Shown here piece by piece: positions 1-64,000 of a DNA stretch of 64,000 bases (the first letter of the stretch is position 1; each line of letters opens with the position of its first letter). Both the position numbers and the translations under genes were made by a program. The notes beneath the pieces were generated by a model that saw only the letters and a program-made list of their open reading frames with translations, had not been told where the DNA came from and searched no databases. This stretch comes from Bryopsis sp. KO-2023 (Eukaryota; Chlorophyta; Ulvophyceae; Bryopsidales; Bryopsidaceae): NCBI GenBank assembly GCA_030272585.1, contig BSYQ01000015.1:372001-436000 (forward strand), read 5' to 3'.

Positions 1-2
1 CG

Positions 3-3000
3 GTCAAGTCGCAAGAAGTTAGTGGGCCGATCACGGGGACCGCCCTCGCATCCCTGTGGAAGTTGCTGACGTCGAACGTGATCTCGCCCTCGACGATCAA
101 CGCCGCTGAGGCCGTGCGGAGGATAGTCAGCGCGGTGCAGGACTGCAGGTTCGAAACCACGGGGCACTTCGAAGACGAGGCGGTTCTGATGCGAATCGTC
201 CAAGTTTTGGTGGCGTGCGTGCGGTCCGACGTGGGGTTGTTGCTCTCGGCGAGCGACGTTCAAGAGATCTTTTTCGCGATGCTGCAGTGGTGTGAAGTGG
301 GTTCAGGCACGTCGGGATCAGAGCCGTCCCGAGTGTTCGCGCAGTCTGCCCGACACATGCTGGGGGAATTGATTTCCGGTCTGTTCGCGCGTCTGAGGAT
401 GTGCAGGGTTCCGGACTTGGGCGTGTTTGGAGGGCGACCAGGAAACCGGAATCCCTTAAGCCGGTCGCGGTCGGGGCAGAGCTTGTCTCACGGTGGGGCC
501 AGCATGAGCCCGACCCTGTCATTCTCCCTGTCGGAACCGGGCAGGGCCTCCCCTCACCCCATGCTCGTGTGTGGGATTGACCCTTTACGGGAGATGTTTC
601 TCTATTTCGTTGCCCTGGCCACGTCCGAGTCTAAATCCGCCAGCGTGGACGACAACGTCCTTTTCGCGCTGCGCATGATTCACACAGCGGTGGTGAGCGC
701 AGGGGAGGCCATTGCCGAACACAGGAGCCTGCTGTCTTTAATCAGGACCCAGCTGTTCGTGGCGTTGAACCAGGCGTTAACGAGGCCACCCCAGTCGATT
801 CACGCCGCGGTGTTCCAGGTGGTGCTGGCCATGTACAAGCTCTTCGGCGACAAACTCATCCTGCAAATCGAATGCTTCTTCCAGACCTCTCTGCTGAGGC
901 TTTGCGAAGGGAAGGGATGCTATACTCAAGAACACCAGGAGGTGGCCCTGGAAGCTCTGCTAGATTTCTGTGGGCACCCCGACTTCTTGAGGGACATGTA
1001 TTTGAATCTGGACTGCCGCATCGAACGGACCAATCTCTTTGAGGACATTTGCGCATTGCTGTCCAAAATGGCTTTCCCTGTGAAAGCCCCACTGGGTGCT
1101 CCCCACATGATCTCTCTGGAAGGGTTGCTGGCAATGCTTTTCACACTGTCTGCGGGTTGCAGCAGCGATGGGCTGACTGTGAAAACCCCACCGGACCCCA
1201 AGGCTGAAATGACGGAATACGCAGACATTTGGGGGGATATCCTTCTGGGCCAAGCCCCGAAATTGGAAGGATTACTGGATGATTCAACTGATCAAAGCGG
1301 GGCCTCCGATTACGAGGACAATTCAGACCCCATCGTTCGAACGGTCCGGTTGGAGAAAATGATAAAGCAGAGGGTTTCGGTGGCTGCCGATCATTTCAAC
1401 CGGGATTTCAAGAAAGGGTTCCAGTTCATGCAAGCTTTGCATTTGCTGCCCAAAGACAATGACGCTCGATGCATCGCAAACTTTCTGAGGGTGTGTCCGT
1501 TGTTGGACAAAGAAATGGCAGGGGATTTGCTGGGGGAGAGGGACGATTTCTACAAGCAAATATTGCAAACATTCACAGAGAGCTTTAACTTCGCTGATCT
1601 TTCAATCGACATGGCTTTGAGGTATGTAATGACCGTGTTTGTGTGTACAGAAATTTACTTGAGAAATTTACCTGCTCCTTTTTTGGACAATTACTTCTAG
1701 GAAAGCTCTGTGGTTGGCATAACTCGCTGTACTGAATGGATATCCTGGAAAAAGCCATCATGGCCGCAATGAAAAAATTTCCAAAGGAAAATTAATGAAA
1801 AAGAACACAAACGGTGAATATAGCCAAAAATACAACAGTTTCATGAAGTCTCGAGGTTTGCATTTCACTGTATGTTTTTATTTTGGAAATCATCGTTGCT
1901 TTAAACCTTAGCAAAGCATGCCTGCTGCACTGCTTTTCTTCTTTTTTTTTTTTTTTTTTTTTGGGGGGGGGAGGATATCATTCCGATGAATCTAACTTAT
2001 TATTGTTTTTTTCCCAGGATGTTTTTGGATACTTTCAAATTGCCGGGTGAGGCCCAGCAGGTGGATCGTGTGTTGGAGAATTTCAGCAAGGTGTATTTCA
2101 AGCAGCAAGTGAATGGAGTCGTGAAAGAGCAAGACGGAGTCCACGTTTTGGCATTTTCAATCGTGATGCTTAACACCGATTTGCACAACAGCAACGTCAA
2201 AACTCAAATGACAATGGAAGATTTCGTCAGGAATCTCAGGGGGTTAAATGGAGGGGTGGACTTTCCTTTGGAAATGCTTCAAAATATCTACAGGTAGTGG
2301 TAATTACTGAACTGGACACAGCCTCAGTGCAATTTTTTTTCCTATCTTTTTCAAATGGGGGTTCCTTTTCTGGACAACAGGGGGAAATCAGCAGGGTTGT
2401 TTATTTCGATGCGGGTTTGTTTTTGCCTTTGGACAGATCAATTGCAAAGAGTCCAATGCGACTGCAAGATTTGGCCCTGGAGGTGCCGGTGGTTAGATGG
2501 TTGGTGCTGGACCAACAAGGGGAAACCGAAAGGGGGAAAATGATTCGGCTGCTGGAAATCTCTGCATTGGACAGGGATATGTTCAGCCTTATCTGGGGAC
2601 CCACAGTTGCTGCCGTTTCGGTGGTTCTCGACCAGGTAGAAACCAAAACTCGAAAACGAACAAATCAATTGGGGGTGGGGAGGGGTGTCAGTTTTTGCAG
2701 TAGGTGTGCTTTAGGAGGTTTTCACCATCAAAGAAAACTGCATTTCTTGTCAACTGCTGAAACTTTATGAATCTCTGCTCTTCAGTTTCAGTTGTTGACA
2801 TGAGAATGTTCTTATCTTATGAAAGCGCCTATTTCTTAAGAAAAAAATAAAAGTAAAAAATTAAAGACTCTAAAAAAACATTTCCTAGAAAAAAAGAGCC
2901 TGCATTCTCTTTTCTCTACGAGGTGAAAATATCGGTGGAGTAATACCTTGTTGAGAAACGACACCGCTTATGAAACAAATCCAGTTGCCCAACCCATGGT

Positions 3001-6000
3001 GTGCTCTCTGTACAGGCTGATGATTTGACCACTGTTCAAACGGCCCTGACTGGCCTCAAACTGGCCGCTAAGATCGCCTCTTATTACGGTGTGGACGAAG
3101 TGATAGACAATTTGGTGGTAACTTTATGCAAGTTCACCTCTCAGCTCACCCCAGGTGTGGCCAAACCTCTGGTGCATTTTGGGATGAATAGGAAGGCCCA
3201 AGTGGCCACAGAAGCAGTTTTTTTCATCGCTAATCGGTAGGTGTGAAAAAAAGTGAACTGGGAAAAGAAACATGCTTCGTGCTTTCATGTTCTAGACAAA
3301 ATTTCAGTGCTGGGTGCTCTTCTGGGTGTAGAACTGTATGATTTAATGAGAGAATTTTTTTGGTGGGCAGGTATGGGGACACAATCAGAATAGCGGGCTG
3401 GAGAAGCATCATGGAATGTGTCATTCGACTGTATCGACTGGGAGTTTTGCCACAGAATTTCTGGGAAGAAATCGATGGCTCGGACCCAACCGCCACTGAA
3501 CCCGCCTTGGAACTGGTCAACGAGCCGGAGTCGACCCAGGGCAGCGGTGGAGGAGGAAGTGTTGGGGGAATGTTTAATTGGTTTTCTGGAAGTTCCAGGG
3601 ATTCGGCACCGACCCCAGAGGAGAGGGAGGCTCAGAAACGAACGGTCAAGTGCATAGAGAACTGCAACATTCGAGATTTGTTCCGGGACACTAAGTTCTT
3701 GCAGCTGGAGGCTCTGCTCGAACTGGTGGGTGCTATTACCTGGGCGTCAGGTGGGTTGGTGTGTGTGTGTGTGATTTCATTTGCGGGCATTCCTGTTTTA
3801 ATGGTTTTCTCTAGCCCTTCTGTATAGATATATATATTTTCCAATCACACTGAGAAGAAATTAAAACAAATTGAAACAATTACAATGATTTCCCTTCCCA
3901 ATTTACGAAAAAATCTCGACACTTTTTAGTTTTCGTGGTGAGCGAATATCCAGGTATGTGTCGATTTTACATTGTTTCTTTTCTTTTGAAAAGCAGAAAT
4001 CACAATGTGTGTTTTTTTGTCTTTTTTCTCAAACAGGCTCCACTGAGGGGTCTTCACCTACCTCCCAACCTGTCGCAACGGATGAGCGGTCAGCGTCCCT
4101 TGCCTTAGACCTCCTCCTATTCATAACCCTCAGAAACCGGGACAGAATCCACCAGCTTTGGCCTTGTGTGCACACCTATCTTGAGGGAATTATGAGTCAT
4201 GAGGAGGGGGGCCCCTTTGCGTCAGGTTTTCTGATCGAAGGTGCCATTCTTGGGCTGTTGAAAGTCTGTCAGCGATTGCTGCCTTACAAACCGGAGGTGG
4301 CCGATTTGTTGCTGAAGAGTTTGGAGCTGGTGTTGGGGTTGGATCCTGGGGTGGTGAGGGACATGGCTGAGAGAGTTGCGATGGAAGTCTTGGGATTGGT
4401 TAAGGGTGCGGCCGCCTTCGTGGACCAGGTGGGGTTTGAACCGGGGACTGGAAAAAGAAGAAAAAAAAGAAAAAATAAGAAAAACGTTTCCTATCGAAAT
4501 CGAAGAAAATCGTCAATAGTAACGATCGAAGAAATGTTTGGGGGGGTCATACCGTTTTGGGGCGGTGGTAACGTTAGTAGAAATATCTCAACAGGGCTGT
4601 TTGGTGCTTATGGGTGGTTCGTTGCTGTGCATTATTGGAGGGGCTTGATCATTGTCTTTGCTGTTTTGTTATTGTTTTCTTTCCCAAGGAAACTATTTTT
4701 TGAGCTACATTCTTTCAAGCATTTCGACAGTTGGGTTTCCGATGATTATGTTGTTGAAGAAATTACCCACCCAGACCTCCCCTGTTGGGAAAAAAAAGAA
4801 CAAAAAAATAAAATAAAAACCAATACAAACCTAAGACACCACCTGTTGCAAAAACTCATATCAGTGTAAGTGGATTTTTTGAAATGAAAAAATAACCTAC
4901 CAAAAACTTTCAAAACAAAATGACCATGGGAGGTTGGTGCATATTTAGTAAAATAACAAAACAGCGGCGACCTTGATCCGATTCTGTTGAAAAACTGGGC
5001 ACAAAGAACTTGATTTCAAAATCCTTTTCAACGTGCACCTTTCCACGAACCCTTCCAAAACCAGAATGCTTTTTTTTTGAGGAAAATTTGAGTTGCACTA
5101 TTCTAAATCACACTCCTTCGGAGCAACATTCCATGGAGTAAGTGTGAAGTGGGTGTCAACAAGAATCCACAACGTTTCGTTTTTTCCCAAGAAAATGGAT
5201 GGATGGGTGGAGGGGTTTCGGCCCATTTTCCCTGTTTCTGCTTCATGTATTTCCACCCAGTTATTCAAAATTTTGATATCATGTTCGTTGCTTTCTTGCT
5301 CCGCCCAACAACCTTTTATTTCTGGCCAGGAAGTTTGGCTTGCTTTGGCATTTGTGGGGGTAGGAGTTTGCATGTGATGGGGTGGAGATATGTGTTTTTT
5401 TTCTAACTCTGGTTTGAAATGAGGACAGTTGTAAATGCAGGGCTGGGCTTGGAGTACGATTTGTCTATTACTCAGAATGACGGCCACTTCCCCTGAAGCC
5501 TTCAATTTGGCATTCGAGGCTTTCGTGATTATCGTAAAAGATGGAGCCCATCTTTCCTCATCCAATTTCACGGACTGCTTGGCAACCGCCCGATCATTCG
5601 TAGATAGGAGTTCGAGGGAACGGCCTGAAATTGCGGTGCAAGTGTTTAATCTTATGGAAGACATGGTTCGGTGGCTGCCTAATTGGAGGGCTGAGGAGGG
5701 AGGGACTGATGGAGGTGGTGCTGGGGCTGGGGTGAATGGGGATGTGGTCTTGCCCGCTGGGGAAACCAAGAGTGGGGCGGAGGGCTGGTCAGAAGTGGTG
5801 AAGGCTTTGTGTAGTTACAGTTTAGACTCGAATGAACAGGTAAGAGAGAAGCTGTGAGGAATCCAAGGAAAGGAATTCTTGCGGGTGGAATCGATGGAAA
5901 CCAGTTTATTTGAGCATATTGGATGTCTGACCTGGGTGAAAGGTTGCGGTTTTGGGGGGGGGTGAGTGTCTCAAATCCATTCTCATCTTTGCTTGCTCTC

Positions 6001-6937
6001 TTTGCAACCCAGGTCCGAAATCATGCAGTCGTGGCATTACATCGAGCGATAATGCTTGGGGAAAGCTTACAAATGGATGTCCATCAATGGGGAGCTGTGG
6101 TGAAACACGAGCTTCTGGAACTGGTTCAAGTCTTGGTTAAGAAGGTGGCCGCCAGGGAGTTGCCCCAGAGCGACAAAACCCTTCGAACAGCTGTGAAAAC
6201 GCTGTCCAAGACCTTTTTGCTGTTGCTGGGCCAACTGAGGACTCTCCCCACCTTCCCTGCAATGTGGTTGGAAATTTTGACGGTGTTTCAGGTACAATCT
6301 CGCTGTTTTGCCGAACTGGGGGTTCCAGCCAGCAGTGGTGTTCAAGGAATCTGTGTGCATGCTTGTTTCATTTTGATATGTGTCTATTTTGGCCCCAAAT
6401 AATACAATAATAATAATAATGATAGAGTCCAGTAGTATGATCGGTGGATGCTGCGAGAATTTTGCTTTTTCGTTCTGGGGGGTGCCAAGATATCAAAACC
6501 CCACAAAAGTCGAGTTGTGGAACGGTTTCATCATTTTCTGCGTGCATGAAACTGCGATCATGTTAGGGGGCCCTCTCGAAATTTTCATTCTCCTTTTCCG
6601 TATACCCAATCGCACAACTGTTGTTTTTCATACAAAGAAAATGCTTGGTTTTTTCCGAACATTATTTGGTTGGTTTTCTGTGCAGTTATGTTGTGTGAAC
6701 CGGAACGATGATTTGTCGGAAGCGGTGCCAGAGGAGGTGAAAAACATGCTGTTGGTGCTTGCCAAAGAGGGCATCCTCACGAAGGAATGGGTGGATGATA
6801 GAGGCAACAGTCTGTGGGATGCCACTTGGCGAAAATCCAGAGGAATTTCATTTGGATTAGACCCAGAAATTTTGAAAACTTGGCTGGGGGATGCCCCAGT
6901 GATGGTGGCACAGGTCCCACCACCACAGCAAGCCTAG
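3..6937 (+). CDS. GNOM/GBF1-class ARF guanine-nucleotide exchange factor (5' partial)
   Basis: Large Sec7-domain ARF-GEF that loads GTP on ARF GTPases at Golgi or endosomal membranes. Nine exons are read: 3-1621, 2018-2293, 2437-2635, 3016-3236, 3371-3750, 4037-4428, 5441-5839, 6013-6291 and 6686-6937. All have GT-AG borders and compatible phases, giving 1338 codons plus a stop. The frame is open to the window edge, so the N-terminus lies outside. The first exon holds the end of the DCB region, then the HUS region (LNLDCRIERTNLFEDI resembles the HUS box), then the start of Sec7. Exons 1-2 split the Sec7 domain; the catalytic glutamate sits in LPGEAQQVDR at the start of exon 2, followed by MLNTDLHNSNVK. 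The later exons match HDS-like helical repeats. The domain order fits the GBF/GNOM class rather than BIG or cytohesin. The intron-rich structure differs from Arabidopsis GNOM. The class call is confident; orthology is inferred. Confidence 0.9.
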
Positions 6938-7932
6938 TTTCTGACCAACGTATCATGATTAATTGAAAGGGAAGGGAATAGCGTTCTGTTAGAATTGCAC
7001 GATGGCACTCACTGTGACTTTTCAGGTTTTTTTGAGAAGATGTGGTCCCAACATTTAAAATCAGCAAAAAGACATGGGGTTTTCAATAACAAGAAGTGCT
7101 GCTAGATGTGTGGGTTTCTGTGCATGGGCTCTCGGGGAATTTTAGGTTTTATGAAAAGAAAAAAAGTGTTTTGCACGAGTAAGGGTTGGCTGACAGAAGG
7201 TGGATTGAGAATTCTTTAAGGGGCTTTGTTTGAAATTGAGGGGAAGAGAAGAGTGGTGGGGTATTCAGTCCAGCTAGGTTTTCTGGGGAGAGGGCCGCAA
7301 TTGAAGTGAATGGCTGGGGATGGCACTAGGCTGCTCATTCTTGCTTTCTTTGTATCCTGAGCTCATTAGGGGTTTTGGGGTTATTTATTTGTTGTGAATC
7401 TGAAGGTCAATGTGGTGATATTGGTGGAGACAACCCTCTGTGATGAGTGTGGGAGCCTGCCATTGGCATTGTGGCTTTTTGGGAGTCATAGGAATCCCCC
7501 CAGAATACCTCTGAACTCCTTCTGTACAATATATTTGGACTGAACAATATGCAGCAGAGATGAATGAGTTAATTCTCCAGGAAAATTGTGTCGGAAGGTG
7601 ACATTAATGGGAGTACAATTATATTGTGTTTGTGGGGTTAGCAGTAGCATTCAACAGTGTGTGCTGTGACGAAAAAGGTGTGAGAAGGACCTTTCCTTCC
7701 TCCTTGGAATGCTGGAAGCTTTGGGTGGGTTCTTTACAAGGTGTTCACTTTTTCCCATTTTCATATCCATTGAAGTTTCGCAAGGGCGCCGTCTGAACTG
7801 CGATTTTGGAAAGGAAAAAAAAAACAAAAAAAGGATCGCGGGGATATCGACGTGTCGACACGTGTCCACAAGAAATTGGATTTTTCAACCCCAACTGCGA
7901 GAGTTCGAGGTGTTCTGTTGGCAGCATTTTCA
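6938..7932. other. Intergenic: ARF-GEF 3' flank and SDIR1-like 5' flank
   Basis: About 1 kb between two genes on the same strand. It probably holds the 3' UTR of the ARF-GEF and the promoter or 5' UTR of the next gene. Short open frames around 7650-7870 lack any family signal. No repeat, RNA gene or clear regulatory motif was recognised. Confidence 0.5.
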
Positions 7933-9547
7933 ATGAGGGTGCAACGCATATACGCCCCTGGTCCCCCTCCCCCCGATGTGGAGTTGGGGGAGAGACGGGG
8001 GGACGACGTTTCCTTCGAAAACCGGGCGAACCAATGGATTGTAGGTGGGCCCCCGCTTCCGTTGTTTCTTGAAACCTTTCTGGTCGGAGCTTCCACTTGT
8101 TTGTGTTGGAGGGGTCACCCCCTTTGCAAATTCTTGCCTTTTTTTCCCATCCCTCCACCGATCATGAGCGAGAATTATTTTCCCCAGGAGCCCTTTTCCT
8201 CTTCTTCATGATGACTTTCTTCCCAACAACATCCCTGGTGAGTTGCCACAGCTTTGGTTGATTTTTCCATTCAAGCTGTTGGAGTTGCTCTTCCATTCCA
8301 TTTGCATTGTTCGTGTATGTTAGTTTTTTTGGTGGTGCATGTTTAAGCAAAATGTGAAACCTATTTGTAGGGTGGGGTCTTATTTCTAACCATAAAATGC
8401 CAGGGACTAAGTCAAGATTGCCATATCATGCACTTTCTTTTTTCGTTTGAATAAATTCTTACTGCTTGGGTTTTGTTCGTGTTTTGTTCATTAAACCTGC
8501 GCGAAGTAGATTTTCTGGCATTAAAATTAAAATTTGCTCCTGTAGGTGATAGGTGTGTTGTTGCTACTTTGTGTTTCTGGCTGCTTGAGAGTGGGATTGA
8601 GACTGGGCCAAACTCAAGTGGTGAGCCTCTTCTTCTTTTCGACTTCCAGCTGATCATCCGAAAAACCTTGGCTCCTTTTCAACCAACTGGTCATCTCGCC
8701 AGAAAAATGCCCTTCTATACGAAGCAGTCAATCTCACTCGAAAAACAAGAAATAGAATGCATAACAGTTCAGAACGATTTCGATAATATCTCAACACTTT
8801 TTTTTTTTCTGTTCTCGAACCATCGCCATCGCCTCAATTGGATGATTGCAAGAGTTTATGCGTTTTCAGGTGGCTGGTGGAATAAATGATGGGGTTCAAA
8901 GGGGAGGGATGAGGGGTTTGTGGAGTGGGAATGGTCTCTTGCGGCTGCCTCCTGCCACAGATTTGTCTAATCTCAGGCTTACGTTGCTCAATCGAGAGTT
9001 CAACGAGTCAGGTAGATACAAAACACGAGAAGAAAAACCAGCTTCTGGCATCATTCCAGTGGAAAACCTGTGAATAGGCCATGTTTTAGGATGTTGATGT
9101 TGTCAGGTTTATCAACCTGACTTTCTGGTTGGTGGTTTGTTTGTGTGGAGTGGATCCGTGAACGACGAGACAGAGTCCTTTTGAATTCTGGTTGAATTCT
9201 GGTTTTTTGGTGTAGATTATGAGATGCTGCTTGGGTTGGACGAACAAAGAGAAGCCTCCAATCCTCCATTGCCACAAGCTTTGCTGGACACCATCCCTTG
9301 CAACAAATACAAGCTCCCCTCTGGGGACAAAAACCTTGCAAAGGAAGACGAAGCTTCAGTCAAACGTGCCGACGGGAGCTGCCCCGAGACGTGCAGTGTT
9401 TGCTTAGAGTCTTTGATAGATGGGGACGATGTTCGCACTTTGCCATGTTTGCACAAGTTCCATGATTCGTGTATAGTTCCCTGGTTGAGGCAGAAGGGGA
9501 TGACTTCTTCCTGTCCCATTTGCAATTTTCAAGTCTTCACGTCCTGA
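7933..9547 (+). CDS. SDIR1-like membrane RING-H2 E3 ubiquitin ligase
   Basis: Predicted integral-membrane E3 ubiquitin ligase of the plant SDIR1 type. Five exons: 7933-8044, 8188-8237, 8546-8620, 8870-9011 and 9216-9547. Phases agree and give 236 residues (Arabidopsis SDIR1 is about 270). The ATG opens a short basic N-terminus (MRVQRI, like the MRVH motif of SDIR1). Exons 2 and 3 encode a hydrophobic hairpin (ALFLFFMMTFF, then VIGVLLLLCVSG). Exon 4 gives LRLTLLNREFNESDYE, matching the family's LDREFDDLDYD segment. The last exon carries the RING-H2 finger: CSVC, TLPCLHKFHDSC, CPIC. The spacing before the last Cys pair (C-x13-C) is about three residues longer than in SDIR1. SDIR1 acts in ABA signalling from the ER in land plants; that role here is only inferred. 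The two short membrane exons are the least certain part. Confidence 0.78.
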
Positions 9548-10574
9548 GTAAGGGCCAGTAGTTCTGGGGGTGTGATGTCAGACTGAATAATGGTTGCTTT
9601 GATCGAAGGAGGAGGGTTAGTTTGGATGGGGGTTCAATGGCTAGTCTTGTATTGATGTTGTGATTTGAAACTGAAGGTGTAGTTGAGATCCCACAGTCGC
9701 TGGGTGAAACTGGGAGTACATTTTCTGCAGTGGGGAAAGAAAACCAACTTGAGTTGAGTTGAGTTCAATCCACTTCACTTCAGTTCCTTTGATAGAAATT
9801 TCATGAACCTTTCTGCAGTCGATGGGGCAGACTGCTGCTGCATGGGTTTCTCTTCAAAGAGAAACATGTACTGTTTGATCTTGCAGCCACAAGGGGTAGG
9901 GGTTCAGCTGAACCACAGCACTGAACACCCAATGCTTTGGAATGGAATATACCAAATCTGTCAATGAGTTCAGTCATTTCTAGAGTGATTCGAATTACAA
10001 TGGTCTGAAATCAGTCTTCGACAAGAAGCGAGAAGGACGTTGCTTTCCGGAATGGTGGGTTTGCTTTCAGAGGGCACTCTTCTACGGATGTGAATTCAAA
10101 ACCACTTGTCCATGTTGCTCTTTACCATTCAAAACTGAGGATTGTGCAAGTCTGTGAAAAGTGTGTTGGAGGGGATGATCGTGATCAACACCACAAGCGC
10201 ACTCATCTGCTTCACACATGAAAACCGCCATGAACTCACTAGGGTCTGTTCCAACATGAAGATCTCTGAGCCAAGTTCCAACTCCACCTTAATGGACGAA
10301 GGGAACAGATGTATGAAGAGACTGGGGGATTTTCCAATCACCACAAATGATACAAGAGGCCAGTCATGAGCATGTTTGTTCACAAACATCACTTTATTTG
10401 AATTCATTAAATTTTGTATGACCCAACCCCCTTGCAAGATCACTTCTTCTCACCCTTCTCGGAAGGGAAAACCTATTTACATTTCTTCTCAGTTAAGTGA
10501 GATATCCTGAACAAAACCAAAACAAGAGCAAAACAGCAAATTCTTGAAAATTAAATCTTGAATGAAATCTAAAG
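9548..10574. other. Convergent intergenic region
   Basis: Tail-to-tail spacer of about 1 kb between the SDIR1-like gene and the BCS1-like gene, so it should hold both 3' UTRs. No coding signal, repeat or RNA gene was recognised. Confidence 0.5.
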
Positions 10575-12272
10575 CTAATTCTCATCAGACGCATCACTAT
10601 CACTACCAGAACCACTCCCATCGCTATCTTCTTCATCATCTTTATCATTTTCCGCAGTTTGATCACCATTTTCATACTCCATTTTCTTCCCTCCTTTTTT
10701 ATTCTTGCTATTTTTGCTGCACTTGGCTTTTTTTATCATAACGGCAATGGCCTGTTCATCTTCAATGAACTCCGGCAATTTTTCCAAGAACTCCTTGTAA
10801 CCCAGTTTTCGGCCCATGATGAAGTAATTCTGGAGAGAGGCCATGCTCAGCGGATAATCGATGGATTTGGAAGTTTCCATGCACATCTCTCCGAATTTCT
10901 TTCCAGCAGCTTGCCCTCCATCAGTAGAAGCAGCTTCTGGATAAAAGGCATTGAACATTCTTACGGCTTGATCGCAGGTTGGAGCCGACAGCTCAAAACG
11001 CCGATCCACACGCCCACATCGAATCTGCAAATTTCGACACAGGGACATTGAAAACAAAGTCAGCACTGGCAAGTTTGATCCCTGCAGTAATACTCCAGAA
11101 CAATTTCCAGATTTCAACATTTGGAGTAAACGAACTGACATAACGATTAATTAGAATGGTGAAACAAAAACCCACACCTGGAAGAGAACAAGAGGACTGT
11201 AAGCACAAGATGGCGACTGATTGAGCGGATTTCTCACCATAGCAGGATCCAGTCTTTCAGGATGATTGCTGGTCATCACAATGAGCTGTCCATTCTGGGG
11301 GCTGATCAACCCATCCAGAGCATTCAAAACCCCAGAAAAGGTCAACTTCTGCTTTTTAGCCGATTCCCTCCCTGCAGCAAACAAAGCATCCACATCCTCC
11401 AAAACCAAAACCGTACGTCTGGGGAGGTCCTCCATAGCATCGGCCAGGGCGGCGTCTGACATCCCGGCTGGCTGCAAATAACACACGCTCCTTCCACATT
11501 CGCTCGCAATCATTTTGATCACCGAACTCTTGCCCGAACCAGGGGGTCCATACAACAGCAGACTGCGCTTGTAAGGGATCCCGAAATTCATGTACCATTT
11601 GCGAGTTGCGATGGAGAAGAAATCCTTGACGTCTTCGAGAACCTCGGCGCACATGTCTTTGGGCAGGATCAACGTCTTGGGGTCGCGCCCAGCGTGATCC
11701 CCATACCGTTTCCAGAAGTTACCTTTCAATTGCCAGCGATACAGCGTGAATTTGTTCCCTTTCCTGGATCTCCTGACCTCGACACGAGCCGTTTCGACGA
11801 AGCGTTTGAGAATGTCGATCGAATTCCTTCCGGGTGCGAACAGAACGATTTCGATGAATTTGACGGCATCACCGCAACCGCCTTGAGGGATTGGGGGCCC
11901 TTCTTGTCGAGTTAACATCCAGAGCTGGGTTCCTTCGAATTGAACTGGCGTCAGGCAGTTCCCAGGGCTGACGGCACATTCCCAATCCTCCAATTCTTCG
12001 TCGCTGTCCATCTCGTTGTTGCAATCTGGGCATCGAGAATTCCCGCAAGTGAAGTCGCCGCAGCCACCATCGCTCCTTTGGAGGCTGTTGGTTACTGTGT
12101 AATAGGCAAGGGTGCCGTCGTTTCTCTGGCCAAGGAGCCTGCCGGCGTAAATGCGCACGTCGTCGAAGCCTTGCTCCTGTTGAGGGAGGCGGAGGCAAGT
12201 GTGCGATCCATAGTCAAACGCGGACTCGAGTGCTTCAAACAATTCCTTGTCTTCCCCCACCACGAAAGACAT
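10575..12272 (-). CDS. BCS1-type AAA+ ATPase
   Basis: AAA+ ATPase of the BCS1 branch. Two exons on the minus strand, 12272-11238 and 11024-10575, join after the DPAM of the sensor region (normally DPAxxRPGRVD; here DPAM then IRCGRVDRRFEL). Both are in phase and give 494 residues. Walker A is GPPGSGKSS, Walker B is VLVLEDVDALF, and a SNHPERLDPAM segment with an RVDRR arginine pair follows. Mitochondrial BCS1 has an N-terminal transmembrane helix, but none is visible here. Instead the N-terminal half contains a cysteine cluster (CGDFTCGNSRCPDC) that may bind metal. The C-terminus is a Lys-rich stretch followed by an acidic Ser/Asp tail. These features suggest a non-mitochondrial paralogue of unknown function. 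The intergenic region upstream has been split by the retroelement nest. Confidence 0.87.
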
Positions 12273-12526
12273 AGTTGCGTTGTTCTGTGAGCTGTGGTAG
12301 AAGCGAAGGACTGGTTGATGGTGGAATTATTGGTGCGCTTCTTTTTTGTGGCGTTGTGGCGGCTGGGTAGAAGCTGGCGAGACCCCACATTACAGCCACG
12401 TGGTTGTTCTGGTGATGCCTCTCGCTCATGCCCCCAACCAATTAGTCCTTGATCTATGATCAAACAATTGTTCCAAGTGCGCCGTACCCGAGAAAAACCA
12501 GGGCAAACACAAACGGAACTCACAAC
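12273..12526 (-). promoter_or_regulatory. Remaining proximal upstream region of the BCS1-like gene
   Basis: Only 254 bp lie between the BCS1-like start codon and the target duplication of the outer LTR element. Without the insertion, the divergent BCS1-like and Cys-rich genes would be separated by about 0.9 kb (12273-12526 plus 28757-29401). The promoter role is inferred from position; no specific motif was recognised. Confidence 0.4.
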
Positions 12527-12852
12527 TGTTGTTACTGGAAGAACGAGCCTTCCGCAAAAAAAGTCTTACAACAAAAAGACAACCCCGAACTCCCGTTCAC
12601 AGACTTTCCTTCCCGACTCACTCAACTCTCACACTTCCTCCACTGACTCATACCTCGTACTTCTAACGTAAAACCCCTACTGCCATGGGATTCTCACCCG
12701 CACTGACCAGTCGATTCAACAGATTTGACATCGCTCTCAGAGTCAAATCGTGTGGTAGTACTTTCATTAGAAATGAGTGTCCGTTGTGTGGATTTGTTGA
12801 TGTGACGCTCTTATGTCTGTCTTTCAGTACTTGTGTTCTACCCGGTCCAACA
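12527..12852 (-). repeat. 3' LTR of outer retrotransposon
   Basis: 326 bp, identical by eye to the copy at 28427-28752, with terminal TGTTG/CAACA inverted repeats and the target duplication CAAC on its outer side. Confidence 0.95.
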
Positions 12853-13051
12853 CGCTTCACTGCCTCAAACCTCCGAAAAAGTTCTACTCGTGGTAGAATA
12901 AACTAATATCCTCACTTCCACACCAGTGTAGCCTTCTCCTACACTGTGTTTCATCAGAAAAAACATCCCTCACCGGATGTAAAAGAAACCTTCTCTCCTC
13001 CGTTTACTATGTCTTCTGGTCCTACCTATTCTCTCATCACCACCATTCTAC

Positions 13052-16000
13052 TCAGAAGAAGTGCCTGATCTGTGATTTGTGCACTTCTAGGAAAGGTTTC
13101 CTACCCCTCCTGAGTTTGCCATTGATTTCCTCAATCCTGACTCGACTGGGGGAAATCAGTTCCACTATTTTATATGGTCCCTTCCAACTTGCACTGAATT
13201 TCTGATCCTTTTTTTCAGCCCTTGCTGAATCATATAAAAGGACCTCCTCTCCCAGAAAATGATTCCAGTCAGACAATTTTTTCTGTGCATTCACCTTTTC
13301 TCTGCTCTCCTTCAATCTCTGCTGAATTCTATCCCACTCCTTGCTTGATAGTGTCCACACTTTGCATGGTGGCCATCCAGTGGTTCTATTCACCATGTTG
13401 CAGACCATCCAGTTGGCCTTCTGCAGCCAATCATCCCAATACCCTCCATGATCCAACAACAGTACTCTGATTTTAGAAATCAGAGCTCTGTTCCTCCTTT
13501 CCACCACTCCATTCGCTCTGTGGTGATAAGGGGGTGTCCTCCAAACCTGAATGTGGTTGTCTTTGTACCATGCTCTCATGTCCTTCGAATGGAAGTAGGC
13601 AGCTCCATCACATAATAGGTTGTCTGGAGATCCATGAGTCGCTATCCACTCACCTAAACACTCTCTGACCTGTTTCCCCTTCACCTCCTTTGTCTTCCAA
13701 ACCATCGAATCACGAGAGAGGTGGTCCACCACCACTACTATATGATTGTGGCCAGACCTACCAGAGGGTAGTGGACCGATGATGTCCATGCCCACTGTTT
13801 GACCAGGGTGGGTTAGATGCCCAGCTCCCCTAAGAAGTTCTTTTTCCTTCTTAGGGGCTACCCTCTGGCAGGTCTGGCAGTACCTCTGAATTTCCTCCAG
13901 ATCTCCTCTATTAGCCTTCCATCCATGTTGTGCACACAGCCATAGCAATTTTTGTGGGCTCCAGTGTCCCTCCTTGTGCAACCGTTCCAGCTGATCTCTG
14001 CTCAGCTCTTTCCCTTCCTCTATCTTGCCCAACTCCTCTCCCCTTGAGCCTCCTGTATATGCATGTCCCAACTCTGTGTTTCCTGACATGCCAGACCTTC
14101 CTGAATCACTCTCTTTAGAGTCCACTGCCTCAGCCTGCTCCAGCACCTGTTCTGTTGATCTGTTGGATCCTCCTGATTCCATGCTTGTGTTTTTACTGAT
14201 TTGCATCTCTTGTGGTTCAAGTGCACACACCTGCCCTTGTGTCTGTGTTGGCCTACTGTACCATCTAGACAGGAGATCAGCCCAAGGGTTAGATGTCCCT
14301 GGCAGGAATTGAACCCTCAACCTTCCAGGGGAGGGGTAGTTCTCTGCCAACCAAGCCAAGAGACGCACCACTCGGATGTCCTCCACGACTTCTTTCGGTG
14401 CTAACTTCGTAATCCTTTGCACTGCTGAGTTCGAATCAGTGTGCAGGGTTAGCTGACCCCCAGCCACCACCTGTGAAACCGATTTCAATGCCCATATGAG
14501 AGCTTGAAGCTCCCCCAAATAAGAGCTGACTTTTTCTCCTCCCTTATCCGCACACTTTCGACTGTTGAGGCTGACGATACACCCCTCTGAGGGGGTACCT
14601 CTGAACAGAACATACCCCCACCCAGAGGATGACCAGTCTGTAAACAGATTATACTCTCCAGAATCTGAATTACCCAACTTGACATTATTAGTCAGTATGG
14701 ATTTCCATGCTTCTGCCACCAACTGTTGCATGAGTTTCGGATTCGATCCCTTGGGAAGCTCCAGCAGAGGTTGAATGATGTTATGGAAATTCGGGCAAAC
14801 TCCCCTGCAGACATTAAGCATGCCGACGAATTGACGGACGTCCCTGACGTCGCGCATTTCTGGCAACTGACGCACTTGGTCGTCGACGTAGCGTCGAAGA
14901 CTGTAGCTCCCCTTCGTGACCGTGTACCCCAAGTAGGTAACCTCCTTTTGTCTGACGACCGCCTTTGCCCTGTTTATCCGTAATCCCATTTCGTCGAGCC
15001 TGGTCAGAACACGTCGCAGGTTCCTGTCATGGCCTTCGACGCCTTCTCCGCCGATTATGAGGTCGTCGACGAAGTTACGACCGGGGTATCCGTGGATAGA
15101 GCTCCGGATGCGGGAGTGGAACAGCCCTGGCGAACAGTTCCATCCCTGTGGAAGGCGGAGGTAAGTGTAATCCCCCTCTCCGGTTTCAAACGCAAAGAGG
15201 GGCTGGAGCGAATCGCAAACGTCCACCTGGAAGAAGCCCTGCTCCAGATCCAGGACGGTGAAGTAGTCCCACTCAGGTGGGATCGACTTCAGCACATCCC
15301 GGACATGGAGCAGGGACGTCTTCCAGGCGTCGGAGTACGAGTTCAGCAAACGGAAATCCACCGTCTTACGGACCTTTCCATTCGGCTTCCTTAGGAAAAG
15401 TACGGGGGAGAACAGAGCCCGCTCGCCGACGCCCAGAGGACGGATGACGCCCTGTCCCTGCAACGAGGTAAGAAGTTTCCGAATCTCCTTAGGCGCGACG
15501 TCAGTGGCGTAGTACCGTATCCCCGTGTTGTGCAGCGGAATCCTGTGGAAGGGAACGCGCCATTTCACCTCCCTGTGGCAAACCCGAAGAGGAGTAGCAG
15601 TCGCCTTTGCGTCTCTGCTAAGGTCGTCACGAATCACGTTCGGAAATTCGCGTCGCCAGTATTCCACTGAGCCTGTATCCTCCGTCTCTGACTGCGTTTC
15701 CTGCGTGCAGGCAGGTTGTTCCTGAGTGGTTTGAACCATAGCCGTGTGTCCGGTCCAAAGTGTTTCCCCTGTCCCTACTGCTGTGGTGTTGTCAAGAAGG
15801 TCGTCAGCCACCTCCTCCCAAATCGTCGACAGTTGAGAGTAAGGGGATGTTGTGTGTTCGCTGAAGCTTCTGCCTGGCGGTTTTCCCCTGAGGGCTTCCC
15901 AGTACTTCCAGAGATCAAGGTGCTCCTGTTCCACTGTCTCCCCTACCCCCCCCCTGGGTGAGCAGAGTAATTTTTCCTCTTGAAGGAGAGAGACTGAACT

Positions 16001-17714
16001 CTGGTTTTTCCCCAGTATGTCACTGTTAGTGGGACTCTCAGTAGTTACAGTCTGTCCCTCATTTTGTTTTTCCACTGCCCCTACTTTCCCCCCCCTGGGT
16101 GAGCAGTCCCCTTTTGCCCTTTGTGAACTCTGGACTGTACTCTGGATCTGTCCCAGTGATTCCCTGTCTGTTGGACTCTCAGGAGCTACAGCTTTGCTAT
16201 CTTGCAGCAGAGTGCTGTGTGCAGTCAGGCTGTGAGGTGTGAGGGCACTCTGGGTGCCTTGATGTTCCCCACATGTATGTCCCTCTCCCCCCCTTTGTAA
16301 GTCCCTCCATTGATCCTGCTGGGGGGTGGAGAATGTACCCTGGCTTGTCCCCAGTGTAGCACTGTTTGCAGGACTCTCAGTAGCCACATTCCCCGCCTGT
16401 GTGTGGAATTTCGACTGCTGTACTCCTCCCTGAGTATCTGGCTTGGGTAAGTGGTGTACAGCCCCTGAACTGCTGGTCTGTAAGTCAAAATTCTTTCCTC
16501 CTCTTTCCCTATCTGATCTGATGAACCGGCTGGTAGCATCAGAGCTATTGGGCTGACATTCAAAGTCTGTGTTTGATGTCTGTGTTCTCCCCTCATTCTC
16601 AGAGTCCTTCCCCTCAATCCTGTCCCTGAGTGTATAGTGCATAGCTGAACGCACATCCAGTTCTGTGAGAGAGGCTGTGCTCTGGCTCTTCCTCAGTGTT
16701 GCACTGTTTGTTGGATTCTCAGTAGCTACAGCCTCACTGTTATGTGTTGTTAAACTCTGTAACTCACACCCATCCCCTGAGCTGAGATGCTGTTGTCCAG
16801 AGTCAGAACTGATGGTCGGTCTATCCCTGTTTTGGACAGCAGTCGATAGTACTCTACTTTCCCCCTCTGGGCTCAACTGCTGTTCTGCAGATGCAAGCTG
16901 GCCTGTTTGTGACTCACAGTCATTCGTTGGTGGAAAAGAAACCTTTTTACATCCTCCATCTCCCTGTGATTCTATTCCAGAACATCCCCCCTCCTCAGAT
17001 TCCACTTCCTGTGGTGGGAAAGAAACTTTTAGACATCCTCCATCTCCCTTCTTTTCAATCCCAAAACACCCCTCCTCCTCAGGTTCCACTTCCTCCTTCT
17101 CTCTGAGATCCAAACCATGGGGCAGTAAACCATCCTCCTCTTGTTCGACACATCCCTCCTCTGCTCCTCCTTCCTCTATCACCACCGGCGTTCCCTCAGC
17201 CACCCTGAAGCTAACCAAACACAGTTTTGCAGTAAGCATCCTTGCCTCCAGCTGGGCGTTATACAGCGTGAGTCGAACTCTTCCGTCGGAGTTCGTCGTC
17301 ACAGAGTGAAGGAGGTTTTGGGGTTGTCCTATGGCCATTAACGAAAACAGGCCAGGCCCAGTAATTCGAAAAGGGAGAACAACCGTTTTAATCGCGTAGG
17401 GTCCCAGAACCAACGACGAGCCCAGGGGTAAACGAAACTCCCCATCCTTCCCCACTAAACGAATCCTGCGTCCCTTTTTCGTGTGAGGGTCTTGCAGCAC
17501 TCGAACAACACCCCGTTCTGACTCTCCCGACTTCTCCCCTACCTTCATGACTGCGTGACAAGGGATGGATGTTCCATTCTTGCCCCAGAGGCAGTTGCGA
17601 GCGCAGTCGACAGTAAGGGAAAGATGCGCGAGTAGAGGGACGCCCAGGATAATCTGGGATGTGTTTTCCGAAACCAGAAACACTTCTTTTCCCTCCCACG
17701 GTCCTATTTTGACG
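13052..17714 (-). CDS. Outer element protease end-RT-RNaseH-integrase part of polyprotein
   Basis: C-terminal part of the outer element's polyprotein. It starts with the end of the protease (IILGVPLLAHL) and continues through a long, Ser/Gln/Glu-rich linker of more than 400 residues with degenerate repeats. The reverse transcriptase follows (LRLPQGWNCSPG, active site NFVDDLI, so F-V-D-D rather than Y-x-D-D). RNase H (NLFTDWSSSGWG, LHTDSNSAV) and the integrase come next. The integrase has a His/Cys zinc-binding region ending CQTCQ and DDE positions in GMDIIGPL, LLCDGAAYF and HRANGVVERRN. A short beta-barrel-like tail (SWKGPYKIVEL) ends the protein. Integrase after RNase H is the Ty3/gypsy order, but the sequence is diverged from the chromovirus nested inside it. 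No stop or frameshift was found. Confidence 0.9.
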
Positions 17715-17719
17715 TCGAG

Positions 17720-18026
17720 TGATACGGGCGAGAAACAATAGACAACAAGAACATTTGATTACATCGGGTAGCCTCTTAAATAGGCTCTAGATTCACAACA
17801 GAGTTCCACCCAGTCACCGGAATTCCAAGGGAATTCCGTCCGACACTATCCCACACCGTTCCACCTCAGCCTAGTCAGCTCCACCCCACTCCCACTCACC
17901 CAAACTACGCTCTCGCCCAAAGCAGGGCTTGAACTCGTGACCTCCCCGACTGGATACACTATCCAGTGCACTAAGCCAGCTCACTGGCCTGGGGGTTCAC
18001 GGTATAATACGAGTTCCTTCGTATTA
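17720..18026 (-). repeat. 3' LTR of chromovirus, with tRNA-like promoter boxes
   Basis: 307 bp, identical to 26796-27102. The sense-strand ends are TAATAC...GTATCA, so it departs from the usual TG...CA. Inside, on the sense strand, are a Pol III A-box-like stretch (TGGCTTAGTGCACTGG, 17963-17978) and a B-box-like stretch (GAGTTCAAGCC, about 17925-17935). Confidence 0.95.
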
Positions 18027-18045
18027 ACTACTCCCCCCCTTAGTT
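18027..18045 (-). other. Chromovirus polypurine tract
   Basis: On the sense strand AAGGGGGGGAGTAGT runs directly into the 3' LTR. This is the expected position and composition for the plus-strand primer. Confidence 0.7.
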
Positions 18046-18211
18046 TCTATCGACCCTGATAGAAGGAAGTAGTGTTTGAGTTCAGAAGTGGTTTGATTTT
18101 GAGAAGTGGATGAATGGAAACAATTAACTGAAAATCTGTTTGAAATCATAACAGTCCCAAAACAGTCCCATAACAGTCCCAAAACTGACCCAATAATCAA
18201 ACACAATAAAA

Positions 18212-18345
18212 CACAAACAGCAAATCAACCCCAAAACAGAAACAGCAAATCAACCCAAAAACAGAAACAGCAAATCAACCCAAAACAGAAACAGCAAATC
18301 AACCCAAAAACAGAAACAGCAAATCAACCCAAAAACAGAAGTCTC
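18212..18345. repeat. 24-25-bp minisatellite in chromovirus 3' region
   Basis: About five tandem copies of a unit containing AAACAGCAAATCAACCC, between ORF3 and the 3' LTR. On the element's sense strand it is a T/G-rich tandem array. Confidence 0.85.
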
Positions 18346-18428
18346 ACACAAAAACCCATCAAAAACATCCAACTGCATAATCATCCCAGATTATCCCAAA
18401 TCAGCCCCAGATCATTCCACAGATTAAT

Positions 18429-19163
18429 TCACATTAAGTCGTCGATCTCCCAGTCAGCGTCGTCGATGACGAACCCGTCCGACGACGACGTCTTCGTCTT
18501 AGGCCGCTTCGCTCCAGCCTCCTTCGCTCCCTCTTCGTCGTTACTCCCCGTCACGCTGACGACACGCTTGCGCGAGTTCGGCACTGCGCGCACCATCACG
18601 CTTTCCGCCGACGGGACTTCGCCTAGTGGGATCAGCGCTGGAGGGGGATCACGAGTGAGGAGAAACCTCGTGAAGTGCGTCACGAGCTCGTGATGCATCA
18701 CCGGACGTCCGTGCGCGTCACGTGGGATCTTGTGGTAAGGTAGTTTTTCGAAAAAGCAGAAGGGGCAGCCAGGAAAAGGGGTTCCGAACCGTGGAACTCC
18801 GTCGCGCAGCAGCGTCAGACTCGGCCACACCCCTGTGCGAGTAAAGTGGTTCACTGCGCGGTTCAGGATCACGGCGCCTCCGAAATGCGCGCGACACGTT
18901 CCGTGAAACGAGCACAGAGATTGGAACTCCCAGGTACGGTCGTCAGCCCCACAAGGCAAGCATAAACACGGACGCTTCCCGTCGAACAGATCAGGCGCGT
19001 CCTGGGTGGTCGGAATCCATCCCGGCGGAACCGCGACATGGTTCGCAGCCTCCAGCAGGGCGCGATTCTTTTCACGTTCGGCGAGGAGGAGGTTAAAACA
19101 CTCCTGCGTTTCGGCGCGAGCCTTCTCGAGCTCGGACTTTTCGATCGGTGTGTTTCTGTGCAT
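18429..19163 (-). CDS. Chromovirus third ORF, unknown Cys/His-rich protein
   Basis: 244-residue frame in sense orientation, 575 bp downstream of pol, where most chromoviruses carry nothing. The N-terminal 50 residues are charged and helical. The middle is Cys/His-rich: CLCLPC, then CSFHGTCRAHF, NRAVNHF, GCPFC, and a HHELVTHF segment, a pattern that suggests one or two zinc-binding modules. The C-terminus has a basic patch (GAKRPKTK) that could be a nuclear signal, and an acidic end. No signal peptide or transmembrane segment is visible, so it does not look like an envelope protein. Its GC-richness and intact frame suggest selection. I do not recognise a family. Confidence 0.72.
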   Translation of the reverse strand: MHRNTPIEKSELEKARAETQECFNLLLAEREKNRALLEAANHVAVPPGWIPTTQDAPDLFDGKRPCLCLPCGADDRTWEFQSLCSFHGTCRAHFGGAVILNRAVNHFTRTGVWPSLTLLRDGVPRFGTPFPGCPFCFFEKLPYHKIPRDAHGRPVMHHELVTHFTRFLLTRDPPPALIPLGEVPSAESVMVRAVPNSRKRVVSVTGSNDEEGAKEAGAKRPKTKTSSSDGFVIDDADWEIDDLM

Positions 19164-19383
19164 GTTTTTTCCTTACTGACTTCTGGTGTAGAACCTCTAA
19201 TATACTGTCCTTTACTCATATGTGTTACTGACGAGGTCGCCACTTACTACCTCGTGGATTCGAGTAGACCCGACGTCTCTCCGACGTTGACGCGGATATT
19301 TTCGCGTAGGACTACGTCGATAGTATCTATTTTAAGGTTTATTAATGACACTGCCACTTCTACGATCGTGAATCGTAGCTCTG

Positions 19384-19454
19384 GTACGGTGGCTTAGTTC
19401 ACTAGAGCGTGACTCTAGTCTGAGAGGTCGCGGGTTCGAATCCCGGTCTCTGCA
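19384..19454 (+). other. tRNA-like sequence, antisense inside chromovirus
   Basis: Contains an A-box-like TGGCTTAGTTC, a D-arm that can pair (GCTT with GAGC), and a perfect B box GGTTCGAATCC within CGGGTTCGAATCCCG, followed by TCTCTGCA. The 5' acceptor strand does not pair with the 3' end and the anticodon arm is poor, so a functional tRNA is unlikely. It is similar to the tRNA-like boxes in the element's own LTRs but lies on the opposite strand. Confidence 0.55.
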
Positions 19455-19738
19455 AGTGGGTTCTTTTTGGTTCATGGTATTCCATGAATATCCTTTCGTC
19501 AATAATACATAAGAGTAATTATTATTTGTAGTAATAATTTACTACCTCGTACTACTAGTTTTACTATGCTTGTAAAGTATATTCGTAGATTTAATTACGA
19601 GATAACACCACGGATCTCGCAGCCGCTACGGATAGTGTGACTAAGGCTCGACGGTGCCGTTATGTTATAAAGGTCGTGCACTGCCTTTATAACACCTTCC
19701 CTTAATCCTCCGTCGCCATCACCATTAGTACATCGGTT

Positions 19739-22700
19739 CTAACCGTTTCCGCGGGGCCTACGTCTAAGCGTAGCGCCGGGCTGTGTATTTCGTAAGTAAC
19801 TAGCTAGAATATCTTTAGCGTTAGATAAGTGTTTCTCAGGTTCCCACGTACTCTCCGTTAACGGATAGCCTTTCCAGGCGACGAGATATCGTCGTTTAGA
19901 ACCTTTCCCCTTATGGTTAATAATAGCCTGTACTTCGTACTCGACGTTTCCTTCCTCATCTAACTCTCCTTCCGGAGGTTGGACATCCCGTAAGAATTCC
20001 GTATCACGTACAAACAGTTTGAGACGTGAGATGTGGAAGACTGGGTGTGCTCTCCATGAGGTAGGTAAAGCTATTCGGTACGCTACGGGGGATATAACCT
20101 GTGTAATCGTAAATGGTCCAACAAAACGTCTACGTAACTTGGTTGGGATATGCTTTAAAGCAGCGGGGAGTAACACTTTCGTGCTTACTACCACCTCGTC
20201 CCCCACCGAGAAACGAACGTCCCGTCGTTTAGTATTGGCACTCTGAACCATACGATGCTGAGACGCTGTATAATTACGCTTAGCATCCCGTAAGATTACA
20301 TTCATCCGTTCCAACATTTCACTTACAGCTTCTGCCTTAGAAGAGATAGACCGGTTAGTAATATCAAAGGAGGTAGGATGTTGTCCGTACAAGAGATATG
20401 CGGGAGAATAACCCGTGGAGGCGTTCACCACGTTGTTTGCCGCAAATTCGAGTAAAGGTAACATACTAGACCATTGATCCGGGTTGTCTTCGATGTAAGG
20501 CCTGATAAAGTTTTCGAGAGTTCTAATCGTAACTTCGGACTGGCCATCGGACTGTGGGTGATAAGCCGAGGACATCCGTAAGTCCGTTTTGAGAATTCGA
20601 AATAACTCTGACCAGAAATTACTGGTAAATCGCGGATCCCTATCCGAGATAATAGCCTTAGGTACCCCATAATACCTATAGATATTGTCAACAAATAGTT
20701 GAGCGTATTGGGCAGATGTAATCGTCTTCGTGCATGGAACAAACCGTACGTATTTAGTCAACCTATCTACGAAAACCGCCACCGAATCGTACTCGTTCGA
20801 TAAAGGTAAATCCGTAACAAGGTCCGTAGTAATTTGTTCGAACTTAGCCGTAGGAATCGGAAGAGGTTGTAACAACCCTTTTTGCTTTTGGTTGTCACTC
20901 TTGATTCCCTGGCAAGTAGGACACGAACGTATATATCTCCCAATATCCGTAAACATCCCTTTCCACCAGTATTTTCGTTGTATCAGTTCCGCTGCCCTAG
21001 TAATTCCTACATGACCCACAGAGGGGATATCATGGTGTTCACGAAGGATGTTTTGCCTAAGTGAATCGGGAACTACGAGCTTAGGGTGTGAAGATGTACT
21101 AGCCTTATACCATAAGAACTTATCCTCAACATAGTACTTCTTTCCCATCCGAGTCGGTTGCGTTAGCAACTCCTGTAACTTGGGATCGGCATCTAAGGCC
21201 TTGATCCAAGTCTCGGTTTCTACAGGATCCACCATACATGTAGATACAGCGTTAACCTCTTCTGTGGTGGACACATGGAGTGATCGAGATAGAGCGTCTG
21301 CAAGAACGTTGGCCTTGCCCGCGATATACTTGATAGTAGGCTTGATAGAGAGGAAAAACCCACTCCTCAACCACTTGGTTTGTGTACGAGAGAGTGTTTG
21401 TTGGTCCATAAATGAAGTAAGTGGTTTATGGTCCGTAAGTACTGTAACTCCTCCATCACAACCCTCCAAGTAGTGTCTCCATGTACTTAGCGCATAAGCA
21501 ATAGCCCCGAGCTCTCTTTCGTAGGCCGAATAGTTTCTTTCCGCCGGACGAAGCCTTCTCGAGAGGTATGCGATAGGTTGTAGTCCACTTCCGTTGTCTT
21601 GCGTCAGCACAGCCCCATATGCCGTGGCCGAAGCATCGGTAATAACCGTGTATGGTTTCTTTGCATCTGGTAGTATTAGAATAGGGTAATTAGACATCTG
21701 TCGCTTGAGTTCTGTAAAGGCATTTTCTTCCGCAGGACCCCATTGCCACTGCACATCTTTACGAACCAAGTCGTTAAGTGGTACAGCTATCTTAGCAAAG
21801 CCCGGAATGAATTTTCGGTAGTATGAAACCATTCCAATAAAGCTTCGAACATCCGCTACGTTGGCGGGTGTTTTCCAATCGTTAATAGCTTTAACCTTTG
21901 CTTCCAAAGGTTTAACCCCACTTGGTGTTATCTGATGTCCCAAATACTCCACTGATTGAACAGCTATATCAGATTTTAGCCCCTTCGCAAATAACTTGTG
22001 CTTAGCTAGTCTGGTAAGCACTTGATCGAGGTGTACGAGGTGTTCTTCGATGGTGTCCGAGAATACAAGTAAGTCATCCAAAAATACAAGTAAGAAGTCA
22101 TCGAGCATATCGGAAAATAGATCTTGTATCATGTGAGAAAATTGTGGTGGTGCATTTGTGAGTCCAAATGGAACCACTAACATTTCGAAGTGACCATAGC
22201 GTGTTCGAAATGCCGTTTTCTCTGTATCTTCCGGTCGTATTGGCATTTGCCAGTATCCGGACCGTAGGTCTATTTTGCTGTAGTATTTAGCCTTAGCTAA
22301 CCGATCGATGAGTTCTTCTGGAAGAGGTAATGGGTATCTATTCTTTTTCGTAGCCTTATTCAACCATCTGTAGTCCACGCACATGCGCAAACCACCGTCC
22401 TTCTTAGGTACGAATAGTATAGGTGCTCCCCAAGGAGACTTTGATGGTTTAATATACCCGTTACGAAGTAAATAGTCCACTTGTCGTTTGACCTCATCCA
22501 ATTCCAACTGTGAGAGTTTATAGAGTGGGCGGAATATAGGTTTTACGTTATCCTCCAACTCTATTTGAAACTCATGATCGTTCCGTACCGGTGGAACACC
22601 GGGTGGAATATCTTTAGCAAACACCTTACGATGTTTCCGTAATAACGCTTGAAACTCCAACGATAACCTTCCTCGTTCTACCATAGCAGCAACATCATCG

Positions 22701-23788
22701 TCCAAATGACCTTCTCGGGTACTATAAGAATCGATAGACATCTCTTCTTCCGTAGGTCTGATCACTGCGAAGCATAGTTGTGTCTCCGGGTTACGTCGAA
22801 CCTCATTGATAAGTTCTTCCATCGAGCATAACGTAGAAGGTATAGGTAACTTCTCCTCGCTTTTTGGTGGAAGTACCTTGAGTGGAAGATGTATTTCCGA
22901 TTTCCCCTTGACCACGGTGATTCTACCACTCTTGAAATCAATGAGAGGGTTGGTAGCAATCAACCATGGGACGCCAAGCAAGAAATCATGTCCTAACCCG
23001 GGAAATACCTCTAGGTTTACGATAAACTTAGCTTGTCCACTCCGAATAGGAACCTTCGTACATATACCCTTTGTATATCGTATAGTACCATCAGCCATTT
23101 TCAAAGGTTTTCTTTCTCCCTCGATTCGAAGGTCTAACTCACGAGCCATCGTTTCCGATATGTAGTTAGCCGTAGAACCGCTATCAATGTAAAGTACTAC
23201 CGGATGTTCATGTACTTTCCCCAAGATTTCATACCCCTTGAAATCTTTGCATGCCATAATTGGACATACACTGTGTTGATCATCTATATCAACACCTCCC
23301 TCTTGAACTCTTTCGGAATAAGGCCTCTCCATATGATCCGAACCCCGTTCAAGACTTGAATCTCTACTCTCAAGCATTCGAGATCCGCTAGATGAATGCT
23401 CTTCAATGGGAGTCATCTCATCTTTCCGCAACTCTTCCTTCTCCGCTCTAACAGATGCATCAGGAGTAGGTACATTGTTCGTCTCCTCTCCCGAACTATT
23501 ACTATCATCCGTCCCCACATCCCTCCTAGGAACCCCTGTGTTCCCGTTTGATTGTCCCTTGCTTTCCCCAAAGCTATCGATCACCGTTCCCGCTTTCTGA
23601 TCGAGGTGCGCATTGCTTGAGCGAGAACTCATATGCACCTTGGGACCATCGCTAGATGTGTACGTCTTATCATCTACCCTTGTCTCATTTCTCTTGCCCT
23701 TGATCTTTTCCCTTTTTCTCCTATATCTACGATTACCGCCTCGTTTCTTCTCTTCTGACCGGGAGGACGGCTCCCTCGGCCAGCGCAT
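19739..23788 (-). CDS. Chromovirus Pol: protease, RT, RNase H, integrase, chromodomain
   Basis: 1349-residue polyprotein with all enzymes for retrotransposition. After a charged N-terminus come the aspartic protease (YIDSGSTANYI, about 200-210) and the RT. The RT has PFGLTNAPPQFSHM and the active site VFLDDLLVFS. RNase H begins at VITDASATAYG. The integrase has a zinc region (H...H...CPTCQ), the first two catalytic acids in TTDLVTDLP and SDRDPRFTS, and the glutamate in YHPQSDGQSEVT. The GPF module (FVGPFTITQVISPVAYRI) and a chromodomain (YLVAWKGYPLTESTWEP) close the protein. The chromodomain probably steers integration through histone marks. No frameshift or stop is present, so the element looks competent. 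The ATG overlaps the gag stop codon by one base. Confidence 0.95.
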   Translation of the reverse strand: MRWPREPSSRSEEKKRGGNRRYRRKREKIKGKRNETRVDDKTYTSSDGPKVHMSSRSSNAHLDQKAGTVIDSFGESKGQSNGNTGVPRRDVGTDDSNSSGEETNNVPTPDASVRAEKEELRKDEMTPIEEHSSSGSRMLESRDSSLERGSDHMERPYSERVQEGGVDIDDQHSVCPIMACKDFKGYEILGKVHEHPVVLYIDSGSTANYISETMARELDLRIEGERKPLKMADGTIRYTKGICTKVPIRSGQAKFIVNLEVFPGLGHDFLLGVPWLIATNPLIDFKSGRITVVKGKSEIHLPLKVLPPKSEEKLPIPSTLCSMEELINEVRRNPETQLCFAVIRPTEEEMSIDSYSTREGHLDDDVAAMVERGRLSLEFQALLRKHRKVFAKDIPPGVPPVRNDHEFQIELEDNVKPIFRPLYKLSQLELDEVKRQVDYLLRNGYIKPSKSPWGAPILFVPKKDGGLRMCVDYRWLNKATKKNRYPLPLPEELIDRLAKAKYYSKIDLRSGYWQMPIRPEDTEKTAFRTRYGHFEMLVVPFGLTNAPPQFSHMIQDLFSDMLDDFLLVFLDDLLVFSDTIEEHLVHLDQVLTRLAKHKLFAKGLKSDIAVQSVEYLGHQITPSGVKPLEAKVKAINDWKTPANVADVRSFIGMVSYYRKFIPGFAKIAVPLNDLVRKDVQWQWGPAEENAFTELKRQMSNYPILILPDAKKPYTVITDASATAYGAVLTQDNGSGLQPIAYLSRRLRPAERNYSAYERELGAIAYALSTWRHYLEGCDGGVTVLTDHKPLTSFMDQQTLSRTQTKWLRSGFFLSIKPTIKYIAGKANVLADALSRSLHVSTTEEVNAVSTCMVDPVETETWIKALDADPKLQELLTQPTRMGKKYYVEDKFLWYKASTSSHPKLVVPDSLRQNILREHHDIPSVGHVGITRAAELIQRKYWWKGMFTDIGRYIRSCPTCQGIKSDNQKQKGLLQPLPIPTAKFEQITTDLVTDLPLSNEYDSVAVFVDRLTKYVRFVPCTKTITSAQYAQLFVDNIYRYYGVPKAIISDRDPRFTSNFWSELFRILKTDLRMSSAYHPQSDGQSEVTIRTLENFIRPYIEDNPDQWSSMLPLLEFAANNVVNASTGYSPAYLLYGQHPTSFDITNRSISSKAEAVSEMLERMNVILRDAKRNYTASQHRMVQSANTKRRDVRFSVGDEVVVSTKVLLPAALKHIPTKLRRRFVGPFTITQVISPVAYRIALPTSWRAHPVFHISRLKLFVRDTEFLRDVQPPEGELDEEGNVEYEVQAIINHKGKGSKRRYLVAWKGYPLTESTWEPEKHLSNAKDILASYLRNTQPGATLRRRPRGNG

Positions 23789-26040
23789 TAGTTTAATGCC
23801 TTTTTAGCCTTGGACATTTGTGGGCAAGCCCCCACAAAATGACCTTTCTGATTACACAAGTAGCAAGTTCCCTTGAACTGTCCTTTGTACTTGTTCGTAG
23901 GCTTTCCTGGCCGAGTCCTTCCTTCCTTCTTCGGTCCTGACCTTTGGTGCAAAGCATTAGCTTCTTGGTGTACCGCATTCGCTTGATTCATTCGCGTACC
24001 ATTGCCCCTGAATCCACCTCTCCATGGTCTTCGCCTTTGGGGGTTTTGCGGGTGGGTGATCTTAAGACTATCTAACCTCTCGGCCAATATGATAGCTTGA
24101 TCAATACTCCTATTCGATGAAGTTACCACTTGCATACGAATATTCTCCTTCAATCCATCCGTGAACAACAAGTATTGTTCTTCCTCGGGAAGATTCGGTA
24201 CCTTGAGAACCAATCTTCGGAATCGGTGTACGTATTCCTTTACGGTATGTGTTTGTTTGAGTCTTCGAAGAGCACGTCTTGCTTCATCCGAGACTACGGA
24301 TGTCTCGAAGGATGCACGAAGCTCCTCTAAGAAACTAGCCCATGTAGTAAAGGGTATTCTTTGGAGATTCGCTATGCGAAGCTCTTGTACTCCTAACCAC
24401 TGTGCGGCTGACCCCTTGAGGTTAACCATCATCACATTGAGCCATTGATTCTCTTGAACTCCAAGATTTCTGAGGTAACGAGTCATCAACAATTGCCAAT
24501 CCGTTACCGTAAGAGAACCATCCCCAGAATACGCATCGGGTATAGGTACTTTAATATTCCTCGGAAAATTATCTCCTCCCAATCCCAAACCATGTCCTTG
24601 TCCACCGCCGGGACCGCCGGGACCACCGGGACCACCGGGACCACCGGGACCACCGGGACCACCGGGACCACCGGGACCACCGGGAGGGTTAGGACCCGGA
24701 AAATTTGGGCCTCCCCCATCACCGTTGTCACCGTCTCCACCACCACCACCACCTCCACCTCCACCACCAGAGGTCATCCTTCTCCTAGGATTTGACTGAC
24801 CCAAAGAGGCATAGGAGCCAATAGCGGCAAAGGGGTTGTGAGGTTGCAGTGGATAGAATATACTCATCTGTGGTCCGGTTCCATTTCCAAGAATACCAGG
24901 ACTGAAAGTACTCGGATGTACAGTAGTAGTAGGCTGAATATTCGAACCAAGGGTACTGAGGTAACTTCCCACGCCTGGAAGCATGAGATTCTGAGGTAAT
25001 CCACCAACCGAGCTAACACCCAGCGTCGGCGGCTGTATACTACCCGCTACTCCAACCTGACTAGTAATAGTCGATGTGACTGGAGGTGCAGTCGTGGGGC
25101 GAGCACTTGGCGCTCCTGCTCCTGGAGAATTTTCCCCGACTCCCCTCGAGTTTGATGATGTTCTCACACCTTCTGCAGCACTGGTAATAGTCTGAGTAGT
25201 AGTAACTGGATACGCTTGAAGATGTCTGGGAATACCCTGTTCCATCTTCTTCCAGAATTCCCTGGTAACCTTAGGTTTTGTAAGAGCGTCGATAACCGTT
25301 TTCTCATCCAGTTTTACTGGATCGCTCTTTTTCAGCATGGACGACTTAGTAGAGTCCAGTTCCTGCTGAATTTCACCAACATACTGATCCGTCTTTTGTA
25401 TCAAGAGCCCTAACTCTTGTTTAGTACTTTCTGCTTCCTGATTTACTCTGCGCAATTCAGAAACTGCCTGACCATGCTTATTTTCAACAAGCACTTTCAT
25501 TTCTTCTCCAGCGACAATATTATTCCTGTTTATCTCCTCAGTGCGTCGACGAAGTGCATCGACACTCGATTCCGCTTCGTTACAGCGTTCCTCGATAACC
25601 TGTAAAGGTTCTTCGACCAAAGTAAGTCGTTCAAAAACTTCGCCAAACGTCTGGCGCAACTCTTCCAGATTCGCGTTTCGAATTTCCTCTCCTTCATCTT
25701 GCCTTCCTCGAAGTTCTGCAAGACTTCCTTGAAGATTTTCGAAACCAGCGTTCATATTCGAACCGAACTGTTCCAGCACATTCTGGATAGTTACTTCCAT
25801 GTGATGTTGACGATTCTCCACTACTTCAACATTAACATCGTGGTTCTGTACGTACACATTGTTCTGCACATTGTTCTGTATGTTTACTTCTACATCTTCT
25901 TGCTGTTCCTGCTCGGTGTCCATGGAACTATCCGAGTAGAACTGTTCCTCTACTTGGTAGGGAACTACTTGTTCTTCGACCTGGTAGGGAACCACTGCGC
26001 GATCCTCTTCCATGTGGTCGTTTCCACGAGGATTAGCCAT
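23788..26040 (-). CDS. Chromovirus Gag
   Basis: 750-residue structural protein forming the retrotransposon particle. The N-terminal ~260 residues are acidic and coiled-coil-like (many Glu/Gln/Asn). A Pro/Ser/Thr/Gly linker follows, then a GGP tripeptide repeat and a poly-Gly stretch at about residues 420-480. The conserved retrotransposon-Gag helical region comes next (TDWQLLMTRYLRNLG to EEQYLLFTDGLKENI). A CCHC zinc knuckle (CYLCNQKGHFVGAC) lies at about 726-739. Its stop codon overlaps the pol start as TAATG. Confidence 0.9.
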   Translation of the reverse strand: MANPRGNDHMEEDRAVVPYQVEEQVVPYQVEEQFYSDSSMDTEQEQQEDVEVNIQNNVQNNVYVQNHDVNVEVVENRQHHMEVTIQNVLEQFGSNMNAGFENLQGSLAELRGRQDEGEEIRNANLEELRQTFGEVFERLTLVEEPLQVIEERCNEAESSVDALRRRTEEINRNNIVAGEEMKVLVENKHGQAVSELRRVNQEAESTKQELGLLIQKTDQYVGEIQQELDSTKSSMLKKSDPVKLDEKTVIDALTKPKVTREFWKKMEQGIPRHLQAYPVTTTQTITSAAEGVRTSSNSRGVGENSPGAGAPSARPTTAPPVTSTITSQVGVAGSIQPPTLGVSSVGGLPQNLMLPGVGSYLSTLGSNIQPTTTVHPSTFSPGILGNGTGPQMSIFYPLQPHNPFAAIGSYASLGQSNPRRRMTSGGGGGGGGGGGDGDNGDGGGPNFPGPNPPGGPGGPGGPGGPGGPGGPGGPGGPGGGQGHGLGLGGDNFPRNIKVPIPDAYSGDGSLTVTDWQLLMTRYLRNLGVQENQWLNVMMVNLKGSAAQWLGVQELRIANLQRIPFTTWASFLEELRASFETSVVSDEARRALRRLKQTHTVKEYVHRFRRLVLKVPNLPEEEQYLLFTDGLKENIRMQVVTSSNRSIDQAIILAERLDSLKITHPQNPQRRRPWRGGFRGNGTRMNQANAVHQEANALHQRSGPKKEGRTRPGKPTNKYKGQFKGTCYLCNQKGHFVGACPQMSKAKKALN
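24601..24690 (-). repeat. GGP-coding 9-bp tandem repeat in gag
   Basis: About nine copies of a 9-bp unit (ACCACCGGG on the plus strand) encoding a collagen-like Gly-Gly-Pro tract in Gag. Confidence 0.85.
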
Positions 26041-26782
26041 CGTGCTCGTCTACCGACGAGTTTAGAACAAGTGTGACTGTAGTAATAAACCAGATTTGAA
26101 GTAGAAGAATGTTTTTGACTTGTCCCTGGCTATTTGGCCTTGCTGTACGTAAGTCGTTTTAGAGATAGCCAAAAATAGAGTGGCCGACACGTCGTGCCAG
26201 TTCCTGTCGCTAGCAGGAATAAAATAGGTCGCACAGATAGATTCTGTCGACACAGTTAAACTTAACTTCGGCCTTACGCCTGGGTAAACGTCGTCGACTC
26301 AGTAGACTACGTCTGGTCGCGACTTAGGGAGGTAAACAGTGTGATTCCGACGAACACGCTGATGTATGACGTGTGTCGTCGTCTGCACTGCGCGTCTGGA
26401 ACTTCCAGTCGCTGTCTGCTTGATAGAGAACTGTTTATAGACCTCCTACTGGGTCGTGAACCAGAACGATTACGTTCTTGCGTTCCTGCACGTTAGCTGT
26501 AGGCCTGTCGAACTTAGTCGACTGCGAATTTCTGATTACAGATTTCGCTAGGGTCGTCTGAGGGTAGCCTACACGTTTCTATACGTGAGGGAAACACGTT
26601 TATCGTTTTGTAGAGTCGCTTCGCCTTTCCTGCGTGAAACAGAAATTGATATCAGAGTAACTGCAGCGAGCCTTTCACTTATAACCTCGGCTCTGGCGCT
26701 TTCCTCTTTCGCTTCCACCTTTAGGATCACTTTTACTTTTGCTAAGAAAACTTCGGCGTCGTCGTCGACTTAGGAGCTCTAG
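26041..26782 (-). other. Chromovirus 5' leader
   Basis: About 740 bp between the primer-binding site and the gag start. Only short frames are present and none has a recognisable domain. It probably carries packaging and translation signals. Confidence 0.5.
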
Positions 26783-26795
26783 CTCCGAAACCAGT
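26783..26795 (-). other. Primer-binding site of chromovirus
   Basis: TGGTTTCGGAGC on the minus strand, beginning two bases inside the 5' LTR boundary. It is identical to that of the outer element. Confidence 0.8.
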
Positions 26796-27102
26796 TGATA
26801 CGGGCGAGAAACAATAGACAACAAGAACATTTGATTACATCGGGTAGCCTCTTAAATAGGCTCTAGATTCACAACAGAGTTCCACCCAGTCACCGGAATT
26901 CCAAGGGAATTCCGTCCGACACTATCCCACACCGTTCCACCTCAGCCTAGTCAGCTCCACCCCACTCCCACTCACCCAAACTACGCTCTCGCCCAAAGCA
27001 GGGCTTGAACTCGTGACCTCCCCGACTGGATACACTATCCAGTGCACTAAGCCAGCTCACTGGCCTGGGGGTTCACGGTATAATACGAGTTCCTTCGTAT
27101 TA
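26796..27102 (-). repeat. 5' LTR of chromovirus
   Basis: 307 bp, identical to 17720-18026, bounded outside by target duplication TCGAG and inside by the primer-binding site. It carries the same tRNA-like boxes at about 26996-27066. Confidence 0.95.
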
Positions 27103-28427
27103 TCGAGCGTCACCGTCCCTCGCACGTTCTCCTTGCTTCCGTTGAACCCGGTCAGCGTTAACACTCCTTTCGGAGGAGCGACTCCCCATCCGTGTCTTTG
27201 ACAAACCTTCCACGGCATGATGGAGCATCCACTTCCACTGTCGACCAACGCTTCGAAGAGTTGATTACTTCCTCTCTGTTCTCCTTCCAACCTGAGTTTC
27301 ACACGAAGCTGCTTGCGCACTGTATCTCCAGCGGGTGTCCCTGCTGCGACCGAATGGCACGCCGACGACGACTGCTCGTTTTGTATTGCCTCCAGCAGCT
27401 CGCCGAAAGCATCGTCGTCCACGCTCGCCACCTGCGCTCTCCTCTTCGTCCGGCACTGCGCTTCCCAGTGCCCTTTCCGTCCGCAAAACTGGCAGAAAGG
27501 GGTCTCGCCTGTCCGAGTAGGTGGCCGGTCCGCCACCAGAACTTTCGTTCCCGCATTAGGTTCTGCTTTAGCCTCCACTTTCCCTTCTGTCTTTCCCTCC
27601 TCATCCTTCTTCACTTCCGCGAGCACTGCTTCCCTGTACTCCGTCCTCCTCTTCATTCGATCCAACAGCTCCCGAAGTCCGCTGAAGGTCAGTTTTTCGA
27701 ACTCTGTTTCCACCACAACGCGGCTCAACACTCTTCCCGGTAACCGGGCTACGAGTAACCTGACCGCTTTTTTCTCCTCTTCCACCTCCGCTGCTTGTCC
27801 AGTGTTTAAAAACATCAAGAAATAACGCTGCAAAAATTCCAACTCCGTCTCCCCCTCCGTTTGTTGCAGCCGCCGAAGTCTGTCCAACGTGGCTGATCCC
27901 TCCGTCGAAACCGAAGCCGCAGGCGCCGCGCTCCCGAGCTCCAAAACTTCCCTTCTCATCGCCGTCTCTGTTCTACGCCGCCGTAACCATGCAGAACCCT
28001 TGTCTAGGAACTTCAGGAGGTACCCCAGCAGAAGCGAGGAGGCGATCCCAGCTCCGACCAGGTTGGCGTTGGATCCCCGCAGGACACCCCAGAGCTTGTG
28101 CATCCTGTCTGCAAGCTGCACAAGCTCCAGGGTGTCCCACGCAGCAGCGGGGTTCGGTGAAGGGGAGGGTAGGGCACGATGTGAGTGTCGATGTCTGATC
28201 GACCACATCAGCCTCTGCCAGAGCTCGTGTGGAGACGTTCTGGGCGTGTGAGGCGTAGAGAATGGAGGAGGTGATGGGGGATACGTTGCTGGCGCCCTTC
28301 CGGCTGGTGTTGCCGGCGCCGCATTTTGATCTGATATCGTCGGTGGTCGCTGTAACAGCAGCGACATACCGGCTAGTAGAGCCAAGCCCCCAAAGGCCAG
28401 GATCCACCCTGTTCGCTCCGAAACCAT
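27103..28427 (-). CDS. Outer element gag-protease part of polyprotein (interrupted)
   Basis: N-terminal part of the outer element's polyprotein. The ATG spans the LTR/primer-binding-site junction. Two hydrophobic segments occur at about residues 7-25 and 123-141, separated by a Pro-rich stretch, which is unusual for a Gag. A CCHC zinc knuckle (CQFCGRKGHWEAQC) lies at about 312-325 and the aspartic protease motif LVDSGSG at about 394-400. The frame is then cut by the nested element. The reading phase at the cut agrees with that of the downstream piece at 17714-13052, so the two were one frame of about 1995 codons. Confidence 0.85.
28415..28426 (-). other. Primer-binding site of outer element
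   Basis: TGGTTTCGGAGC on the minus strand, immediately after the 5' LTR. It is complementary to a tRNA 3' end reading GCUCCGAAACCA. The same 12 bases serve the inner element and nearly the same serve the TRIM. The primer tRNA cannot be named from this window. Confidence 0.8.
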
Positions 28428-28752
28428 GTTGTTACTGGAAGAACGAGCCTTCCGCAAAAAAAGTCTTACAACAAAAAGACAACCCCGAACTCCCGTTCAC
28501 AGACTTTCCTTCCCGACTCACTCAACTCTCACACTTCCTCCACTGACTCATACCTCGTACTTCTAACGTAAAACCCCTACTGCCATGGGATTCTCACCCG
28601 CACTGACCAGTCGATTCAACAGATTTGACATCGCTCTCAGAGTCAAATCGTGTGGTAGTACTTTCATTAGAAATGAGTGTCCGTTGTGTGGATTTGTTGA
28701 TGTGACGCTCTTATGTCTGTCTTTCAGTACTTGTGTTCTACCCGGTCCAACA
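28427..28752 (-). repeat. 5' LTR of outer retrotransposon
   Basis: 326 bp, matching 12527-12852. Its sense-strand end abuts the primer-binding site, and the last base of the LTR is the A of the gag start codon. Confidence 0.95.
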
Positions 28753-28756
28753 CAAC

Positions 28757-29401
28757 CAAACTAGTGGAGTCAAACTAACTAGTTTACACCTCGGGTTCAA
28801 CACAATATCCTTCCTCGGATCTTTCCCAGCACATAAGTCACTTGCAGATCCCATATCTTTCCTCACTGTATCTCAACACCAAAAGTCCCCAGCCCAAAGT
28901 CAAGTGGCGACCCATGCGGCGGCCTCCATAATCACAACACGTGGCTCCTGTTCGTGTACCAACCGCATGCCAAAGCCTGTATCAAGATTCGAGATAACAT
29001 TTGTAGTGTTCGTTTGTGGGGGTGGCATAACGCAAGGTCGTTCCACACCAGCCCCTTCCACAGCACCATTACTGTCCCCTGATTGATCACTCTAGCTGGC
29101 CGCCAGCGAATTCCTTCACTGTTTCATGGAACTGCCACGATTCATTCCCGAAACTCCATTGAAATCCACTGGAAAACGAAACTGGACCCACAAGCAAAAA
29201 TTCCGTCGATGTAAAATTTCCAAAAACTGAGCTGAGCATAAGCACAAGTGCAAGTCTACCACCGCACTAAACTGCCTATACACGAATATCGTTCCGGACA
29301 GAGCAACTGCCGAACGAATCATAAAATTTTTGACCGCACATGCAAGGAAACCATTTCTTGCTCGACATTCGAAGCTGCACCCCCGCTGCAACAGACAAAT
29401 T
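28757..29401. promoter_or_regulatory. Upstream region of the Cys-rich gene
   Basis: 645 bp between the outer element's target duplication and the Cys-rich start codon. It is the other half of the split divergent intergenic region. No specific element was recognised and no coding signal seen. Confidence 0.4.
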
Positions 29402-31178
29402 ATGGAGCCCCACCCTCGAGACGGGTTCCGGGCACGCGCTTTGAGCGTGTTGGCTTTGATGGCTTGTTTCGTGACCATGGCGCCAGGTGAGTTTGCGTGA
29501 GAGCAAGGAAACTCATTCCTGTTACGAAGAAAACAAGCACAGTAGATTACGCTTTCCGTGACACGTCCCTGCTTTCAGACTCAGTTAAAGGCGGGCAAAG
29601 GAGGAAAAGCCATAGTTTACAAGTTTCTACTCCAATCGCTGTGACTTTTCTCCAGCCTGTGTTCAACGACCAATTGAAAAGAAAGTGACAACGTCCGAGA
29701 CATGTTGCAAAAAAGCGTTCGCTGGAGTAGAGATCGACAAATTGTGGATTGCAGGGTCGGCACATGGTATGGATATTGATGAAAGTATGCCAAGTGACAT
29801 GAATGGCAACAAAACCACAACTGCCATTGAAGAGAATGGAAGATGCCGCCCTGAATCTGTGGTCGCCACCGCCACAACAGCAACATGGAGATACCCGGAC
29901 TTTGACGAATGCAAATTAGCTTATTGCACGGGGTGAGAGGATCCACAGTTGTTTATTGGTTGCATGTTAATGCCTTATCACTTGAGGGGGGGGGGGGGCT
30001 AGCATATCCAGTTTGTCATATATCTGATTTGATGATAGGGTCAAAGGTACTTGAAAGTGTTTGAATGACAGTCTCGATGACTAGGATGACAATCTCAGTT
30101 TATTTTCTCTTCATCATTGGTATGTGTTGATCAGGACGTTATGTGGGGCTGCTCCAGCTAAATGGTTTTGCCAAATGAAGGGATTTAAGAAAGCGAAAGC
30201 ATTCAAGAAATCGTCGGAAAAAGGCGGTGCCGGCAAGTGTGGAGTGACCAAGTCAATTGGAACCGATGCGATCTGTCGAGGCGGAAAATCATGCATGGGT
30301 TTCAAAGAAATTGTTTGTCAAGATCCAGGTAACCCCCGCTCACTTTCCCCACCCCTGCACCCTGGCGAAATTCATTGAATTGAAGTTAATCAATCATCAC
30401 TCTTTTTTTTCGTGACTATGCCACATGAAAGAGTGAGTGGCTACTGAATTGAAGATGCAACGATGATTATTTTTTTGCGTTAAGCACACTGAAACACTCG
30501 GTTCCAAAAGTTGGAAATATGCACTCAGCAAAATATCACTGTCTCATCTGGGGCTTAACATGCTTTTTTGTTATTTGCAGTGATCGGTTGCCCAGTAGAG
30601 AAAAGCACACGCGTTCCTGGTGGCATTAGTTTTGAGAATCCTGAATTCGATGGCAGAAAAGTTGACTTTTGTGCCGGGTAAGCCAAAAAAAAAAATGATA
30701 TCCTCCACCCCAGCGGTGGAAAACACTAAAACTCCACAGAAGCCCACTGTTTTGCAAATTAGTAACGCTTGGTTTATCGCATTTGGCTCTACCTACATGA
30801 ACTTCAATTTTGTATTCAGTTCAATACATGACCAACTTCCCCAACTTTTTATCTTTAAATCTTGATCCTCAGGGGACACCTGTGATTTTTCCCAGTTGCA
30901 AAAAAGAAAAAAAAAACAATATCTTATCCTTGGGCTGACCGATCGATTGTGTTGATGTGGAATTCAGCCCTGGGGAGGGATGCGGAAAAGAAGCAGCTGA
31001 CTTATTTTGCATTTATGGAAGCTATCTGGGTGCCCTTCGATGGGTGCGATTTGACGACATTACGGTCGGAAGAGATTTGAGTTGCCGATCCACCATCAAA
31101 CTCGGAGCATTAGCCATGTGTATCGGCAAATGCGACGGCTTCCGGACAATCGTGTGTGAAAGCCCGCCCCAAGCATGA
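29402..31178 (+). CDS. Secreted cysteine-rich repeat protein
   Basis: Predicted extracellular protein of 287 residues. Five exons: 29402-29486, 29656-29932, 30135-30328, 30581-30677 and 30968-31178. All have GT-AG borders and agreeing phases. The first exon encodes a basic start plus a hydrophobic core (ALSVLALMACFVTM) typical of a signal peptide ending near exon 2. The mature protein has at least two repeats of a Cys module. One reads LCGAAPAKWFCQMKGFKKA and the other GCGKEAADLFCIYGSYLGA; each is followed by a Cys about 20-30 residues later and a terminal C(M/D)GFxxIVC. Linker exons contribute GCPVEKSTRVPGGISFENP. I recall similar CG-x2-AAD-x-FC repeats in plant and bacterial secreted proteins but cannot name a family. 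A wall or defence role would be speculation. Confidence 0.8.
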
Positions 31179-33245
31179 CAACCCATTGGGAAAAAAAAAT
31201 TAAAAAAATGATATTTCTTTTTTTTCCTTTTTCGTTTTAAGTGGTTGGTGGCGTCGAGCGCTGGAGTGACTTTCACATACCGTAAATGGGGTAATGTTTG
31301 CGCGCATGAACTTTCGCGTGTTTTATTTTTGCGACACTAATTTTTGCGATTCAATCAGGTCGCAAAGGGCCCAGGGTTTAGGAACCCAATTTTTGCGACA
31401 CTAATTTTTGCGATTTTTCCTACTCGCAAAAATTAGTCCAACGCAGAAATTACCCTATCTACGGTATATCATTAAATCATGCGCGAAAACCTGATCTGTA
31501 CAACAAGGTAGCGTTTTCTTTGCCTTATGATCGTGTCAAGTAGGAAAACGGTATGACAGAATAGTGGTGTAGTTTTAATTCATTGCTGAACGTCTATTCT
31601 TGAATCGATGCGACTCTGGTTTCCTTTTTTTGTGACTTACAACAGGAGTTGATAGGCTGGTACAGCAAATTATTCATTTGGACATTTTTGTCCCGTGCTG
31701 TGGCACGGTTTAGAAAAAAAAAAAAGATAAGATAAGATAATTCTTTTTCCTTCATCCCGGTTCCTGAGTGTAGGGTTTTCGCTGGACTTCAACTCTGTGT
31801 ACGATTTTTTGAAATTTGTTTGGGTGGAATGGAATGACCCTCTGTAACCATTACTTGACTTTGACCGAAATGTTTGCTCAATCGACAAGTTGCCATCTGT
31901 TTCACCCCTGTTGAATTCCGCTTTCTCAAAAATCGTTCAGGAAAACTAGAAACCCCCCTTTCCACTGACAAATTTGCATGTTGCGATCCAACTGATTTGA
32001 TGGCTTCAACACCCTTTAAAAAGACAAAAGAGGAGAATGTGTCAAGCCAAAATTTTTCAGTTCCTCGAATTCTCAAGCTGCGGAAAAGGATTGAGATGAT
32101 GATGGATTGTTTCTTTTTTTGATGATGTGTTATTTCCAAACAGGCCATCCACCAAGAAAATCTTGGGCTGTAGTTTGCAGAGATATGCAGGCGGCTGATC
32201 TTAAAACCGGACCTCACCAAAGCAAGAAATCATAGGCTTTCACAGGATGACATGATTTCGCGCAAATCGAACGAGGATTTCGCTCACGTGTTACAGAACT
32301 GTGATTTTTGCCAGTGGACCCATTGGTCGACGGGATTTTTTTTTTGCAAGTGGTGTCGTTTCTGCATGATGCGTATCATCTCGACGGGCTGGCGATCGCC
32401 AGCCTTGACGGCGGGGGTGGGCTCATTACTGCGAAAACATATCGCACCAAAGAAAAGGTAGCAGAAAACTTGTGCGGAAAAGAGACATGGATGCTGAGTC
32501 CAGAAAACTGAGCAACATTGTCATTATTTTTGTTTTTGGGCTGGGTGTGCTCGGGCTGTGAAATATAAGTGTCATACAACATTGGTGTAATTTTTGTTTT
32601 TATTACTCTTTCATTATGATTCCATTTTGGACAAGGCTTCATTGTGGTGGGGGTTTGTTGGGGGCTCATACATGTAATATCGAACATTCAATCTCACCAA
32701 AACTCCATCAGCAATCAACACCACAGCAGTTCGAGTTTCCCTACAATAATACACTCATCATGTTTCAAGAATTCACAGATTTTCGCAGTTTCTGAGAATG
32801 GTCGATGCGATGATTTTTCCTCCTGGTTGAATGCAGTGTTGATCGATTCGACAGACATGCATTCGAAAGAGGACACAAGCAATTTCAACTGAAATCCTCC
32901 ACGTGTTCAAAATGCTCTGCTGCTTCATCAACAGTGGAATCTCCATCCACATCTGGTAGACTAAATTTCCTTTTTTGCAACACAGGGCTCAGTTTTGGTT
33001 TTTTTTACAATGCTGGATATTTCCACTTCTAAAAAAACTAAAACTGAAATGAAATGAAATCCTTTGATTCTACCATTTGAGATGAACTGGATGCTTTCAT
33101 ATCTCGCCATAAATTTCTGTGCATGGGGTGAGGGATTGCAAATGTCATAAATCTTAAAACTGCCCCATCATTTTTGATTTTTGTTGAATCGTCAAGGCTT
33201 TCCTTAAATCTGGGAAAATGGGATGATTTTTTAATTCGTTCTTAG
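31179..33245. other. Region upstream of cysteinyl-tRNA synthetase
   Basis: About 2 kb with the MITE above. It probably hides the first exon(s) of the downstream synthetase, which must encode an organelle-targeting peptide. Short Ser-rich frames occur (for example around 32640-32890), but I could not tie one to the synthetase by phase. Confidence 0.4.
31276..31468. mobile_element. MITE with TACCGTA-type inverted termini
   Basis: About 190 bp. The ends CCGTAAATGGGGTAATGTTTG and its approximate complement near 31442-31465 form terminal inverted repeats of about 25 bp, flanked by TA on both sides. The interior repeats ACACTAATTTTTGCGA and contains a short palindrome around 31408-31438. This fits a non-autonomous DNA transposon with TA target duplication. 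Confidence 0.8.
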
Positions 33246-36200
33246 AGTGGTGTTGGGTTTTGTTCATGGAGGTTCAGTAGGCGAAACAGAGAAACCTGAA
33301 CTTGTGCTGTTCAACACGATGGGTCGATCGAAATCCCCTTTCGTCCCCATGCAAAAAGGCAGAGTCAGCTTGTATGTTTGTGGAGTTACGGTTTATGACT
33401 TCAGCCATGTTGGTGAGTTGTGACCTTGATCCGCTGATTCGTTTTGGCTCATTTTTCAGTCAAGTTTTTTTATTTCTTTTCAAAGATGTGTTGCACCTCC
33501 AGGAGTGTCAGGGGTTTCCAGAGATGCTGATTAGTCATCCCCCCCCCTCAATTGATTAAAAAACCAAAATTACGATTCAATATGGACCCTTCAGTGGGGG
33601 GTGAGGTGGGGTGGGGCTGCTTGTCGAGGGTACAGTCATGATATGAGAATTCGTCGTCCTTTGGACCAATTATGTACGTCCAAAAACACACGGTGGGTTT
33701 TGTGATTTCATTCAGGTCATGCTAGGGCCTATGTGGCTTTTGACATTCTGTACAGATTGCTGCTGGAACTGGGCTACGATGTGACATATGTCAGAAATTT
33801 CACGGACATCGACGACAAAATCATCAAGAGGGCCAACGAAACCGAGGTCAGCTGCGAATCTTTGAGCCAGAAATTTATCGACGAATTCCATGTGGACATG
33901 GATGCCTTGGGCTGCAAGTCCCCGTCCCATGAGCCGAAAGCCACCGAATTTGTTCCTCAAATCATTTCTATGATCGAAAAAATTGTGGAAAACGGACACG
34001 CTTACGTCTTGGGGGACGGGGATGTTTTTTTTGACACGGAATCCCTCGAGGGCTACGGACGGCTGTCTGGTCGAAAACAAGACGATAACAGGTTGGGAGC
34101 TTGATTAAAATGGACCTATTCCGATTGTGTCTGCATACATCTATGTGGATTTACCATTGCTTGTTTAGTAGCCCTTTCCAATTCTGAGATTCTGAGTGGT
34201 GTTCTTGGCACGGTGTCGATTCTAATTATCATCTGAATTACTCAGTTTCGTGTGGATTTGAGTGGTGGGGTAGGTCTACCCCTTTCCACCTTTTTTTGTA
34301 TAATGTAGTGCAACTCAGTGTGAGAAACACTGGGGAAGTGGTCATTGGTCGACTCTTTTTTTGTTTTTTCCTATTTCGACGATGTAAAAAAAATCCTTCC
34401 TTTTTCTTCCTTTTTGATGGAAGGGCAGGAGAGAGGGTGGCTGTCGACGGTCGAAAAAGAAACATGGCTGATTTTGCTTTGTGGAAGTCGGCCAAGCCTG
34501 ATGAGCCCTTCTGGGAAAGCCCTTGGGGGAAGGGTCGTCCGGGCTGGCACATCGAGTGCAGTTGCATGATCAAGGAAATTTTTGGTCCTGTGATTGATAT
34601 TCACGGAGGGGGCTGTGATTTGGTGTTTCCCCACCACGAGAACGAGCTGGCACAATCTCAGGTGCTGTGAAGGATGCACCTCTTGTGGGTGAAATGGATG
34701 GAGCTAAATTCTGGTTCAATTTTTGCCATGGAAAATCGACCATATCCTACACAATACTGCATTCTACTTAATGATTCTTATTCTTGACATTCATAGAGGG
34801 TGTTTATTCTGCCTTTTTCCAGGTAGTTTATTTCAATTTTTTTTTTGGTGTGTGGGGTGGTTAAAAAATTAGGCAGCTGCTGGCCCATGTGAGAAAGATG
34901 TGATGTTGAACGGAAAAGATTTCGTTGGCCGATGGATGCACAATGGCTTCGTGAACATCAATGATGAAAAAATGTCCAAGTCTTTGGGCAACTTTTTCAC
35001 CATTCGTGACGTCTTGAAAGAACACCATCCTCTAGCAATGCGGTGGATGTTGCTTGGCACACAATACAGGTGACCAAAAAAAAAATCTGCTATGCTTTCT
35101 GGAACATTTTTTTGGTGATACATTTTTTGTATCAATGTTTTCAGCCCATGTGAGAAAAAATGTGCTGAGTTGGGTTTTTGAAGGATGGTCGATGGTTTGG
35201 TGTGGTGTGCACAGGCAACCTTTGAGTTATTCCCAACCATCCCTGGAAGAGGCTGGGCAAAACGTGTTTTATGTCTATCAGACTTTGGCCGACATAGATG
35301 GTGCTTTGACGCAGGCAGGTGGGCTGTTCATTTTCCTAAAACTAAAATCCGTGTCGAAAAACTGAGAAGTTTTAGCCTTGATCCAAGTTGGATTGGAGTG
35401 GGGAGCTCCGTGGGGAAAAAAGTGTGAGATGAAAGTGTGACTTGGCTCAGATTTGAGTGGTGGGGGTTGTGTGACAGGGGAGGAAGCTTCCAAAGTCAAA
35501 TACGAGAGAGGGACCTTGATGGACGATGTCTTAAAGGCTCTATGTGATGATTTGAATTCCTCTGTGGCGACGGCCGCTGTTTATGGAGCCCTCAAGCCTC
35601 TCAATGACTTGATCCACACCAAAAAGGTAGGACCTCTTGTTGCCTTTTGTTGAATTTTTTTTCGAAAAGTAAAACAGTTGTTTTCTCAGCAGCATGCGAG
35701 CGTGATGCCAGGCTGAACCACAAACAATTTTTTTTTGAAAACGCTGTGGAGTGTGCATTGTATCCTTGACCAGAGGAAACTTTATCGGCCCATCCATGCA
35801 TCTTGAAAGCAAAGGTAAGAAAACAGAAACAATTTTCCCTGTTCGAATTCGCTTTGAAGAGCCGTAGTCATTTGTTTCTTTTTGTGTTGCCTTTTCATTT
35901 CAGGGAAAAAAGAAGCCTAATAGACTTCAGATGTTGGTGTCCGGTGTGACTGACATTCGGTCGTGTCTGGATTTGCTTGGCTTCGGATCCACCGACCCTG
36001 GCCGTGTCATTAAGGAAATGAAAGACCGAGCATTGACTCGGGCTGACATGACGGAAGAGGAAGTACAAGCCATTATTGACCTTCGAAACGAGGTTGGTCT
36101 CATTTTTTATTTCTATTTTCAGACGGAGCCCCACGTAGCACCACCCCCTCCCCCGGGAAAAAAAAGAAAAAAAGACTGAAATGGGCCCATCTCTTTGCAA

Positions 36201-36553
36201 TAATAAGCAATCCCTGTATCCACTGTTCGACTGGCAAGAAAAACCAAAAATAAAAACTACTCAGAAAGAACTCCTCTCAGAAGCTTGCTTTGATTGATTT
36301 TTGTTTCAAGGGAGGCTGGAAGTGGAATGTGGAGCTGTGCACTCTGCAAATGATGTTGGATAGAGATAGATTTTGCTAAGGACCAGGGAGCTTCGATCAC
36401 TGCAATTGTTTTAACAGTTGTCTGGGTATTTTGCAGGCGAGAAAAGCCAAAGACTACTCCAAGGCGGATGAATACAGAAATAAGCTCTTGGACGTCGGAA
36501 TTTTGATGTGCGACACTCCACAAGGAACCACCTGGAGGCCTGGCACACCGTAA
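33246..36553 (+). CDS. Cysteinyl-tRNA synthetase, plant organellar type (5' exon missing)
   Basis: Class I synthetase charging tRNA-Cys, resembling plant plastid/mitochondrial CysRS. Exons: ~33246-33412, 33716-34091, 34424-34661, 34873-35069, 35215-35318, 35478-35626, 35904-36092 and 36437-36553. All are in phase from the first to the stop. Active-site landmarks are YVCGVTVYD (zinc Cys), SHVGHARAY (HIGH region), [10 protein letters not shown] (zinc Cys), [12 protein letters not shown], and the loop [11 protein letters not shown]. The C-terminal DALR-like helical region ends in [11 protein letters not shown], as in plant organellar enzymes. The first visible exon has no plausible initiator before its conserved segment, so a transit-peptide exon lies upstream and is not identified. 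Dual targeting is inferred only from family habit. Confidence 0.92.
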
Positions 36554-36988
36554 CAGGCTTTCTTTCCTCGTGCCCCATCAAACAGTTTTGGAAAACAGGG
36601 TCTTGTAATTGAAAGATAGGGGTGGATGATGAGAAGGCTTTGTTCGATTCTTTTGGTTGTAATCTACATTCACTCTTGGATTTTTCACGGGGTGGAGGTT
36701 TCGTTTTTGATGGTAGATCTGATCCATCCAATTCACAACAATTTTTTCAGTTGGGCTTGTCACCGCCGATTTCTTGCAGAAATTCGTGGCAGGTCACCCG
36801 AACTCAGCACAAAAAAAAAGGGATTCGCTCAGTCAAAAATGTCTCCACAGATATCACCCAACCGCTGGCTTCATTCCACTTTCTTGAGTTCGGCCAGACT
36901 CTTTGTTAAGTCCAACAAGGGGTGCTGCAACACACGCACAAAAAGAGGTGGAATTCTCGGGTAGGCGGTAGAGCCCCCTCAAGAATCG

Positions 36989-37942
36989 ATGGCGCAGATT
37001 TCCGAGGCCAACGCAATTCTGCTCGATGTTCTAACGCGGCAAGTGAAGGCTGTGGAAGCGGAGAAGGGCGTTCATCTGGAACACCGCATTCACGAGTTCG
37101 ACGACTTCCGGTATTGGATCGTCGCCTTTCCCGATCGACCAACTCGACTGCAAATATCGGTTGGAATACCTTCGATCCAAGAGCCCCGCATTCTGAAAGC
37201 CACCTTGGATTTGCTGGTCGAACGACTGGGAGAATTCGCTCGATTGGAGGGGGCGCCTCGAGAAGGATACGACGTCACTATAGACGTCGCGCTTGACGTC
37301 CTTGCGGCACTGCCCGAGGCGCACCGCAAAAAGAGCATCAACAGCATCGCATCGATACGATCGTTGCTTTGCGAGCCTCGTCTCAGGGTGGTTCTGCAAA
37401 ATCTCGCGGATGGGCGATCGGCTCGAAGATCGGTGGAATGCTTTCGTTCCAACAAGGGGGGCCCCTATTTCGCGAAACCTCAAGAGAATGCGGTGACCAT
37501 GGTATACCCCATCCCGAAACAAAGCAACGACCCGGAATCAACTCTAGCAGCCTGTTTTCTGCAGCAATTTGCCCAAACTCAGGTTCGGACTCAATCACAG
37601 GGGGCTGCTCCCCCCGCTTGTCGATATCAACATCCGACAAAACCACCAGCCGAGGTGCTCGACCTCGACAAAGACGTGTTGGGAAACTGTGAGGGAGGGT
37701 TCATTTCGATCACTTTCCATCAAAAGCATGTGACTGGTGGGGGGGTGGAAAGAGCTTTGTGGAGTTTGGTAACTTTTCGGGCGTTCATCGCTCACCACAT
37801 CAAGTGGTCCAAAGCCCACTTTCATACCAGAATGAGGGCAAACGGGGAGAGCATGCTGGCGCGATTGACGCTGGCCCGATTCGATAAGGGGGTCGGGGAA
37901 AGACTGCGGAGAACAGCAACGGGACGAGTTTTTGGTGAATAG
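36989..37942 (+). CDS. ARPC2: ARPC2 (p34) subunit of the Arp2/3 complex
   Basis: Intronless 317-residue frame matching the actin-nucleating Arp2/3 complex subunit 2 (about 300 residues in animals). The strongest evidence is the C-terminal half: GGFISITFHQKHV, then an FRAFIAHHIKWSKAHFHTRM segment. This corresponds to the family's conserved ITF...H, then F-R-x-Y-x-x-x-HIK-x-SKAY-x-HTRMR. The N-terminus (ANAILLDVLTRQV) and the DDFRYWIV segment also fit. ARPC2 with ARPC4 forms the structural core that contacts the mother filament. It follows the synthetase gene by about 430 bp on the same strand. The lack of introns is unusual next to its intron-rich neighbours. Identification is from recalled family motifs and is fairly secure. 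Confidence 0.87.
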   Translation: MAQISEANAILLDVLTRQVKAVEAEKGVHLEHRIHEFDDFRYWIVAFPDRPTRLQISVGIPSIQEPRILKATLDLLVERLGEFARLEGAPREGYDVTIDVALDVLAALPEAHRKKSINSIASIRSLLCEPRLRVVLQNLADGRSARRSVECFRSNKGGPYFAKPQENAVTMVYPIPKQSNDPESTLAACFLQQFAQTQVRTQSQGAAPPACRYQHPTKPPAEVLDLDKDVLGNCEGGFISITFHQKHVTGGGVERALWSLVTFRAFIAHHIKWSKAHFHTRMRANGESMLARLTLARFDKGVGERLRRTATGRVFGE

Positions 37943-39602
37943 CAGGAGTGGATGAAGTTGAATGCCAATTTGAGCCGAGTTCGTTTTTGCAGGAAAAGAC
38001 CAGGAAAAGAGGGAAAGGGTGCTGTGAATTTATCCCCAGCTTTTGGGGTGTTTACATTTCGTAAGCCAGGCCTCTGCAATGTAGTGTGCAGAGAAAATTG
38101 TTCCTTTTTGTGTAGTCACCTCTCTCTTTGGAAAAAGATTATTGAATCGCTGGGGGGTATGATCCAGTCTCCTCTATCGAAAGAAAATGATTCTGAATAG
38201 GCACCATTTTGGTGATAATTTTTCGAAGCAGTACTATATCCCTCCTCAGACAGACATTTGCCGCATTGATTAAAACAAAAAAAGACCTCTTTCAAGCGAA
38301 CATGCCACTACACTCCTTGTGGAAGATCCCTTTCCCTCCACAGGATGGAAAAAAAAAACCATGAAAAAAAACAATATTCTTTACCCAGCCAACATTAGAC
38401 TCCTGAACAGTATGATTCTCGAGGGGGGCATTCACTTTGGAAATGATATTTTTCTCGAAAAAAAACACCACCACCACCGCAGCTGATCTCTTTTCCTTCC
38501 TGGAAAAAACGACACCATTCTTGAAAACCCCACCCCGCCAATCATGGCAAGCCGCCGTATGTTCAAAACTAACATTATTTAGCAAAAGGCAAAAAAATAT
38601 TGGCACCATTATCCCAAGTCTGTCGTGTAAAATTTTTCTTCTCCTCGTTTCAAACCCAAGTCTTTTCCTTCTCTGTTTGCAGAAGAGGATTCCCACAATG
38701 AATCTATTTCTTTTCTTTCCTTTTCTTTTTCCTCCTTTTTTTTTATAATCCATAACCAATCAACAAAATGACGATTTAAAACCAAAACCAAAAAGACAAA
38801 ACCAACTCGAATCATATTTTTCCTTTTACGAGTGGTTCGAGGCTGAAAAGCAGAGTCCAAAAATTCATGCACTCTCTACTTTTTTTTTCCTTCTTTTTTT
38901 CCTTTTAAAAATCCAAAACGAAGCCAATACGTCCATTCACCTTTCCTTTTATACGTTTCTCATATCAACACCCCCAAAAAAGAAGAGCCCCACAGAAACG
39001 ATATCAATTTTTTTCCTTTTTTCTTTTTCTTTTTTTCACATGTAGAAGCGATAAATGAAGGGATAATTTCACTCTCATAAAAAGAAACCAGGAGATTCCT
39101 TCTTTTCAATTTCAACCGAAATTTGTGTTTGAACACCCCAACACAACCTCCAGATGGAACTCTTTGATGAGTCTCCTTTTTCTTCACACATTACACTTTT
39201 TCCCCAACCAAACAAAACACACACACAAACTCCACCATTCATCATAACCATGCATTGGGCCATTGTTTTTCTTTTCCTTCTTCTCAAATCCACGCACCCT
39301 TGTTTTACTCAACATTACCCCCGAAACCCAACCATGAAAACAGACAGACCCAATTACCTCTCAATCCACCTGCACACCAAACCTCATTTCCTCCAAATTT
39401 ACCACAGTTTCCCCGACCAAAACACCACACACAACAATAAGAGCTCTTCCTCTCACACACACATAGCAACACACACACACACACACATAGTTCAACGAAA
39501 CTCCTGGTTTTTCCTTACAAAATATATCATCGAAACACAAAGTTTTCATGAGGGAGTTCTCAGAGCCTGGTGATGTTTCTTTTCTCCTTTTCCCGACAGC
39601 GT
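37943..39602. other. Convergent intergenic region with CA microsatellite
   Basis: About 1.65 kb between the ARPC2 stop and the SERBP1-like stop, AT-rich with long A or T runs. A (CA)n tract lies around 39453-39488. Frames here are low-complexity and without family signal. It should contain both 3' UTRs. Confidence 0.5.
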
Positions 39603-42177
39603 TCAGCTGAGAGAGGGGAACGACGCTTGATCAGCCATATCTGGTTGCTTGGGTTGGGCAGCATAAGATGAGTAGTTTCCACTTCCCCCGTAACTTCCTG
39701 GACGGCGATCGCCTCTGCGAGGGGCACCACCGCTACCTCGTCCGCGATAGTTCCCACCCCCACCTGATCCGGAAGCACCCCATCCTGAGTTTCCAGCATC
39801 ACCGCCCTCGGGGTTCGACTCAAAACGTCCAGAGCCCTCCCTTTCAAAATCTCGGCTACGGCCAGCACCACGACCAGCACCACGGCCGCGGCCACGGCGG
39901 ACTGGATCACCCACACGGAAGCCGGTCTCCACAGGGATGAACTGCAAAGTAGTTTTTCAAATATGACGCACATTTCAAACCCCAGCGAAAAAGAGGAACG
40001 ATAGAATGATCTGGACCCTAAAGAACTGATGGTAATCCTGCCATGCACTATGCGAAGGGCCACAAAAACACAAGGCTGGGTCCAAATCCCTTCACAAACT
40101 CTTTCGACCTTTTCAATGAGGGGTGACTTGTATTTCTGCTGGATCGACATTCCAAGACATTCGCTGATTGAACCCCCCCCTTTTTAAAAAACAAAAAAAC
40201 ACCCCCCAATGCAAACCACTATCACCACTTCAGTGCACACACAACTGTTGTTTTTGAAAAAGGCTTTTGAAGCCTTTTTATCTTCTCGAGGAATTCATCT
40301 AATTCAGTAACAAATGTTATTGCTGTTCTTTTAAAACCTTTTCCGGGGGGATAGGTGAGAAGGGGGGGTGAAACAATACAAATCATGAGTCTACCTCTTT
40401 CTTTGCCTTCTGCTTCATTCTCGTGGTCTTTTCGATTTCGAGGCTTTCGAAGCCGGTTTCCACGTCGTCTTTTTTGAGCTCAGCCAGGCCTTCGAACTGT
40501 TTCATGTCAACCTTGACCTTTTGGACGGTTTTGGTCAGGAGCTTCTCCTTCATCATTTCTTCGTACTCGGCCAGAGTGAATTTCTACATTGCATGAGGAG
40601 ATGTTTCAAACGACGGACCAACTTCTTCCCAACCTTTTGATTATAACCGTTGCCACCCTTGAATGGTTCGCTACTTATTTTTTCATTTCCAGCTTCATCC
40701 TCATATCAATTGAAAATGAGTGTTTATGTCAGCACCACAATCACTGTGTGGGTCAAAAAAATAATAGCCACAGAATGAAAAGGTTCAGTTGTGGATGACT
40801 CACAGGTACTTCCTTCTCCTCCTCCTGTTCCTTCTCAACAACCTCCTCGGCAGCACCTTCTTTCACTTCACCACTGTTTCGAGCAAAAACAAAAAAAACA
40901 ACCAAGCAAAACCATTACGGGTGCTATACGCTAGACTCAACTGGGTTGTACGAAAAAGTCGGTAACTTTCTGGAAGAAAAAAGATGTTAAAAAACCTGAA
41001 ACCATGAACATAATTCTGCTGGGTTTCATTTGGGAACAGCATTCTTATCTATAAGTGGGGTGTCATACTAAAATAAACCGATTAACCCCCACAAAAAGAC
41101 GAGGAAAAAGACAAGGATGAGCTGTGAGGCTGTGCTAACCGAAAATATACATAAACCGTTTTCTAGAGGAACCTACTCGGCAGCTGGAGCGCCTTCAGCA
41201 GGTGCTTCTCCGTTCTGTTCGGTGGCTGGCGGCGCATCTTCGACAGGGGGGTCTTCCCAAGAGTCGGTCGCTCCACCCCAGTTGCCCTTTCCGATACCTC
41301 CACGCTTCTCCATCTCATGACTGACGAACCAACACGAACCGGAACACTTTCAAAAAGATAAATATCGATCGCAGGGATTAATTCCCCCCAACCGCGGTCA
41401 CGCTCTCTCTTCCGTCGAGGCAAAAGCTTCATTTCCAGCAAGTACAGAAATTCCCAGAAAAAAACACACTGCAGCGAAACGTCATCACAGCATCAAAGAA
41501 CAAAGAGCGGGACTGGGCTCCGTCACGTGACGTCCGCTGCCTAGGGTTTTTCGTAGCCAAACGGTTGGACGAGAAGTTTCCTTACCCTCGTCCGCTCTGG
41601 TCGCGACGGTCGAAATCACGCTTAGCCCCGCGGAAACCACCATCACCTCCGCGTCCACGTCCGCCTCGGCCTCCTTGGCGACCTCCGCGAGAGACTGGAG
41701 GGACATCGGCATCATAGCCTTGTTCGCCCGAATCGTAGTAACCGCGACTGTCATAGCCGCCCCGACCGCGACCACCGCGACCACCGAGACGCCCTCCACG
41801 GCCACCGCGCTCGCTCGTACGTCCGCGACCTCCACGTCCACGAGCACCTACCCCCAAAAAATACGCACCAAAGAGTTCAGTACAAAAAAAGTCGCCCAGT
41901 TTCTCCCCTCCAGAAATCCCTCACATCCCTCCCCCGGGGTTACTCTCCCATCCGGCCTCAAGGAACACCGTTCCTCCCCACAACATCCCAAAGCAAGGAG
42001 AGAGTTTCGCACAAGCTTCCCAACCGCACCTTGACCAACCTGGCCACCCTGCGGCGGCTGATCGCTCTTCACGGGTGCGACAGGCTGAGGGGGAACTTGA
42101 ATCTTTTGAGGGTCGTCATTCTCCTCGTCGCCTCCCAATAGAGCGAAGGGGTTGTTGGTCGCTATACCGTACGCCAT
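39603..42177 (-). CDS. SERBP1/HABP4-family (plant RGGA-like) RNA-binding protein
   Basis: Six minus-strand exons, 42177-42030, 41847-41586, 41320-41177, 40873-40810, 40583-40395 and 39941-39603. The phases agree and give 381 residues. The start MAYGIATNNPFALLGGDEEN matches the family's N-terminal NPFxLLxxD motif. Exon 2 is an RGG/RGGRG-rich block. Exon 3 has the conserved KRGGIGKGNWGG motif. Exon 4 is acidic. Exon 5 carries FTLAEYEEMMKEK...VDMKQFEGL, the PAI-RBP1 core. Exon 6 is a second RGG/Gly-rich tail ending in ASFPSLS, like the family's A-x-FPxL end. Proteins of this family bind mRNA and dormant ribosomes and contact eEF2. The role here is inferred. Confidence 0.9.
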
Positions 42178-44056
42178 GATTCAATTCTGGTGTTACTTGC
42201 AAAGCTTTGTTTTTATCCTGGGTTTCTCTGGGGGCTTCCTTTGAGCACTCCTAAGCGAACTCTCCTCTCAACATTGCACTCTTTCACCCATGCTACTCTT
42301 CAAACAAGTTTCCAGGAAGGAGGGCCCGTGTGGTACCGAGACGATAGAAACAAACAGAGGGTCGAAAAGCTATTATCCGAAACTGAAGTAACAGCAGGAA
42401 GCGACCAATCTGGGTGCCACGTCGGACGCGGAGGGGACGTCGTCACGGAGCCAGCTCGCATCTGGATGTGGTGCAACACTGCCCCCCATCAATCCTGGTT
42501 CTGTTGGCCAGGGTGGCGGAATTCTTGCTGGAGGGAGCGCGGACTACCATGTTGGCAGTCGATCCGCACTCATTTTCCGCTCAGAGCTTCCATCGTGAAC
42601 ACCTGAATTCGACAGAAAGAATCCACAATGATGGACGGAAGCTTCGATGCTGCTGAAAGTGTCAGCCATCGACCTCTCAAAACTCATTTCCTGGCCTTCA
42701 TCAGCAACCATGGTCTTCTGGAATGATGCAAGCATGATTGTTGTTGTGAGGAAAATTAACGTGCATGATCAGAAGCGGAGGGGTTGCTCTCCATTTGGAG
42801 AGGCAATGCCTGATGTCGCAGACCAAAAAGTTGGTGACACGAATTGAGGGATTCTACATTGACAAAGAGACTTTGCACCTGACAGTGACGAAGTCAAATT
42901 GTCTCTGCATGGACCAAACCAATGGCCCCAAGTGTGGGCTTCAGGAAGCTGCAGAGAACCATCATGTGGCCATGAATAGATTTCTAGGCTCTTGCGATTC
43001 TGTGTCGGAGTTTCAGAAAGGTTTCTCTGTGGATAACTTGGACCACCCCATGACGAATTCAGGGCTATTCTGTTGGAAAACCAAGCAAGCATTTGAGGTC
43101 TCGGTGGTGTTAGTCATTTCTGGTGATGTTGGTGAGGAGAGGGGCACTCTCTGGTGATTTGATGTCCAACATGTGGATCTCCACCGAGGTGCAGAGAATG
43201 GCGGTCCTGGCTGCGATGCTGTAACAGTGGATCGACAATCGATCAGGGATGAGTTTACAGAAGGCTTTGCCATGACGATGCTCTGTTTGACTTCGTGGTT
43301 TTCCATTGAACAGAACCACAACCCAAATGGCTGGAAAAAAATGGAGAACAAAAAATCCTTTGTTCAAGAAAACAGTTGCAAGGCCAACTGTAGGAATTCT
43401 GAAAGACTATTTTTTTGCCGTTTTTCCGGGCCCACTATCTTCTTAGGGATACATCTGAACTGAATTCCTTCCTTTGCTTTGGTCCACTGGAATTGACCGG
43501 CACCAGGGCACAGATTTGGGGAGGGCGAGTTGGTTAATATCATGGGTGGGCAAGTGTTTGGTTGATGACCTTGGCACCTCAACCTTGGTCAACTGGTGGA
43601 CTGGTGTATTGTTGCTTCTCACTTACTTTTGGCACCAGACAAGTTCTGTCATTACATGTACACAGTTGCCATTTGCTTCTTTTTCTTTTTTCTCGGACCC
43701 TCAATCAATCAATGGAACAAACCAGTCACCCAAAGAGGCAAGGATTGAGGATTGCAAATACGAAAATGACACCATTTCCACCAATCGTAGATTTGCAGAA
43801 GGTGCACTTGCAGCAAACTGACACAAAAAAAGAGAAAGTGAAAAGATTTGAAAGGGATTTGTGCGAAGGGAATGGTGATGTGGACGGTGACGCTGGCCGG
43901 TCACACGTTTTGTGCAGGCGTTTTGGTGGATGTGGTTCCAAACCCAAGCAACAATAAGAGCATCTCCACCGGTGTTCGCAGTCTCAGTTGCAGCTCGCGC
44001 ACGTGCGATCGCTCGCCACAGTCATTCGTATCGCCGCGGAATTACGTGATTTTCGT
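42178..44056. other. Divergent intergenic region with one candidate ORF
   Basis: About 1.9 kb between two divergently transcribed genes. A frame at 42765-43157 (+, 130 codons, non-ATG opening) has protein-like composition (VTRIEGFYIDKETLHLTV) but no family I recognise and no linked exons I can defend. It may be an exon of an unrecognised gene, or chance. Confidence 0.3.
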
Positions 44057-44142
44057 CCTCACTTTGGCTGTACGAACTGAGCATCGCCTCACTTGGACCC
44101 CTTGAACTGAGGCGATGCGCAGTTCGTACAGCCAAAGTGAGG
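44057..44142. repeat. 35-bp inverted repeat (hairpin) upstream of the ankyrin-RING gene
   Basis: Arms 44057-44091 and 44108-44142 are complementary over 35 bp with one mismatch and a 16-bp loop, and end 27 bp before the start codon at 44170. The arms contain CTTTGGCTGTACGAACTG. It could be a 5' UTR structure, a small-RNA precursor or a foldback MITE. Confidence 0.85.
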
Positions 44143-44169
44143 CCAAAGTAACGGACCAAAAAAAACAGA

Positions 44170-45643
44170 ATGCTTCTCGCCCGCTTCGGGTCAGCATCCA
44201 GAAGGGGCAGAAACAAGCAAACGAACGAAAGTCGAGTTTTGCAAGCGTTGAGATCTGGCGACGTCGACGAGCTCACGAGGCTTGACTTAAACGGTCACGA
44301 CTTAAGTGCCAAGATAGATGGCGAAATTCCTCTCTACCACGCTTGCGCTGCTGGGCAGGTGGAAGTGGTGCAGTATTTGCTGAGCATCGGTGCAGATGTT
44401 CGGGCTGGGCGTTACGAGTATCGGCGCAGTTTGACTGTGACCCCACGGACAGCGAAGGGACGACTTATCCGTGACCTGTTGGTACGTTGTGATCCTTACA
44501 ACCGCCCGGGTCGACACACTGGAACAAACGTTCCACGTGCGGGCGAAGGCCAACATTTCGGGGAGGTGTTTATTGCCGCGAAGACTGGGGACGTGAAAAG
44601 ACTCAGAGATTTGGCCGCACGAGGAAAGAACATATGGCTCGAGCATCCGGTGGAAAAAAGGACGCCTCTGTTTTACGCGGCCGCGGGAGCGCACGTTGAA
44701 GCAGTGCAGTACTTGTTGAACTCAGGCAAGCACTGTAACGATTATGCTAAGGAATGTGCACCGCGCCGGGGGAGCTCAAACAGTGGCTGTAGCAAACGTT
44801 CCAGCGTCACGTTAGGTCAAGGACCGAAGTGTTGAGGTTTCCTGGGTTTTGGCATTATTGCTGATGATACTGTTTGACATAGTGTTTTCCTTATTGTGAA
44901 GGGGGGAGCACAAGAATATTAGCATGATGCCTTTTTGTAAAGGGTATTTTCTGCAAGGAAGTGGTTTGCTGTGGTTATTTATGGTGGTTGGTTCTTTCTC
45001 CAGGTGCTGAGGATTCGGATTGCATGTGTGCATTGGTTGCCCCTGATGGACCAAGAGGGGACAGAGTGAGAGATATGCTTTCCCAATGGAGGAGACAATG
45101 GGGTTCCCAGGTGAAGATCTTTCGTGGTCTGATTTCACTCATATTATTTTGGGGGGAGGGCAGGGGTGGAAAACATTGTGAAACCTGGCTGATGGTCTTT
45201 TGACACCGTCATATGGTGACATATAGGCCACTCCCATTTCCAGAGTGCTGGGCACCATGCCAAGTCTCGACCCACACGACCTTTCTTGTTCGAGCGAATT
45301 GCCCGGGGAACTGGAGCCCTGCTTGGATGCTGGAGAACCTTCCTCACCGAATGCGGCTGGGAATGCACCCCTTCCAGTGGCGTCTGCTGTAACCTCTGTC
45401 CCGGAGGTGGTGAGTCGGGGACCTCCACTGGCAAGTGGTGAGAGGGGTGAGCTGGCCGAGTCAGGATCACTGGAAGGGACATGTTGCGTGTGTTTGGAGG
45501 TAGCTGCGAAGTTTGCATGTGTCCCTTGTGGGCACTTGTGCATGTGTCGTGAGTGCTGGAAAGAAATTGAAGCAAGCAAGACTGCAAAATGTCCCATCTG
45601 CAGGAATGACGCAATTCATGCCCTTGAAATTTTTAATGTTTGA
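44170..45643 (+). CDS. XBAT34/35-like ankyrin-repeat RING E3 ubiquitin ligase
   Basis: Three exons, 44170-44725, 45004-45110 and 45227-45643, give 359 residues with agreeing phases. Ankyrin repeats fill the first exon: IPLYHACAAGQVEVVQYLLSIGADV, and TPLFYAAAGAHVEAVQYLLNSG. Between them lies YNRPGRHTGT, close to the YRPGRHAGT motif of plant XBAT34/35. The last exon ends in a C3HC4 RING: CCVCLEVAAKFACVPCGHLCMC...CPICRNDAIHALEIFNV. The RING at the extreme C-terminus, with a short hydrophobic tail, is the XBAT/MGRN-like arrangement. The first intron has a GC donor (CTCAG|GCAAGC). The last intron uses the acceptor ATATAG at 45226, the only one in phase. XBAT35 acts in ethylene and defence signalling in Arabidopsis; function here is unknown. 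Confidence 0.83.
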
Positions 45644-47761
45644 TCATTTGCTGCTCTAATTAGAACAGTCCGTTCCCTTCATAAGTAGGATCTGCTGGTG
45701 CCTGGTGTGTGGCAAGAAAAAAAATGGATTATGGTGGAAAAGTCATACCCTATGGGGTTTGGGAGGCTGCAGGGCAATTTTTTCAATCTCAACAAAGTGT
45801 AGGTTGCTGGCTTGTCAGTTGGTAGTCTTTATCTGAACAATAGGACTGCTGTATTTGTGGATGGATTGAATTGGAATTTTTCATTTTCCTGTAATATAAT
45901 TGTATGAGGGAGCAGCGTTGTGTCGTGCGATGGTTGTCTCGTTGACCAAAAGAATCTCTGTTCCATTTGCTCACCTTCGTTTTCCATTTTTGCTTTGCTA
46001 CAAAGAGATGAGCTATTTTGTTTTGCAGGTGTAAGATACTATTTTTCGACCCTTTCGGGTGAGATCCCTTCCGGGTTTTTCAACTCAGTTTAGCCAGCCA
46101 GGAACCACGAATAGTCGTGGTCAACAGTCTGCAAAGCAACGAAAAGTTACACTTTGCAAGACAGGACAGGTACATATACCTCACCGCTCCTTAATTTCAC
46201 TAAGCATTCCTCTAGTCCATTCTGATCACTTCCATGGGAATCAATCTGTTAATATCAAAACCTAAATCTGACAATTTTTTATCCTTGAATCGCACTCGAA
46301 CTTGGGCCCTTTTGTAGCAGGGAAATCATAACCCAACAAGTTGAGTTATGACAGACGACAAACATTTCTTTCTTCTTCCTTTCCTTTCATTTTCATGTCT
46401 GTTTTTGGAAAAATAAAACGGTTGGCAATCCAAGTAACTCCTTCCACAAAGTGAAAATGCTAAGCAGAATCTTGGGTGAATAGACTGAACAAGCACTTTT
46501 CTCGTAGCAACACATGAAATTGTGTTCCACCAGCCCGGTCAGAAAAAAACTTATAAATGCGAGAATTTAATATGCAACTGATGAGACCAAATTGATGAAA
46601 AGTTTTACATATAGGAAAGTAATTTTTAATTGTGGCGCCTAGATGAGGGATGACCAACTTCTTGTCCATGGCCCGACTATGGAGGCAAAGTCCGGAGTGA
46701 AACGATGGATGCTTCTCGCGGTTGATACGAAGATGATTATCAGGTATACAAATCGTCACCCTACATACCCAACCACAATTTATTCAATTTTTTTTTGCTG
46801 TTTTTAGTCTTACTAAGAACATGCACCTAATGAAGCTCTTTTTCACTCGAAGTGGAGAACATTGTGATGGAGAATGGAAGGGAAATAATAGACACGTTGA
46901 TTCGGAAAAAAGCCCCCCACTCATGTCATGATATGTCTATTGAAATATAACTTTCCCAAGTGAAAGGGTCTTGATACAGTAATTAATGCAAAGATAGTCT
47001 AGAATCTGATGCATTTAAATATCTATGTCCATATATCTACATATATACACCTCTAAAAATAAATGGACAACATTCCCCTTTTGGAGGGTGGAATGCTAGT
47101 GTTTTTCAATAAGTGAGCGAGAGGGATCTGTCATGATGTTGAGCATGTCCGGACTTCTTGCCGGAATTGGTTGGACTTGGCAAACAAAGAGACCCTCTTA
47201 AAATGATAAGGGTTTTACTTTCCTTGCTTCACTTTTTAAAACTGATAGGAACTTCTCTAACAATGACAGATTTACTCAAAGATATTTTTCCTCAAGTTCT
47301 CTTACAACACGGTTTGAATACAAACAACCAATCACTCGGGTTGATGTAACCGGCTCGAGATGTCAATTGTACCAGTCAAGTACCCCTTCCGGTTTTAATG
47401 GCCCCTAACATAATTGGCCCTGATCCCACGGTTTTCTGTTGGCCGGATTATGGGCTAAGCCGCCTTGGCTTTTCGTTGACCGGACCATGGGCTAAGCCGC
47501 CTGGGATAGTGTTGTCCGTGGATCCAAATCCGGAGAAAAGACATGTAGCGTATCAAAAACAAGTGGAGGATTTTGAAATGTGAAATTATCATGCGAAGTG
47601 ACCTACAAGAATACGTCAACCATGTATACTCAAGTTTCATTTAAAGTTTAATTTGAATTTAACATTGTACTAAAAAGTGGAGTAAAATATCGTTTTCCTC
47701 CCTCTTACATGGTGAGTGCCAATTTGGAAAATTTTCCATAAGCTATTTTTGTAAGGCATCA
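45644..47761. other. Gene-free region
   Basis: About 2.1 kb downstream of the ankyrin-RING gene. It should begin with that gene's 3' UTR. No coding signal or clear repeat was recognised. Confidence 0.5.
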
Positions 47762-47768
47762 CTTGCAG

Positions 47769-48554
47769 CCATACTAGGGATCCGACACCGATATGTCGGC
47801 GTCCGACTTTTCCGACAACCGATAACAGTCGGTCCCAGACAGTTCCGATATTTCCGACCTCCGACATAACCGTTCCGACTTTGTCGATGTACCGATCTGA
47901 TCGGCCCGACTATACTGTATCGGCCCGATTGTTCCGATAAATAACGGCCGACTGCCCAGTTCCTGCTTGAAAACCAGATCGGATCGGGGTCGGGGTCGGC
48001 GTTTTCCGACTTGAACGGTCCTTCTCCGACAAAGTCGGAGTGACGCCGTGCACAAACCTCCCGAGGCTGTCGATATATTTGGAGCAGTTCCATACAGCAC
48101 GTAATAACAGAGTCAGCGATGTGGCCCACAACACGGTGGTCGGAGTCCAGGTCGGCATCAGATCTGCACCGCCGATTTCATCGGAAACACCGACTTTACG
48201 CCTTTCCTACCGATCATGATCGGACGTCGCCGACTAGCGCTCCGATCAAAATGAGGCGCCGACTTTTTTGTCGGCCGACTATGCCGATCCCAGCTCCAGA
48301 CTCAGATCGGATCGGTGTCGGGATCGGGTCAGCCGACCTTTAGTCGGGTCGGACGCCGATGTCCGATAGTCGGTCCGACTTTGACGCCGACATCCGACTG
48401 TCGGCCCGATTTTTGAAGATTTCAGAATATCGAAACAGGACCGACTTTTTTCAACTTTCCGAGAATAATAGATTCGTGAAAATCCGGTTCCGATCCGACC
48501 CCGTTCAGACCTGTTTACAGCTGGCCGATATTTGCCGACTGTATCCATAGTATG
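47769..48554. mobile_element. TCCGAC-word foldback element
   Basis: 786 bp composed largely of TCCGAC/GTCGG and CCGAT/ATCGG words in both orientations. The ends CATACTAGGGAT (47770-47781) and its near complement ATCCATAGTATG (48543-48554) form inverted termini. The flanks share CTTGCAG (47762-47768 and 48555-48561). It has no coding capacity. Confidence 0.7.
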
Positions 48555-48561
48555 CTTGCAG

Positions 48562-49739
48562 CTCTTTGATGGGAGGTATTTCATCGTAACGCAAACCCGT
48601 ACCCTCCATTCTCCGGACTTGACTAATGTTATCTTTTAAAGTTATTAAACTTGGTGCCGTTTGTGAAATGACGTTCAAGTCAACATGGTTTAATCCGGTG
48701 CAATTCTCGTGATGATGAAACGTATATCACGTCTAAACAAAAGTTTATAGTGGTGTTATGTTAATAGCAGGTGATGAATGAGAACTGATTCTCTCTCCAT
48801 ATATATGATATGCGACCTATATATAGTCAATTATGCAGGGCTTCAAAAAACGATAGTTCAAGGTTCATTAGGTAAGATGACTTAAAAGCTATAATTAGCT
48901 ACTTAATGGATACACCATCATAAAAGGTTGACGGAGCTTGAAAGTAGTTTAGTAATGCGTCATAGATGTTTTATCATGAGAATGAAACTTCTTCCAAAGT
49001 TGGGATAACCACTGGTGTGGATGTGTGAGAGTAGTTTTGTGGAAGATGAGATAACCCCCATCCCCACCTGCTTTGGTCATTTTAATTAGGGTCCTTTATG
49101 TTACAGGGGGAGGGGGGGGAGGTTTGGATTTCTTTTCTCAAGAGCCTATGCATTATTTATATATTGTTTCTATTTTGTAGAACATGAGGAGGTATATTAT
49201 AGAAGATATTGATTGAAATAACTTTGCCTACTTTCTCGAGATCGTTTCGTGTGACGATACATTAGTTTGATAGTGCAATAATGTTTTGTAACTATTAAGG
49301 TCAGTAGCACTAGATATCTGTTTGGGTAACCTATTTTATGTGAGATTGATATTCTTTTGCACCATGTGATGAATTAAGATAGCATTTATGAGCATTCAAC
49401 ATTAACTTAACGCTTCGACCAAGAATAGTGCTTCCCAAGTTTGAGGGTGATGGTGGGGATAGTAGGATATGGCAACCTATAATGTATAGGGTGGATTTAA
49501 AGGCGGAAAAATATTCGTGTTGAAAGATTAAGTCCGAACTGTCAAATTTGGACCGATATATATAGGCCTTTTTAACTAAGCAAGAGATAGGTCGCAAAGA
49601 GGCTTGGTCATGGCGGTTCCCCGACTTTCTGTCCGATTCGATCTAGTCGAAATACTTGGGAATTTATTTGGCCTGGACCGGTTGAAACGGGTTGAATTAG
49701 TCTAGTGCAATGACATTTGGTTCGCTTTGGAGTTTCATG
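48562..49739. other. AT-rich gene-free region
   Basis: About 1.2 kb, AT-rich, with no coding signal or delimited repeat that I can support. Confidence 0.5.
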
Positions 49740-50309
49740 CAGTGGTGGGCTGCACAAGACAGATGCACATAACAAGGTTCTGTCCAAGTTTTGTGCACTG
49801 TGAGCGCCAAAGCGGTAAACGAACAAAATGAGGCAGTAGTGGACGAAAGGAAGTGGTGCTGTGTAACGTGGGGTGGTGCGGTAGTGAAGGAATCTAGTGG
49901 TTGAAAGGGAAACGAGTGACTGGCTTAGAATAGTTCACTACTGTTTGTGGCTATTATTGATTAGTCGTGGGAAGGTATAAGTTCGAAGTGAAAAGCTTGT
50001 AAACAAGAGACAGCGAACGTTTCGCGTCGAGACTTCGCCTTAAATAGCTACTGTGCGCTCATTTTATTTAAGTTGTTACAGCACCCTGTGCAGGTCTGTC
50101 CTGTGCAGCGAAATTCCACAGGCAGGACAAAACAGAGTTTCTGTGCACAGCAGAACAGAAGATCCGCACAAAATTTGCACAAAATTTACACAAATCGTGC
50201 TTGTGCTTAGCTGTATAGTCCGCGCACGTGTGCAACACAGGTCCGACCTGTGTCGCGCACGGGAACTCTATCCTATCCTGTCCTGTGCACAGGGATCTCA
50301 GCCCACCTG
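49740..50309. repeat. Degenerate CTGTGCACAG-word element
   Basis: Begins CAGTGGTGGGCTGCACA, the left terminus of the complete copies at 52680 and 53232, and ends CTCAGCCCACCTG, similar to their right ends. CTGTGC/GCACAG words occur at both ends, and the middle (49810-50080) is unrelated. No target duplication was found, so it may be two partial copies or an interrupted one. Confidence 0.55.
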
Positions 50310-50644
50310 TAGTGAATCCGCCTGCGGACCGCTATTGTGGGCTGCTGGCTGTGAACTGCAAGCCTGAAACGGCTTGGAGGGAAAGAATAGACGACTTGGA
50401 AGCGAGACAAAGGGACTTCAATCCCAAAGTAAGGTTACAAGAACGTCCAAACCCCAAGAACTTATATATTACCCTAGCAGCCTTGATCCTAACTGATTAT
50501 AGGCTGTAACATGAGTCTGCATCAACACTGCAAGGCATCAAACCTTGCAGTCCTTTCAATCAGAGCCCAGCTCAGCCCCACGGCCATTCCTGTGGTGCTG
50601 AGCAACCTTCTAGAACATTCTAGCTGCCAGCTCAGTAGTCCACA

Positions 50645-50780
50645 TACTACTTCACTGCCAGCACACCCTGACTTACTGTATGCTGCGTCAGGGCAGCCAG
50701 ACTCCTATCTAAAGTAATGCAGAACTGTCAGCAAGCCTGCTAACGTACTGCAGAGCTGGCAGAAACCCTGAATCGCTACA
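50645..50780. repeat. Dispersed repeat, copy 1
   Basis: The stretch from CTGCCAGCACACCCT to TACTGCAGAGCT is similar to 57475-57595 in the same orientation. The type is unknown; no termini were resolved. Confidence 0.6.
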
Positions 50781-51775
50781 CCACCACTGGTTTCATGTTA
50801 TCATATATTCAACAGTATCTTTTTTGCGTCAAATCTTGTTTCTCTCCGCTCATTTCGAAAACTCCAAACATCGCTATTTCTACGTGACAGTAATGACGTA
50901 GTTTCAGTTGGTGAATTTGAATCCAAAAAGCGTTTTGGGTTTCTGAAGAGATTGGTACAGAAATAATGCAACTCTTACATTCAATGTAGATAAAATACTC
51001 TTTTTACTAAGTCTCTTCATCATAGCACGTTGATCGGGGGGGGGGGGGGGGGTGATGGATTTTATGGATCCTAGCGTTTAGCTGGCTTAAGGCCATGCAT
51101 TCCCACGACTTATTATTAGTTTTGATACCACCACAAATGGTGTCATCACCTGTGACAGATTGTGGATCGAACGGGGGTTTAGTGGCGAGTGTTTAGTGGA
51201 GAGTTTATTTGCGGATTGGGTTATTGTGGGGCTAAGTAGATTAAGTGATTTACTTGGTTTGTTCCTACCAATTATGGAGTTTGGGAAGATCAGTTTGGAT
51301 CGTTGTAACCCTGAGTAGTTGTGTACCGGATTAGGGAGAAGCGAGTACAAATGGGGTCTTGTCGTTTGAGATACATTCGACTTGGATATTTTGTAAGTTT
51401 ATTCGATCGTTTCACCGGGCGTGTTGTTCTACCACAACCACAACCAAAGTCTCGTCACCTTACCTTTGGCGTGTAGGACACTTTTTAGCATCACTTCTTT
51501 GTATATATCTTTAAGGGCCTGAAAAGTTTCAAGAGAAATTGTTCACAAGTAAGACTCTTTTCCTCTAATAAATATTCTCAAAGATTGCTCTTTCTTCCCG
51601 CAATGATAGTGCAAGAACATCGCTTTGTCTATTTGACTTTTGGGATTGGTGGGAATGCAAACTTCATAGGTATCATCACAAGCTCCCCTAATCGAATAAG
51701 TCGATGGGTCAATGGGTTCTTTCGGTTTCCCATCCAAATTAATTTCTAATTTGAAAAAAAACAAGACCCCCCTTA
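50781..51775. other. Gene-free region with a long G run
   Basis: About 1 kb without a gene or delimited repeat that I can support. It holds an uninterrupted run of about 16 G at around 51037-51052. A minus-strand frame in 51543-51770 has protein-like composition but no recognisable family. Confidence 0.4.
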
Positions 51776-51780
51776 CATAG

Positions 51781-52070
51781 CTGGGCAGCAACCGGTTTGT
51801 ACCGTACCGTACCGTAACGCACACGGCCGGTACGGTAACGTGTTTGGTTGTTGCAACGTCCGGTCGGTACGTGCAACAACCAAACACGTTACCGTACCGA
51901 CTAGGCGGTACTCATAACGCAAAAGCGTTGTTGCAACTTGTTGCGTTATGAGTAACGTGTGCACCGACGGGTGTAACATCTGCACCGAGGAAAGACGTTA
52001 CAACAACGCTCGGTTACGTTACGTGTAACGATGTAACCCTTTGACACGTTACAACAACGACTAATATTGT
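51781..52070. repeat. GTACCG/CGTTAC-word inverted-repeat region
   Basis: Starts with tandem TACCG words. It contains an inverted pair, GGTACGGTAACGTGTTTGG and its complement, separated by about 30 bp (51828-51905), then GTTACAACAACG words. Termini were not resolved. Confidence 0.6.
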
Positions 52071-52074
52071 TATA

Positions 52075-52587
52075 TACCGTATTTTCTCTAATAAAAACCC
52101 AGGGGTACTATTGTTTCAATGTACCCCCAGGGGGGTGTCACTATTGGAGAGTGGGTCACTATTGGAGAGTGGGTCACTATTGGAGAGTGGGTCACTATTA
52201 GAGACAGGGCTTGTATTTTTTCAATGTACCCCAAAGAGGGGACACTATTGGAAGAAGGTCACTATAAGTGCTGAGTCACTGCGAAAATTATTCAAAAAAT
52301 GTGTCCATTAATGTGTTACAGTCCTATGAACAGTTGGGGAGTGATTTCGCGACGTGTCGTGGTGCAGGCGAGGGGGGCGTTTCGTCACCAACTGTCAGAA
52401 ATTGCGATCGAAAGAAAATCGTTCGCCGTAACGCGACAAACGCGCCACTATCGAACGTCTCCAAAAGTGACCCTGGGTCACTCTTGGAGACGGGGCTTGT
52501 ATTCTTTCAACCCCCCCCGCGCCCTGCGTCACTATTGGAGAGTGCGACACTGCTAGAGAGTGCGACAGTGGTAGAGAAAATACGGTA
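52075..52587. mobile_element. MITE with CCGTATTTTCTCTA termini
   Basis: About 510 bp with inverted termini ACCGTATTTTCTCTA / TAGAGAAAATACGGT flanked by TA. Its interior has at least four tandem copies of an ~18-bp unit (GAGTGGGTCACTATTG) and further CACTATTGGAGAG words. It shares the TACCGTA terminus type with the MITE at 31276. Confidence 0.82.
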
Positions 52588-52595
52588 TATTTTTT

Positions 52596-52640
52596 TTGTA
52601 TGATTGACGTGAGCCAAGCTCACCAGCCACCGACTGGAGG
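52596..52640. repeat. Short dispersed repeat, copy 1
   Basis: About 45 bp including TGACGTGAGCCAAGC and CACCAGCCACCGACT, repeated at 57212-57255. Its nature is unknown. Confidence 0.6.
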
Positions 52641-52679
52641 TGTTATGCCCTCCTTGCCTGAGTGTGCCGCCTCCACTAG

Positions 52680-53063
52680 CAGTGGTGGGCTGCACAGGAC
52701 AGACCTGTGCATCGCACAGAACAGGGTTCTGTACAGGTTCTGTGCACCCTGTGCTGTTCTGTCCTGTGGAGCGCAATTCCACAGGCCAGAACAGGACAGA
52801 CTGTCTGTGCGCAGAACAGAGTCGGACCTGTGCGCACAGGCGCACAGACTGTACAGCACAGGACAGAAAGTGCACGGAAAGTGCACAGAAAGCACACAGA
52901 ATCTGCACAGAAAGTGCACAGACACGTGCACAGACACGTGCACAGACACGGTCTGTCCTGTGCTGTAAAGTCTGTGCGCCTGTGCGCACAGGTCTGACCC
53001 TGTGCACAGAACAGACAGTCTGTTCTGTCCTGTCCTGTGCACAGGGGTCCCAGCCCATGACTG
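52680..53063. mobile_element. hAT-type non-autonomous element built of CTGTGCACAG words
   Basis: 384 bp bounded by the 8-bp target duplication TCCACTAG (52672-52679 and 53064-53071). The left end is CAGTGGTGGGCTGCACAGG and the right end is CAGCCCATGACTG, giving imperfect CAG...CTG inverted termini. The 8-bp duplication and CAG termini are diagnostic of the hAT superfamily. The interior is almost entirely CTGTGC/GCACAG/CCTGTC words, with long inverted arms (about 52824-52865 against 52952-52993). Open frames across it are low-complexity artefacts. Confidence 0.88.
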
Positions 53064-53262
53064 TCCACTAGCCACGTGGGTGGCGTGGTGTAGTGGGTGG
53101 TCGATGTCACATCCCCCTGATGGGTGATGTGACTGGACAGGGTGTCCGCCTAGCTTGCTAGGTTCCTCCACGTGATTGATGGGACCCATGAGGTTGGAGG
53201 GTTAAAGGACTTCAAGGGGCTGTCCAGGGGGCAGTCATGGGCTGCACAGGACAGACCCCTGT

Positions 53263-53780
53263 TGATACGGCACAGCCCGCAAAGGGGGCGGGCCGGTCCA
53301 CCAACGTCCCGTATCATGTATCATTTGGTTTCGGAGCCGAACTTGCGATCCGAAGGTCACAAGTTCGAGTCCTAGCGAGGCCATGGAAGTTGAGAGTGAG
53401 TTGGCGCCTCTGACCCGAGAGTGGTAGTAACGAGAGGTGAAAGAGCATGAGGATCACTGCGAAGGAGGGGAGGGGGCTGAGATCATCACAGTGATCGCCG
53501 CCGCAGAGCAAGGCAAAAGACCATAAGCTCAAAAGACTAGACGGATCAAAGGGATAAGAACAAAGGATCAGAGGATCACAAGAAAGATCCTGGAGAACCC
53601 CCGAATAGACCCGCGAGAGAACGGTAACCCGGTAATCGCAGAGAGGGTCAAGGAGAATGGAGTAACGGGCACGAGGAGAAGGTGGTCGAGGGCGACCACT
53701 GGCCCGGGGGGGGACGAGATGATACGGCACAGCCCGCAAAGGGGGCGGGCCGGTCCACCAACGTCCCGTATCGTGTATCA
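53263..53780 (+). mobile_element. TRIM: miniature LTR element with 61-bp terminal repeats
   Basis: 518 bp. Direct terminal repeats of 61 bp (53263-53323 and 53720-53780) each run TGATACGG...GTATCA and differ at one visible base. The 5-bp duplication CCTGT flanks it (53258-53262 and 53781-53785). TTGGTTTCGGAGCC follows the left repeat as a primer-binding site. The purine tract GGGGGGGGACGAGA precedes the right repeat. There is no coding capacity, so it must be mobilised in trans. Confidence 0.9.
53327..53385 (+). other. tRNA-like segment in the TRIM
   Basis: Contains the primer-binding site and, downstream, AAGTTCGAGTCC, a B-box-like stretch within GGTCACAAGTTCGAGTCC. It resembles the tRNA-like boxes of the chromovirus LTRs. 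Confidence 0.5.
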
Positions 53781-54223
53781 CCTGTCCTGTGCATCGCACA
53801 GGACAGGGTTCTGTGCAGGTTCTGTGCACCCTGTGCTGTCCTGTCCTGTGCAGCGGAATTGCACAGGCCAGGACAGAACAGACTGTCTGTTCTGTGCACA
53901 GGGTCAGACCTGTGCTGCACAGGTGCACAGACCTGCACAGCACAGCACAGAACTGCACAGAATCTGCACAGAACTGCACAGAATCTGCACAGATTTTGCA
54001 CAGAATCTGCACAGAACTGCACAGAAACTGCACAGATTTTGCACAGACCCTGTCTGTGCTGTGCTGTACAGGTCTGTGCACCTGTGCAGCACAGGTCTGA
54101 CCCTGTGCACAGAACAGACAGTCTGTTCTGTCCTGTCCTGTGCACAGAGGTCTCAGCCCATGTCTGCCAGGGGGCTTCTTTTGGCGACAAGGTCGCGCAG
54201 GAGAGGTTCTAAACAAGAGGCTA

Positions 54224-54390
54224 TCGGTCGACAGAGGGATTCGAACTCGGGTTGGCTAAGCCCAAGTCGAAGGCACTTAATCAATAGCGGACCCCGCCAC
54301 AGGGACGCTCAAATGGTGGCTGTTACCTTTAAGTAACCCGAGTTACTTAAACCGTTTAACCCGAGTTCGAATCCCCCTTGAGTCGACCGA
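54224..54390. mobile_element. Foldback element with Pol III B boxes in both arms
   Basis: About 167 bp. The left arm TCGGTCGACAGAGGGATTCG continues to AACTCGGGTT; the right arm from 54358 is its complement with a small insertion. Each arm contains GAGTTCGAATCC, a B-box match. The interior resembles 57290-57375. Confidence 0.7.
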
Positions 54391-54911
54391 CAGACCTGGG
54401 TACCGGCAAATTTTAAAGGACCGGACCGGACCGGAAACCCTTTCTTAGACCGGATTTGACCTTTACTAGACGGGTGGGAGACCGGTCTAGACAGGTCAAA
54501 TCCGGTCTAAGGAAGGTCAAATCCGGTCTAGTAAAGGAACACCTTTCTTAGACCGTACTTGACCTGGTTTCCTTTTTTTTCTCGATTTCTTTCCTGTCCA
54601 GACCGGTCTGACCTGTCTGGACAGGTTGTCGCCTGTCTAGTACCGGTCTGACCTGGGCTGGACCGGACCGGCAGCGAAAAACCGGTCCGGTCCGGTCCAA
54701 CCTGTCTATGGACCGGTCGACCTGTCCGCTCCTGTCCGGACCAGCGAAAAAACGCCGGTCCTTTCAAAACCGGACAAGTCACGACCGGTCCAGTCAACCT
54801 CGAAAATCTGCAGAAATGAGGACCGGTTTTCTGACAGATTTTCCGGTCCATAGACAGGTTGGACCGGACCGGACCGGTTTTTCGCTGCCGGTCCGGTCCA
54901 GCCCAGGTCTG
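54391..54911. mobile_element. GACCGG/GACCTGTC-word element
   Basis: 521 bp with 10-bp inverted termini CAGACCTGGG / CCCAGGTCTG. The interior consists of GACCGG, ACCGGTC, GACCTGTC and GGTCAAATCCGG words in both orientations. No target duplication was found, so an 8-bp insertion is not proven here. Confidence 0.65.
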
Positions 54912-56573
54912 CTCTCACATTTAACACCACCTTTATTGCTCTACTTGCTGAACAATCATAAAACTCCCCAAATGCTCCATCACATATGTAAGGTAAAAAT
55001 AAAACCACTTCACTATTGGTACTATCGTGGGGGGGCGTTATGTAACATCGAAGCGTTGTTGTAACGGGGTGAGTTGGGGTTTGTATAACGTCCGCACCGA
55101 CAAAACACATTACAACAATGCTTCTCCCTGACGTTCCCTCATCACGTGATACGGAGTGGGAAGTCTCCGTCGGTCACACTCGCACGCAAACTCACACGCA
55201 CGAATAAACCGCCCGAGAGATAGTTACAGAGCAAAGAACGTCACATCAAACGCCAACCACTATTTATAGCATGGAGGGCTGACTCACTTCTCTGCCTGCT
55301 TCAACCCTGTCCTTACTGCTCACCAAAGGCACGCGGCCCCAAAGATTTGAACTTGCAATGTCACAACCGGCTGGAGTGACCAAGCGTGAAAGAATAAATA
55401 GAATGATTACAATGGCGTGGAGAACGCCTTAAGTATAGTCAAATGTAGTACAAGTCAGTCACATGTAACTCACCCGTCCCATTGATGTGACTAGTGAGCT
55501 GACATGTGGTACAATCGTCATAGGCGTCCCCGTCGATGATGGATAGGTACCCGCTGTTAAGATAACCCGTCGTATCAGGTGGAGTTTTTTTGTGCGGTCA
55601 ACCACTTCATGTCTAACCTCCCTTTCATCCCTAGATTCTTCCTCTTCAAACCAAGGAGAGATTTCCTCTAATATATCTTCATCTCGCAAATCTGCAGAGT
55701 TTCTAAATTGTCCTTCAGCTCCAACCACATGAAAATGTATTTTTCCTCCTCAAGTGCATGCACCACTTCGATAATTGTATCATCACCACTGAGTTCCACA
55801 AAAGTAATCCCCCGTTATAAGACCAGGCCTGTTCTCTGACGAAAATCGGGTGTAATGCCCAACTCTGGCTAAGCGTTGTGAAGAGGGGTGTGGTGGTGGG
55901 AGACTCGTCAGAGAGGGGAGGAGCTAAACAAGAAACAATAATTCCAGAAAACGTTAGTGTGCCCTATTGAACACTTGACGCCGTGACGTCATGACCCTGA
56001 AAGTTTCAGGCTGAAACAACCAGTACGATTGTACTACCAAAGTCATACTACCATCACCGGCTGTAACATCGGGTGTTACAGAGGGGGAGGTCTTAAGAAA
56101 AATCGCGACAAATTGGGTTCTCTTGTCCCAATAAAAGACAAAATTACATTCGTTACCCCCGACACCACACTATTTCATTTTTAAGCTTGCAGTTGGTTTG
56201 TTTGTTGTTCCAATGGGTCACACAATGCCTTTAATCCGGTGCTTACATTTGATCTGTTCATTTATTTGTCCAAATCCATTAACTCCAATCAACTTGTCCA
56301 AGGCTTCCAAGCCTGTATCCCATATGGGTAAAAATGCCCCAAATGGGTTGTGATCTCAAAAAAAGAGAAAAAAAACAAACACACCCCAACATAACCAACA
56401 AACCCTCAAACCAATCAAAAACGAGAAAAAGAAGGGAGGGAGGGTGGGACAGAAAAAACAAAAAGAATACCCGCCGCAATAAGCCCGCCCCATTTATACG
56501 CAAGCATAATTGAAATATGTGAATCAAGATCAACTGGGTTTCATTTTTAAGCTTGCAGTTGGTTCGTTTGTTG
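54912..56573. other. Repeat-rich region without a supported gene
   Basis: Holds a fragment with TAACGTC/GTTGTTGTAACG words (about 55030-55130). A short minus-strand frame at 55459-55728 has no recognisable family. A ~36-bp direct repeat (TTTCATTTTTAAGCTTGCAG core) occurs at about 56173 and 56538. Confidence 0.4.
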
Positions 56574-56725
56574 CAGTGGTGGGTTGAACATGACAAACCC
56601 TTGTTCTGTGCATCGCACAGAACCCTGTTCTATACGGGGTCTATGCACCCTGTGCGAGTCTGTCCCGTGCACGGGGGGGGGGTATTCTGACTTGTGCAGG
56701 GTCTGCGTGGGTCTGACCAGTAAAC
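56574..56725. repeat. Partial CTGTGCACAG-word element
   Basis: Begins CAGTGGTGGGTTGAAC, the left terminus of the 52680 family, and includes TGCATCGCACAGAAC. The right end is missing. Confidence 0.55.
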
Positions 56726-57125
56726 CTGGGCGCCGGCAAGTTTTAAAGGACCGGACCGGAAACCCTTTCTTAGACCGTACTTGACCTGTCTAGCAGACGT
56801 GGGCGCCGGCAAGTTTTAAAGGACCGGACCGGACCGGAAAACCTGTCTTGGACCGGATTTGACCTTTCTTAGACAGGTCAAACCGGTCTGGAAAGGTCAA
56901 ATCCGGTCTAGTAAAGAACACCTTTCTTAGACCGGATTTGACCTTTCTAGACCGGTCTGACCTGTCCAGACAGGTTGTCGCCTGTCTAGTACGGTCATAC
57001 TCGTGTGACCTGTTTTAGACCGGTGTGACCCTGTTTTAGACCGATGTGACCCTGTTTTAGACCGATGTGACGCCCAATGTGACCTGTTTTAGACCGACCT
57101 GGCACCTGTCTAGAACAGGTCACAC
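56726..57125. repeat. GACCGG-word element copies
   Basis: Two left-end-like starts (near 56729 and 56790), each with GGGCGCCGGCAAGTTTTAAA, followed by ACCGGAC and GACCTGTC words. It is related to 54391-54911. The right end resolves into repeated TGTGACCTGTTTTAGACCG units. Confidence 0.6.
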
Positions 57126-57211
57126 AATTAAGCACTTTTTAATGTGTTAATCGACTGAGAACTGATTCAATTGATTAAAGAACGAAGTATTATTTATTAT
57201 TTGCATTTTTA

Positions 57212-57412
57212 ATGTATGAATGACGTGAGCCAAGCCCACCAGCCACCGACTAGAGGGAGTCGGTCGACTCAAGGAGGATTCGAACCCGGGTTGGCTAAGC
57301 CCGAGTCGAAGGCACTATCACTAGTGGACCCCACCACAGGGACGCTCAAGTGGGGGCCGTTACCTTTAAGTACCCGTTCTTTTTCATTACTAAAGTAGGT
57401 ACTTAAGAGGAC
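57212..57412. repeat. Short dispersed repeat copy 2 plus tRNA-box foldback relic
   Basis: 57212-57255 repeats 52596-52640. 57259-57412 resembles the left arm and core of the 54224 foldback (GGATTCGAACCCGGGTTGGC, a B box on the minus strand), but the right arm is absent. Confidence 0.6.
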
Positions 57413-57474
57413 AACGCCGTTAACCGTTAACGGTCGTTGTCGTTGTCGCAACAACGACTTCGGCACAACTCTGC

Positions 57475-57595
57475 TGCCAGCACACCCTAACTAACTGTAC
57501 GCTGCCTTCTTTGGGACCAGACTCCTACTTAAAGTACTGCAAGACTGTTAGCGGCTTGCTGACGTACTGCAGAGCTAGGAACTGCCTTAAAACTA
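57475..57595. repeat. Dispersed repeat, copy 2
   Basis: Similar to 50645-50780, from CTGCCAGCACACCCT to TACTGCAGAGCT. Confidence 0.6.
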
Positions 57596-58101
57596 TCGAA
57601 CTACCTTGTAGACAAGCACCTGCATGCAGGAAACGCCTGCAGGTGTGTTATATTCCTCCCCACCTAAAAGACAGTAAGTTCCGACACTGTTGCTTGGGGA
57701 AAACATTAGTTCAAAGCAATTTCTTTTCGACTAAAATCCACTGTTCCCTTCTTCCTCTTCTTCCACTCCAAAGAAAATCAATGCCAACAACAAACAAGAC
57801 CAACACTCCTCACTCTACTTCTTCACCCTATATTGCATAACCTCTTTCGGATTTAATTCGTAGTTGCGAGAACCCGGTGGTGCATTTCCATTTTTGAGCT
57901 CAACCTTCATAGTGGCGGTTGTTACCGAGGCGGAAGTTGTCAGTTTGGCCAATTTGCACCCTGTCTCGGCCACATCCGCTGCGTGGCACATCGAACAATG
58001 CTCGTACAACGAGACACCCGGACATCCTGTTTGCAGGTTAACCGCCACCGAAAAATCGTTTTTTCTTCCGCATTATCAAGAATGGCAATGGTATCTGCCA
58101 C

Positions 58102-58207
58102 CAGAGTTGTGCCGAAGTCGTTTTTGCGACAACGACAACGGCCGTTAACGGCGTTAACGGTTAACGGCCGTTGTCGTTGTCGCAAAAACGACGTCGGCAC
58201 GACTCTG
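58102..58207. mobile_element. GTTAACGG-word hairpin element
   Basis: 106 bp, CAGAGTTGTGCCG...CGGCACGACTCTG, self-complementary over nearly its full length through GACAACGACAACGGCCGTTAACG. The termini resemble those of the 61273 hAT-type element. No target duplication was seen. Unrelated ordinary sequence separates it from the partial copy at 57410-57480. Confidence 0.65.
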
Positions 58208-58300
58208 ATACATTTTCCAATAATTTATAATTTTTTCAAAATCTCAAACGCATGATTGTCGACGAGCTGATTGGCGGTTGGGAGCGTCCCTTGGAGCCGG

Positions 58301-58330
58301 AGTTGTGCGCCGTTGCAACGGCGCACAACT
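58301..58330. repeat. Perfect 30-bp palindrome with hAT-like ends
   Basis: AGTTGTGCGCCGTTG followed by its exact complement. The ends match the AGTTGTGCGCC terminus of the 61273 element, so it looks like an extreme deletion derivative. Confidence 0.75.
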
Positions 58331-59030
58331 CTGTCTGCCACCCAACATCGACGCCAGCAGGCTTCCGAGGCGCATAATCTGTGTCGCCCGCAACTTAATG
58401 TCCTCACCGGAAACCTCTTGCGGAAGCCAAGACTGCACCCTTGTTGACTCTCAAAAAATTTGAACTTTGGCTCCGCCATTGCTTTTGGCTCCGCAATTGT
58501 CTTTGGCTCTGCAATTGCCTTTGGTTCCGCAATTGCTTTTGGTGGTGTATCTGAATTAGATTCTTCCGATTTTCAATCTTCGATTTCCAGTGAGGCGCCC
58601 TGAGCAGTAGTCATGCCACCCCCAATGTCGCCATGCCCCAGTACGACACTTTGCAGCGACGGAGGGGTCTACGTCGCCTTATCCATGGTAGCGAGTTGCT
58701 ACACGGTATATACCGTACGCACAGACTTCAATGTGCCAGCGGTTTCAGTGTCACAATGTTTCGTGATGTGCCAAGCCTGTTGTAACGCGTAACATGTGTG
58801 CCAATGTGCCAACGCTGGTTTTCACACGCCAGTTCATAAAAAAAATCCACCAAACCAAAGTGAATTACATTGCACCACCACCAAACAACCAACCTTCCGA
58901 ATTTCACCAGAATTCGAAAACCTTTCAAAAAACAGAAGGGGAAACGAAACTAGGAGTCCAATTCCCCGTCCCTAACATCAAAAAAACCCCGATTGGTCAC
59001 ATCAATCTCCACAGGTTCTGATAGTGAAGC
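58331..59030. other. Gene-free region
   Basis: About 700 bp with short low-complexity repeats (TTTGGCTCCGCAATTG units near 58485-58540). No coding signal was recognised. Confidence 0.45.
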
Positions 59031-59204
59031 TTGTGGGTGACGCAATAGTGGTCGGCTGTGTTGGTTGGATTCGTGATAACTTGCTGGCTAACGCAAGTAT
59101 ACTTGTGGGGTTTGTTGGTTTAGACAACTCTCTAGTTAACGCAGTTGTGAACGCTACTAGAGCACTTGGTTGGGAAAGTGATTGCGTTAGGCAAACACTT
59201 TAAC

Positions 59205-59235
<31 letters not shown>

Positions 59236-59448
59236 AGCGGGAACACACCAATCCCACGAATCCCGAGTTCTTACAAAATAACTATGAGTGTCAAATGAAC
59301 GAGTGGGCCTCTTAAGTACCCCTAAGTGTAGTACGTTGACGCATGCCCGAACCTCTGGGTCTAATCTGTCTTACTCGTGAACCCACATGCGTCAGCCACC
59401 CTCGGCTCTATCCCAAACTACCTCGTGAGCGCTAAAATATACTAACAG
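59031..59448. repeat. ~420-bp direct repeat, copy A (with CA microsatellite)
   Basis: Runs from TTGTGGGTGACGCAATAG to GAGCGCTAAAATATACTAAC and includes a (CA)n tract at about 59202-59236. Copy B is at 61167-61272 plus 62627-62907, in the same orientation. The pair brackets a transposase pseudogene. Confidence 0.85.
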
Positions 59449-60893
59449 GTTCTGCAAGATCCGAGTTGCTCAATAAAGCCTCGGTTGGTAAGTCCACGGT
59501 CTCCGTCAAATCCACTTCCATAACCCCACTTGGTCCCATTTCGGAACTCGGCCCCTCTCTTTCATCCACAGTTTGAGCGTTTGCATCATCGTTCGGGGAC
59601 TCGATCGGGTTCACTTCACCCAAGTTCAAGAGTCTTTCAAACAGTTCGTCCAACGGCACTTCGTCACCGTCCACGGCATCCTCATCATCATGTGGATCTT
59701 GCTCAATTCCCTCGGGTGTTGAATCCCAACGACCACTACTTAAAAGAAAGCTCCTAGCAATAGCCCGACACGCTTCATTCCCTTTTTCTTCCAAGAATGC
59801 ATCCAACAGCCCGGTCTTGGCCCAACACTTCTCAATCATCTCCCTTCGACTCAACATCTCTTGTTGTGCCACTCCTAGCCATTTTAATAGACGAATCCTG
59901 AGTGACTTTTTGTCGGTTGGCAGGTTCATCTCGTCCTGTGGAATTCCTTAATTCATCAAATGAACGACAACCTCAGCCAATTCTGCCCCGAATTCACGTT
60001 TTACAACGTGTTTTAAAACACGGTTGAGGGCCTGGTTGCATGGTTGGGCCTTGCTTGTGGTGCCAGGTGGAACGAACACGAGATGTCAGTTCTTGAATTG
60101 GTCGTTAAACCAACCCAAAAAACTTTCCGACACATGAACGGACCAACAATCCATCAAAAGCACCACAGGGAGGGTTTTGGGGTCTCAGCCCTCGCATGTT
60201 CCAGCTACATGTGGTAGAATGGATGTTTCAATAAACTGTTGAAGGCAACGCTGATTTGACCAGTGCTTTCCGGTACCACTCCACGTAGCGTGCACTCCCT
60301 CGGCCTTCGCCTCTTCCACACATTGTTGTGAGGGCAACACACGGTTTGTCTTTCCCGCAAATATTATTTGACAGTCCAACAACTGACCGTCAGCTGAAAT
60401 ACAGTATGTTCCTGTCACCATTCTTTTGTCCGATCCCCCCACCAAAGGAACTTCCTTTGCGCCTGTCCTCTCCAACGTTCGTGCCCCCCCCCCCAGCCAT
60501 CAACTGTAATTCAGTTTCGTCCATATTTAAAACACGTTCTTTCGGAATATCAAATGTTTTGATCAAATAAGCAACTCGTAATATGAACTTCTCCACTTTG
60601 GCCTCCCAGTCCACCGGTAACTTGCTAGCACATGTTGTGCCCACTCTCCACGATAACCCAAGGTGGTTCATAGCAAACGTCCTCACTGTTTGGGATGCAA
60701 ACTTCATAGAATTTTTAGGGTGATGTTTTTTGAATGCCCCAATGATCAGACTTCGCAAAACAGTGAGCGAAAGGGGTGCACCTCTTTTTCTGATTGCACC
60801 AACTGCTTGTGAAACCGAATCAGCAACATCTGGGAAGCGTTCTGCCCAATGTTCCATTTTTTTTTTTGGGGGGGGGGGTCCCATCCTTTCCAA
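59432..60893 (-). pseudogene. Degenerate pogo/Tigger-type (DDE) transposase
   Basis: Minus-strand remnant of a DDE transposase. The N-terminal piece (60893 down to about 60490) has a helix-rich DNA-binding part and the segment VLNMDETELQLM, the first catalytic Asp region. A run of 11 C at 60484-60494 coincides with a frame change. The next piece (to 60185) reads GTYCISADGQLL and IIFAGK, normal for the family. A stop follows, then VVLLMDCWSVHV (second Asp), another stop, and a PPGTTSKAQPCNQAL segment where the usual third acidic residue reads Asn. A third stop precedes the acidic C-terminal piece at 59929-59432. The frameshift, three stops and lost acidic residue make it inactive. Confidence 0.75.
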
Positions 60894-61166
60894 AATTCAG
60901 CCCTTTTCATTGCAGCACGTGTGGGTACATATGTTACAAGTGATCACCGAGATGTCTAGTAAGCACTAGCTAGAGCTACAGACTAGCTATGGGCACTAGT
61001 GATAGCCTAGTCAGAGCTTAAGGTCCATAGGATCCCAATAGGAGATCCTATAGCTCAAGAACCCTGGTGCCTCGCCCTAATGATATTAGTCAAGGGTCCC
61101 ATCAATGAGTGGGGGTTTGATGGGTTAAGGAGGCTTCGAGGGAGGGTTCTGGGAGGTTTTTGTAAC
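60894..61166. other. Spacer with CTAG-rich stretch
   Basis: About 270 bp. Contains repeated CTAG words (60957-61010) and a short inverted pair around ATAGGATC / GATCCTAT. No gene. Confidence 0.45.
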
Positions 61167-62907
61167 ATTGTGGGTGACGCAATAGTGGTTGGCTGTGTTA
61201 GATGGATTCGTGATAACTTGCGGGCTGACGCAAGTATGCTTGTGGGGTTTGTTGGTTTAGATAACTCTCTAGCAGAGTTGTGCGCCAGGCCGATTTTCCT
61301 TAACGATAACGGAACGGCAACGGCAACGGCAACGGCAATTAACGGCAGTTAATTGCCGTGAAAACCGTTGCCGTTCCGTTGTTGCACAACGGTTTAACGG
61401 CCGTTGCAACGGCCACCGTTAACGTCGCTTCGTGTGTACTTGAAAGCCTTAGTAAAAGTATGATTAATATAGAATCCACCATGCCTTCCACGTTCCCGCT
61501 CGTTTCGCGAGTGAGAAAGGGAATTAAGACGTCAGAAAATATAGCCAAGGGGAAGAATAAGTTTTTTCGAGCACGTCGCACTTTATCGCGTGCGAAACGA
61601 GCAAGAAACGAGGGAGATATCCCAGTTTCTGTGGAAAATACAGAAACTGGGATATCTCCCTCGTTTCTTGCTCGTTTCGCACGCGATAAAGTGTGACGTG
61701 CTCGAAAAACGTTTTTCTTCAGTCTAGTTACGTTAACACATCAAAAAAGACCTCTTGGAAGGGAAGTTCCGGTTATGTAAGTCGAGATCTAATAAGATCT
61801 ATTTTTAGGGTTATGGATAGTTCCGTCGTTGTGCTTTCTAGTTCCGCCAAAGTTCCGCAAAAGGCGAAACTTCCACGGGTCTCTTCACGAAGAAGAGGGT
61901 GAACATAGCCAGTTCCGCCTTTTCCAAATACCTCCTCAAGTTTTTTATTTCAGTTGGTTCTAATTCTGAAAATAGCATTTGGAAAAGGCGGAACTTACTC
62001 TCTCTCGCCCTCTTCTTCGTGAAAAGACCCGTGGAAGTTCCGCTTTTTTGGGAACTTTGGCGGCAGTGAAAGCGTCACAACGACGAAAGTTCTTATCAAC
62101 TTAAAAATAGATCTTATACAGATCTTCACTTACACCATCGGTCGTTTAAGTTAAAGAGTCGTTTTCGACCTGTAAAAGGCAGCTAAGACAAAAGAAAAAA
62201 TGTTTCCGAGCACGTCGCACTTTGTCGCGTGCGAAACGAGCAAGAAACGAGGGAGATATCCCAGTTTCTGTATTTTCCACAGAAACTGGGATATCTCCCT
62301 CGTTTCTTGCTCGTTTCGCACGCGACAAAGTGCGACGTGCTCGGAAAGTTCTCTTCTTTCGTTTGGTTTTATCCCCAAACGGGTTCACTACTTTCCTCAC
62401 CCGCGAAACGAGCGAGACACGAACGGGACGGTGGATTGTACTCTTAATTTAGTAACATTGACCGTTGTAATCGATGGCAACGGCAGGTGTCGTTAATAAC
62501 GGCTGTGTGATCGTTAACGGTTAATTAACGGGTTTTAACGGGTTTGCACAACGCTCGCGACAACGGAACGGCAACGGCGCCGTTATTAACGGAGCCGTTG
62601 CAACGGCGCACAACTCTGCTCTCTAGTTAACGCGGTTGTGAACGTTACTAGAGCACTTAGGTGGAAGTGATTGCGGCAGGCAAACACTTAGACACACACA
62701 CACAAGCGGGAACACACCACTCCCACGAATCCCGGTTACAAGTAAACTAAGAATGTCAACTTAACGAGTGGGTCTCTTTTATACCCCTAAGTGTAGTACA
62801 CTGACGCATGCCCCAACCTCTGGGTCTAATCTGTCTAACATATGAATCCCACATGCGTCAGCTACCCAGACTACCTCGTGAGCGCTAAAACACTAACATT
62901 TGTGATC
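61167..62907. repeat. ~420-bp direct repeat, copy B, split by a hAT-type foldback
   Basis: 61167-61272 and 62627-62907 together match 59031-59448. They are separated by the foldback element 61273-62618, whose 8-bp duplication comes from this repeat. Confidence 0.85.
61273..62618. mobile_element. 1.35-kb hAT-type foldback element
   Basis: 1346 bp bounded by the 8-bp duplication CTCTCTAG (61265-61272 and 62619-62626), with 14-bp perfect inverted termini CAGAGTTGTGCGCC. Both flanks rejoin copy B of the direct repeat, which confirms the insertion. Inside are AACGGC words at both ends, two copies of a ~65-bp-arm hairpin (61568-61704 and 62207-62343), and a central inverted pair (about 61864-61902 against 62007-62042). 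These mirror each other around the element midpoint near 61946, so the whole element is one long palindrome with hairpins nested in it. It has no coding capacity. Confidence 0.92.
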
Positions 62908-63374
62908 GGTCCGATAAACCGATCCCGATTAAATCAGACCGATTTTAATACAAAAGAACTCGTATTATATCGTGAACCCCTAGGTTAGTGAGCTGGCTTA
63001 GTGCATTGGATAGTGTATCTTATCGGGGAGGTCACAGGTTCGAGTCTTGCTTTGGGTGAGTGGGAGTGGGGTGGAGCTGATTAGGCTGAGGTGGAACGGT
63101 GTGGGATAGTGTCGGACGGAATTCCCTTGGAATTCCGGTGACTAGGTGGAATTCTGTCGTGAATTTAGAGCCTATTTAAGAGGCGACCCAATGTAATCAA
63201 GTGTCTTTATTGTCTTAAGTTTCTCGCCCGTATCAGATTTTGATCGACCGATCATTCGATGATCGGCATGATCGGATCGGATTGGTAGTCGGGATCGGGA
63301 TCGGCGACCGATCATCGATCATAATCGGTCGCCCAAATGATCGGAAACCGATTAAATCGGGATCAGATCCCTGC
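62908..63374. mobile_element. GATCGG-word element interrupted by a solo LTR
   Basis: 62908-62945 and 63241-63374 are made of GATCGG/CCGATC/ATCGGTC words in both orientations, ending GATCAGATCCCTG. A solo chromovirus LTR sits inside. The left terminus is not clear and no target duplication was found for the outer element. Confidence 0.6.
62946..63235 (+). repeat. Solo LTR of the chromovirus family
   Basis: 290 bp, TAATAC...GTATCA in sense orientation, flanked by the 5-bp duplication GATTT (62941-62945 and 63236-63240). It is clearly homologous to, but diverged from, the 307-bp LTRs at 17720 and 26796, and keeps tRNA-like A and B boxes (TGGCTTAGTGCATTGG, AGGTTCGAGTC). It marks an older insertion reduced by LTR-LTR recombination. 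Confidence 0.92.
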
Positions 63375-64000
63375 TATGCCTATCGTCCACTAAATACTCC
63401 AACCAGATCAGCACAATCTCCCCCACTAGTCCCCCTTTTTCTCACATCTTGGTTTCCCACCTTTTCTCACAACTCACTTAATCGACCCATTATCACACGC
63501 CTTAACTGCCACGCCTCATTTTCACAAACACTTGTGCAGATGTTTCGAACAGGGATGCTACACGCACGAAAAATCGTGTCGTGTCGTGCACGTGTAGAGT
63601 TGTTATCGCTCGGGAGGACTGACGTCCGCGAGCGACGTCTCCTATCTCGGGAAAGAGTGAGGCGACGGCGGAACGGTCACACAAAATCGCACGGGTCACA
63701 GACTCGGGGTCACACCAATAGATCACTGAAAAGCAAGGTTACATCAAGCGTCCCATCTTTTAACTCCCAGTTCGACTTTCCCGAGGGTGACTAACCACCC
63801 GTAACACTCCCACTACCCTGACTTACAGCCGCCAGTTCTACTCCTGACTCACTCACACACAGGTCCAGACCATAGCATGTTCCCACTCAGACTCGAACCC
63901 AGAACCTCAGTCTCGCAAGTCCTAATCTGGTTGATAGAACCACTGTCTTGACTCTGTGCTCTTGCGATGGTTTCCTCGCTGTAGTTCAGTAGTACCTCCT
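63375..64000. other. Terminal region with a tRNA-like stretch
   Basis: No supported gene. On the minus strand 63870-63955 has TGGTTCTATCAACCAG and TGGGTTCGAGTC in the order and spacing of A and B boxes, so a tRNA-derived repeat may begin here and continue past the window. Confidence 0.4.

Follow-up and report, generated by a model that had tools for sequence, protein, structure and literature searches.

The short palindromic elements of the green alga Bryopsis sp. KO-2023, whose interiors are built from repeated words, are most likely non-autonomous hAT MITEs derived from larger hAT transposons, which carry arrays of candidate transposase-binding dyads at their ends and in some of their introns. 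The occurrence of a family's own end word in the introns of its transposase gene is a new observation of this study. The window analysed is a stretch of 64,000 nucleotides (contig BSYQ01000015.1, positions 372,001 to 436,000, forward strand), and the genome that contains it amounts to 91 Mb; one gene matches Bryopsis sp. KO-2023 at 100% identity.

Self-complementarity was measured as the share of 8-mers that also occur as their reverse complement within the same 300-base segment. Throughout the window, a share above 0.2 was only reached in segments starting from 51701 to 62201, with a maximum of 0.50 and a 90th percentile over all segments of 0.06, while E1, E2 and the 62.9-kb element (Table 1) do not exceed the 0.2 mark. 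An exact scan for 8-bp duplications around CA...TG ends, with inverted repeats matching at 9 or more of 12 bases and a length of 60-6000 b, returned nine pairs, whereas the reversed sequence gave none and ten block shuffles averaged 0.3; with one mismatch allowed, the numbers were 21, 5 and 2.2, respectively. Six of the nine exact pairs delimit coherent elements (E1 to E6), and the other three were rejected as a word of one element paired with a word of another. The cluster of word-built palindromic elements described in a first-pass annotation is thus confirmed by the self-complementarity peak and by six elements with duplications and matching ends; the duplications are exact and number six instead of the three it had reported. 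With regard to the families, several distinct word families do exist, although the proposed minimum of six is reduced to five in the window because TCCGAC and GATCGG belong to a single lineage. These are A (CTGTGC), B (AACGGC), C (CCTGTC/CCGGTC), F (CGTTAC/CGGTAC) and G (CCGATC), and a further hAT family, T (TTACGG), is found in the genome outside the window. The foldback interior ascribed to all of them is present as long inverted-repeat arms in an A element (53860-53951/54053-54144) and in C1 (54650-54726/54833-54909), but E1, of family G, is built otherwise. Rfam gave no matches in the window at gathering thresholds.

Table 1. Word-built elements and fragments in the window (positions of the window; b, bases)
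Element	Family and words	Position	Length	Strand	8-bp duplication	Ends and structure
E1	G-family MITE, CCGAC/CCGATC	47770..48554	785 b	.	CTTGCAGC	CATACTAGGGAT / CATACTATGGAT
E2	A-type, CACAGG/TGCACA	49740..50789	1050 b	.	GTTTCATG	interior non-word
F piece	F-type, CGTTAC/CGGTAC	51776..52075 (right limit approximate)		.	not found in window	left end CATAGCTGGGCAGC
E3	A-family MITE, CTGTGC	52680..53063	384 b	.	TCCACTAG	
E4	A-family MITE, CTGTGC	53232..54166		.	CCAGGGGG	split by 518-b insertion
C1	C-family MITE, CCGGTC/CCTGTC	54391..54911	521 b	.	not found in window	both ends CAGACCTGGG
A fragment	A-type left end	56574..56716 (right limit approximate)		.		starts CAGTGGTGGGTTGAAC
C2	C-family piece	56794..57130 (limit approximate)		.	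not found in window	left end CAGACGTGGGCGCC; right end not found
E5	B-family MITE, AACGGC	58102..58333	232 b	.	TCTGCCAC	long left hairpin, 36-b right hairpin
E6	B-family, AACGGC near both ends	61273..62618	1346 b	.	CTCTCTAG	inner non-word palindrome
62.9-kb element	G-type, CCGATC	62897..63378 (left limit uncertain)		.	not found in window	right end CATAGCAGGGATC read inward; non-word middle

Elements of A, B, C and F begin with CAG, the usual start of the short hAT terminal inverted repeats (CATAG in the F piece of the window), and those of G with CATA. In the whole genome, the end patterns matched 120+116 times for A, 103+98 for B and 15+21 for C, and the reversed pattern 0 times in each case; these matches are ends, not copies, and beyond A the copy numbers are given as end counts only. 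The A MITE is present in at least 40 copies at 96-100% identity (40 scored of 327 candidates). A script found exact 8-bp duplications at 28 of the 30 A loci fetched; among these 30 it found none at L033, and at L031, which is the window's own A copy, it missed the ends, the exact duplication being recovered by the exact scan. The build of E5 recurs at L075 and L077, each with its own duplications. A 36-base palindrome considered as a separate tiny element forms, at the one locus read (L075/L076), the right-hand end of an E5 copy of 232 b. The elements are therefore short, non-coding and repeated, with ends and duplications, as MITEs are. Plain satellite arrays are ruled out by these ends and by exact duplications at dispersed sites; a head-to-tail array devoid of ends or duplications is not what was found.

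Larger partners of 5.2-7.6 kb, with hAT transposase domains and the words of the small elements at both ends, were identified for A, C, F and G (two elements in G), and 8-bp duplications were found in five of them; none was found for L067. The hAT C-terminal dimerisation domain (PF05699) scored above the cut-off in the larger elements of G, A, C, F and T, and together with the 8-bp duplications and the CAG or CATA ends it upholds the earlier assignment to the hAT type. The N-terminal BED zinc finger (zf-BED) appeared in L064 only, below the Pfam cut-off (E 0.027), and was not listed by Pfam for the L070, L078 and L062 proteins; a C-x2-C ... H-x4-H spacing was seen in four. The idea that the words come from the subterminal regions of larger hAT elements holds for A, C, F and G, where the larger and the small elements have the same ends; for B, no autonomous partner was found. 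L077, whose ends lie 5.3 kb apart, was rejected as an autonomous B since it holds two separate B elements, and L069, which belongs to another hAT class, lacks an inverted array of words. When proteins were searched with the C transposase, five were returned, none of them named Bryopsis. Other stretches of the larger elements carry unrelated tandem words.

Judged by sequence alignment, the small elements of families with a known partner are derivatives of the larger ones, either cut down (G) or folded back (A and C). E1 is a colinear internal deletion, matching in order 240 b of the 5' side and 505 b of the 3' side of L064/L065 at about 70%. E3 consists of the L078 5' end, an inverted 3' end and the 3' end, and C1 of the 3' end of the L070/L080 element, its inverted 5' end and its 5' end; C1 was taken 3 b too far right in the alignments, the limits in Table 1 being re-read, which does not affect the reading. 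Furthermore, part of E2 matches the L078 3' end, the F piece aligns with the L068 3' end at 67%, and the 62.9-kb element matches the L061 5' end. Since E1 is a colinear deletion and the A and C elements combine one end with an inverted duplicate of the opposite end, their word content is mostly inherited from ends that were word-built before, and composition de novo from words is not supported. The related proposal of a word-amplifying process survives in part, as arrays do alter in size (9 versus 19 dyads in an intron shared by two F relatives), although the elements themselves are not written anew. Such a size change within an intron had not been foreseen. The MITEs would seem word-built because they retain little beyond the arrays.

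Each subterminal region of the larger elements consists of a long array in which one half-site, specific to the family, is repeated in either orientation, the half-sites often pairing into 12-15-bp dyads with 0-3 bases between them. Densities per kb are 17-81 for own words, up to 7.2 for foreign words and 0.2-0.4 over positions 1-47000 of the window. Periodicity at 10.5 bp gave a mean cosine of 0.41 for A and 0.40 for C, as high in 0 of 1000 random placements, and steps are 11 and 21-22 in the A arrays, with additional steps of about 9.5-10, 30 and 43 at the C ends. No helical spacing was found for the G and B words (106/1000 and 314/1000) or for the G, F and B MITEs, nor at 10.5 bp for the ends of F and T (243/1000 and 693/1000), whereas at 21 bp 9 of 1000 placements were as high for the F ends. 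In the spacing and density counts the region taken for the C 5' end extended to L080:1396, some 100 b beyond the element end at L080:1297, and in the cluster scans the A element was one base too long; neither affects the reading.

In A, C, F and T, predicted introns of the transposase gene are also packed with the own word, the intron limits and GT-AG splice sites being judged by eye. In the C and F introns it forms 13-15-bp dyads at a step of about 21 bp, with mean cosines of 0.91 and 0.93 at this period, and in the A and T introns nearly one-orientation repeats near 11 bases; dyad spacing is about one or two helical turns in A and C and in the F introns. Internal own-word clusters are present in four of seven larger elements and absent from the two G elements and L067, and when a stricter scan used only CGTTAC, none of the F intron clusters passed. 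L082 was discarded as the source of a second intron pair, as it misses the C intron, shows a G-type coding stretch by eye and has no listed alignment to the C region.

Slippage or copying might have built these words without any function, the MITEs then inheriting them, and such neutral growth is considered unlikely. It would account for the unrelated tandem words elsewhere in the same elements, for the almost one-orientation arrays near 11 bases in the A and T introns, and for the similar differences in whole dyads and spacers (30/114 and 23/79) of the one intron pair compared, shared by two F relatives. It explains less readily why the end word recurs in the introns of four families, why the partner half-site is retained in the C and F introns when the array spacers are near random, and why steps hold at about 21 bp despite altered spacers. 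In the same F intron pair, differences are also fewer in dyad cores than in spacers (3/48 versus 16/60), a core/inner split made after the first count.

An RNA-level role, in which self-complementary arrays act as transcript hairpins, splicing aids or sources of 21-nt phased small RNAs, appears quite improbable. About 21 is a common small-RNA length and equals the array step, the elements are strongly self-complementary, and the arrays would be transcribed if the introns are. Nevertheless, dyads with only 0-3 bases between half-sites preclude a stable RNA self-hairpin, arrays are present at the DNA ends too, and the A and C steps fit turns of the DNA helix more closely than units of 21 nt. Even less credence is given to the intron arrays being remnants of same-family MITEs that inserted into the transposase gene and turned into introns, in an introner-like manner. 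In favour of such insertions, different introns hold arrays in different families, and at a point where the C gene continues uninterrupted, the F element carries an array intron (tblastn and by eye); against them, no family terminus or duplication was seen by eye flanking the intron arrays, the intron arrays of C and F exceed the MITEs of the window in regularity, and the difference between 9 and 19 dyads leans toward stepwise array growth in an old intron.

Derivation from hATs with candidate binding-site arrays is therefore preferred. Spacing, family specificity and dyad-core constraint together suggest that the dyads are sites at which a DNA-binding domain encoded by the element, acting as a dimer, would attach; the N-terminal finger of the transposase is the most likely candidate, and we infer that the words bind this enzyme. 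The inverted end duplication in A and C would most likely have arisen by post-excision gap repair folding back on self-complementary words. With less confidence, the intronic dyads may be extra sites that regulate or capture the element's own transposase.

Several known systems share parts of this organisation, as far as the available portions of the cited sources describe them. In maize Ac/Ds, also a hAT, the transposase binds cooperatively to the subterminal hexamer AAACGG, and non-autonomous forms include internal deletions with the ends kept (PMC3260210); Bryopsis likewise has a motif repeated at both ends and end-keeping deletions, but differs in its longer and denser arrays, frequent dyads, intronic word and the inverted copy of one end in the A and C derivatives. 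In Hermes, another hAT, two BED domains cooperatively bind a quasi-palindromic pair of subterminal repeats, with a handful of repeats per end in place of arrays of dyads at ends and in introns (PMC10368747). Galileo, of Foldback type, has a foldback form and extended repetitive ends in which the transposase (THAP) has several binding sites, but it belongs to the P superfamily, with a different domain and with sites in long tandem repeats rather than a short half-site array (PMC3688188). Soybean Tgmt* and other CACTA elements carry direct and reverse subterminal repeats that are family-specific and may co-evolve with the binding protein, yet they have CACTA ends and a 3-b duplication, in contrast to the 8-bp duplication and intron repeats of Bryopsis (PMC2613891). 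Judging by titles or the beginnings of abstracts, the literature offered no clear precedent for intron arrays of the end word, and, among the matches listed, nothing on this topic for Bryopsis, its order or green-algal hAT MITEs.

A broader proposal, put forward tentatively and with the odds somewhat against it, is that introns in at least four hAT families would be built-in arrays of the transposase's putative binding sites, in C and F as dyads two helical turns apart and selected at their cores. They would act in cis as a module to restrain or sequester the enzyme, the element being locked in an arms race with MITEs reduced to little more than the sites, and the self-complementary dyads would also seed foldback derivatives. 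If true, intron arrays of the end word would provide a route to transposase self-regulation. The joining of an end to the inverted other end, observed in two families, offers a concrete model of how foldback MITEs originate, and the near-exclusive short-word make-up of some MITEs becomes directly testable. Additionally, because transposase and word vary jointly among several hAT families of one genome, these families constitute a natural series for comparing recognition, array length and spacing.

The first-pass annotation had proposed that short, nearly self-complementary elements, each written from its own family word, cluster in one block of the window, and these elements are real. A scan for exact duplications beside matching ends returned 9 pairs, 6 of which are coherent elements, compared with 0 in the reversed control and a mean of 0.3 in 10 block shuffles; allowing one mismatch gave 21 pairs against 5 (reversed) and 2.2 (shuffles). 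The strongest self-complementary stretches are limited to 51.7-62.5 kb, with E1, E2 and the 62.9-kb element falling below the self-complementarity mark used. In the whole assembly (91,088,769 bases, 28 contigs; the window is contig C15, 372001-436000), family A numbers at least 40 copies that are 96-100% identical (40 of the 327 candidates were scored). Among 30 fetched A loci, a script detected an exact 8-bp duplication in 28 and none in one; it overlooked the copy in the window itself, for which the window scan shows an exact duplication. End-pattern matches, which count ends rather than elements, numbered 236 for A, 201 for B and 36 for C, with 0 for each reversed pattern.

Features of the window and of the fetched loci (L-numbers) of the same genome
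Feature	Location	Length	Remarks
AAA-ATPase frame	window 11151-12326 (-)		100% identity to BSKO_13691 of Bryopsis sp. KO-2023, 89% query coverage; on this one protein the host is taken as that siphonous green alga or a very near relative
Long frames	window 13052-28496 (-)		resemble Ty3-type LTR retrotransposons by eye
E1, small G element	window 47770-48554		
E2, A-type element	window 49740-50789		
E3, small A element	window 52680-53063		
E4, A MITE	window 53232-54166		
Insertion in E4	window 53263-53780		~60-b direct repeats at 53263 and 53720, TG...CA, one base different; 5-b duplication CCTGT; insertion absent from other A copies; looks like a TRIM-type LTR element
C1, small C element	window 54391-54911		
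Broken frames	window 59432-60896 (-)		DDE-transposase-like by eye; three frames, no match in a Pfam search at E 10
E6, B element	window 61273-62618		
Inner palindrome of E6	window 61494-61725 / 62186-62417		not built from AACGGC words; common to related copies (L073, L077)
62.9-kb element, G-type	window 62897-63378		
Larger G element	L064:2176 into L065	5991 b	single open frame, 784 aa
Larger G element	L063:2250 into L066	6850 b	single open frame, 839 aa
Larger A element	L078:21 into L079	7556 b	
G-type words in larger A element	L078:5340-6260		CGATCA/CCGATC in two clusters; probably a nested G MITE
Larger C element	L070:1426 into L080	6873 b	
tRNA genes flanking C element	L070:952-1365 and L080:1351-1857		ARAGORN; Gly and Lys in one flank, two Ser plus Leu in the opposite flank
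Larger F element	L068:1645-6868	5224 b	
Additional F word cluster	L068:5983-6057		

The genome holds at least 150 hAT C-terminal domains (PF05699; 150 scored of 185 candidates), and the larger elements were picked from among these. The suggested comparison of the family words with larger hATs was borne out for A, C, F and G, as each of the five larger elements is flanked by an exact 8-bp duplication and has its word arrayed at either end. In two further G loci (L061, L062) the array lies 5' of the transposase. A family found elsewhere, T (L004, L067), uses the word TTACGG; no 8-bp duplication was found at L067. We class the larger G, A, C, F and T elements as putatively autonomous. Word densities are family-specific: own words reach 17-81 per kb in family elements, foreign words are mostly at 0 (maximum 7.2), and the background in window 1-47000 is 0.2-0.4. 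Four G-type hATs (L061-L064) also have a second, repeat-rich frame of 352-395 aa on the strand opposite to the transposase, with a core similar by eye; a Pfam search of the L064 frame gave no match.

The small G, A and C elements derive from such larger ones in two ways. E1 is a colinear internal deletion of a relative: its bases 1-240 align to the 5' side and bases 281-785 to the 3' side of the G element, in the same order and at ~70% identity. A 412-base A MITE (L034) consists of the 5' end (76 bases, 88%), the inverted 3' end (92 bases, 90%) and the 3' end (166 bases, 90%), a build shared by E3 in alignment, and C1 of the 3' end (240 bases, 74%), the inverted 5' end (141 bases, 90%) and the 5' end (82 bases, 90%). 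Both families thus combine one end with an inverted-duplicated opposite end. These foldback forms probably arose while the gap left by excision was being repaired, primed by self-complementary words that had folded back.

The own word also fills transposase introns: two in A, two in C, two in F and one in T (L004), with splice sites read by eye and, in F, one intron with both sites and one with the acceptor alone pinned. Internal own-word clusters occur in 4 of 7 larger elements scanned, and none was found in the two G elements or L067. Regularity is highest in the introns of C and F (mean cosine 0.91 and 0.93 at 21 bp), whose arrays consist of dyads such as CCTGTC-NN-GACAGG at steps of 19-23 bases, with a few double or triple steps, near-random spacers and the partner half-site kept; the A and T arrays are almost single-orientation, near 11 bases. 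Against a special role for these arrays count the unrelated tandem words in other stretches of the same elements and the failure of the F introns to pass a stricter cluster scan with CGTTAC alone. Among the introns of the F element and other larger hATs, some non-coding stretches carry unrelated tandem repeats (in F, for instance, ~270 bases with AACCCA-type words), so that these elements collect repeats in general. The distinctive feature of the introns is that four families use their end word again there.

Half-sites pair into dyads of 12-15 bases (most often 14 in C, 40/66, and 13 in F, 38/51), and steps near 21 recur. The random-placement counts that follow disregard common descent of adjacent words and are not strict probabilities. 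At 10.5 bp, same-orientation words gave mean cosines of 0.41 in A and 0.40 in C (0/1000 random placements as high), 0.23 in F (2/1000) and 0.19 in T (10/1000); no phasing was seen in G (106/1000) or B (314/1000). When element ends are taken alone, A (mean cosine 0.64) and C (0.41) show phasing at 10.5 bp and G, F and T show none (155, 243 and 693 of 1000), with 9/1000 for F ends at 21 bp. Window MITEs were moderately phased in A (0.27; 1/1000) and C (0.21; 12/1000), and not in G, F or B.

A relative of the F element, L081 (87% identity to L068 over 490 aligned bases, mostly exon), has the same intron, with 623 bases and 19 dyads compared with 292 bases and 9 dyads, and steps near 21 in both. 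Whole dyad columns and spacers differ alike (30/114 and 23/79). In a split into core and inner positions made after that count, on this single pair, differences fall on 3/48 core (CG-T...A-CG), 20/57 inner and 16/60 spacer positions (trimmed alignment; Fisher 0.005), or on 1/42, 16/49 and 22/74 with L081 as reference (Fisher 0.00014).

Half-sites that are family-specific, often form dyads, lie at ends and in introns, and follow the helical spacing in family A, in family C and in the introns of F are as expected if a dimeric DNA-binding domain encoded by the element itself binds them, which is their predicted role. Pfam support for a BED finger in these transposases is weak. In Hermes, BED domains are reported to cooperate in binding two subterminal repeats that together form a quasi-palindrome (PMC10368747), Ac transposase likewise binds cooperatively to AAACGG repeats (PMC3260210), and Galileo has several THAP sites within long repetitive ends (PMC3688188). 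The element ends are a long form of the known hAT plan. The intron arrays are apparently new: among the papers listed by a literature search, judged by title or abstract start and with subscription literature mostly outside its coverage, none describes a hAT's own end word arrayed in its transposase introns. Self-regulation or cis capture of the transposase would be the most likely role of these arrays, a reading we put forward tentatively and at well below even confidence.
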